From IMG/VR virus record IMGVR_UViG_3300030101_002314, positions 1 to 28,311 of that record: a stretch of DNA of 28,311 nucleotides; one strand, written 5' to 3'. Below, in pieces: positions 1 through 28,311 of this stretch. The notes beneath the pieces are model-generated. The model had not been told where the DNA came from, made no database searches, and saw nothing but the letters and a program-made list of their open reading frames with translations. The stretch is from a virus. The translations under genes and the position numbers were made by a program. Numbering within the stretch: the stretch's first letter is position 1; the number at the start of each line of letters is the position of its first letter.

Positions 1-106
1 GGTCGGCCTCTTGTATCGCTGTCACTGCATCTTCCAAGTTTATGTCTCCGTCCATGTAATCAAAGATAATTTTAAGTGGCGTCAATAAAGGATCGATGTC
101 TGTCAT
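1..106 (-). CDS. Partial hypothetical protein, C-terminus beyond window edge
   Basis: The first 35 codons of a leftward gene are visible. The reading frame is open from an ATG at 106 to the left edge, so the C-terminus is missing. The visible part is acidic (MTDIDPLLTP start, then DYMDGDINLEDA) with no recognisable motif. The start overlaps the stop of the next gene upstream in an ATGA arrangement (TGA at 105-103). This is the same coupling used throughout the leftward operon and is the main reason to believe the gene. Function unknown. Confidence 0.6.
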   Translation of the reverse strand, partial: MTDIDPLLTPLKIIFDYMDGDINLEDAVTAIQEAD

Positions 107-444
107 GACGTAACCTTCACCCGCAGTCTTGCTTTTACCAACAAGCTCTGCGCTTCTTGCAACGTGGATATAGCTTGATCCAACAACTGAACCTCAGACT
201 CCTCTCCCCGCCACTTGTCCTTGTCTGTGCTCTCAAAGAACAACTCCTCTGCCTTACGCAGAGATTTGTTGAGATGCTCCTGCGAACTCTTGTACTTTCT
301 TGCTCTTGCTTTTGACATGTCCTCTCCTTCTCCAATACTCAATCCACAAACCCTACACCTGCTGGCCTCGATGGCGCCCGTGCATATCGGGCACCTACCA
401 GCATCTAATAGCTTGGCCCACGATCCATCGCCCTCAATAATCAT
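103..444 (-). CDS. Small zinc-ribbon-like protein with C-terminal helix
   Basis: A 113-residue protein. Near the N-terminus it has two CxxC pairs (CPIC at about 18-21 and CRVC at about 30-33), a spacing typical of a small zinc ribbon. The rest is charged and helical (repeated K, E, L, Q), possibly a coiled coil. I chose the ATG at 444 because a purine-rich GGGGGGCGAGG stretch precedes it and it overlaps the upstream stop by 11 bases. An in-frame ATG at 459 would add five residues. A zinc ribbon suggests nucleic-acid or protein binding, but no specific role can be assigned. Confidence 0.65.
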   Translation of the reverse strand: MIIEGDGSWAKLLDAGRCPICTGAIEASRCRVCGLSIGEGEDMSKARARKYKSSQEHLNKSLRKAEELFFESTDKDKWRGEESEVQLLDQAISTLQEAQSLLVKARLRVKVTS

Positions 445-673
445 CCTCGCCCCCCTCATCGCGGATACGTTTAGCCTTCACACCAACAGCGTCTACGAAA
501 CCCAAGCCCTTTGCATCTGTTGACTTGTGACGTTTCCTTATCCTGTTCCTTGCCAAGGCTACCGCATGATCATCATTCATAGCTCTGATCTTGTAACTTT
601 TTGCATAGGTAACGTGAACCGTAACATCAAACGTCTGATAATACTGATAACCTGGCGGAAGTCTTTCAGTCAT
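434..673 (-). CDS. Hypothetical small basic protein
   Basis: A 79-residue protein (starting MTERLPPGYQ). It has a beta-type middle (FDVTVHVTYAK) followed by an Arg/Lys-rich helix (ALARNRIRKRHK) and an acidic end. The open frame extends upstream to 745. The ATG at 673 is preferred because it overlaps the preceding gene's stop by eight bases (ATGACTGA), like its neighbours. The mid-section resembles small phage proteins that handle residues such as 'MNDDHAVALA', but I recognise no family. Function unknown. Confidence 0.6.
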   Translation of the reverse strand: MTERLPPGYQYYQTFDVTVHVTYAKSYKIRAMNDDHAVALARNRIRKRHKSTDAKGLGFVDAVGVKAKRIRDEGGEDDY

Positions 674-932
674 TGGGAACATCCTCCGACAGAACATAAT
701 CCATGTAGTACCAGCCGCCCTGAGTATTTGGACTATCAAACCCAAGTATCTTATCCATCAGATCCACAGCCTCGTGCAGGTTTCTGATGTCCGACAGATG
801 ACAGTCCTGCGTTTCATCAATACTATTTTTCATGTCTTTGAGATTGTTGCGCGCGTTCAAAAGAGTGGTCCGCTCGTCCTTGCTCAACTGAAATGTTTTG
901 GGTCTGCCCCTAGTTTTTGTCTTAGTTGTCAT
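666..932 (-). CDS. Hypothetical protein with AT-hook-like N-terminus
   Basis: An 88-residue protein. The start MTTKTKTRGRPKTF contains an RGRPK core like the AT-hook motif, which in known proteins binds the minor groove of AT-rich DNA. The rest is a predicted helical region rich in N, L, D and K, followed by a Trp/Tyr patch (GGWYYMDYV). A strong GAGGAGG lies just before the ATG at 932. The gene overlaps the upstream stop by 11 bases. DNA binding is only an inference from the short hook; the family is not recognised. Confidence 0.62.
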   Translation of the reverse strand: MTTKTKTRGRPKTFQLSKDERTTLLNARNNLKDMKNSIDETQDCHLSDIRNLHEAVDLMDKILGFDSPNTQGGWYYMDYVLSEDVPND

Positions 933-1275
933 TCTCTTCCTCCTCTATGGGTTTGCGTGTCTTGATCTTCGACAACAGGAGCTGCAACTCCTCTTGCGCC
1001 CTCCTCAATACACTCTCTAATTGGGCGTCTGGCCCTTCAATGCCGTTTAACTCAGCACATAACTTGGATATCCGATCTCGCTCCATCGTGCTTATTGTCG
1101 TTGCCGGATTGTCTGCAACCCGAAACACACCGTCAGCATCGAAATAGTCTGCTTCCCTCCTGACCGCCTCATAGACGTTCACGTTCGCCTCACCATGCTT
1201 TGCCGTCCATTCCGACAACGTCATGTCCGATGCGTCCTCTTCCATTTCGATCATCCAATCGCTCACTTTGCCCAT
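922..1275 (-). CDS. Hypothetical acidic protein
   Basis: A 117-residue protein, acidic overall, ending in a Glu-rich tail (EEEENDN). Its C-terminal half is helical with regular L/I spacing, a possible coiled coil. The frame opens with a GTG at 1284. The ATG at 1275 is the better start because AAAGGAG sits eight or so bases upstream. That ribosome-binding site lies inside the preceding zinc-finger-like gene, so the two genes overlap by about 85 bases in different frames. No family recognised. Confidence 0.68.
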   Translation of the reverse strand: MGKVSDWMIEMEEDASDMTLSEWTAKHGEANVNVYEAVRREADYFDADGVFRVADNPATTISTMERDRISKLCAELNGIEGPDAQLESVLRRAQEELQLLLSKIKTRKPIEEEENDN

Positions 1276-1393
1276 ACCAATCACTCCTTTTTACATAGAC
1301 ATTGAACCAACAGTCTGAGCAAAGGTGGAGGTCATCCACCTTCGCGTCAGCCCTACTGTCACATCTGTGACAAAACGAAATTCCTGGGATCAT
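1190..1393 (-). CDS. Small zinc-finger-like protein overlapping next gene
   Basis: A 67-residue protein with CHRC near residue 8 and CSDC near residue 25, followed by Trp. This is a compact four-Cys (CxxC...CxxC) zinc-binding pattern. The start at 1393 shares an ATGA overlap with the upstream stop. The zinc module is encoded in the stretch that is not shared (about 1310-1393). The C-terminal 28 codons overlap the next gene in another frame and look unstructured. The unique Cys module and the coupling argue that it is real; the long overlap lowers confidence. Confidence 0.55.
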   Translation of the reverse strand: MIPGISFCHRCDSRADAKVDDLHLCSDCWFNVYVKRSDWYGQSERLDDRNGRGRIGHDVVGMDGKAW

Positions 1394-1662
1394 AGAACCT
1401 GCTCCACTGCCCCGACATAAATCTTATCAGCACGTTTAAAATCACAAACACCCTCCGCCTCGTGCGTTGGTGGATAACTCATAGCTACCTGCCCCAAGGC
1501 ACACGCATCCCAGATCACAAACAGCATATCGTCCTTAATCCACCACTTCGCAGCGGTATCTATTTCACGACAGTAGCCATCCTCATCCAAGGGCCAGCCG
1601 TCTATATTCTTAGGCTCCCAGAAACTCATTACGCTGTACTCCGCTTCAATAATTTTAGCCAT
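1390..1662 (-). CDS. Hypothetical protein
   Basis: A 90-residue protein (start MAKIIEAEYS), with a Trp-rich centre (FWEPKN, AKWWIKDDMLFVIW) suggesting a small beta-rich fold. An upstream extension to 1686 is possible in frame. The ATG at 1662 overlaps the stop of the preceding 56-residue gene as TGATG, which fixes the start. Function unknown. Confidence 0.65.
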   Translation of the reverse strand: MAKIIEAEYSVMSFWEPKNIDGWPLDEDGYCREIDTAAKWWIKDDMLFVIWDACALGQVAMSYPPTHEAEGVCDFKRADKIYVGAVEQVL

Positions 1663-1832
1663 CACTGCACCTCTATCTCTAAACACTCAGGCTCAATGTC
1701 CTCATTGACAATCGAACCATCACACAACTCTCTTTCACAAGCCTCTTCCAAAGCTTCGGACTCGTTACCAGCCTCAACATGAAACTCTACATCATGCGAG
1801 ACCCGCAACACTACGCGATACATCTTGCTCAT
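1662..1832 (-). CDS. Small hypothetical protein, 56 residues
   Basis: A short gene below usual length cut-offs. It encodes 56 residues starting MSKMYRVVLRVSHDVEFHVE. The first half looks like two beta strands. The second half is strongly acidic with Cys near residues 32, 37 and 50. It is tied to both neighbours: its ATG overlaps the upstream TGA as ATGA, and its own TGA overlaps the next ATG as TGATG. It fills what would otherwise be the only gap in this operon. The pattern resembles small phage proteins of the 'YRVxLxVxHxVEFxVEAxNExEAxxEA' type, but no function is known to me. Confidence 0.7.
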   Translation of the reverse strand: MSKMYRVVLRVSHDVEFHVEAGNESEALEEACERELCDGSIVNEDIEPECLEIEVQ

Positions 1833-2137
1833 AGCTCCGCCTCCTCAGTGAAATGCTCATCCAAAAACTCAACCAGATATTCAGGCAAGTAAGTGCGAGG
1901 ACATACGTACCCAACCTGAGGTTCGCCCTCATAGATTGTCGCGTCTTGATCCTTGGTTCTTATGTCCATGATCATAAAGTTGTGACAGCCCCATGTATCG
2001 CACCACGTATCTAGGTTATCGAACTTGGCCTCAATCTCCGTGCGAACTAGGTCCGTGCCGTTCCAGCCGTCACCGTCCTCAAATCCCCACTTGTCAAAAG
2101 CCTCTTCCCACTTCCAATAAATCTTACGAACTGGCAT
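1829..2137 (-). CDS. Hypothetical acidic protein
   Basis: A 102-residue acidic protein rich in Trp and Asp near the N-terminus (KIYWKWEEAFDKWGF), with single Cys residues around 46, 51 and 79. The ATG at 2137 overlaps the upstream stop as TGATG. A GTG three bases earlier is in frame but less likely. The C-terminus is a Glu-rich helix that ends in an ATGA junction with the 56-residue gene. No family recognised. Confidence 0.66.
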   Translation of the reverse strand: MPVRKIYWKWEEAFDKWGFEDGDGWNGTDLVRTEIEAKFDNLDTWCDTWGCHNFMIMDIRTKDQDATIYEGEPQVGYVCPRTYLPEYLVEFLDEHFTEEAEL

Positions 2138-2376
2138 CACTCGCCCCTTTCTTTAGCGCGAGGGTGTTGGATCATGTTCTGAAGATCAATCAAATCCTCC
2201 GCCACCTGCGTGAAGCTATATGTCCCCGTCTGTTGGATGATGGTGACCGTGCGCTCACGATCACCCCGCTTTTTGTGCTGTTCAAACATCTTGAACTCCG
2301 TGCCATACAACAGCACAGGCTGATCAAGCCTCTCGTCTAAAGAGTCATCGACCATAGTTAATTTCAATCCAATCAT
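2137..2376 (-). CDS. Hypothetical protein
   Basis: A 79-residue protein (start MIGLKLTMVDD). Alternating hydrophobic residues suggest beta strands (QPVLLYGTEF, RTVTIIQQTG), followed by a short helix and a basic/acidic tail. It is coupled to the upstream gene by ATGA and to the downstream one by TGATG. Nothing in it points to a function. Confidence 0.66.
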   Translation of the reverse strand: MIGLKLTMVDDSLDERLDQPVLLYGTEFKMFEQHKKRGDRERTVTIIQQTGTYSFTQVAEDLIDLQNMIQHPRAKERGE

Positions 2377-2750
2377 GCCACCTCTCCTAAAACTTCCATG
2401 TCATCAAGATTACAGGCATCAACCAAAGTATAGTCACCCGTCCACACGTCGCGCTTAAATATCTCAACCACTAGTCCGCCATGCGCGAACCCGATCCGAT
2501 ATTTGTAGTCAACATACCAATCCTTGCTGGTGTCTGACACCACACGACAGTCGCCCTCACGGGTCTTGTTCGCCGCAACAAAAGCCGCCGCAAACTCATC
2601 AGCCTCAAAGCGCGGGAACGTCCATGCTAGGGCCTTGGCCCTTTGTAAAAAGGTCGCCGCGCCCCGTGGGTATCCATCCCAATGCTTGAAGACACTGACT
2701 TCATCCCCACTTGCGGGGTCAACAAAAGTGTAAATCGCTTGCGTACTCAT
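2373..2750 (-). CDS. Conserved-looking hypothetical protein
   Basis: A 125-residue protein. It opens with a beta segment containing HWDGYPRG, followed by a helical section, and then a Tyr/Trp-rich beta half (DWYVDYKYRIGF, VEIFKRDVWTGDY). The HWDGYP element recurs in small uncharacterised phage and plasmid proteins in my memory, but I cannot name the family with certainty. The start at 2750 overlaps the upstream TAA as TAATG. Its compact composition makes it one of the more convincing genes of this operon. Confidence 0.72.
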   Translation of the reverse strand: MSTQAIYTFVDPASGDEVSVFKHWDGYPRGAATFLQRAKALAWTFPRFEADEFAAAFVAANKTREGDCRVVSDTSKDWYVDYKYRIGFAHGGLVVEIFKRDVWTGDYTLVDACNLDDMEVLGEVA

Positions 2751-2920
2751 TATCCATTCTCCTTGCCATAAAGCTTTTCTGATTCTTCGGGGGTTAATTC
2801 AAAACGTCCGCACGGTGACTTGGTGCGGTCAGTGATCCACATACCTTCATGCTCAAAACCATGATCAATATCCACGGCCTCCCCCGTGCGGGGATCAGTT
2901 GTTTTAATAACTTTATTCAC
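2750..2920 (-). CDS. Small hypothetical protein, GTG start
   Basis: A 56-residue protein if started at the GTG at 2920 (NKVIKTTDPRTGEAVDIDHG). A GGGAGG just upstream favours this GTG, as does an eight-base overlap with the previous stop. An ATG at 2947 in the same frame would add nine residues and lengthen the overlap to 35 bases. The protein is hydrophilic and has a single Cys in the GTG-start version. Function unknown. Confidence 0.58.
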   Translation of the reverse strand: MNKVIKTTDPRTGEAVDIDHGFEHEGMWITDRTKSPCGRFELTPEESEKLYGKENG

Positions 2921-3431
2921 CACACACCTCCCACATTGCAAAGGCATCGGCCTCAGGCAGAAGGTTCAAGACCACGGCATCTTTAACATCAGACATGACA
3001 AACTCAATGTGACGCTCAGTGATCTTCTTTGTGTTTTTGAAAGATGCGATCCGAATAACCTCAGGATCGTCAGAGTGGGGGTTCTTAAATGCTACCTTGG
3101 ATTTCATCGCACGTTTGAAGTCGCGGTACGAAAGCCACCTATTTACTTGCTCACCACACCATATCTCAAAGGTGGTGTCATGCTCCTCATCATCGTACAG
3201 CGACCACTTGGGCATATCGGTCTTGCACCTCGCCTCTAGGTCTCTCAGGACAGAGTAGTCACCTTCCCAACGGTCCGACCCACCGTGGCCCTGATTACTA
3301 ACAACACCGACACGCTTTCCATTGAAATATACGGACGCTTCGTAGCAATGTGTCTCTTCAGAAGCAAATTCAGAGTGCTTGAAAGCCTTCAACTCTACGG
3401 TGTCACCGTTTTTAAACGTGAAATTAAACAT
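2913..3431 (-). CDS. Hypothetical protein, first gene of the leftward operon
   Basis: A 172-residue protein. The N-terminal part alternates charged and hydrophobic residues in a beta pattern (MFNFTFKNGDTVELK). The middle is Trp/Asp-rich (DRWEGDYSVLRDLEARC), followed by a basic helix and an acidic C-terminus. The start at 3431 has AGGAG seven bases upstream. It is the only gene of the leftward operon with its own free-standing ribosome-binding site, as expected for the operon leader. The divergent control region lies directly upstream. No family recognised. Confidence 0.72.
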   Translation of the reverse strand: MFNFTFKNGDTVELKAFKHSEFASEETHCYEASVYFNGKRVGVVSNQGHGGSDRWEGDYSVLRDLEARCKTDMPKWSLYDDEEHDTTFEIWCGEQVNRWLSYRDFKRAMKSKVAFKNPHSDDPEVIRIASFKNTKKITERHIEFVMSDVKDAVVLNLLPEADAFAMWEVCGE

Positions 3432-3528
3432 CAAAATCTCCTGTTTTACTAGTAAATCCCATCTGATCTACTATCCATATACATAGAAGTAGTACAACTA
3501 AACACAAAAAACAAGCCCGTTCGTTACA

Positions 3529-3549
3529 TATAGTGTTTTCTACGGGTAA
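3529..3549 (-). promoter_or_regulatory. Left copy of 21-bp divergent element, promoter candidate
   Basis: On the minus strand this reads TTACCC, two variable bases, then AGAAAACACTATA. The same element, with only those two bases changed, sits at 3695-3715 on the plus strand. Each copy points at the transcription unit on its own side. The CACTATA end is shared with the core of T7-type RNA-polymerase promoters. It could equally be a repressor or activator site. Distance to the first leftward start is about 100 bases. Confidence 0.45.
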
Positions 3550-3550
3550 A

Positions 3551-3572
3551 AGTTTTTTTATTTTTTTTTTCA
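3551..3572. other. T-rich tract beside iterons
   Basis: An almost uninterrupted run of T on the plus strand (17 of 18 bases are T from 3553 to 3570). It is not preceded by a stem, so it is not a rightward terminator. Beside the iteron array it could be an easily melted AT-rich element of an origin or promoter. That is inference. Confidence 0.35.
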
Positions 3573-3578
3573 AAATAG

Positions 3579-3656
3579 GTGTAACGAGTGTAACGAGTGT
3601 AACGAGTGTTGTTTTTATTGGGTTATTCCCGTTACACTTGGTTACACTCGTTACAC
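3579..3656. repeat. Iteron-like array: three direct and three inverted 9-bp repeats
   Basis: Three perfect tandem copies of GTGTAACGA occupy 3579-3605. Three copies of its reverse complement follow at 3629-3637 (one mismatch), 3639-3647 (one mismatch) and 3648-3656 (perfect). A further 8/9 match lies at 3521-3529. The 9-bp spacing and inverted layout suggest multiple protein-binding sites in a divergent intergenic region: either an operator for both operons or a replication-origin iteron array. The two halves could also fold into a long imperfect hairpin. The sequence shows the repeats; the role is inference. Confidence 0.75.
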
Positions 3657-3694
3657 TTCCATAGACGCGCGTTGCCTTTTATAATCCAGGTGTG

Positions 3695-3715
3695 TTACCC
3701 ACAGAAAACACTATA
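3695..3715 (+). promoter_or_regulatory. Right copy of 21-bp divergent element, promoter candidate
   Basis: This copy is on the plus strand and matches the left copy at 19 of 21 positions. It ends in CACTATA directly before CAGGAGG, the ribosome-binding site of the small terminase gene. If transcription starts just after CACTATA, the message would begin at about 3716 with a 12-base leader. The in-frame GTG at 3692 would then be upstream of the message. That supports the TTG at 3728 as the true start. Confidence 0.45.
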
Positions 3716-3727
3716 CAGGAGGGTGCT

Positions 3728-4273
3728 TTGAACAAGGGCGGTAGGCCAGCAGGGTTGACGAACAGACAGAGAGAGTTTGCTAAATACTACGTGGACGGGC
3801 GCCATACGAATGCAGGCTGCGCGAGGTTGGCAGGTTACTCTCATAATTCAGCGGCACAACACGCGGCCAAATTACTAGACGGCAAATCCTTTCCAGCGGT
3901 TGTAGAACTGATCAAAGAACTAAGAGACGAGAGACAACGTAAGTACGGCGTGACTCTTATTGGTCAGCTCAAAAGATTTGATGAGCTGTCTAGGGCGGCT
4001 GAAGAGGAGGGTCAATTCTCTGCCGCTATCAATGCAGAGAAGATACGATCCGCGCTTGGCGGTTTGACCATAGATAGAAGAGAGCAACAGCATATCCATC
4101 AGTTGGATAAGTTATCGCGTGATGAGATTGTTGCTAGGTTGGCTGACCTACGCAAACAGCACCCACAAGCCTTCGACAATATGAAAAGAGCTGACGATGC
4201 CAAAGACAGAGCAATCCCTGTGGAATTCGTTGAGGCAGAAGTTACCGAAAAAGACCCATTACCAGCGGATTGA
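3728..4273 (+). CDS. terS: Terminase small subunit
   Basis: A 181-residue protein if started at TTG 3728, which has AGGAGG five bases upstream. A GTG at 3692 would add 12 residues but lacks a good ribosome-binding site. The N-terminal region (KGGRPAGLTNRQREFAKYYV, then AGCARLAGYS and AAKLL) matches the helix-turn-helix DNA-recognition domain of Terminase_2-type small subunits. In known phages these bind the packaging site and recruit the large subunit. The middle is a charged helix (oligomerisation) and the C-terminus is acidic. The 3' end overlaps the nuclease gene by 77 bases. Unusually, the large subunit is 2.9 kb away behind an opposing cassette. Confidence 0.8.
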   Translation: MNKGGRPAGLTNRQREFAKYYVDGRHTNAGCARLAGYSHNSAAQHAAKLLDGKSFPAVVELIKELRDERQRKYGVTLIGQLKRFDELSRAAEEEGQFSAAINAEKIRSALGGLTIDRREQQHIHQLDKLSRDEIVARLADLRKQHPQAFDNMKRADDAKDRAIPVEFVEAEVTEKDPLPAD

Positions 4274-4664
4274 AAACCGCACGGGGCAAGGGATGCCTGA
4301 TGTCTATATGTGTATGGATGGCGTACCGATATGGGCTGAGTTAAAAATAATTAAAAACGATAGGGTTTCGGTGTCTATCTCTCAGATCGCTTGGCATACC
4401 GCCCATAAGCGCTGTGGAGGCGTTAGTTTTTTCTTGCTAACCCCACCCTCTAGGGGCGATGCAATTTTGTTTGACGGCGCTCTAGCGGCCCAGTTTCAAG
4501 ACTCGCGGATCACGGCCCTGCGCCCTGCGGCCCTGTATATAGGTGAGCTGGCCGGTGTGCCCTGCGCCCTGCGCGCCCTGTCTATGGATATGTGGTCCTG
4601 CGGCCCTGCGTCCTGCGCCCCTGCTGATATGATCGAGGCGCAAAAAGAAAACCCAGGGACATAG
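4197..4664 (+). CDS. PD-(D/E)XK nuclease, VRR-NUC-like
   Basis: A 155-residue protein. The core motif order is RIEN (E26), GMPD (D35), AELK (E48 and K50) and Q..W (63-66). This is the catalytic signature of small VRR-NUC-type PD-(D/E)XK nucleases, which cut branched or packaged DNA in a metal-dependent way. The upstream SLWNSLRQ helix belongs to the same family, so the ATG at 4197 is kept despite a 77-base overlap with terS. The last 50 or so residues are encoded by GC-rich CCCTGCG-type repeats, give an odd Ala/Pro/Cys-rich tail, and are probably not part of the fold. Next to terS it may process packaging substrates; this is inference. Confidence 0.78.
   Translation: MPKTEQSLWNSLRQKLPKKTHYQRIENRTGQGMPDVYMCMDGVPIWAELKIIKNDRVSVSISQIAWHTAHKRCGGVSFFLLTPPSRGDAILFDGALAAQFQDSRITALRPAALYIGELAGVPCALRALSMDMWSCGPASCAPADMIEAQKENPGT
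4513..4624. repeat. GC-rich CCCTGCG repeat cluster inside the nuclease 3' end
   Basis: GCCCTGCG/GCGGCCCTG-type units occur in three bunches (about 4513-4536, 4559-4580 and 4596-4623). They encode the tail of the nuclease. The same vocabulary appears in the non-coding repeat at 5641-5729. The cluster is far richer in G+C than its surroundings. Confidence 0.65.
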
Positions 4665-4672
4665 TCCCTGGG
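4652..4672 (-). terminator. Terminator for the leftward cassette
   Basis: A perfect 9-bp stem (CCCAGGGAC / GTCCCTGGG) with an ATA loop. Read leftward, it is followed by TTTTCTTTTT, giving a classic factor-independent terminator for the leftward genes 4688-5562. The nuclease stop codon TAG lies inside the loop and stem. Read rightward there is no T-run, so rightward termination is doubtful. Confidence 0.75.
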
Positions 4673-4687
4673 CCTCTTCGGAGAATT

Positions 4688-4825
4688 CTATTGTTCTGGC
4701 GGCTGAAAAACTATCTCAGCCGCTTGGTCTATCTGTTTTGCTTGTTCTGGATCTATGTCGCGCGCGTTTAAATATGCCGCTTCGACAATGTCCTGGATAA
4801 TTTCTTGCGCTTGTTCTTTTGTCAT
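4688..4825 (-). CDS. Small acidic protein, 45 residues
   Basis: A short gene encoding 45 residues (MTKEQAQEIIQDIVEAAYLN..., ending PPEQ). It is Glu/Gln-rich and wholly helical in pattern. The ribosome-binding site TAGGGGG overlaps the stop of the upstream gene and sits about eight bases before the ATG. It is the last gene before the leftward terminator. Small acidic helical proteins of phages sometimes act as inhibitors or adaptors, but nothing here shows a role. Confidence 0.6.
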   Translation of the reverse strand: MTKEQAQEIIQDIVEAAYLNARDIDPEQAKQIDQAAEIVFQPPEQ

Positions 4826-4836
4826 TTCTTTACCCC

Positions 4837-5562
4837 CTAATGTTGCGGTATAAAAATTGATTTTGCTTTGATATCTGAACCGCTACACAATTTGCAGGTG
4901 TCGCAAGTAACGCGCCGGCCGGCCTCTTTACTAGCAGGACATAAAACCTCTAAGCCTTTAACCATATCATCTACGCTATTACCGACTCTAAATGTCCGTT
5001 GCCCTTTATCCCAATAAACCCTTGCTTCTTTTTCGCTGTCTGCACTTATCATGTACAGACTAGGGTCTACTTTTACCCCCTCTAAATCTGATTGGTGACT
5101 ATACGCTGTATGACCTATAGCGTCAGAAATAAGACTGTCCCAAATATATCTAGGGACTGCGGCCCCGTCCCCATATGTGCCAATTCTAACCATGCGATCG
5201 GCTCCTAGTAGGGCAATAGCGGCATGGCCTTCTATTATTGGATACCCGTTTTTTTGTAGATGTTTCCAGACTAATAAGGGGCCGTGAAATAGTTTTACAT
5301 AACACTTTCGACCCTTGGCATGTTTTCCAGGCGCGTCTATTGATACTGCTTCGCCTCTATACTTACAATTTCCACATATAGAAAAATCATGCCCTAGTTT
5401 GTTATTCATCATAGGGTCTAGACCATTGTCTGAAAGAATATAAGTCTGGACCATATTCCCGGTTTTTGTGTTGCTACTCTTAACAATAGCGACCACGACA
5501 ATAGGCAACTCGTCTATTAATGACGGCCCCCTATAAATGATTGCGCTTTCTGCTTTATTCAT
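4837..5562 (-). CDS. Cysteine-motif phage protein of unknown function
   Basis: A 241-residue protein with two Cys clusters. CGNCKYRG at about 63-70, followed by CYV near 87, is one; near the C-terminus a CP...CDTCKLC group (about 205-225) is the other. Both suggest metal binding. Between them are conserved-looking elements (HGPLLVWK, GTYGDGAAVP, IGHTAYSHQ). The start was set at ATG 5562 because GGAG lies ten bases upstream; a TTG at 5568 is also in frame. I recall similar proteins in marine phages and environmental sequences near replication or packaging genes, but no function. A TATAAT-type -10 lies upstream. Confidence 0.75.
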   Translation of the reverse strand: MNKAESAIIYRGPSLIDELPIVVVAIVKSSNTKTGNMVQTYILSDNGLDPMMNNKLGHDFSICGNCKYRGEAVSIDAPGKHAKGRKCYVKLFHGPLLVWKHLQKNGYPIIEGHAAIALLGADRMVRIGTYGDGAAVPRYIWDSLISDAIGHTAYSHQSDLEGVKVDPSLYMISADSEKEARVYWDKGQRTFRVGNSVDDMVKGLEVLCPASKEAGRRVTCDTCKLCSGSDIKAKSIFIPQH

Positions 5563-5595
5563 TTTCAAAATTCTCCGATTGGTTAACGTCTAATT

Positions 5596-5601
5596 ATTAT
5601 A
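5596..5601 (-). promoter_or_regulatory. Possible -10 for the 241-residue gene
   Basis: On the minus strand, TATAAT lies in an AT-rich stretch about 33 bases upstream of the ATG at 5562, predicting a leader of under 30 bases. No clear -35 is seen at 17 bp spacing, so this is only a candidate. Confidence 0.35.
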
Positions 5602-5640
5602 CACAAAACTACACAATAAATAAAACAAAAACTAACGCGC

Positions 5641-5729
5641 TGCGGCCCTGCATCCTGCGGCCTCGCGCCTATTATATATCAACCAGGTCCGGCGCCCTGC
5701 GGCCCTGCGGCCTCGCGTGTATTATATAT
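5641..5729. repeat. Two direct copies of a GC-rich repeat with an AT tail
   Basis: Copy 1 (5645-5679) and copy 2 (5694-5729) both run GCCCTGC, a short variable part, CCTGCGGCCTCGCG, two variable bases, then TATTATATAT. They lie in the gene-free stretch between two leftward units. They share the GCGGCCCTGC vocabulary with the nuclease tail at 4513-4624. The abrupt GC-to-AT switch is unlike the surrounding DNA. Origin and role unknown. Confidence 0.65.
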
Positions 5730-5766
5730 AAAAAAAGACCCCGCTATCGAGCTCGATAGGCGGGGC
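5730..5766 (-). terminator. Strong terminator for the leftward genes 5804-6924
   Basis: Arms CCCCGCTATCGAG (5739-5751) and CTCGATAGGCGGGG (5752-5765) pair almost perfectly, with one bulged base. Read leftward they are followed by TCTTTTTTT. This is a factor-independent terminator closing the upstream four-gene part of the cassette. It separates that part from the 241-residue and 45-residue genes. Confidence 0.85.
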
Positions 5767-5803
5767 CAGTTAGGAAGGAACATATGCATAAGCACAAAAA
5801 AGC

Positions 5804-6100
5804 CTACTTTGTTTTCTTAGGTCTACGCAAGCGCCAAGTGCCATTCGGATCAATCATCCAAATTCTCACTTTATTGTCTGTTAACGCTTGTGACTGAATT
5901 TTTAAACCATGCACGTAGGCGTAAGTTTTAAGCGATCTAGCGTCTTCTTTTTCTATCACTACGCTTTGACCTTTTGTCATTTCCCATAGAAAACCCCATT
6001 TGCCTTTGCCGGGAAGAGGTACGTGATCTTCAATCACGTACTCTTTCTCCTTTCCGGTTTTTCTGTTGATACTTTTAACAACTTTCATTTTATCTAACAC
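5804..6100 (-). CDS. Hypothetical basic protein
   Basis: A 98-residue, Lys-rich protein. The central GKGKWGFLWEMTKGQSV and the C-terminal WMIDPNGTWRLRRPKK hint at a small beta-rich, nucleic-acid-friendly surface, but no family is recognised. The GTG at 6100 is preferred because GGAG lies eight bases upstream; the ATG at 6088 would be 20 bases away. That GGAG is also the last codons of the upstream membrane protein. It is the last gene before the terminator at 5730-5766. Confidence 0.65.
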   Translation of the reverse strand: MLDKMKVVKSINRKTGKEKEYVIEDHVPLPGKGKWGFLWEMTKGQSVVIEKEDARSLKTYAYVHGLKIQSQALTDNKVRIWMIDPNGTWRLRRPKKTK

Positions 6101-6103
6101 TCT

Positions 6104-6271
6104 CTATTCTCCTTTTATTAACAGCTCTACCAATATCCACGACCCGCCTATGAAGCAGGCAACGCAACCGAATAGCACAATTCCTGAACCGGCGAACCCG
6201 TCGATGTATGTGCTAACGCCTACTAGTAGGCTCATGGTCGTAATAAACAACGCGATCATTTTATCTACCAT
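6104..6271 (-). CDS. Small two-helix membrane protein, 55 residues
   Basis: A short gene encoding 55 residues. Two hydrophobic segments (about 5-22, and 27-51 with VLFGCVACF) make it a likely inner-membrane protein with a short loop between the helices. AGGAGAATAGA precedes the ATG, and a hairpin repeat lies just beyond (6272-6315). Its 3' end supplies the ribosome-binding site for the next gene. A holin-like or membrane-modifying role is possible, but only the membrane prediction is supported. Confidence 0.65.
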   Translation of the reverse strand: MVDKMIALFITTMSLLVGVSTYIDGFAGSGIVLFGCVACFIGGSWILVELLIKGE

Positions 6272-6315
6272 TCTATTCTCCTGTGGTTGTGGGGGGCATT
6301 GCCCCCCGTTGGTTT
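6272..6315 (-). repeat. Hairpin leader repeat, copy 1
   Basis: A stretch of about 44 bases, nearly identical to 6548-6591. On the minus strand it reads: CCAA, a hairpin of GGGGGGC / GCCCCCC with a short AAT-type loop, then CACAACCACAGGAGAATAG, the ribosome-binding site. It lies between the stop of the 76-residue gene and the start of the 55-residue gene. The hairpin could end some transcripts, protect RNA or tune translation. Confidence 0.75.
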
Positions 6316-6544
6316 ATTGGATAGCGCGGATGGCATCTTCTACATGGTCTGAGCCATAAAGAGGATCACCAGCCCATGACTCATCAAATGCCATTTCTAA
6401 CGCTTGAGCTGGGGTGTTCTCTGCTTCAAAATAATCCGCCCACATAGCATCAGGCATGTCATGAATTCCGACACCTATTGATTTGATTAAAAGAGAATTA
6501 CACTCTTTAACCCATGAATTGAATTTTTTATCATCACTTATCAT
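6314..6544 (-). CDS. Hypothetical acidic protein
   Basis: A 76-residue acidic protein. It begins with a helix (FNSWVKECNSLLIKSIG), followed by HDMPDAMWADYFEAENTPAQALEMAF. This layout is common in short helical phage and plasmid proteins of unknown function. AGGAGAATAGAAG precedes the ATG and is part of hairpin repeat copy 2. Function unknown. Confidence 0.65.
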   Translation of the reverse strand: MISDDKKFNSWVKECNSLLIKSIGVGIHDMPDAMWADYFEAENTPAQALEMAFDESWAGDPLYGSDHVEDAIRAIQ

Positions 6545-6547
6545 CTT

Positions 6548-6591
6548 CTATTCTCCTGTGGTTGTGGGGGGCATTGCCCCCCATTGGTTTA
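6548..6591 (-). repeat. Hairpin leader repeat, copy 2
   Basis: A near-identical copy of the element at 6272-6315: a hairpin GGGGGGC / GCCCCCC followed by CACAACCACAGGAGAATAG. It spans the end of the 111-residue gene (stop at 6589-6591) and the leader of the 76-residue gene. One base between hairpin and outer arm differs (C versus T class). Confidence 0.75.
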
Positions 6592-6924
6592 AACTGTAGT
6601 GACTCTGTAGTGGGCGCTTTTTGTTCCCTTGTTTTCTTCATAGAAAACCTCAGCTTTATCTTCACCAATCGCTTCTTTCAGCGCTTCAAATAAAACAGTA
6701 GCGGTAGGCATGGTAGATGACTCTTCAAAATATTTGATATCAAAAGCAGGGTCACCCTTGCCTGATTCATATTCTTCGATGAGCTGTGTTCTTAACTCAG
6801 TCATTCTTTCTTTAATAAGCTTCTCGGCCTGCTTGATTTTTGCCCAACGAATAATCTTGTTGTCTTTGCTAGTTAGTTGGGCGTCGATTGTATCAAGCAT
6901 TTTCTCATATCTTTTGTTAGGCAT
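6589..6924 (-). CDS. Hypothetical helical protein, first gene of the cassette
   Basis: A 111-residue protein. The first 55 residues form a Lys/Glu-rich helix (IIRWAKIKQAEKLIKERMTE), and the rest is a mixed domain ending KSAHYRVTTV. GGAG lies eight bases before the ATG at 6924. The shape resembles small host-takeover or inhibitor proteins, which is only an impression. The divergent control region 6925-7187 lies directly upstream, so this gene leads the leftward cassette. Confidence 0.65.
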   Translation of the reverse strand: MPNKRYEKMLDTIDAQLTSKDNKIIRWAKIKQAEKLIKERMTELRTQLIEEYESGKGDPAFDIKYFEESSTMPTATVLFEALKEAIGEDKAEVFYEENKGTKSAHYRVTTV

Positions 6925-6956
6925 CTCAAATTCTCCGTTTAAAAACTACTTACCGT

Positions 6957-6976
6957 TATTGGTACATATACCAATA
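6957..6976. promoter_or_regulatory. Operator-like dyad in the divergent region
   Basis: A perfect inverted repeat TATTGGTA-CATA-TACCAATA lies 33 bases upstream of the cassette's first ATG. This is a typical spot for repressor binding over a promoter. Weak flanking CCG/CGG symmetry extends it. No regulator gene is identified in the window. Confidence 0.55.
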
Positions 6977-7028
6977 CACGGGTTTTACACAAAAGAAAAC
7001 CCCAAAAACACAATCAAACACAATTAAC

Positions 7029-7086
7029 ATACTCAAAATGAGTATTGGTCTGGGGTTACTTGGGTCGATTGCCCGTGGCAATTGCC
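7029..7086. promoter_or_regulatory. Further dyads between cassette and large terminase
   Basis: ATACTCA-AAA-TGAGTAT (7029-7045) is a perfect 7-bp dyad. ATTGCC-CGT-GGCAAT (7068-7082) is followed immediately by another GCC half-site, making GGCAATTGCC (7077-7086). These are likely binding sites or small RNA hairpins in the 263-base gap that drives transcription in both directions. Which protein binds is unknown. Confidence 0.45.
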
Positions 7087-7147
7087 AGATCCGATAGGGG
7101 GGGCATCTAGATTTTGGGGTGGTGTAGCGCGTACATGTCATGTCATG

Positions 7148-7176
7148 TTGGGTTGATAAATTCATTGGCGTATAAT
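7148..7176 (+). promoter_or_regulatory. Sigma-70-type promoter for the packaging/head operon
   Basis: A perfect -10 TATAAT (7171-7176) stands 17 bp from TTGGGT (7148-7153), a weak -35. Transcription would start near 7183, only about five bases before the ATG of the large terminase, so the message would be almost leaderless. It could be read by the host RNA polymerase. Confidence 0.55.
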
Positions 7177-7187
7177 ATCGTTCGGCC

Positions 7188-8672
7188 ATGAACCAGGTCC
7201 TAGATGCGATACCCGAGGATGATCTTCGTGAGATGCTGTTACTAGAGCAGCAGTTGAGCCTCCTTGAGACGAGGGAGAAGGCCCAAGAAGATTTCATGCA
7301 GTACGTACAGCACGTGTATGACGGGTTTATTGTTGGGCGGCACCATCGGATTATTGCAGAAAAGTTAGAGCGCATAGCTTCTGGCGACTTGAAGCGGTTG
7401 ATTGTGAACATGCCGCCTCGTCACAGTAAGTCTGAGTTTGCTTCGTACTTGATGCCTTCGTGGTTCTTGGGCCGCAATCCTAAGTTAAAGATCATTCAGG
7501 CCACGATGAACACTGAGCTTGCTGTGAGGTTTGGCCGTAAGGTCAGGGATTTGATTGCGGATCCTATATACAGGGAGATTTTTCCAGACACGGACTTGAA
7601 ACAGGACAGTCAGGCTGCTGGTCGATGGGAGACGAGTGTAGGCGGGGAGTATTTTGCGGCTGGTGTTGGAGCTGCGATGACTGGTCGTGGTGGTGATTTG
7701 GTAATTATTGACGATCCGCACTCGGAACAAGATGCTTTATCCTCGACTGCTTATGACAGAACCTATGAGTGGTACACTTCGGGTCCGAGACAGCGTCTTC
7801 AGCCTGGTGGTTCGATCATAATTGTGCAGACCAGGTGGTCGAAGAAGGACTTGACTGGCCGTTTGTTGCAGGCGCAGGCCCTAGATTTGATGGCAGATCA
7901 GTGGGAGGTAGTAGAATTTCCTGCAATTATGCCGTCTGACGAGCCTTTGTGGCCTGAGTTTTGGAAAAAAGAAGAATTATTGAAGGTTAAGGCGTCACTT
8001 TCGCTAGGAAAGTGGAACGCGCAGTGGCAGCAGAACCCGGTTTCGGAGGAAACTGCTCTGATTAAGCGCGAATGGTGGAACGAGTGGGAAGAAGAGGAGG
8101 TTCCGGCGCTTCAATATGTGATTCAGTCTTATGATACGGCGTATAGTAAGAAGGAAACGGCTGATTACTCTGCTATTACGACGTGGGGCGTGTTTGAGCC
8201 GCATGGAAATGGGGACCAGCACCTGATTTTGATGGATGCAAAGAAGGGTCGGTGGAGTTTTCCTGAATTGAAGCAGATTGCTGTGGAGGAGAACGACTAT
8301 TGGGAGCCTGACATGATGTTGATTGAGGCGAAGGGTTCTGGAACTCCGTTGGCTGATGAGATGAGACTACAAAATTTGCCTGTTACTACCTATTCGCCTG
8401 GTCGCCGGAAGGGTGGGGGTGGAATTGACAAGACTACTCGCATGCATATGGCTTCGCCCATATTTGAATCGGGCAAAGTGTGGTATCCTAAGGGTAGAAA
8501 GTTTGCAGAAGAAGTGATCGAGGAGGTTGCTTCTTTTCCCAATGGCGATCATGATGACTTTTGTGATAGCATGACGATGGCACTGATGCGTTTTAGGCAG
8601 GGCGGGTTTATTAGCCTACAGGGCGAGGAACTTGAGGACTGGCTTCCTGCCAAGCGGAGGGAGTATTACTGA
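7188..8672 (+). CDS. terL: Terminase large subunit
   Basis: A 494-residue packaging motor. The N-terminal ATPase has a Walker A variant PPRHSKS (76-82), Walker B LVIIDD (171-176) and a coupling QTRW (214-217). The C-terminal RNase H-like nuclease has an Asp in YDTAYS (316), a Glu in LIEAKGSG (380) and Asps in NGDHDDFCD (454-460). Length and motif order match complete large subunits. The protein pumps DNA into the prohead through the portal and cuts it. No clear ribosome-binding site precedes the ATG; the promoter at 7148-7176 suggests a near-leaderless message. The next gene overlaps as TGATG. Confidence 0.96.
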   Translation: MNQVLDAIPEDDLREMLLLEQQLSLLETREKAQEDFMQYVQHVYDGFIVGRHHRIIAEKLERIASGDLKRLIVNMPPRHSKSEFASYLMPSWFLGRNPKLKIIQATMNTELAVRFGRKVRDLIADPIYREIFPDTDLKQDSQAAGRWETSVGGEYFAAGVGAAMTGRGGDLVIIDDPHSEQDALSSTAYDRTYEWYTSGPRQRLQPGGSIIIVQTRWSKKDLTGRLLQAQALDLMADQWEVVEFPAIMPSDEPLWPEFWKKEELLKVKASLSLGKWNAQWQQNPVSEETALIKREWWNEWEEEEVPALQYVIQSYDTAYSKKETADYSAITTWGVFEPHGNGDQHLILMDAKKGRWSFPELKQIAVEENDYWEPDMMLIEAKGSGTPLADEMRLQNLPVTTYSPGRRKGGGGIDKTTRMHMASPIFESGKVWYPKGRKFAEEVIEEVASFPNGDHDDFCDSMTMALMRFRQGGFISLQGEELEDWLPAKRREYY

Positions 8673-8902
8673 TGGCTGACAAAAAGGACCGTGGTCCTAC
8701 AACCGATGGCAGGACTGATCGGCAAATTCGTACCATTGCCATGACTGATCAGGTATCGAAGCTGACGGACAAGCAGTATGATCGGTATGTAAACGTGATT
8801 TATCCTGAAATTTATGGTAAACCTTACGGCAAACGCGCCGGCGGCATGGTCAAAGGTTTTAGTCCCATCGCCCGTCCACAGAGATTTAAGGGAGTATTCT
8901 GA
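8672..8902 (+). CDS. Small basic protein with FKGVF-type C-terminus
   Basis: A 76-residue basic protein between the large terminase and portal genes. The N-terminal half is hydrophilic, followed by YVNVIYPEIYGKPYGKR. The end PIARPQRFKGVF shares an aromatic tail with the next gene and with the 121-residue gene at 12298. The codons for KGV (AAG GGA GTA) also serve as the ribosome-binding site for the next gene. Similar short genes sit here in other marine phages in my memory. No function known. Confidence 0.75.
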   Translation: MADKKDRGPTTDGRTDRQIRTIAMTDQVSKLTDKQYDRYVNVIYPEIYGKPYGKRAGGMVKGFSPIARPQRFKGVF

Positions 8903-9312
8903 TGAGTGACGAGAAGAAAAAAAAGAAAAAAATTATTCGGGCGAGTGATGCTTCGGCTATTAAAAGATTTGCAAAAAAGAATTTTGGAACTGAGTTCTTA
9001 GCGGACAAGACAGATAAAGAGTTACAAGCAATTCTTGATACGCCTGATAGCGTTTTTGGCACATTTAAACGTCAGGGGAACGTGGGAGGTGAGAGAGCAA
9101 GGCGCAAAGCTCTTACAGATAAAGCGTACCCAGACGCAGTTTTGAGAGATTTTTCCGAGGTTGGAGGAAAATATGGCAAAAAGGTGGGTCGTGCAGCTAG
9201 AGATGCCCGTGCTGGTGTGGATGCTATGGTTGAAAAAATAAGAAAAAGTAAAAAGAAAAAAAATGGCGTGGTTATGAAAGCCCGTGGCGGCACATTTAAA
9301 GGAACTTTTTAA
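8902..9312 (+). CDS. Very basic protein with FKGTF C-terminus
   Basis: A 136-residue protein, Lys-rich from the start (a run of six Lys) and again near residues 113-120. The middle is helical (AIKRFAKKNF, LQAILDTPDSVFGTFKRQ). It ends in ARGGTFKGTF, with Lys-Gly codons doubling as the next gene's ribosome-binding site. Placement before the portal suggests a packaging or head-vertex accessory, or a DNA-binding protein; this is inference. It is coupled to both neighbours. Confidence 0.75.
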   Translation: MSDEKKKKKKIIRASDASAIKRFAKKNFGTEFLADKTDKELQAILDTPDSVFGTFKRQGNVGGERARRKALTDKAYPDAVLRDFSEVGGKYGKKVGRAARDARAGVDAMVEKIRKSKKKKNGVVMKARGGTFKGTF

Positions 9313-11696
9313 TGGCACTACCTCCAAGAATGGTTGAACCCGCGATGGGCGCAGGCGGTCCATCTGAAGCAATGCCTGAAGAATTGCAGATTGAGTTACC
9401 AGCCGAGGACCAACTTCCTGAGGGCATAGAAATTGCCGGCATGGAGGAGGTTGTTGAGGTTGCTGCTGAGATGTATAACCACAATGCAAACTTGGCAGAG
9501 ATCCTAGATGATTCCGTTCTTGGTGCTTTGTCCTCGGATCTTCGGGATAAAGTTGAAAATGACAAGCAGTCTCGTGAGGACTGGGAAGAGGCCATATCCA
9601 GAGGTTTGCGTTTGTTGGGGGTAAACTACGAGGAGCGGAACGACCCGTTCTTGGGCGCGAGTGGTGTTCATCATCCGTTATTGAGTGAGGCCGTTACTCA
9701 GTTTCAGGCGCAGGCCTACAAGGAAATGTTGCCGGCGGGTGGACCTGTAAAGACACAGATTGTTGGCGCGCCAACTCAGGTTACTGAGGATCAGGCGCAG
9801 CGCGTAGAAGACTTCATGAACTATCAGATCACTGAAGTTATGGAGGAGTATGATCCTGATACGGATCAGATGTTATTTTATTTACCGCTGACTGGGTCCA
9901 CGTTCAAGAAAGTTTACTTTGACCCGGCGAGGCAACGGGCGGTGTCCAAGTTTGTGCCGGCAGAGGATTTGATTGTTCCGTATTCTGCTAGTGACTTGAA
10001 CACATCGGAGCGGGTAACTCACGTTGTTCGCATGACTGAGAACGAGCTACGCAAGATGCAGGTCTCTGGGGTGTACAAGGATGTGGACTTGCAGGGCGAG
10101 GAAGAAGAAGATCCAGGCCCGATCCGGCAGACGGGTAACGAATTGCAGGGTGTTCGTCCTACTTACGGGGATGATGTATACACATTGCTGGAGATCCATA
10201 CTGAACTAGACCTAGAGGGTTTTGAGGACATGAATGATATGGGGGAGCCTACGGGCGTGAAGATCCCATACATTGTTACTCTTGACGAGGCCTCAGGCAG
10301 AGTTTTGTCCATAGTTCGCAACTATCGCGAGGAAGATCCACTTCTTCGCAAGCGCCAGTATTTTGTACATTACAAGTTTTTGCCCGGTTTTGGGTTCTAC
10401 GGCTTTGGTTTGTTACACACGATAGGGGGGTTATCTCGTGCCGCGACTTCGATTCTTAGACAACTCATCGATGCCGGGACTCTTTCAAATCTGCCAGCAG
10501 GTTTTAAGGCTCGTGGTGTTCGCATTCGTAACGATGATGAACCGCTTGCTCCTGGCGAGTTTCGTGATATTGATGCTCCCGGTGGTGATCTTCGCAACGC
10601 TCTTATGCCCCTCCCGTATAAAGAACCTTCTGGCACACTTGCTCAGTTACTGGGGGTTATTGTTGATTCCGGCAGAAGATTTGCACAAGTTGCGGACGCC
10701 AAGGTCGCAGATGTCAGTTCTCAAGCGCCAGTGGGCACAACGGTTGCCCTGATTGAACAAGGCTCGAAAATTATTTCCAGCATTCACAAACGTCTGCACT
10801 ATGGGCAAAAGCAGGAGTTCCGTTTGCTTTCGGAGATATTTGCAAACAACCCGATCCCGTATCCATACTATGTAGGTCAGAACATACCGGCTGAAGTTAT
10901 GGCGCAGGATTTTGACGGTCGTGTGGACATCATTCCTGTTTCGGACCCCTCGATCTTTTCCATGTCACAGCGTTTGTCTTTGGCGCAAACACAGTTGCAG
11001 TTGGCACAGGCCGCACCGCAGATGCACAATCTGTACGAGGCCTATCGCAGAATGTATGACGCACTGGATGTTAAGGACATTGGTGCAATTCTTCCTCCGC
11101 CACAGCCCCCACAAGCTGTGGACCCTGCTACGGAAAACTCTAATGCTGTTAAGGGAATTCCAATGCAGGCATTTCCGCAGCAGGATCACGAGTCACACAT
11201 CATGGCCCATGCGATGTTCCTGACTTCTCCTGTTGCGGGTGCAAATCCGCAAGGCTTTTTGCTGTTACAAGCTCACGTTCAAGAGCACGTGTCGTTCTTG
11301 GCGCGCGATCAGGTGGCGGCGTTCTTCCAGAATGCACAGGAGGAGGCACAAAATGCAGGACAGCCTGTTCCGTTTGTTGATCCATCAATTATCGAGTCCG
11401 CAGTTGCACAGCAGGTTGGCGAGATTATGAAAGAGATCATGCCTTTGATTCAGCCGGCACAACAGCCTGACCCACTTGTTGCGATACGCCAGCAGGAGCT
11501 TCAAAACGATACGGCTGAAATTCAACGCAAGATTCAAAACGATCAGATGGACTTCCAGATTGATCAGGCCAAGATGCAACAGGCATTCCAGCTTGCACAA
11601 CAGCGTATGCAGGCACAACAGCAGATTGCTGAAGACAGAGCGGATGTAAATATCTACCGCATTAACACACAAGCAGCGTTGTCGAGGAATAAATGA
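9312..11696 (+). CDS. Portal protein
   Basis: A 794-residue protein. An acidic N-terminus is followed by the portal core, with PFLGASGVHHPLLSEAV (about 110-126), then YFVHYKFLPGFGFYGFGLLH and the long helical SRAATSILRQLIDAGTL. The stem and clip region follows. The last 100 or so residues are a Gln/Ala-rich coiled coil, as in the barrel of P22-type portals. Its length is near that group rather than short HK97-like portals. It forms the dodecameric ring through which the terminase pumps DNA and to which the tail attaches. TAATG couples it to the previous gene, and its stop overlaps the next ATG. Confidence 0.92.
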   Translation: MALPPRMVEPAMGAGGPSEAMPEELQIELPAEDQLPEGIEIAGMEEVVEVAAEMYNHNANLAEILDDSVLGALSSDLRDKVENDKQSREDWEEAISRGLRLLGVNYEERNDPFLGASGVHHPLLSEAVTQFQAQAYKEMLPAGGPVKTQIVGAPTQVTEDQAQRVEDFMNYQITEVMEEYDPDTDQMLFYLPLTGSTFKKVYFDPARQRAVSKFVPAEDLIVPYSASDLNTSERVTHVVRMTENELRKMQVSGVYKDVDLQGEEEEDPGPIRQTGNELQGVRPTYGDDVYTLLEIHTELDLEGFEDMNDMGEPTGVKIPYIVTLDEASGRVLSIVRNYREEDPLLRKRQYFVHYKFLPGFGFYGFGLLHTIGGLSRAATSILRQLIDAGTLSNLPAGFKARGVRIRNDDEPLAPGEFRDIDAPGGDLRNALMPLPYKEPSGTLAQLLGVIVDSGRRFAQVADAKVADVSSQAPVGTTVALIEQGSKIISSIHKRLHYGQKQEFRLLSEIFANNPIPYPYYVGQNIPAEVMAQDFDGRVDIIPVSDPSIFSMSQRLSLAQTQLQLAQAAPQMHNLYEAYRRMYDALDVKDIGAILPPPQPPQAVDPATENSNAVKGIPMQAFPQQDHESHIMAHAMFLTSPVAGANPQGFLLLQAHVQEHVSFLARDQVAAFFQNAQEEAQNAGQPVPFVDPSIIESAVAQQVGEIMKEIMPLIQPAQQPDPLVAIRQQELQNDTAEIQRKIQNDQMDFQIDQAKMQQAFQLAQQRMQAQQQIAEDRADVNIYRINTQAALSRNK

Positions 11697-12079
11697 TACA
11701 GGCTTTGATTGGACCCATCAGTGGACTTGTTGGTTCATGGATGGACAAGAAGACAGAGGAGCAACGCGGCAAGTCTGCTGTTGCTAAAGCCAAGGCGGAG
11801 GCCGAGGCGCAAGTGATGGTGTCTGCGGCAACGTCAACTGCTGACTGGGAACGCTTGATGGCGGAGGGTAGCAAGAACTCGTGGAAAGACGAATGGCTTA
11901 CAATTTTGTTTTCAATCCCATTAATTTTAGCCTTCTGTGGTGACTGGGGCAGGACTATTGTTTCAGAAGGTTTTGCTGCTTTGGAAGCTATGCCTGACTA
12001 CTACCAATACACATTGGGAGTAATTGTGAGTGCCAGCTTTGCTGTCAGATCAGCGACTAAATTTTTTGGTAAGAAGTAG
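11693..12079 (+). CDS. Putative holin, GTA-holin-like
   Basis: A 128-residue membrane protein. An amphipathic N-terminal helix is followed by an Ala/Lys/Glu helix, SWKDEWLT and a first membrane segment (about 69-83). A second segment lies at about 104-119, before a basic FFGKK end. The layout (N-terminal soluble helix, W near the first membrane segment, basic tail) resembles three-helix holins linked to gene-transfer agents. Holins open the inner membrane at lysis. The match is from layout, not from a search, so a structural membrane protein is an alternative. Confidence 0.55.
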   Translation: MIQALIGPISGLVGSWMDKKTEEQRGKSAVAKAKAEAEAQVMVSAATSTADWERLMAEGSKNSWKDEWLTILFSIPLILAFCGDWGRTIVSEGFAALEAMPDYYQYTLGVIVSASFAVRSATKFFGKK

Positions 12080-12087
12080 AGGGATGC

Positions 12088-12297
12088 ATGGCCGAAGTGA
12101 CGATGGAAAGATTCCTGAGGTGGAAGATACTTCCCCGCTTCATGATGATTATGATGTCAATATCGGCTTGGCGGGTAGTGGAGTGGTTTATGATATTGCC
12201 CGACCCTACACCAGCGCAGGCTGGACTTGTAAGCGTTGTGACAGGCGCTATGACAGGTGCATTTGCGGTATGGCTAGGTCATGAGAAGGAAAAGTAG
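12088..12297 (+). CDS. Small membrane protein, holin-like
   Basis: A 69-residue protein with two membrane segments (about 17-36 and 45-63). They are linked by a short polar turn (LPDPTPAQ), and the C-terminus is charged (GHEKEK). Small two-helix proteins with VVTGAMTGAFAVW-type second helices are frequent in marine phage structural operons. They are often guessed to be holins. It may pair with the preceding membrane protein as holin/antiholin; this is inference. A longer overlapping frame (12030-12284) lacks structure and is rejected. Confidence 0.7.
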   Translation: MAEVTMERFLRWKILPRFMMIMMSISAWRVVEWFMILPDPTPAQAGLVSVVTGAMTGAFAVWLGHEKEK

Positions 12298-12663
12298 ATG
12301 CCACTAAATAAAAAAGGCAAGAAGATCATGAGTGCCATGAAAGACCAGTATGGCAAGGATCGGGGCGAAGAAGTATTCTACGCCACAATGAATAAAGGCA
12401 AAATCAAAGGCGTGGAGAAAGCGGCTATGGGCAAGGCAGTTAAGCCTCGTATTGGACAGTTTGCCAAAGACATTGGTGTTGAGTACAACCAAGCAAAAGG
12501 GTTGATTGAAGAGGGCCGGCGCAGAATGGATGGCGGATCTCAGGTCATAGCTGAAACTTTAAACAAGATAAAGCCTGATGAAGATAAGACCATGAGATCT
12601 ACCGAAGAAGTTAGAGGCACCGGCGCAGCTATGCGTGGAACTAAATTTTCAGGAGTTTACTAA
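12298..12663 (+). CDS. Basic protein with KGKIKGV domain and FSGVY tail
   Basis: A 121-residue basic protein. The N-terminal 40 residues (KKGKKIMSAMKDQYG, then EVFYATMNKGKIKGVE) form a short helical module that I recall in many marine phage proteins of unknown function. The C-terminal half is charged and helical. It ends AMRGTKFSGVY, related to the FKGVF/FKGTF tails at 8672 and 8902. Here too the Ser-Gly-Val codons (TCA GGA GTT) form the next gene's ribosome-binding site. Virion or DNA association is only a guess. Confidence 0.75.
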   Translation: MPLNKKGKKIMSAMKDQYGKDRGEEVFYATMNKGKIKGVEKAAMGKAVKPRIGQFAKDIGVEYNQAKGLIEEGRRRMDGGSQVIAETLNKIKPDEDKTMRSTEEVRGTGAAMRGTKFSGVY

Positions 12664-13583
12664 TGCCACCACCAGGTAAAAAGACAGGTAGAAGCTCAAT
12701 AGCTGAGATGAAAGAACGCCAACGAGAAGTGGTGTCTGGGCCTACTGGTGGTTCAGGTTCTGTTGCTAATACTGGTGGCAAAGACTTCGGTGCAGGGGGC
12801 GAGGACAGACCACCACCATCCAGTATCATGGGCACCGGATCTATTACTCAGACCCAAGAGTACAGAAACTTTCTAAAGGACACAGGCAGAAACGAGCGCA
12901 ATCCTTACGGAATCGAAGCCAAGGGCATATTTGGCGCGCTTGCTAGGAGATTCCCTGGACTTGTAACTTATGATGAAGATCCAAGACAGGTTGCTATCAA
13001 AAACAGACTGGCCTTTGACAGATACAAAAATCCTTTCGCTGAAAGAAGCATATTAGGACAGGAAACGGGTGCTGACATGGGAGCCGGCATACCTCGCATG
13101 GGTGTGCAACCTGGGGATCGGGTTCAAACTCCAGATGGAAGAGTGGTCATCGCACAAGCAAAACCCTTGTCTGGGATAGCTGGTGCGGCTGCCGCTATCC
13201 CATATCTTGGTGGAATTATTAATTTCTTGGCGCCAAAACCAGCAGAGATTCCAGGCTTTGAGGCAGACAATCCGATGGATACCGGAGCGAATCTTGGTGA
13301 GGACAAACAAGGTATGTTGAATGACATGATTGATTTGTTTAAGATTTCACTTTCCCCACAGAGTACACAGACAGATCAGCAAGCGTCTTCACAACAGACA
13401 CAAGAGGTATCCCCATTACAAAACGTAGAGCCTGTTCGTACTACAGTGTCTGAAAATATGAATGAGGGAGCCGTTTTTCCCATTTCTCAAGAAGCTACTA
13501 ATTCGGCTTTCATGGAGGCTTTCAAACCTTTTGATACAACAGATGCGAGGGAAATGCAGGCTAGAATAAATGAGAATAGATAA
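12663..13583 (+). CDS. Hypothetical structural-type protein
   Basis: A 306-residue protein with a long disordered, Gly/Ser/Pro-rich N-terminus. A central folded-looking part (about 80-165) follows, then a hydrophobic stretch (about 169-190, GIAGAAAAIPYLGG-type) that could insert in a membrane or pack in a virion. The C-terminus is a Gln/Ser/Thr-rich low-complexity region. Its position between portal and capsid genes suggests a virion protein, perhaps an ejection protein. I do not recognise a family. Confidence 0.65.
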   Translation: MPPPGKKTGRSSIAEMKERQREVVSGPTGGSGSVANTGGKDFGAGGEDRPPPSSIMGTGSITQTQEYRNFLKDTGRNERNPYGIEAKGIFGALARRFPGLVTYDEDPRQVAIKNRLAFDRYKNPFAERSILGQETGADMGAGIPRMGVQPGDRVQTPDGRVVIAQAKPLSGIAGAAAAIPYLGGIINFLAPKPAEIPGFEADNPMDTGANLGEDKQGMLNDMIDLFKISLSPQSTQTDQQASSQQTQEVSPLQNVEPVRTTVSENMNEGAVFPISQEATNSAFMEAFKPFDTTDAREMQARINENR

Positions 13584-13792
13584 TGGACGTTTACAACTTC
13601 ATAACGCAATACCAAAAGAACTTGCAAAGAAGAATAGAGGACATTAGTGTCGCTCTATCGAGTGGTAGTGCTTCTGATTGGGAGGACTACAAAGCAAGAG
13701 TCGGTGAAATACAGGGTGTCACCTATGCTCTTGATGAACTAAAGGCCCTGCTTAAAAAGGCAAACTATGTCGAAGACACTGATAGTACCTGA
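13583..13792 (+). CDS. Small helical protein
   Basis: A 69-residue protein. Nearly all of it is two helices (MDVYNFITQYQKNLQRRIED, then GEIQGVTYALDELKALLKK), which suggests a helical hairpin or oligomer. Short proteins of this type sit just before the capsid-assembly genes in related marine phages as I remember them. Their function is not known to me. It is coupled upstream by TAATG and overlaps the GroES-like gene by 26 bases. Confidence 0.75.
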   Translation: MDVYNFITQYQKNLQRRIEDISVALSSGSASDWEDYKARVGEIQGVTYALDELKALLKKANYVEDTDST

Positions 13793-14198
13793 CTACGTTC
13801 TGGCTCAACGCCAAGCGAAAGAAAAAGCCGAAAAAGAGGCTAAACAAAAAACCTTAAAAGAAAGAGTGCCGCAGCCCACAGGATGGAGAGTCCTTGTCAT
13901 GCCCTACATGGGGCGGGACAAAACGGAAGGCGGCGTCTATGTCCCAGATAAAGCTAGAGATCGTGAGAGCAAGGCAACAGTTGTTGCCTATGTCTTAAAG
14001 CTTGGGCCACTTGCTTACAAAGACTTGGATAAGTTTGGTGAGCACGGGCCTTGGTGCAAGGAAGGCGATTGGGTTTGCATCGGAAGATATGCCGGCTCTC
14101 GATTCCAGATCGAAGGCGGCGAAGTTCGTATAATCAATGACGATGAGGTGATTGCCACCATCGTTGATCCTGACGATATAAAGACCTATGGAGCCTGA
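13767..14198 (+). CDS. GroES-like co-chaperonin
   Basis: A 143-residue protein with a Cpn10 barrel from about residue 38 (PTGWRVLVMPY) to the end (EVIATIVDPDDI). The segment KTEGGVYVPDK (52-62) aligns with the GroES mobile loop: GGVYV corresponds to GGIVL, the stretch that docks on GroEL. A 35-residue charged Lys/Glu extension precedes the barrel and is absent from ordinary GroES. In T4-type phages such proteins replace GroES so that host GroEL can fold the large capsid protein. The location just before scaffold and capsid genes fits that role. Confidence 0.85.
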   Translation: MSKTLIVPDYVLAQRQAKEKAEKEAKQKTLKERVPQPTGWRVLVMPYMGRDKTEGGVYVPDKARDRESKATVVAYVLKLGPLAYKDLDKFGEHGPWCKEGDWVCIGRYAGSRFQIEGGEVRIINDDEVIATIVDPDDIKTYGA

Positions 14199-14199
14199 C

Positions 14200-15105
14200 A
14201 TGCAAAACGAGCTTGCAGAAAAAGAAGAAGAGCAGGGACAAGAAGTAGAAGTTGTCACTGAAGAAGAGAAGCAGGAAGAAAATGTTTCACGTGAAACATC
14301 TGCGGAGGATGAAGACCAAGAAGTAGAGGCTTCCGCGAGTGATGACGGTGAGTTAGAGGATTATTCTAAGTCTGTCCAGAAGCGCATCAACAAGATAACC
14401 AAGCAGTATAGAGAAGAGGAATCCGCTAGAAAGTCAGCGGTTGACTATGCAGAGGCTATCAAGAAACAGAATGATGAACTAAAGGCCAGACTAGAAAAGC
14501 TTGATCAGTCCTATGTTGGTGAGTTCGGAAGTCGCATCGAGTCCGAAGTATCCACGGCAAAGGAAGAGTACCGCAAGGCATACGAGGATGGAGATCCTGA
14601 TGCCATGTTTGAGGCTCAACAGAAGATCAGCCGTCTGGCTTTGGAACAAGCCAATTACAATCAGGCAAAGCAGCGTCAGGCAGAGCAGGCAGAGCGATCT
14701 GCCGCTGAACCTCAACAGACAACAGCGCAACAAGCACCTGCACAAAAACAAGCACCAGACCCTAAAGCTGAAGCTTGGGCAGGGAAAAACGAGTGGTTTG
14801 GCACGGATCAGACTATGACTTACGCTGCTTTTGGAATTCACAAACAACTAATCGAAGATGAGGGGTTTGACCCAACATCTGATGAGTACTATAGTGAGTT
14901 GGATAGAAGAGTTCGCACTGAGTTCCCTCAGAAGTTTAAGGGAGCAAAAAAGGACTCTGGACCCAGAGTCGCTTCTGCTGAGTCCACGGCTTCAAAGTCG
15001 TCATCAAAGGGGCGCAGAACGGTCAAGTTGACACCTTCGCAAATCGCTATTGCGAAACGTCTGAATGTTCCGCTTGAAGAATATGCGAAATATGTTAAGG
15101 AGTAA
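14200..15105 (+). CDS. Capsid scaffolding-type protein
   Basis: A 301-residue protein. It has a strongly acidic N-terminus (Glu-rich, about 1-60), a long coiled coil (about 60-150), a Gln/Ala-rich linker, and a folded patch (WAGKNEWFGTDQTMTYAAFG, then EGFD..SDEYYSELD). A basic C-terminal helix hairpin closes it (KLTPSQIAIAKRLNVPLEEY). An acidic start, coiled coil and small basic C-terminal helix pair is the classic scaffold plan. Such proteins guide capsid assembly and then leave. I prefer ATG 14200 (GGAG six bases upstream) over 14188. Codons 28-33 contain a perfect ParB-site sequence (see finding). Confidence 0.8.
   Translation: MQNELAEKEEEQGQEVEVVTEEEKQEENVSRETSAEDEDQEVEASASDDGELEDYSKSVQKRINKITKQYREEESARKSAVDYAEAIKKQNDELKARLEKLDQSYVGEFGSRIESEVSTAKEEYRKAYEDGDPDAMFEAQQKISRLALEQANYNQAKQRQAEQAERSAAEPQQTTAQQAPAQKQAPDPKAEAWAGKNEWFGTDQTMTYAAFGIHKQLIEDEGFDPTSDEYYSELDRRVRTEFPQKFKGAKKDSGPRVASAESTASKSSSKGRRTVKLTPSQIAIAKRLNVPLEEYAKYVKE
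14283..14298. promoter_or_regulatory. parS-type ParB-binding sequence
   Basis: TGTTTCACGTGAAACA is a perfect 16-bp palindrome. It matches the established bacterial chromosomal parS consensus (TGTTNCACGTGAAACA) at every position. It lies inside the scaffold gene, where it encodes V-S-R-E-T. A chance match is very unlikely for a 16-bp site in a 28-kb window. Whether host ParB binds it is not shown. Confidence 0.8.
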
Positions 15106-15108
15106 GAC

Positions 15109-15573
15109 ATGACTGGATCTACAAGAACGCCACGCGAAGCGACATCTCGCGCAAAGACCCAAAGGCGCAAGCCTTGGGCACCTCCATCTAAACTGGAGGC
15201 ACCGGAAGCACCGGCGGGTTACAAGCATCGTTGGATTCGCACTGCAATACGCGGTGAAGATGACAAGATGAATGTGAACGCTAAGTTCCGAGAAGGATGG
15301 GAGCCTGTACGGGCTGACGAGTATCCTGAGTTGGCAGATCAATACCCAACGATAGATGAGGGTCAGCATGCAGGTGTAATCGGAGTGGGCGGTCTTATGC
15401 TTGCTCGGATCCCAGAGGAGACGGTCCAAGAGAGAACTGAATACTACCGGGAGCAGACCCGCAATCAAATGGACGCCGTTGACCAAAACCTGATGAGGGA
15501 ACAACACCCCTCAATGCCTATCCATATGGATAGAAAAAGTCGTGTGTCATTTGGTGGTAAGGACAAAGAATAA
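15109..15573 (+). CDS. Conserved-type phage head-region protein
   Basis: A 154-residue protein. Basic N-terminus, then KHRWIRTAIRGEDD, a WEPVRADEYP element, a GGLMLARIPEE strand, and YYREQTRNQMDAVD. It ends with KSRVSFGG. Proteins of this plan commonly sit between scaffold and capsid genes in marine phages as I recall them. A head-assembly role is likely from position only. A clear GGAG lies just before the ATG. Confidence 0.75.
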   Translation: MTGSTRTPREATSRAKTQRRKPWAPPSKLEAPEAPAGYKHRWIRTAIRGEDDKMNVNAKFREGWEPVRADEYPELADQYPTIDEGQHAGVIGVGGLMLARIPEETVQERTEYYREQTRNQMDAVDQNLMREQHPSMPIHMDRKSRVSFGGKDKE

Positions 15574-15603
15574 CCTTACCCCGCATTTTGATAGGAGTAA
15601 GCA

Positions 15604-16218
15604 ATGGCAAATACTAATGTTGCCTTCGGCCTCAAGCCGATTAATATGCCTGGTGGCTCTCCAGCTACCCAGGGTACTAATGCATACTTTATCGACAGCG
15701 GCGCAAGCGCGATCTTTCAGGGTTCAATGGTGAAAGCAGATAACGGTGGAGAAATCGTAATCTGCTCTGCAACCGGAGACACTGAAGCTCCCGTAGGCGT
15801 TTTTGCTGGCTGTGAGTATGTATCTTCAACCACTGGTAAGAAAGTGTTCTCAAATACTTGGCCTGGGTCAGGGGCAGACACAAACTTCGACATCGTCGGG
15901 TTTGTGCATGATAACCCGCTTCAGCGTTTTATTATTTGTACGGATGCCACGTTTACCAACCGAGCAACTGCAATTGCGGCTATCTTTGAGAACTCTCAGT
16001 TCAACAGTGGCGCAAGCGGTAGCACAACCAATGGTATTTCCAGCGCAAAGCTAGATGTTGCGACTCTGGATTCATCAAACGCCTCTCTTCCCTTGAAGAT
16101 TGTGGGTATTCATGATGATCCTGAGAACGAGGACTTTGCCGCCGCTGGTATCCCAATGATTGTGATGCTTAACAACCATGCACTGCTTCAGTCTGACTCT
16201 GAAGCGGCAATCAGCTAG
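15604..16218 (+). CDS. Putative head decoration / minor structural protein
   Basis: A 204-residue protein. The start MANTNVAFGLKPINMPGG is typical of a family found just before the capsid gene in many marine phages. It is beta-rich with Gly/Ser/Ala loops. The AGGAG before the ATG is strong and stands apart from the tight coupling of upstream genes, suggesting high expression. A capsid decoration or cement role is inferred from position and composition. A structural protein is likely; the exact role is unproven. Confidence 0.7.
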   Translation: MANTNVAFGLKPINMPGGSPATQGTNAYFIDSGASAIFQGSMVKADNGGEIVICSATGDTEAPVGVFAGCEYVSSTTGKKVFSNTWPGSGADTNFDIVGFVHDNPLQRFIICTDATFTNRATAIAAIFENSQFNSGASGSTTNGISSAKLDVATLDSSNASLPLKIVGIHDDPENEDFAAAGIPMIVMLNNHALLQSDSEAAIS

Positions 16219-16230
16219 GGAGGGTAGATT

Positions 16231-17142
16231 ATGGCTATTTCTCGCGGACAACTCGCCAAAGAACTAGAGCCTGGTCTCAACGCTCTCTTTGGTATGGAAT
16301 ACACCCGTTACGAAGGTCAGCATGCTGAAATCTTCGATACCGAGTCATCTGATCGGGCATTCGAGGAGGAGGTCATGTTGTCTGGCTTTGGAGCTGCACC
16401 TGTTAAGCAGGAAGGTTCTGGTGTCAGCTTCGATGACGCAAACGAGGCTTATACTGCAAGGTATAACCATGAGACAGTTGCAATGGCATTTTCAATCACA
16501 GAAGAAGCGATTGAAGATAACTTGTATGACCGCCTTGGCGCGCGTTATACACGCGCCCTTGCTCGTTCAATGGCTCACACCAAGCAGGTTAAAGCTGCTG
16601 CCATCCTAAACAACGCATTCTCTGCTGGCGCAAATGCTGGTGGTGACGGTGTTGCTCTGTGTGACGCATCTCACCCGCTGACTTCTGGTGGTACGTTTAA
16701 CAACGAGCCTGCAACAGCCGCTGACTTAAACGAGACATCTCTTGAAGATGCTCTGATCAGCATTGCTGGCTTTGTTGATGAGCGTGGTCTCATTGTCGCT
16801 CTTCGTGGTATGAAGCTGATTGTTCCACGTCAACTGCAATTCGTTGCAGAGCGTCTGCTCGTATCCAACCTGCGTGTTGGTACAGCCGACAACGACGTGA
16901 ATGCGATTAAGTCTATGGGCATGCTTCCTGACGGTTATGTAGTCAATGACTTCTTGACTGATACGGACGCATTTTTCCTGAAGACTGATGCTCCAAACGG
17001 CTTCAAGCATTTTGAGCGTCTGCCTATGTCAACCAACATGGACCCAGATTTTGATACTGGTAACATGCGGTTCAAGGCTCGTGAGCGTTACAGCTTTGGC
17101 TTCTCAGATCCACGTTGCGTGTTTGGTTCTCCAGGCGCATAA
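16231..17142 (+). CDS. Major capsid protein
   Basis: A 303-residue protein. SITEEAIEDNLYDRLGARYTR-type helical motifs (about 89-108) followed by AAAILNNAF, then a late GMKLIVP.QLQFVAERLL strand and helix, match the Mu gpT-like major head subunit group. That group is considered HK97-fold. The preceding RBS is strong (GGGAGG) and a terminator follows at 17165-17193, as expected for the most abundant product. It forms the capsid shell with the scaffold protein. No cleaved N-terminal delta domain is evident, consistent with a separate scaffold. Confidence 0.88.
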   Translation: MAISRGQLAKELEPGLNALFGMEYTRYEGQHAEIFDTESSDRAFEEEVMLSGFGAAPVKQEGSGVSFDDANEAYTARYNHETVAMAFSITEEAIEDNLYDRLGARYTRALARSMAHTKQVKAAAILNNAFSAGANAGGDGVALCDASHPLTSGGTFNNEPATAADLNETSLEDALISIAGFVDERGLIVALRGMKLIVPRQLQFVAERLLVSNLRVGTADNDVNAIKSMGMLPDGYVVNDFLTDTDAFFLKTDAPNGFKHFERLPMSTNMDPDFDTGNMRFKARERYSFGFSDPRCVFGSPGA

Positions 17143-17164
17143 AAATACCTCCTCCAAAGGGGTT

Positions 17165-17193
17165 AAAGGGCGGCTTCACAGCCGCCCTTTTTT
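17165..17193 (+). terminator. Terminator after the capsid gene
   Basis: A 10-bp stem AAAGGGCGGC / GCCGCCCTTT with loop TTCACA, followed by TTT. This is a strong factor-independent terminator for rightward transcription, 23 bases after the capsid stop. Partial readthrough or a new promoter must serve the genes beyond it. Confidence 0.88.
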
Positions 17194-17217
17194 GTTATAT
17201 AGTTTTTTTATCCCTGA

Positions 17218-17236
17218 CAGACTCATCGTGAGTCTG
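17218..17236. other. Hairpin in the leader of the 209-residue gene
   Basis: CAGACTCA-TCG-TGAGTCTG is a perfect 8-bp stem, 26 bases before the ATG at 17262. No T-run follows. It may stabilise or regulate a message starting after the capsid terminator. The stretch 17143-17261 otherwise holds no gene. Confidence 0.5.
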
Positions 17237-17261
17237 ACACTAGCCAAGACAGGAGATCTAC

Positions 17262-17891
17262 ATGGCTAATACTACTTTTTCGGGACCAGTCCGTTCTGAG
17301 GGCGGGTTCAATGTAATAAACAAAGATGGCACCAGCGGAACAGTTACAGAAACAGGTTTCTCTGTAAATTCAACTGGTCAGCTAATTTCTCTTGGAACTC
17401 GTAAGATTCAGACATTTGCAGTTAGTCTAGCTGATACAAACGCGGCAGGTACTACATATGCAGACAATGATGTTCTTGTGGAGATAGGTGAACTGAATAC
17501 AGATCACCCTGATGCCTTGGTAACAGCGAGTAAGTTTTTCATTCACAAAGTGGTTCTTGGAATTACAACTGCTGCTGCAAGTGACGCCAACTCTTTGGCT
17601 AACCTACAGTTGAGTGCGACATCTGGAACAGCTACTAACACTGCTATTTCCTCAGGCACAGAGATTGTCGGTGCAGGAGTCACTTCGTTCAACCCGCGCA
17701 TTTCTGCAACAGATTCAGTCACTGAAGTTGACATTGACCTTGATGCCACTGCCGGGACATTCCATGTGTTTGAGCCAAATATCAATGCAGCAATTGCAAG
17801 CAAGCATTTGTACATGGGTGCCGGTTCTACTTGTGACACAGCTTTGACAGCATTCCGTGCTACCCTCGAAATAGAATACTCCGTATACTAA
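17262..17891 (+). CDS. Putative virion structural protein
   Basis: A 209-residue, Ser/Thr/Ala-rich, beta-type protein. Its start MANTTFSGPVRSEGGF is a pattern I recall from marine phage structural proteins. It has an AGGAG before the ATG and stands directly after the capsid terminator. No specific domain is identified; a decoration, fibre or stopper-type role is possible. Confidence 0.72.
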   Translation: MANTTFSGPVRSEGGFNVINKDGTSGTVTETGFSVNSTGQLISLGTRKIQTFAVSLADTNAAGTTYADNDVLVEIGELNTDHPDALVTASKFFIHKVVLGITTAAASDANSLANLQLSATSGTATNTAISSGTEIVGAGVTSFNPRISATDSVTEVDIDLDATAGTFHVFEPNINAAIASKHLYMGAGSTCDTALTAFRATLEIEYSVY

Positions 17892-17903
17892 GAGGAGATT
17901 AAC

Positions 17904-18305
17904 ATGGCAGATGCTGTGACATCACAAACGCTTGTTGATAATCCAAAAACAGCGGTCTTAAAGTTTACCAACATATCGGATGGTACTGGAGAGAGCGCAG
18001 TCAAGAAGGTGGATGTATCTGCGTTAGCAGCAAACATAGACGGAAGCACTTGCACAAGAGCCACTATTGAGAAGATTTGGTGGCAGTGTAACGGCATGAA
18101 AGTCAAGATACTGTTTGACGCCTCGACGGATGATTTTTGTATCGAGTTAGGTGAGAATCAGAGTGGTCATCACGATTACACCAGTTTTGGTGGGTTAACA
18201 AACCCAGCCAGTTCTGGTGTTACGGGTGACATTATGTTTACGACGGTGGGTCATTCCTCCGCCGACAGCTACACTGTGATTATGCAAGTTCAAAAGAGCT
18301 ACTAA
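17904..18305 (+). CDS. Putative virion structural protein
   Basis: A 133-residue protein with beta-strand patterns (AVLKFTNISDG, KVKILFDASTDDFCIEL, YTVIMQVQKSY), consistent with a small beta-sandwich. GAGGAG precedes the ATG. It pairs with the preceding gene as a two-gene block after the capsid terminator. I remember the same pair in other marine phages, with no known function. A head or connector accessory role is likely from position. Confidence 0.7.
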   Translation: MADAVTSQTLVDNPKTAVLKFTNISDGTGESAVKKVDVSALAANIDGSTCTRATIEKIWWQCNGMKVKILFDASTDDFCIELGENQSGHHDYTSFGGLTNPASSGVTGDIMFTTVGHSSADSYTVIMQVQKSY

Positions 18306-18307
18306 TT

Positions 18308-18592
18308 ATGGCTCGTAAACGCGCAAAGATGCCACCGCGCAATAAAAAGAATTTCCGTCCCACTAAAGCTGGGGCGGGAATGACTGAGGCTGGTGTAAAG
18401 GCTTATCGTAGAGCTAATCCTGGTTCAAAGTTAAAGACAGCGGTTACAGGTAAAGTTAAAAAAGGAAGTGCAGCGGCAAAGCGTAGGAAATCTTTCTGCG
18501 CTCGTAGTGCTGGACAAATGAAAAAGTTCCCGAAGGCTGCTAAGAATCCTAATAGTCGCCTTCGTCAAGCTCGGCGGAGATGGAAATGTTAA
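18308..18592 (+). CDS. Very basic Cys-containing phage protein
   Basis: A 94-residue, strongly Arg/Lys-rich protein. It contains GAGMTEAGVKAYRRANPGSK and FCARSAGQMKKFP, which I recognise as a widespread, uncharacterised marine phage family (an AGMTEAGVKAYRR module). Two Cys are present (CAR and the C-terminal Cys). The charge suggests nucleic-acid binding or packing with DNA in the head; this is inference. The first of a run of such genes. Confidence 0.78.
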   Translation: MARKRAKMPPRNKKNFRPTKAGAGMTEAGVKAYRRANPGSKLKTAVTGKVKKGSAAAKRRKSFCARSAGQMKKFPKAAKNPNSRLRQARRRWKC

Positions 18593-18858
18593 ATGTAATG
18601 CTGACCGCCATGCTTGGTTTTTTAGCTTGGATAGCAATATCTGTCGTTGACTTAAAGACAGACACAGCGGTTATTTCTGTCAAAGTTAACGAGAATAATA
18701 AGATGCTTACCACTTTGTGGGAAGAATATATCAGGAGAGTGGACGATGGCAATCTCGCGCGGGTCTATGACGAAACAAATATCAAATCCGCCTCAAAAGA
18801 AAAAGTGGAGCAAGTCTCGCAAATCAAAAGTAAACTGCAAGCGCCCTCGTGGTTTTAG
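18586..18858 (+). CDS. Small single-pass membrane protein
   Basis: A 90-residue protein. Its N-terminus is a membrane segment (MLNVMLTAMLGFLAWIAISVV), followed by a short helix with NENNKMLTTLWEEYIRR. That layout is common for phage small membrane proteins with an extracytoplasmic coiled coil. ATG 18586 is chosen over 18580 because GGAG then lies six bases upstream. From 18746 onward the reading frame is shared with another gene, and the last 37 residues look unstructured. A spanin-like or holin-accessory role is possible but not shown. Confidence 0.6.
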   Translation: MLNVMLTAMLGFLAWIAISVVDLKTDTAVISVKVNENNKMLTTLWEEYIRRVDDGNLARVYDETNIKSASKEKVEQVSQIKSKLQAPSWF

Positions 18859-18901
18859 TGAAAGGGCACATTGTGCCGCTAAAAGAAAGAAAAAAAGTTA
18901 G
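18746..18901 (+). CDS. Very basic 51-residue protein overlapping the membrane gene
   Basis: A short gene encoding 51 residues (start MAISRGSMTKQIS), below usual cut-offs. AGGAG lies eight bases before the ATG. The C-terminal CKRPRGFSERAHCAAKRKKK is a Cys-pair motif (C..GFSE.AHC) that I recall from a repeated module in marine phage small proteins. It overlaps the membrane-protein gene by 113 bases in another frame. The ribosome-binding site plus recognisable motif make it convincing. Confidence 0.68.
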   Translation: MAISRGSMTKQISNPPQKKKWSKSRKSKVNCKRPRGFSERAHCAAKRKKKS

Positions 18902-18912
18902 GAGTTTTTAGT

Positions 18913-19044
18913 ATGGCTCTAAAAAAACAAGACAAGAAACGAGTTAAAAAAGTTGTAACTGGTTTGAAAAAAGCTAGTCGATTACATGCTAAACAAGCCA
19001 GAACATTAAAGAGTGTGATTAATGGCAAAAAGAAAAGAACCTAA
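18913..19044 (+). CDS. Basic 43-residue helical protein
   Basis: A short gene encoding 43 residues: MALKKQDKKRVKKVVTGLKK and then ASRLHAKQARTLKSVI. It is Lys-rich and helical. AGGAG overlaps the upstream stop and sits eight bases before the ATG. It overlaps the next gene by 23 bases. Similar LKKAS..HAKQA.TLK proteins occur near phage head genes in my memory; no function known. Confidence 0.62.
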   Translation: MALKKQDKKRVKKVVTGLKKASRLHAKQARTLKSVINGKKKRT

Positions 19045-19312
19045 AGTTGGCACAGGAAAGAAACCAAAAGGTTCAGGTAGAAGACTCTATACTGACGAAA
19101 ATCCGAAAGACACTGTTAGAATTAAATTTGCTACTCCATCGGACGCTAGAGCAACGGTGGCAAAAGTTAAAAAAATTAAAAAGCCTTTTGCAAGAAAGAT
19201 TCAAATCCTAACTGTGGGTGAGCAAAGAGCAAAGGTTATGGGTAAAACAGAAGTGGTAAGAATTTTCCGCCAGGGTAAAGAAAGTCTAAGGAGGGGTAGA
19301 AAGGATGCCTAA
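19022..19312 (+). CDS. Basic phage protein, GSGRRLYTDENPKDTV family
   Basis: A 96-residue basic protein. KPKGSGRRLYTDENPKDTV, then KPFARKIQILTVGEQRAKVMG and a final Arg-rich helix, match a common uncharacterised marine phage protein family (a DUF whose number I will not guess). The middle suggests a small alpha/beta fold. The basic charge again suggests nucleic-acid contact. It is coupled with the following gene by an 8-base overlap. Confidence 0.78.
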   Translation: MAKRKEPKVGTGKKPKGSGRRLYTDENPKDTVRIKFATPSDARATVAKVKKIKKPFARKIQILTVGEQRAKVMGKTEVVRIFRQGKESLRRGRKDA

Positions 19313-19592
19313 AGATGCATGCTATCACAAGGTTAAAGCGAGATATCGCGTTTTCCCGTCGGCGTACGCAAGCGGTGCCATTGCAAAATGTAGAAAAGTT
19401 GGAGCTGCCAACTACGGAACAGGAGGCAAAAAAAAGAAAAGAAAGAAAAAAGCACACGGTGGAATCCACGTACAAAGACCAAAGCGCGCATTTAACGGAA
19501 AAGCAGTGAAAGGAACTGCTGTTGCGAGAGGATGTGGAGCAATCCTGCCTGAAAAGAGAAAACGAACAAAAGGTGTAGTCACACAATCTTGA
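19305..19592 (+). CDS. Basic Cys-containing phage protein, CYHKVKARYRV module
   Basis: A 95-residue protein in two parts. The first (DACYHKVKARYRVFPSAYAS, then AKCRKVGAANYG) is a widespread module in marine phage proteins. The second, after a Lys/Arg-rich linker, ends in GTAVARGCGAILPEKRKRT, another recurrent C-terminal motif. Cys near residues 6, 29 and 77 could bind metal. Function unknown; virion association suspected. Confidence 0.78.
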   Translation: MPKDACYHKVKARYRVFPSAYASGAIAKCRKVGAANYGTGGKKKKRKKKAHGGIHVQRPKRAFNGKAVKGTAVARGCGAILPEKRKRTKGVVTQS

Positions 19593-19816
19593 TACATGTT
19601 TTTTTGCTTATGGTTTATTTGGGGACTGAAGAGAATAGGAAGTTAATTAGTGGAGATATGTATTTTAGATCCATCAAGGAGTGTAACTTTTATGCCTCTG
19701 AGGTTTCAAAAAGATACGGAAACTACGGGTTTTCCGAATACATGGACTCGAAAGACCGTGTGACAGCTTACTGTGTGCCTAAATATGTTGAAGAAGGAAG
19801 CGTAGAGATTTACTGA
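19589..19816 (+). CDS. Small hypothetical protein, uncertain start
   Basis: A 75-residue protein if started at TTG 19589, which overlaps the previous stop as TTGA. An in-frame ATG at 19610 gives 68 residues. No good ribosome-binding site is seen for either. DMYFRSIKECNFYASEV and TAYCVPKYV are conserved-looking (an Asp/Tyr/Phe-rich, two-Cys unit), possibly a small periplasmic or extracytoplasmic domain after a short hydrophobic start. Function unknown. Confidence 0.62.
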   Translation: MIHVFLLMVYLGTEENRKLISGDMYFRSIKECNFYASEVSKRYGNYGFSEYMDSKDRVTAYCVPKYVEEGSVEIY

Positions 19817-20514
19817 TGGATCCGGTCACCGTCATGGCTACAGCCACTGCTGCATTCAATGCTGTTAAAAAAGGCATGCAGATAGGTCGTGACATAGAAA
19901 GCATGGCATCTGATCTTGGCAGATGGATGGGCGCACTCAGCGACCTGGACATGCTAGAAAAAGAAGCCAAGAACCCCCCAATATTCAAGAAGTTGTTTGC
20001 TGGAAAATCGGTTGAACAGGAAGCTATGGAGACGTTCGCTGCCAAGCGAAACGCGGAACAGCAACGAACCGACTTAAAAAATTTCATAGGTATGATGTAT
20101 GGCAAGTCCAAGTGGGACGAGCTTATTGCTATGGAAGGCAAGATCAGAAAACAGCGGCAAGAAACTTTGTATCTTCAGAGGCAACGCCGACGTAAGTTTG
20201 TAGAGATTGTTGCTTGGATTGTTATGAGTATTGTTGGTGTATGTCTGTTAGTTGGTTTTGTGGTTTTCTTAAAGGGCACAATTGCAAAAGCTGTAGCTGC
20301 TCCTGAGTACGTAATGTGCAGGCTCAAAGGTTGTGACATAATAGACGATCAGAGAGTTTGTATATATCATGGACCTAACAATACTGTTGACAGTGTGTGG
20401 TTGGACCCTATCGAATACTTCCCAAAAGAAATACAGTGTAAGTATGAACCCAACGAAAAGAAGCCACCTACTGTCCGTGAGACGTTAGATGCGATCAGGA
20501 AGTCAAGGGAATAG
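19816..20514 (+). CDS. Conserved single-pass membrane protein
   Basis: A 232-residue protein. N-terminal half is helical and charged (to about 128), with a Trp-containing ...KNFIGMMYGKSKWDELI element. A basic patch (QRQRRRK) precedes one membrane helix at about 130-152. The C-terminal domain carries four Cys (about 168, 173, 182 and 208), suggesting disulfide or metal binding. Proteins of this layout are widespread in marine phages, T4-like and podovirus alike, as I remember. Their role is unknown; a DNA-ejection or virion membrane role is a guess. TGATG couples it to the previous gene. Confidence 0.78.
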   Translation: MDPVTVMATATAAFNAVKKGMQIGRDIESMASDLGRWMGALSDLDMLEKEAKNPPIFKKLFAGKSVEQEAMETFAAKRNAEQQRTDLKNFIGMMYGKSKWDELIAMEGKIRKQRQETLYLQRQRRRKFVEIVAWIVMSIVGVCLLVGFVVFLKGTIAKAVAAPEYVMCRLKGCDIIDDQRVCIYHGPNNTVDSVWLDPIEYFPKEIQCKYEPNEKKPPTVRETLDAIRKSRE

Positions 20515-20517
20515 ACA

Positions 20518-20802
20518 ATGGCTGTACGCAAGACGAAAGAGGGCCTCGCTCTTAAAAGATGGTTTAAGGAAAAGTGGACGGATCAGCGCACGGGCAAACC
20601 GTGTGGCCGTCGCAAAGGTGAAAAACGGGGTACTCCATATTGTCGCCCCTCTAAAAGAGTTTCCAGTAAGACACCTAAAACTGGTAGCGAAATGACAGCG
20701 GCAGAAAAGCGTAGTAGGATCGCGCAGAAGAAACGAATTGGTCAACCAGCCGGAAAGCCTCGGCGTGTGAAAGCACTTAGGCGAAAGAGGAAGAAGAAAT
20801 GA
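20518..20802 (+). CDS. Very basic phage protein, LKRWFKEKW family
   Basis: A 94-residue protein, strongly Lys/Arg-rich. LKRWFKEKWTDQRTGKPCG, GEKRGTPYCRPSKRVS and MTAAEKRSRI belong to a recurring small marine phage family, often found as a domain near head or tail genes. Two Cys sit in the PCG and YCRP elements. It ends in a Lys/Arg tail (RRKRKKK). A DNA-binding or condensing role is inferred from charge only. Confidence 0.76.
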   Translation: MAVRKTKEGLALKRWFKEKWTDQRTGKPCGRRKGEKRGTPYCRPSKRVSSKTPKTGSEMTAAEKRSRIAQKKRIGQPAGKPRRVKALRRKRKKK

Positions 20803-20981
20803 GTAGAAAAGATGTAACAGGAGACGGCGTTTATACTCAAAAAGATCTACTTGTGGAGCGTGGTGTTCTCAAGAAGAGAGGGGATAAAGTTGTGAAAGCT
20901 GTAGATGGGAAGTATGTGTGTCCTCGAAAAGAGATGGCAGGAGCTTTATCCATGCCAAAAATGAACAGGCGCGGTAAGTGA
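20799..20981 (+). CDS. Small basic protein, 60 residues
   Basis: A short protein with ATGA overlap to the previous gene and GTGA overlap to the next. DGVYTQKDLLVERGVLKK and DGKYVCPRKEM are charged. A single Cys occurs near residue 41. It completes a coupled trio of genes. Function unknown. Confidence 0.62.
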   Translation: MSRKDVTGDGVYTQKDLLVERGVLKKRGDKVVKAVDGKYVCPRKEMAGALSMPKMNRRGK

Positions 20982-21442
20982 AGAACCTGGTTAAAAAGTG
21001 GGTGGATACTGACCTTAGTGTAGTAGATCCACAGGTCGGCTTTGCTCCTTGTCCTTTTGCTAAGAAAGCTTTGAAGGATGACAAACTAAAACTAGTTAGA
21101 TGTAATGGTAATCTTTGGGAAAAGGTTGCTAAAGAATGTAGAGATTTTGAGTCTAAACACTCAGTAATAATCTGTTTTGAGGATGATCCAGAAGAGTCCT
21201 ATGATCAGATTGAAGTAGCATGCATGGCGTTAAATGAATGGTTTTCATTAAACAAAATGGATGTTTGGGTTCTGGCTTTTCAAACAGACTTCACTATGGT
21301 CTTTGTTCAAAGGTTGTCAGAACTTGATGATGCTAGTCAAGTCCTAGAAAAAATGGGATACTATGACAGCTACGACAGAGAAGACTATTTAAAGTTAATA
21401 GTAGAGCGGCGAAAAAGGAGACTTGAAAATGCCCGGAGCTAA
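20978..21442 (+). CDS. Hypothetical protein with PCPFAKKA motif
   Basis: A 154-residue protein with a GTG start overlapping the previous stop. VGFAPCPFAKKAL (about 20-32) resembles a Cys-containing motif known from small uncharacterised enzymes-like families (for example the PCPFAK/CPFA pattern), here in a phage. The middle is alpha/beta-looking (SVIICFEDDPEESYDQIEVA, VWVLAFQTDFTMV). The C-terminus is an Arg-rich helix (LIVERRKRRLE). The single motif Cys could be catalytic or structural; no reaction can be assigned. Confidence 0.68.
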   Translation: MKNLVKKWVDTDLSVVDPQVGFAPCPFAKKALKDDKLKLVRCNGNLWEKVAKECRDFESKHSVIICFEDDPEESYDQIEVACMALNEWFSLNKMDVWVLAFQTDFTMVFVQRLSELDDASQVLEKMGYYDSYDREDYLKLIVERRKRRLENARS

Positions 21443-21656
21443 AAAACAGGCTATGAAGCGCAGAGGCGGTGGTATGGCTAAAAAACAGGCTATGAAGCGC
21501 AGAGGCGGTGGTATGGCTAAAAAAGCAGCCCTTAGACGTAATGCTGGGGGTATGGCTAAAAAAGCAGCGTTAAAACGCAGAGGCGGTGGTATGGCTAAAA
21601 AAGCAGCTATGCCCAGGCGTATGCGTGGCGGCGGCATGAACAAAAAGAGAAGGTAA
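21429..21656 (+). CDS. Tandem-repeat Lys/Arg/Gly protein
   Basis: A 75-residue protein made almost wholly of a 13-residue repeat: MAKK.A.KRRGGG, about five copies. ATG 21429 has AGGAG seven or eight bases upstream; a TTG at 21423 is in frame but unlikely. The charge (mostly Lys and Arg, few acids) resembles protamine-like or RGG-type DNA/RNA binders. It may condense DNA or be packed with it; this is inference from composition. Confidence 0.7.
   Translation: MPGAKKQAMKRRGGGMAKKQAMKRRGGGMAKKAALRRNAGGMAKKAALKRRGGGMAKKAAMPRRMRGGGMNKKRR
21438..21635 (+). repeat. 39-bp tandem repeats inside the basic protein gene
   Basis: Copies 1 and 2 (21438-21476 and 21477-21515) are identical 39-bp units. Copies 3 and 4 (to about 21593) are diverged, and a partial fifth follows. 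They encode the 13-residue protein repeat. Identical neighbouring copies suggest recent slippage or duplication. Confidence 0.85.
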
Positions 21657-22325
21657 ATGACAACTTCAGGTTCACGGGACTTTGATCTCGACGTAGCGGA
21701 AATTATTGAAGAAGCGTATGAGCGTTGTGGGCTTGAAGTCCGCACCGGATATGATGCACGTACGGCGAGGCGGTCCCTGAACCTAATGTTTGCTGATTGG
21801 GCAAACAGAGGTTTAAATCTTTGGACTGTCACACAGGCTACACAGGCTCTCACAGCGGGGACAGCAAGTTACAACTTCGATGCTACTCATACGGATCTGT
21901 TGGAAGTTGTTCTTCGCAGAAGTGGAACCGACTTTCAGTTAACGAGGATGTCTAGAAGTGAGTATTTAAACATACCTAACAAGACAACCCAGGGCAGGCC
22001 AAGTCAGTATTTCTACGATCGTCAGGTGATCCCACAAATAATACTATGGCCCACTCCAGAAAACTCAACAGATACTTTGGTGTACTACTATGTTAGACGG
22101 ATTGAAGATGCTGACGCTTTGGTTAATACAACTAATGCACCGTTTAGGTTTTTACCCTGCATGGTCGCAGGGCTTGCGTACTATACTGCTCTCAAAAAAG
22201 CACCGGAACGAGTCCAACTTTTAAAAGTTGTATACGAGGAAGAGTTTCAAAGGGCGGCAGATGAGGACGAGGATCGAGTGGCTCTTAAACTACAGCCTAG
22301 TATTCAATACTTGAGGGTTAACTGA
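21657..22325 (+). CDS. Head-tail connector (adaptor-like) protein
   Basis: A 222-residue protein. DVAEIIEEAYERCGLEVRTG, then TARRSLNLMFADWANRGLNLW, is the helical N-terminal pattern of P22 gp4-like and tail-tubular-like adaptors that sit below the portal. A beta region follows (YYYVRRIEDADAL), then a C-terminal helix. It would seal the packaged head and form the tail attachment site. The match is by pattern, and gp4-type versus T7 gp11-type cannot be separated by eye. ATG follows the previous stop directly. Confidence 0.72.
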   Translation: MTTSGSRDFDLDVAEIIEEAYERCGLEVRTGYDARTARRSLNLMFADWANRGLNLWTVTQATQALTAGTASYNFDATHTDLLEVVLRRSGTDFQLTRMSRSEYLNIPNKTTQGRPSQYFYDRQVIPQIILWPTPENSTDTLVYYYVRRIEDADALVNTTNAPFRFLPCMVAGLAYYTALKKAPERVQLLKVVYEEEFQRAADEDEDRVALKLQPSIQYLRVN

Positions 22326-22831
22326 TGGCTCGATTTGCTTCTGGGAAAGACGCTTATGGATACTCGGACAGGTCCGGGTTTCGTTATCGTTTAAATGATA
22401 TGATAACAGAGTGGAACGGCTTAAAGGTAGGTCCAGATGAGTATGAGCCAAAACATCCTCAATTACATCCTCCTCGTTCGGGGGCTGATCCTCAGACATT
22501 ACATGATCCTAGGCCCGACCAGAGGTCTGAAGTTTCAATAGTCAGGCTATTGATCTCTAATCCTTTTACTTCAGGTAGTTCTGGTTCTGCCGTTATAACC
22601 GTTATTGAACCCTCTCATGGACGTTCTTCTTCAGATACTGTAAGGTTTCGCAAAGTTGAAGCCTTTGACGGATTTACGGAGGCTGTGTTGGAGAAATCAG
22701 ATGGTTACTCGATTACTGTTGTGGATGGAGACACATATACCTTTTCTGCGTCGTCGGGGACAGCAACCTCCGGTAGCACACGAGGCGGCGGTGAAAATGC
22801 GACTGTCGGACCTGTCACGCTGGAGAATTAA
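22325..22831 (+). CDS. Hypothetical connector-region protein
   Basis: A 168-residue protein. The N-terminus MARFASGKDAYGYSDRSGF and DMITEWNGLKVGPDEYEPKH is a pattern I recall next to adaptor genes of marine phages. The C-terminal half is Ser/Gly/Thr-rich beta (DGDTYTFSASSGTATSG), like fibre or neck domains. It couples to the adaptor by TGATG. A neck or collar role is inferred. Confidence 0.7.
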   Translation: MARFASGKDAYGYSDRSGFRYRLNDMITEWNGLKVGPDEYEPKHPQLHPPRSGADPQTLHDPRPDQRSEVSIVRLLISNPFTSGSSGSAVITVIEPSHGRSSSDTVRFRKVEAFDGFTEAVLEKSDGYSITVVDGDTYTFSASSGTATSGSTRGGGENATVGPVTLEN

Positions 22832-23479
22832 ATGAGTTATACGCTTGCACAATTAAAAACAGCGATACAGGACTATACCGAAAATACGGAAACATCCTTT
22901 GTTACTAACCTGCCCACGTTTATCAAGAATGCAGAGCAGCGTATATTTAAGCTTGTTGATCTTGAGTTTTTTCGTAAAAACGCAACCAGTGCCTTAACAA
23001 GTTCGGATCCGTTTTTGTCAGTGCCCCCCGATTATTTAGCATCCTTTTCATTGTCGATAACAAACAGTAGCTCAAAAGAATTCTTACTACAGAAGGATGT
23101 AAACTTTATACAGGAGTATACTCCTAACCCTGCCACGACAGGTGTTCCAAAGTATTACGCTTACTTTGATGTTAGTAATTTTATAGTGGCTCCCACGCCA
23201 GACAGTAATTACACCTGTGAGTTACACTACTACTACAGACCAGCATCACTAACTGCTGGTGCGGATTCTGGCACGACCTGGTTAAGCACCAATGCTTCAG
23301 TTGCCTTACTTTACGGTTCATTGGTCGAGGCGTATACTTTTATGAAAGGTGAGCAAGACATGCTTTCCATGTATGAAAAACAGTTTACTGAGGCACTATC
23401 GCGCATTAAGGACTTGGCAGAGGCTAGGGAAAATAGTGATGCATACCGCAGAGGTTTACCTGATCGGCCTCGCACATAA
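22832..23479 (+). CDS. Phage adaptor / connector-like protein
   Basis: A 215-residue protein. YTLAQLKTAIQDYTENTETSF followed by RIFKLVDLEFFRKNATSALT, a beta middle, and a C-terminal helix (AYTFMKGEQDMLSMYEKQFTEAL) match a common marine phage adaptor-type protein. That family is often listed as a tail adaptor or neck protein. It probably bridges head completion and tail. ATG overlaps the previous stop. Confidence 0.72.
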   Translation: MSYTLAQLKTAIQDYTENTETSFVTNLPTFIKNAEQRIFKLVDLEFFRKNATSALTSSDPFLSVPPDYLASFSLSITNSSSKEFLLQKDVNFIQEYTPNPATTGVPKYYAYFDVSNFIVAPTPDSNYTCELHYYYRPASLTAGADSGTTWLSTNASVALLYGSLVEAYTFMKGEQDMLSMYEKQFTEALSRIKDLAEARENSDAYRRGLPDRPRT

Positions 23480-23489
23480 GGAGTGACAA

Positions 23490-23921
23490 ATGGCAACAAG
23501 TAACGCTGCAACAAACTACCTAGAAAGGAGGTTGTTGCATTTCATTTTTAAAAACAACTCCCTTAGTTTTTCTTCGCCCGGCGACAGTATCTATGTTGGT
23601 TTAGCAACGGCGGTATCTGCGGCTGAAACAGGTTCTTTAACGGAAGCTACCTTCACGAATTACGCAAGACAGCAAGTCACAGCATCAAACTGGACAACTA
23701 TAGGCTCTGATTCTACAGATACTCAGACGGCAGTAAATGCAGCTAATATTGAGTTTCCTGCATCAGGTGGGACAAACAACACCATAACCCACTCCTTTGT
23801 TGCAGATGCTTCTTCAGGCGGAAACATTCTGTTTGTTGGCGCACTTGATGCCAGCAAGACCGTAGCCTCTGGTGACATCTTTCGGATAAATGCTGGCAAC
23901 CTTACGATTGAGTTGAAGTAA
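23490..23921 (+). CDS. Putative tail/fibre structural protein
   Basis: A 143-residue protein. An initial helix (ATNYLERRLLHFIFKNN) and then SPGDSIYVGLATAVSAA with a beta sandwich-like rest. This plan matches a family of small phage tail proteins I recall (L.DY.E..LL..., VYVGLF). An AAGGAG lies before the ATG. Likely a fibre-associated structural protein. Confidence 0.7.
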   Translation: MATSNAATNYLERRLLHFIFKNNSLSFSSPGDSIYVGLATAVSAAETGSLTEATFTNYARQQVTASNWTTIGSDSTDTQTAVNAANIEFPASGGTNNTITHSFVADASSGGNILFVGALDASKTVASGDIFRINAGNLTIELK

Positions 23922-25078
23922 TGGCACTTGTTCTTAAAGACAGGGTAAAAGAAACCACAACCACCACAGGCACGGGTACATATACTCTAGCTGGTGCAGT
24001 TACTGGTTTTGAAGCGTTCAGTGTTATTGGCAATAGCAACACGACTTTCTATTGCTGCACTGATGGCTCTGACTTTGAGATAGGCGTTGGCACTTACACA
24101 TCATCAGGTACGACTTTAGCTAGAACAACGATACTTCAGTCTAGCAACAGCGATAGCGCGGTTAGTTGGAGTTCAGGAACTAGGACTATATTCTGCACGT
24201 TGCCAGCAGAAAAGATGTCCTTCTTGGACGCAAGCGGTAACCTAGTAGCCGCTAACGGTAGTGCGCTCACTGCATTGAACGCCAGCAATCTTGCAAGCGG
24301 AACTGTAGCCAACGCGCGGTTGGATCAGCAGCTTCAGGATGTAGCAGGGCTTGCCGTCACAGACAGTGGTTTTATTGTAGGAGACGGGTCTAACTTTGTT
24401 TTAGAAACTGGAGCCACTGTTAGAACATCATTGGGACTTGGCACAGCGGCTGTATTGGACACTGGAATATCAAACACCAACGTTGCCAAGTTTACTTCTG
24501 GTGTTGCTGACAATGACTTTTTAAGAGTTGATGGCACTGACGTAGAAGGTCGATCTGCGTCAGAAGTATTGTCTGACATTGGCGCACAAGCATCTTTGAC
24601 ATTCGGTATATCAAACACCAACGCTGTAAAGATCGACAGTAGTTCTGTAGCGGATGATGAGTTTGCAAGATTTACCGCTAACGGATTAGAAAGCAGGTCT
24701 ACATCAGAGGTTCTATCAGACATCGGGGCACAGGCGTCACTGACGTTTGGTATATCTAACACTAATGCTGTTAAGATTGATAGCTCCTCCGTAGCAGACG
24801 ATGAGTTTGCGCGGTTCACAGCAGATGGTTTGGAAAGCAGGAGCGCATCAGAGGTCAGATCAGATATTGGTTTAGGCACTGCTGCCGTATTAGATACAGG
24901 CATTTCAAACACTAATGTTGCTAAGTTTACATCTGGGGTGGCAGATAACGATTTCTTGCGGGTTGATGGTACATCTATCGAAGGTAGATCTGCTTCAGAA
25001 GTGCTATCTGATATAGGTGCAACAACAGCTACAGCGGCAGCGGATGAGGCCACGGCGCTTGCAATCGCGTTGGGTTGA
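23921..25078 (+). CDS. Tail fibre with A-B-B-A repeats
   Basis: A 385-residue protein. The N-terminus (MALVLKDRVKETTTTTGTG, FYCCTDGSDFEIGVGTY) is the module that commonly anchors marine phage fibres. After about residue 168 come four repeats of about 48 residues. The outer two (GISNTNVAKFTSGVADNDF) and the inner two (GISNTNAVKIDSSSVADDEF) form an A-B-B-A order. The end (ATTATAAADEATALAIALG) looks like the start of a fibre coiled coil that stops short, so the receptor tip may be in the genes that follow. Confidence 0.78.
   Translation: MALVLKDRVKETTTTTGTGTYTLAGAVTGFEAFSVIGNSNTTFYCCTDGSDFEIGVGTYTSSGTTLARTTILQSSNSDSAVSWSSGTRTIFCTLPAEKMSFLDASGNLVAANGSALTALNASNLASGTVANARLDQQLQDVAGLAVTDSGFIVGDGSNFVLETGATVRTSLGLGTAAVLDTGISNTNVAKFTSGVADNDFLRVDGTDVEGRSASEVLSDIGAQASLTFGISNTNAVKIDSSSVADDEFARFTANGLESRSTSEVLSDIGAQASLTFGISNTNAVKIDSSSVADDEFARFTADGLESRSASEVRSDIGLGTAAVLDTGISNTNVAKFTSGVADNDFLRVDGTSIEGRSASEVLSDIGATTATAAADEATALAIALG
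24422..25020 (+). repeat. A-B-B-A coding repeats of the tail fibre
   Basis: Four units of about 144-156 bases. Inner copies (about 24577-24720 and 24721-24864) and outer copies (about 24422-24576 and 24865-25020) keep almost the same protein while many codons use a different third base or codon family. Protein identity with DNA divergence is the notable point. Confidence 0.8.
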
Positions 25079-25089
25079 TGGAGATTTAG

Positions 25090-25446
25090 ATGGCGAATAC
25101 GTTTAAAGTTATAACAAGGGATGTTGCCCCTGCTTCATCTGGTACACCGGAGACTTTGTATACGGTGCAGAGCGGTAGCACAGTGGTTGTTCTTGGACTA
25201 ACGCTTGCCAATGTACACACAGCGCAAGTTACCGGGACAGTACAGCTTGTTAGTACCACAACTCAAACCAGCCAGACTCAGAACACAACAGCGCATATCG
25301 TAAAGGATATACCCATTCCTGTAGGAGCCACCGTGGAGATTATGGGAGGCAACAAACTAATACTGAATGTTGGGGATATTATAAAAATAGATGCCTCTGT
25401 CGCTGACAAGCTCTCCGTTACCATGAGTTACATGGAGATCACCTAA
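25090..25446 (+). CDS. Putative fibre-associated structural protein
   Basis: A 118-residue beta-type protein. TLYTVQSGSTVVVLGLTLANV, HIVKDIPIPVGATVEIMGG and SVTMSYMEI alternate hydrophobic and polar residues, like a small beta-sandwich. Similar proteins follow fibre genes in marine phages in my memory. GGAGAT lies before the ATG. No specific role established. Confidence 0.7.
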   Translation: MANTFKVITRDVAPASSGTPETLYTVQSGSTVVVLGLTLANVHTAQVTGTVQLVSTTTQTSQTQNTTAHIVKDIPIPVGATVEIMGGNKLILNVGDIIKIDASVADKLSVTMSYMEIT

Positions 25447-25895
25447 TGCCGTATATTGGTCAACAAACAGCAGATAACTTTCAAAGCACGGTAGCTGTAC
25501 AAAGGTTTAACGGTGATGGTAGTGACACCACCTTTACTCTGAACACCGCAGTGTCTTCTGTGCAGGATGTGCTTGTGTCTGTAGATGGTGTTGTGCAAGA
25601 CACCGCAGCCTACACCATTCCTGACGGCACTACTCTGACATTTACAGCCGCACCATCTAGTGGCACCAATAATATCTTTGTAAACTACCTTGCCCCACAA
25701 GGCGCAACAATTACTCCCGCCGCAGAGAATAAAGGCAACTTTAAGGCAGGTGGTGCTATTCGCACTAATGCACAGTCGTTGACCTCTGACATAACCATAT
25801 TGGCAACGGAAAACGCCAACGTGACAGGGACTTTTGCCGTGGGCAGTGGTGTGACTCTAACCATCGAATCTGGTGGGAGGTTAGCGGTTATATGA
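25446..25895 (+). CDS. Tail fibre-type protein
   Basis: A 149-residue protein. The start MPYIGQQTADNFQSTVAVQR and the GDGSDTTFTLNT / DVLVSVDGVVQDTAAYTI pair are well-known fibre-associated beta domains in marine phages (a VQRF.GDG..TTFTL signature). The C-terminal part has an ALRT-type, N-rich segment (GGAIRTNAQSLTSDIT), also typical. It is likely a trimer-forming fibre segment. Coupled by TAATG. Confidence 0.75.
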   Translation: MPYIGQQTADNFQSTVAVQRFNGDGSDTTFTLNTAVSSVQDVLVSVDGVVQDTAAYTIPDGTTLTFTAAPSSGTNNIFVNYLAPQGATITPAAENKGNFKAGGAIRTNAQSLTSDITILATENANVTGTFAVGSGVTLTIESGGRLAVI

Positions 25896-26449
25896 GTACA
25901 ATCAAAGTAGACACCATTCAGAAGGCTAACGGTAGTGTTCCAACCGCAGGTGATTTGGGATTAAATATTTCTGGTACTATATTGCAAACGCAGTTCACCC
26001 AAACAGATGCAACCGGAACTTTCACGCCGAGTGGGGCTAAATCTAGGACTTTAATTACCAACTTGGCCGTTTCTATAACTCCCACATCAACGAGCAGTAA
26101 GATTATGTTAACTGCACAAGTTGGTTTTGAGGTTACTGGAAATATGGCAAATATCGTTTTTGGTTTTGACCGTGGCGGTACAAGACTAGGTGCATCTGCT
26201 GCTAGTAATAGAAATGTAGGTATTTTATCCCCCTACATCGGGTTTCACAATGACGCAACATCAACACTCGAAGGCATTGTTTACACGTTTTTTGACACAC
26301 CATCAACCACATCAGCCGTAACATATACCGCTGATTTTACAATAAATGGAACTAATACCCTTCATTTTAATAAAACAGTAAATGATTCAGATGATGGCGA
26401 CCATGAACGCACAGTTAGTTTCATTATGGCTCAAGAGATAGCGGGGTAA
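25892..26449 (+). CDS. Tail fibre / tip protein, STIKVDTIQ type
   Basis: A 185-residue protein. The start MSTIKVDTIQKANGSVPTAG is a common marine-phage fibre head module. The rest is a beta-rich jelly-roll-like domain (ITPTSTSSKIMLTAQVGFE, YTADFTINGTNTLHFNKTV), typical of receptor-binding tips. Ser/Thr/Asn-rich, with no Cys. Coupled by ATGA to the previous gene. Confidence 0.75.
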   Translation: MSTIKVDTIQKANGSVPTAGDLGLNISGTILQTQFTQTDATGTFTPSGAKSRTLITNLAVSITPTSTSSKIMLTAQVGFEVTGNMANIVFGFDRGGTRLGASAASNRNVGILSPYIGFHNDATSTLEGIVYTFFDTPSTTSAVTYTADFTINGTNTLHFNKTVNDSDDGDHERTVSFIMAQEIAG

Positions 26450-26453
26450 TGCG

Positions 26454-26894
26454 ATGAGTATCCTCGCAGCAGACACTATTCAGAATAGAAGCGGTGGAGC
26501 AGTTACTCTGACGAGTCAAGAGGCAGCAAAGCATTGGGTAAACTACGATGCAAAAGACACTGCAACAGACGGTTCTTTAAATCAAAGCAGTTTAACTGAC
26601 CACGCAACAGGTGAGTTTAGTTCTAATTTTACAAGCAACTTTAGTTCAGCAACTGACAAATGCCATTTTGCATCGTGCTTAAATTCTGAAGACGGTGGAG
26701 GAAGTAGAGTTTCTAACGCAAGTAGGGGTGGTGTGATTGCAAATATCGGACATCTTGTAAATGACTCAACAGCAAATGCACTGGCTACGACACAAGTGCA
26801 GTTCCACACGGGTTTTGGATCAAATGCTGCTAATGATGGAGCAGAGGATGACTTGAGTGCTGGGTATTGTATGAGTATAGGAGACCTAGCATAA
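26454..26894 (+). CDS. Tail tip module, WVNYDA type
   Basis: A 146-residue protein. SILAADTIQNRSGGAVTL is a fibre-head module; then KHWVNYDAKDTATDGSLNQS and SLTDHATGEFSSNFTSNFS form the beta repeat of a tip domain seen in marine phages. Two Cys around 70 and 75, with another near the end, are unusual for a fibre and could crosslink. It is related to the following protein. The ATG lies five bases after the previous stop. Confidence 0.7.
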   Translation: MSILAADTIQNRSGGAVTLTSQEAAKHWVNYDAKDTATDGSLNQSSLTDHATGEFSSNFTSNFSSATDKCHFASCLNSEDGGGSRVSNASRGGVIANIGHLVNDSTANALATTQVQFHTGFGSNAANDGAEDDLSAGYCMSIGDLA

Positions 26895-27286
26895 TGGCAT
26901 TCGGTACACTCGCCTTTGACACTCTTTCCGTATCAGGAGTTATTACTGGTGCAGTTAAATCAGTTGATGCAGATTATCTAGCAACAGGTGCGCCTAAATA
27001 TTGGATACAATATAATGGTAGCACAAATGTTACGTTGGGAAGTCTAAACAGTAGTTCTGTGACTGACAACGGCACAGGCGACCACTCTTTTGCTTATACA
27101 AACGTGTTTCCGAATACGGGATACTCTTGCACCGGGGCGCATAGAAGTCCGGGCGCAACAGGCGGTTTAGGAGCAAACTTTGACCAAGCTGCTGGCAATA
27201 CACGTTATTATCAATTTACTGCGGCTAACGATGGAAACTTTGATGCCACTCAAATATCAGTGACAATTTCAGGGAACTTAGCATAA
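26894..27286 (+). CDS. Tail tip module, paralogue of the previous protein
   Basis: A 130-residue protein (ATG 26894, TAATG coupling; an upstream in-frame start at 26867 would overlap more). AFGTLAFDTLSVSGVITG is a fibre-head module, then YWIQYNGSTNVTLGSLNSSS, VTDNGTGDHSFAYTNVF. The shared order W.(N/Q)Y(D/N), SLN.SS, TD..TG, F...F shows it is a paralogue of 26454. Likely a variable receptor-binding tip. Confidence 0.72.
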   Translation: MAFGTLAFDTLSVSGVITGAVKSVDADYLATGAPKYWIQYNGSTNVTLGSLNSSSVTDNGTGDHSFAYTNVFPNTGYSCTGAHRSPGATGGLGANFDQAAGNTRYYQFTAANDGNFDATQISVTISGNLA

Positions 27287-27759
27287 TGGACACACCAGAG
27301 TTTCAAGGCACACACTTATGGGATAGGCTCTGCTGGGCCAAAGAAACACTTGAGCCGCATCAGTCTGACTATCGTGTAGTGTACGAAGACAACGTAGACG
27401 AATGCGCTAAGATACTTGTGCCAGATCCTAACTGGATGGCGTGTGCATTACAGGGCGGTATCCTGCCACCAGTACAGGTATATTGGGAATTAGCCAAAGA
27501 TGAGGCACAGCCCGACTTTAAGAAGCACACTCGTGGTTATTTGCTCCACAACACCAAGCCTGTAGAGGCGATGACCGAAGAGCAAGCCATTGAGTATTTG
27601 ATTATGAAGGATGTGCCACAGTCTGTGTGGCTTGACTACAATAGCGGCAACAAGCCAAAGATGGTAATATGCCGTAAGGAACAGCTTCCAGCGACTCGTG
27701 AGTGGCGCAATGCTTGGAAGATAAGTGAAGACCTAGCCACTGATGAAGTAGCCGCATAA
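27286..27759 (+). CDS. Conserved fibre-region protein, possible chaperone
   Basis: A 157-residue acidic/basic mixed protein. TPEFQGTHLWDRLCWAKETL, VVYEDNVDECAKILVPDPNW and MTEEQAIEYLIMKD, with ATREWRNAWKIS at the end, are a conserved-looking set that I recall beside tail-fibre genes in marine phages. Two to three Cys and an N-terminal Trp pattern are kept. It is small, non-repetitive and unlike a fibre, so a fibre-assembly chaperone is plausible; this is inference. Confidence 0.7.
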   Translation: MDTPEFQGTHLWDRLCWAKETLEPHQSDYRVVYEDNVDECAKILVPDPNWMACALQGGILPPVQVYWELAKDEAQPDFKKHTRGYLLHNTKPVEAMTEEQAIEYLIMKDVPQSVWLDYNSGNKPKMVICRKEQLPATREWRNAWKISEDLATDEVAA

Positions 27760-27769
27760 GGAGATTATT

Positions 27770-28141
27770 ATGGCAACAACATATATAGTGGATAAGGACG
27801 GGAATCAGATTGATGCCGCATCGGCTACCGTTCCTTCTGACCGTCACTTCCGTAACGCATGGACGTTATCTGGCAAGGTTGTTTCTGAGGATATGACAGA
27901 GGCTAAGAAAATCTTTCAAGACAAGATCCGTGAAGTACGGGCACCGTTGCTTGCGGCAGAGGACGTTGTGTACATGAAGGCACTCGAGGCTGACGATGCG
28001 TCTGCCAAAACTGCTTCTGTAAACAAAAAGAAGGCACTGCGTGATGCACCGGCAGCTTCTGCTATCACTAACGCAGACACGATTGCAAAGTTGAAAGCTG
28101 CTTGGGATACATCTGTGCTGGGTGATTCGCCTTACGCATAG
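27770..28141 (+). CDS. Putative tail-fibre assembly protein
   Basis: A 123-residue protein. SDRHFRNAWTLSGKVVSEDM, IFQDKIREVRAPLLAAEDVV and KKALRDAPAA resemble the C-terminal domain of phage tail-fibre assembly chaperones (F..W, KD.IR..R.PLL...D, ..LRD.P). Such proteins help fibre trimerisation. AAGGAG lies before the ATG. The position after fibre genes agrees. Confidence 0.72.
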   Translation: MATTYIVDKDGNQIDAASATVPSDRHFRNAWTLSGKVVSEDMTEAKKIFQDKIREVRAPLLAAEDVVYMKALEADDASAKTASVNKKKALRDAPAASAITNADTIAKLKAAWDTSVLGDSPYA

Positions 28142-28151
28142 GGAGCAAGAG

Positions 28152-28311
28152 ATGGCACTGACAAAAATTACAGGCGATGGATACGGTGCAGGAACAATCA
28201 CCACTGCCGACAACACTGTACAGCTTACACTCAAGTCCACTGACGCAGATGGCAGTCTTGGGCCAAAATTTGATTTGACAAGAGACAGTTCTAGCCCTGC
28301 GAATGGTGACA
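28152..28311 (+). CDS. Partial tail protein, runs off the right edge
   Basis: The first 53 codons are visible, starting at ATG 28152 with a GGGAGC purine stretch upstream. MALTKITGDGYGAG, VQLTLKSTDADGSLGPKF and then LTRDSSSPANGD give a beta/Ser-rich fibre-type pattern with no stop before the edge. The C-terminus is beyond the window. Confidence 0.65.
   Translation, partial: MALTKITGDGYGAGTITTADNTVQLTLKSTDADGSLGPKFDLTRDSSSPANGD

Follow-up and report, generated by a model that had tools for sequence, protein, structure and literature searches.

The question raised by this locus is whether an exact bacterial parS sequence inside a phage gene is kept as DNA, and what it could do for a phage. Few bacterial segregation systems are as widespread as ParABS. 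According to the excerpted text of PMC12704722 and PMC10197239, ParB-CTP loads at parS, from where it spreads to adjacent DNA; it activates ParA, and parS is also where SMC is recruited. The window analysed here, a stretch of 28,311 nucleotides that makes up positions 1 to 28,311 of IMG/VR virus record IMGVR_UViG_3300030101_002314, carries one exact parS, TGTTTCACGTGAAACA, with a perfect dyad. A first-pass annotation had claimed an exact consensus match with dyad here and a near-zero chance of such a match in 28 kb, and both claims held: the match extends over 16 of 16 positions and is the only one in the window, where about 1e-5 exact matches are expected (8.2e-6 from base composition, 1.4e-5 from dinucleotides). 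The further parS sites that it had proposed to look for in the genome were searched for within the window, and none was found elsewhere with up to three mismatches to TGTTTCACGTGAAACA; TGTTYCACGTGRAACA had no match in the window with up to two mismatches. The consensus listed for the chromosomal parS of B. subtilis and C. glutamicum in Table 1 of PMC7022226 is TGTTNCACGTGAAACA.

Table 1. Features of the 28,311-nucleotide window around the parS site.
Feature	Coordinates	Strand	Basis and remarks
Terminase small subunit	3692..4273	+	phrog_51
Terminase large subunit (terL)	7188..8672	+	phrog_38
Portal protein	9312..11696	+	phrog_1216
GroES-like co-chaperonin	13767..14198	+	phrog_3188, E 4.4e-15; directly before scaffold-like gene
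Scaffold-like gene	14188..15105	+	phrog_28737, E 8.5e-78; no known function
parS, perfect dyad	14283..14298		exact TGTTTCACGTGAAACA match
Major capsid protein	16231..17142	+	phrog_371

The genes of the window follow the order terL, portal, GroES-like, scaffold-like ORF, two ORFs without function and major capsid (Table 1). The site is read in frame in the scaffold-like ORF as GTT TCA CGT GAA ACA, or VSRET, which corresponds to residues 33-37 counted from 14188 and falls within the acidic, hypervariable N-terminus. The true start may be at 14200, because several relatives begin at MQN. That the site lies inside a phage scaffold gene was borne out as to location; the scaffold label is deduced from the place of the gene between the GroES-like and major capsid genes, its family being without assigned function. 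The terL leader of the window contains no parS, unlike that of the sister branch described below. By portal and scaffold protein the nearest isolates are Pelagibacter phages HTVC027P and HTVC023P, 023Pt_psg01 and DSL-LC04, all below 60% identity. A GroES gene is annotated at the corresponding place of the head module in HTVC027P, Caulobacter phage RW and DSL-LC04. At window positions 1-7000 the ORFs are mostly on the minus strand and the GC skew is opposite.

Partition proteins were searched for with ParB profiles whose positive controls matched. HTH_ParB (PF17762) was absent from 100 parS-bearing records (0 of 50 in each of two sets, one set per parS form), and ParB_N (PF02195) from 31 of 32 records, the window included; the record with ParB_N is G077, of 100 kb, the source of locus L060. 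The check for a parB gene proposed in the first-pass annotation thus came out in favour of a phage without ParB, and apart from G077 the search with PF02195 and PF17762 found no ParB on the replicon of the site, as a self-contained ParABS would have. Part of the phage genome may be missing from the 28-kb record, since the longest relatives measure 45-59 kb; because records may be fragments, the absence of ParB weighs most for those of 45-59 kb. Tyrosine integrase (PF00589), a mark of temperate phages, was found neither in the window nor in 28 other records, so that a carrier state stays a proposal; it has two matches in the cultured phage DSS3P8.

Relatives of terL are present in genome contigs of mixed bins, among them SAR11 single cells, Gammaproteobacteria, Maricaulis and Verrucomicrobia. 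Across 12 such genomes the Y/R consensus is exact in eight, present with one mismatch only in two and absent from two; in the genomes of L338 and L382 some of the counted sites belong to the phage contig. Two of the three SAR11 single-cell genomes, which are incomplete, have no parS. In the Pelagibacteraceae (SAR11) single-cell genome G139 the sole exact site lies in gidB (L671:6948-6963), beside parA and parB, and its ParB is full (PF02195, PF17762 and ParB_C); this genome is a candidate host by way of a phage relative and may not be the host of the window. The Rhodobacteraceae MAG G144 has two sites, at the starts of gidA and gidB. These contexts show the phage sequence to be identical with parS on the chromosomes of such bacteria. 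The phage contigs within SAR11 single cells are without parS, that of G139 over the fetched stretch. Phage sites and chromosomal parS have in common the same 16 bases, the dyad and T/C at position 5, as well as a number of one to five, sometimes in close pairs; both can lie within a gene, gidB of G139 being the chromosomal example. Unlike chromosomal parS, the phage sites are situated away from a bacterial origin, in records without detected ParB.

Since the phages have no detected ParB and their site has the same sequence as the SAR11 parS, recruitment of host ParB is the best-fitting explanation. We estimate at about two in three the probability that the site is a genuine parS, selected as DNA, that would recruit host ParB for placement, condensation or segregation of a phage genome without detected ParB. 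Once the phage DNA is injected, ParB of the host, which clamps DNA in a CTP-dependent manner, would load on the phage parS and slide onto adjacent phage DNA. The phage genome would thereby be marked as origin-like for host ParA and SMC. The host segregation machinery would then place and condense it and, where infection is slow or of the carrier type, divide it between daughter cells. In the excerpted text of PMC13190303, CFP-ParB gathers within ten minutes on incoming DNA of lambda labelled with parS, and the phage still replicates and lyses; this parS is an engineered label in E. coli, unlike the natural phage sites. Given this result and the spreading of ParB, a phage with a host-type parS would be expected to become covered with ParB in a host with consensus ParB. 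Binding and spreading of host ParB at the phage site are likely on sequence grounds, and placement or segregation as the main benefit is put forward more tentatively. The suggestion that the phage borrows host ParB is therefore supported in part, as regards probable recruitment, while placement, protection or segregation, and a ParB sink are indistinguishable by sequence. Our first choice among the functions is placement or segregation, ahead of a sink and of late-gene silencing; promoter control agrees less well than marking or placement with the free position of the site, the presence of one or two sites per genome and the differing gene orders of the phages. Should it be routine for phages without ParB to carry parS, host ParB would be a player in infection, be it in placement, condensation, defence or takeover, and parS would be a marker linking uncultured phages to hosts with consensus ParB.

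The same presumed binding would also serve a sink, in which replicating phage genomes raise the number of parS far above the one or few copies of the host. ParB would be titrated away from the host origin, and the resulting disturbance of segregation and replication control in the host would be to the advantage of the phage. Few sites in candidate hosts (one in G139 and two in G144, both incomplete genomes) would suit such an effect, and five exact sites each, within less than 1 kb beside terminase genes, are present in L017 (2657-3444) and L044 (10535-11462). Many sites would be expected of a sink, however, and when the whole records of 37 of the 80 terL relatives described below were searched, the 21 with the consensus had one site (17 records) or a close pair (4 records), which makes a sink unlikely. 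The site is in the terL leader in 20 of these 21 records and elsewhere in G120.

The best 80 of at least 600 terL relatives were fetched by protein, with a seed, L083, that itself bears a site. In 41 of them an exact site is found in the 400 bp upstream of terL (two of these have a leader of just 110 bp), and in 2 a T/C-mixed site; 30 have none and 7 have too short a leader. One or two parS sites outside genes are thus present in 43 of the 73 usable leaders of this sister branch. The offset of the site from the terL start ranges from -35 to -166, and on a quickly built tree of terL from the 73 usable rows the site must have been gained or lost at least seven times. In 17 aligned leaders, all of them selected for having the site, its columns have 100% pair identity, compared with 71% in the other columns. 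A pattern scan allowing T/C at position 5 and A/G at position 12, with six fixed or near-fixed flanking bases, produced at least 116 new loci, further scaffold-like genes among them, with window-clade genes at 45% identity or more in 63 of 114 (two duplicates removed). Of 28 distinct contexts in the protein-fetched terL loci, 27 have a symmetric dyad; in the pattern-fetched set 82 of 108 are symmetric and 26 mixed. As judged by eye, the terL leaders L248-L327 have the common layout CCATGTTTC..ACAAATAAT..GTGAAAAATGATATG with a promoter-like TTAACTG..TATAAT stretch and with AGGGGCCCC before the start codon, and parS is found at differing points of this layout.

In eight loci (L478, L487, L462, L465, L506, L522, L527 and L528) TGTTCCACGTGGAACA, the second classical parS form, is located 33-99 bp behind the major capsid gene, after what by eye is a terminator-like hairpin and T run. 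Further positions in the clade are in or just before the GroES-like gene, beside the portal gene, and within long ORFs between terL and portal. Timed silencing or insulation would suit the sites found in the clade, which are in the region of the terL, portal, scaffold and capsid genes, frequently in the leader of terL or just behind the capsid gene. ParB would spread over the late genes for packaging and head and hold their expression down until ParB is diluted by replication; the title of PMC5521831 names ParB-linked repression of parS-adjacent promoters. The clustering is partly built in, because the clade is defined by late genes, and against silencing stand sites on both sides of the promoter-like leader stretch (by eye), sites within coding sequence, and microviruses with other gene orders. 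We consider silencing distinctly unlikely. The leader position in one branch could likewise point to another regulator, from phage or host, that uses the same 16 bases. Such a regulator is improbable in view of the occurrence of both classical parS forms, about 24 bp apart in several terL leaders, and of sites common to phages of other families and the parAB region of the candidate host.

The first-pass annotation had offered, as an alternative, that VSRET is the conserved element and parS a by-product of its codon choice. VSRET is indeed the commonest reading in ORFs of at least 200 codons (38 VSRE versus 10 FHVK). The best 80 of 96 scaffold relatives were fetched by protein. Four have the exact site at the same place (three with about 95% identity, and L125 with 69%), L135 has it there with one change that breaks the centre of the dyad, and the fetched locus of the other 75 contains no site, be it exact or with one mismatch; 42 of 50 whole records of scaffold relatives are without a site even at up to two mismatches. 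The proposed check of whether relatives keep the nucleotides was answered by L125, which at 69% protein identity retains every site codon. Its alignment with the window comprises 297 codons, of which 103 are identical; the codon differs at 114 of 217 conserved residues, yet all those of the site are kept. The longest run of identical codons, 11, lies over the site, and the second longest is 5.

A tally was made of all site-bearing loci, excluding eight copies of the window and L122-L125; as L650 is the contig of L124, 25 sites in 24 loci became 24 sites in 23 contigs. These are in scaffold-like genes with 37-96% protein identity to that of the window and comprise 15 VSRET (TGTTTCACGTGAAACA), 6 VPRGT (TGTTCCACGTGGAACA) and 3 VPRET alleles, 20 of them N-terminal and the remaining 4 in a second linker, around residues 160-185. 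Most were fetched by DNA pattern, so that their site codons were fixed by the search; what is informative is the joint change of two residues between alleles and the variety of positions. The VPRGT allele corresponds to the second classical form of parS and differs by two joint replacements, of S by P and of E by G; the pair keeps the dyad, and peptide constraint is therefore no explanation. In the protein-fetched loci each of the 16 V[SP]R[EG]T peptides is encoded by a parS sequence, four in scaffold genes and the others in open frames through terL leaders, and none of the 16 is a VSRET kept with other codons. Considering the codons of L125, the VPRGT and VPRET alleles and the noncoding sites in terL leaders, sequence comparison indicates that parS is preserved by selection on DNA, and the by-product explanation was rejected as highly improbable. 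One scaffold-like gene, L570, has two exact parS, in the N-terminal stretch and in the linker, both read as VSRET.

In IMG/VR each classical parS form is present in at least 120 stretches, as compared with 11, 5 and 1 for dinucleotide-matched control palindromes. Window-clade genes at 45% identity or more are found in 34 of 120 loci among the TGTTTCACGTGAAACA matches listed, in 28 of 120 among the second-form matches listed, and in none of the 16 loci that the first two control palindromes gave (the third, with its one locus, was left out). Many of the TGTTTCACGTGAAACA sites listed are a short way upstream of terL. Some host sequence is present in IMG/VR, and single loci may still be host DNA; for the window clade, chance or host DNA within viral contigs has a negligible probability and was rejected on account of these controls and of sites among phage head genes and in isolates.

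The site is not confined to the clade of the window. L026 is a microvirus by its capsid and replication proteins, and L006 and L076 join it through protein similarity; L076 has one exact parS at 2536-2551, outside called genes, and its 99-bp terminal repeat makes it probable that this is a complete circular genome of about 4.3 kb. A second group, L009, L010, L051, L071, L094 and L096, forms a cluster in comparisons of polymerase, packaging and head proteins (with the families shown for L096 and L010) and is here labelled phi29-like, a term of our own. The two ends of its member L071, which is 11.7 kb long, are inverted repeats of roughly 150 bp, and each repeat finishes on its inner side in an exact parS, at 132-147 and 11579-11594. 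It could well be, at roughly even odds, that phages of unrelated families (tailed marine phages, large Ruegeria phages, phi29-like phages and single-stranded DNA microviruses) carry a portable host centromere without its protein, which plugs into the host segregation machinery, may sit nearly anywhere and is gained or lost as hosts change.

Some phages use host XerCD at dif-like sites for integration. There, too, a site for host chromosome maintenance is on the phage and a host protein acts on it, for recombination and not for partition. Phages with their own partition proteins are described in the excerpted texts consulted for RedRock and its relatives (ParA/ParB, with 8-bp repeats as centromere; PMC7157519), cyanophage Mic1 (ParA/ParB, with a 23-bp palindrome; PMC7156551) and P1 (ParABS with a private centromere; PMC11652158). 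As here, their centromere is on phage DNA, but according to those texts it belongs to the phage's own set of proteins and sites, whereas here it is the site of the bacterial chromosome. The Staphylococcus phage Lacachita group, as far as the excerpted PMC10286716 describes it, has a ParB-like gene without ParA; its partition set is incomplete, as here, in the reverse manner, with a protein and no described site. A search of open-licence PMC papers, preprints excluded, found no report of phages that lack ParB and have a parS of the chromosomal type. A phage-encoded ParABS with its private centromere is thus already known, and the chromosomal parS on phages without ParB is apparently new.

Whole genomes of 16 named phages were searched one by one. 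Exact parS was found in DSS3P8 only (three sites), and sites with one or two mismatches in HTVC027P, Alcaligenes phage QDWS535 (second classical form) and MW202426; the other 12, including two Caulobacter phages and HTVC023P, have nothing at up to two mismatches. In DSS3P8, a cultured Roseobacter phage (KT870145; L329, L328), the exact sites are at 841, 141133 and 143177, between annotated genes. Its relatives RcXuper and MD18 were searched for parS and have none; V10 has three exact sites, DSS3_MAL1, whose record names no host, has two, and RpAliso has one together with two sites with an altered end base. With two or three sites in cultured Ruegeria phages, the idea is directly testable. The two or three sites of V10, DSS3_MAL1 and RpAliso are mostly in the same part of the genome.

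What the first reader, a model, noticed from the sequence alone, without database searches (positions are those of the whole stretch)
24422..25020. A-B-B-A tail-fibre repeats: near-identical protein, recoded DNA
Inner repeat copies share almost every residue (GISNTNAVKIDSSSVADDEF), yet codons differ at about half of the positions, for example AGT AGT TCT versus AGC TCC TCC and AGA versus CGG. Outer copies show the same pattern. This implies old duplication under strong protein constraint, or selection for DNA difference that blocks recombination or slippage. It contrasts with the identical 39-bp repeats at 21438.
Basis: seen in the sequence. Interest (0 to 1): 0.6.

Follow-up and report, generated by a model that had tools for sequence, protein, structure and literature searches.

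The report
Recoded repeats in phage tail fibre
A marine phage tail-fibre gene carries four repeat units whose protein is almost unchanged but whose DNA spelling has been fully randomised, because the units are very old and the protein is under extreme constraint; relatives vary in length by losing or importing whole units, with no fresh copy of a neighbouring unit seen.

Summary
The fibre ORF (23921-25078, 385 aa) holds units A1 24419-24565, B1 24566-24709, B2 24710-24853 and A2 24854-25000. B1/B2 share 46/48 residues but only 16/46 codons; A1/A2 share 44/49 residues and 16/44 codons. Random synonymous choice predicts 15.3 and 14.5, so synonymous sites are saturated, but not beyond chance. In 152 distinct fibre genes (552 units) from uncultured marine phages, units at least 94% alike in protein share about 37% of codons within a gene and 41-43% between genes. 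Ordinary neighbouring genes at that identity share 71-79%. Within-gene units are on average slightly more alike in DNA than units of unrelated phages, so selection for DNA difference is not supported. Units are positional orthologues: window and relative L001 differ at dS 0.14-0.37 unit by unit. In nine single-unit length differences between close relatives, the extra unit is never a near copy of a neighbour. Breakpoints fall at matching phase inside units, at short homologies. Best reading: ancient hyperconserved shaft modules, each with its own DNA lineage, evolving by birth, death and exchange under purifying selection. Main caveat: short-read assembly could hide exact young duplicates.

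The parts
23921..25078 (+). Tail-fibre ORF, 385 aa
   Evidence: ORF; N-terminal part matches annotated tail-fibre proteins of Roseobacter phage CRP-6, Methylophilales phage Venkman and others; flanked by tail/fibre genes
23921..24250 (+). Conserved N-terminal domain (attachment end, inferred)
   Evidence: tblastn hits cover residues 1-109; 80 viral loci found with residues 1-140 alone, 53 of them without any unit
24419..24565 (+). Repeat unit A1 (49 aa)
24566..24709 (+). Repeat unit B1 (48 aa); absent as a unit from close relatives L020/L021
24590..24733 (+). The 144 nt present here and missing in L021; in L020 the breakpoint lies 3-6 nt further on; edges at matching phase in B1 and B2
   Evidence: best split p=168-170 (L021) and 171-174 (L020)
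24710..24853 (+). Repeat unit B2 (48 aa); ends ASE before VRSD as the context rule predicts
24854..25000 (+). Repeat unit A2 (49 aa)
25001..25075 (+). C-terminal tail VLSDIGATTATAAADEATALAIALG
   Evidence: sequence; similar ending TALAIALG in isolate HTVC106P gp54
21438..21515 (+).

Best explanation
The array is the repetitive shaft of a phage tail fibre built from two hyperconserved modules (A and B). The copies separated so long ago that synonymous sites are randomised, while purifying selection holds the protein nearly constant. Each position in the array is its own DNA lineage, inherited as a positional orthologue. Array length changes by clean one-unit in-frame events with breakpoints at matching phase inside units, at short homologies: either loss by recombination between neighbouring units or import of an already diverged unit from another phage. 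This is birth-and-death evolution with inter-phage exchange under purifying selection. Shown: recoding, saturation, positional orthology, whole-unit gain/loss, breakpoint phase, absence of visible young duplicates. Inferred: shaft role, trimeric fibre, direction (loss vs import) of each event, and that length tunes host contact.
For: Codon identity at the chance level. Orthologous units of window and L001: dN 0-0.009, dS 0.14-0.37, while B1/B2 in both are saturated. Units at 94-100% protein identity share 36-37% of codons within genes and 41-43% between genes, against 71-79% for seven control regions of the same loci. Among 321 B units about half of the 48 columns never vary in protein yet use nearly all synonymous codons; one B protein is encoded by 22 different DNAs, median 76% nt identity. 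A search with the N-terminal domain only, which does not select on the units, finds B units at 92-98% of consensus or none at all. DNA families keep their order: 1 conflict in 109 co-occurring pairs. Nine independent one-unit differences: flanking orthologues 0.88-1.0, extra unit only 0.68-0.79 to any unit in its own gene. Breakpoints in phase within units; the L021 B unit has its first codons from a B1-like unit and the rest from B2-like DNA.
Against: At synonymous saturation, in-place old duplication and assembly of units from different phages cannot be told apart. Pairs of intermediate age exist (L071 units up to 90% nt identity; L054 B-B 86%), so duplication does occur sometimes. The loci come from a top-80 ranking and mostly from metagenome contigs, where no exact direct repeat above 85 nt within 3 kb is seen in 1.79 Mb, so exact young duplicates may be hidden. 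The AlphaFold2 monomer model is poor (mean pLDDT 52.6), so the shaft structure is untested.
Confidence: 0.8

Rival explanations
1. Selection for DNA difference: neighbouring units are driven or kept apart in DNA so that slippage and homologous recombination cannot delete them; young identical copies are quickly lost, so only recoded arrays survive.
For: 0 of 331 within-gene pairs (protein identity at least 85%) reach 90% nt identity, against about 2% of between-gene pairs; no gene holds two units at or above 90% nt identity, against about 33 genes when units are shuffled within group and type; the window's longest exact run between like units is 11 nt.
Against: Codon identity is not below chance, and within-gene pairs are slightly more alike than unrelated pairs, in codon identity and exact-run length (p=0.002 and 0.007). 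Positional inheritance and assembly collapse of exact repeats explain the missing young copies without selection on DNA.
Confidence: 0.12
2. Import only: the A-B-B-A array never duplicated in place; diverged units were brought together from different phages by recombination, so recoding predates the array.
For: All nine length differences involve an extra unit unlike any other in its gene; close relatives recombine unit families, e.g. A41-B73-B71, A41-B73-B72 and A41-x-B72.
Against: Within-gene units are on average slightly more alike than units of unrelated phages, in protein and codons, which points to some shared in-gene ancestry; arrays of intermediate age such as L071 look like in-gene duplication.
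Confidence: 0.3
3. Dual coding: the open antisense frame 24334-25053 constrains or shapes the codons.
For: A 239-aa antisense ORF spans the repeats.
Against: Fully open antisense frames occur in 22% of arrays and in 19% of synonymously recoded arrays; synonymous sites are saturated.
Confidence: 0.02
4. Assembly artefact or chimera of two phage strains.
For: The record is a virus contig of 28,311 bases whose assembly history is not known here.
Against: L001, another record, carries the same ABBA order with unit-by-unit orthologues that differ by their own synonymous changes; recoded arrays occur in many independent contigs.
Confidence: 0.02

Closest known systems
Polyubiquitin repeats (birth-and-death versus concerted evolution debate; Nei et al. 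2000 as discussed in PMC10457151)
   Same: Head-to-tail repeats with near-constant protein and many synonymous differences; repeat number varies
   Different: In polyubiquitin, repeats within a species are usually more alike than between species (PMC10457151). Here orthologous units in different phages are far closer than the units within a gene, and units stay joined in one fibre protein
Periscope proteins (PMC8201768)
   Same: Tandem near-identical protein modules, probable rod, variable repeat number that would set length
   Different: Periscope genes have long, highly similar DNA repeats that are proposed to drive length change; here the DNA repeats are about 72% identical and length changes without visible young duplicates; phage virion, not bacterial surface
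Mosaic phage tail fibres and receptor-binding proteins (PMC10684548)
   Same: Exchange of protein segments between phages; tail fibres are among the most mosaic classes
   Different: Exchange here is at the level of 48-49 aa repeat units of nearly fixed protein sequence, visible only in DNA

Membership tests
Phage tail-fibre protein | N-terminal domain shared with annotated tail-fibre proteins | tested here: met
   CRP-6 67%, Venkman 63%, others 50-57% over residues 1-109
Phage tail-fibre protein | Lies in a tail/fibre gene block | tested here: met
   Neighbours match Podophage GP4 fibre (PF23140), T7 tail-fibre N-terminal (PF03906) and PHROG tail families
Phage tail-fibre protein | Trimeric elongated shaft structure | tested here: inconclusive
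   Monomer model mean pLDDT 52.6; no PDB sequence relative at E<=0.1
Known repeat family in Pfam, PHROGs or NCBIfam | Repeat region matches a curated model above cut-off | tested here: not met
   Only weak hits: Mur ligase E 0.008, 17 bits against cut-off 21, phrog_38864 E 3e-4, NF008057 20 bits against cut-off 297
Periscope protein | High DNA identity between repeats | tested here: not met
   B1/B2 73%, A1/A2 72% nt identity
Concerted evolution (polyubiquitin-like) | Paralogous units more alike than orthologous units of related genomes | tested here: not met
   W-L001 orthologues share 78-90% of codons, paralogues in W about 35%
Birth-and-death evolution under purifying selection | Saturated synonymous sites with conserved protein, orthology by position, unit gain and loss | tested here: met
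Diversity-generating retroelement target | Excess amino-acid-changing variation between copies | tested here: not met
   Variation is almost wholly synonymous; no search for a reverse transcriptase was made

The most novel reading that the evidence does not exclude
An 'anti-periscope' fibre: repeat arrays that persist only when neighbouring units differ in DNA, so that recoding itself makes a long, repetitive fibre heritable; new units are recruited as already diverged modules from other phages and not by tandem duplication.
Probability: 0.18. Interest if true: 0.65.

Novelty: new variant of a known kind. Interest (0 to 1): 0.42.

Why it matters
The family gives a natural experiment with many arrays in which protein and DNA identity of tandem repeats are uncoupled. 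It shows that repeat number in a fibre can vary without DNA-identical repeats, unlike the usual picture in which high DNA identity drives length change. It also supplies modules under exceptional constraint (about half of B-unit residues never vary while nearly every synonymous codon is used), in uncultured marine phages, with no match in curated repeat families or solved structures.

Tried and rejected
Selection for DNA difference: tested by codon-usage expectation, within-unit shuffles, and within versus between gene comparisons; no signal below chance. A first permutation with only 10 representative genes was biased to long arrays and was redone by group. Antisense coding rejected. The monomer fold was too poor for a fold search, which I therefore did not run. 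Isolate phage genomes: no match to the repeat region in 50,697 records, one MAG match, so the assembly caveat could not be removed with isolates. Literature searches found no paper on recoded tail-fibre repeats in the held library; that is not proof of absence.

Full report
What is there. The repeats lie in one 385-aa ORF at 23921-25078. Unit limits are A1 24419-24565, B1 24566-24709, B2 24710-24853, A2 24854-25000, followed by a short C-terminal tail. The ORF's N-terminal part matches annotated tail-fibre proteins of marine phage isolates and the neighbouring genes match tail and fibre families, so a tail fibre is the sound reading. The window is a 28,311-base virus record with terminase, portal and capsid genes.

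Is the recoding more than chance? B1/B2 share 46 of 48 residues but only 16 of 46 codons; A1/A2 share 44 of 49 residues and 16 of 44 codons. With the window's own codon usage, two independently spelled copies would share 15.3 and 14.5 codons. The copies are therefore as different as random synonymous spelling makes them: fully saturated, not over-dispersed. NG86 gives dN 0.057 and 0.093 with dS undefined.

Comparison with relatives. Searches of viral contigs with the fibre and its units gave 294 sequences including the window and 152 distinct unit-bearing genes with 552 units. Arrays hold from one to fifteen units in orders such as AB, ABA, ABBA, ABBBA, CBBCB. At 94-97% protein identity, codon identity has a median of 0.37 for units of one gene, 0.41 for units of different genes, and 0.71 for seven control regions (flanking genes and the fibre N-terminus) of the same loci; at 97-100% the figures are 0.36, 0.43 and 0.79.

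Constraint. Among 321 B units about half of the 48 columns never vary while nearly all synonymous codons occur. Because the searches used exact peptides from the units, I repeated the search with the N-terminal domain only: 27 of 80 loci carry units, every B-like unit is 92-98% identical to the consensus, and the other 53 have none. The module is thus either present and nearly perfect, or absent.

Age and positional inheritance. Each window unit is the orthologue of the unit at the same place in L001 (78-90% of codons shared; dS 0.14-0.37; dN 0-0.009), whereas the window's own B1 and B2 are saturated. DNA families of units keep their order in the array (1 conflict in 109 pairs), and no gene holds two units at or above 90% nt identity, against about 33 genes expected if units were shuffled within group and type. 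B units also follow a context rule: residue 46 is T or N in 160 of 161 units followed by a VL unit and A in 27 of 29 followed by a VR unit.

How length changes. Nine independent one-unit differences between close relatives were found (homologous rows merged). The flanking units are 0.88-1.0 identical, but the extra unit is only 0.68-0.79 identical to any unit in its own gene, so none is a recent tandem copy, not even a two-part mosaic one. The split points lie inside units at the same phase, often in the VLSDIGxQA segment, at short homologies. One of the nine (L163 against L214) is weak, with flanks at only 0.88-0.89. For the window, L021 lacks 144 nt equal to 24590-24733; the single B unit of L021 starts like B1 and continues like B2. 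Loss by recombination between B1 and B2, or import of B1 by the window lineage, would both give this.

Selection for DNA difference. Across 31 gene groups, B units within a gene are slightly more alike than B units of unrelated genes in codons (0.443 vs 0.395, p=0.002) and exact run length (16.3 vs 12.4 nt, p=0.007). This is opposite to the prediction of selection for difference. What remains is the lack of young copies: 0 of 331 within-gene pairs at or above 90% nt identity. Assembly can explain part of it: in 1.79 Mb of loci no exact direct repeat longer than 85 nt occurs within 3 kb. Duplicates at 90-97% identity should have assembled (inference from usual assembler word sizes), so the gap is probably not wholly technical, but it cannot be called selection.

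Residual signal. Even for saturated pairs, B proteins within a gene are more alike than between groups (0.939 vs 0.921, 18 of 23 groups, p=0.0003). This may be old shared ancestry or lineage-specific demands on the shaft; I leave it open.

Known comparisons. The pattern works like birth-and-death evolution under purifying selection as argued for polyubiquitin, and differs from concerted evolution (PMC10457151). It is the reverse of Periscope proteins at the DNA level (PMC8201768). Mosaic tail fibres are well known (PMC10684548). The repeat itself matches no curated family above cut-off and no solved structure.

Verdict. Real, well explained by age plus extreme constraint, with an interesting family-wide uncoupling of protein and DNA repetition. 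The adaptive-recoding reading is not supported.

Noticed in passing
L071:463-2013: A fibre with a run of B units up to 90% identical in DNA and a 70-nt exact repeat 144 nt apart: the youngest-looking array found.
   Followed up: partly
24334-25053, - strand: A 239-aa antisense ORF spans the repeats; recoding simulation shows such frames are expected by chance (22% vs 19% of arrays).
   Followed up: yes
21429-21656: Small basic ORF of 13-aa repeats (KKQAMKRRGGGMA) with two identical 39-bp copies then degenerate ones; no Pfam or PHROG match and no similar repeat ORF in the fetched loci.
   Followed up: partly
25048-25075: The fibre ends in TALAIALG; isolate Pelagibacter phage HTVC106P gp54, an otherwise different protein, ends in the same residues, and L196 ends AVAMAIAL. 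A possible shared C-terminal signal.
   Followed up: no
window 18308-20802: Several small, very basic ORFs (18308, 19022, 19305, 20518) lie between capsid and tail genes.
   Followed up: no
B/A unit junctions, e.g. 24698-24709 and 24842-24853: Context rule: B units end with T (or N) at residue 46 before another VL unit but with A before a VR unit (A type), in 187 of 190 junctions.
   Followed up: partly
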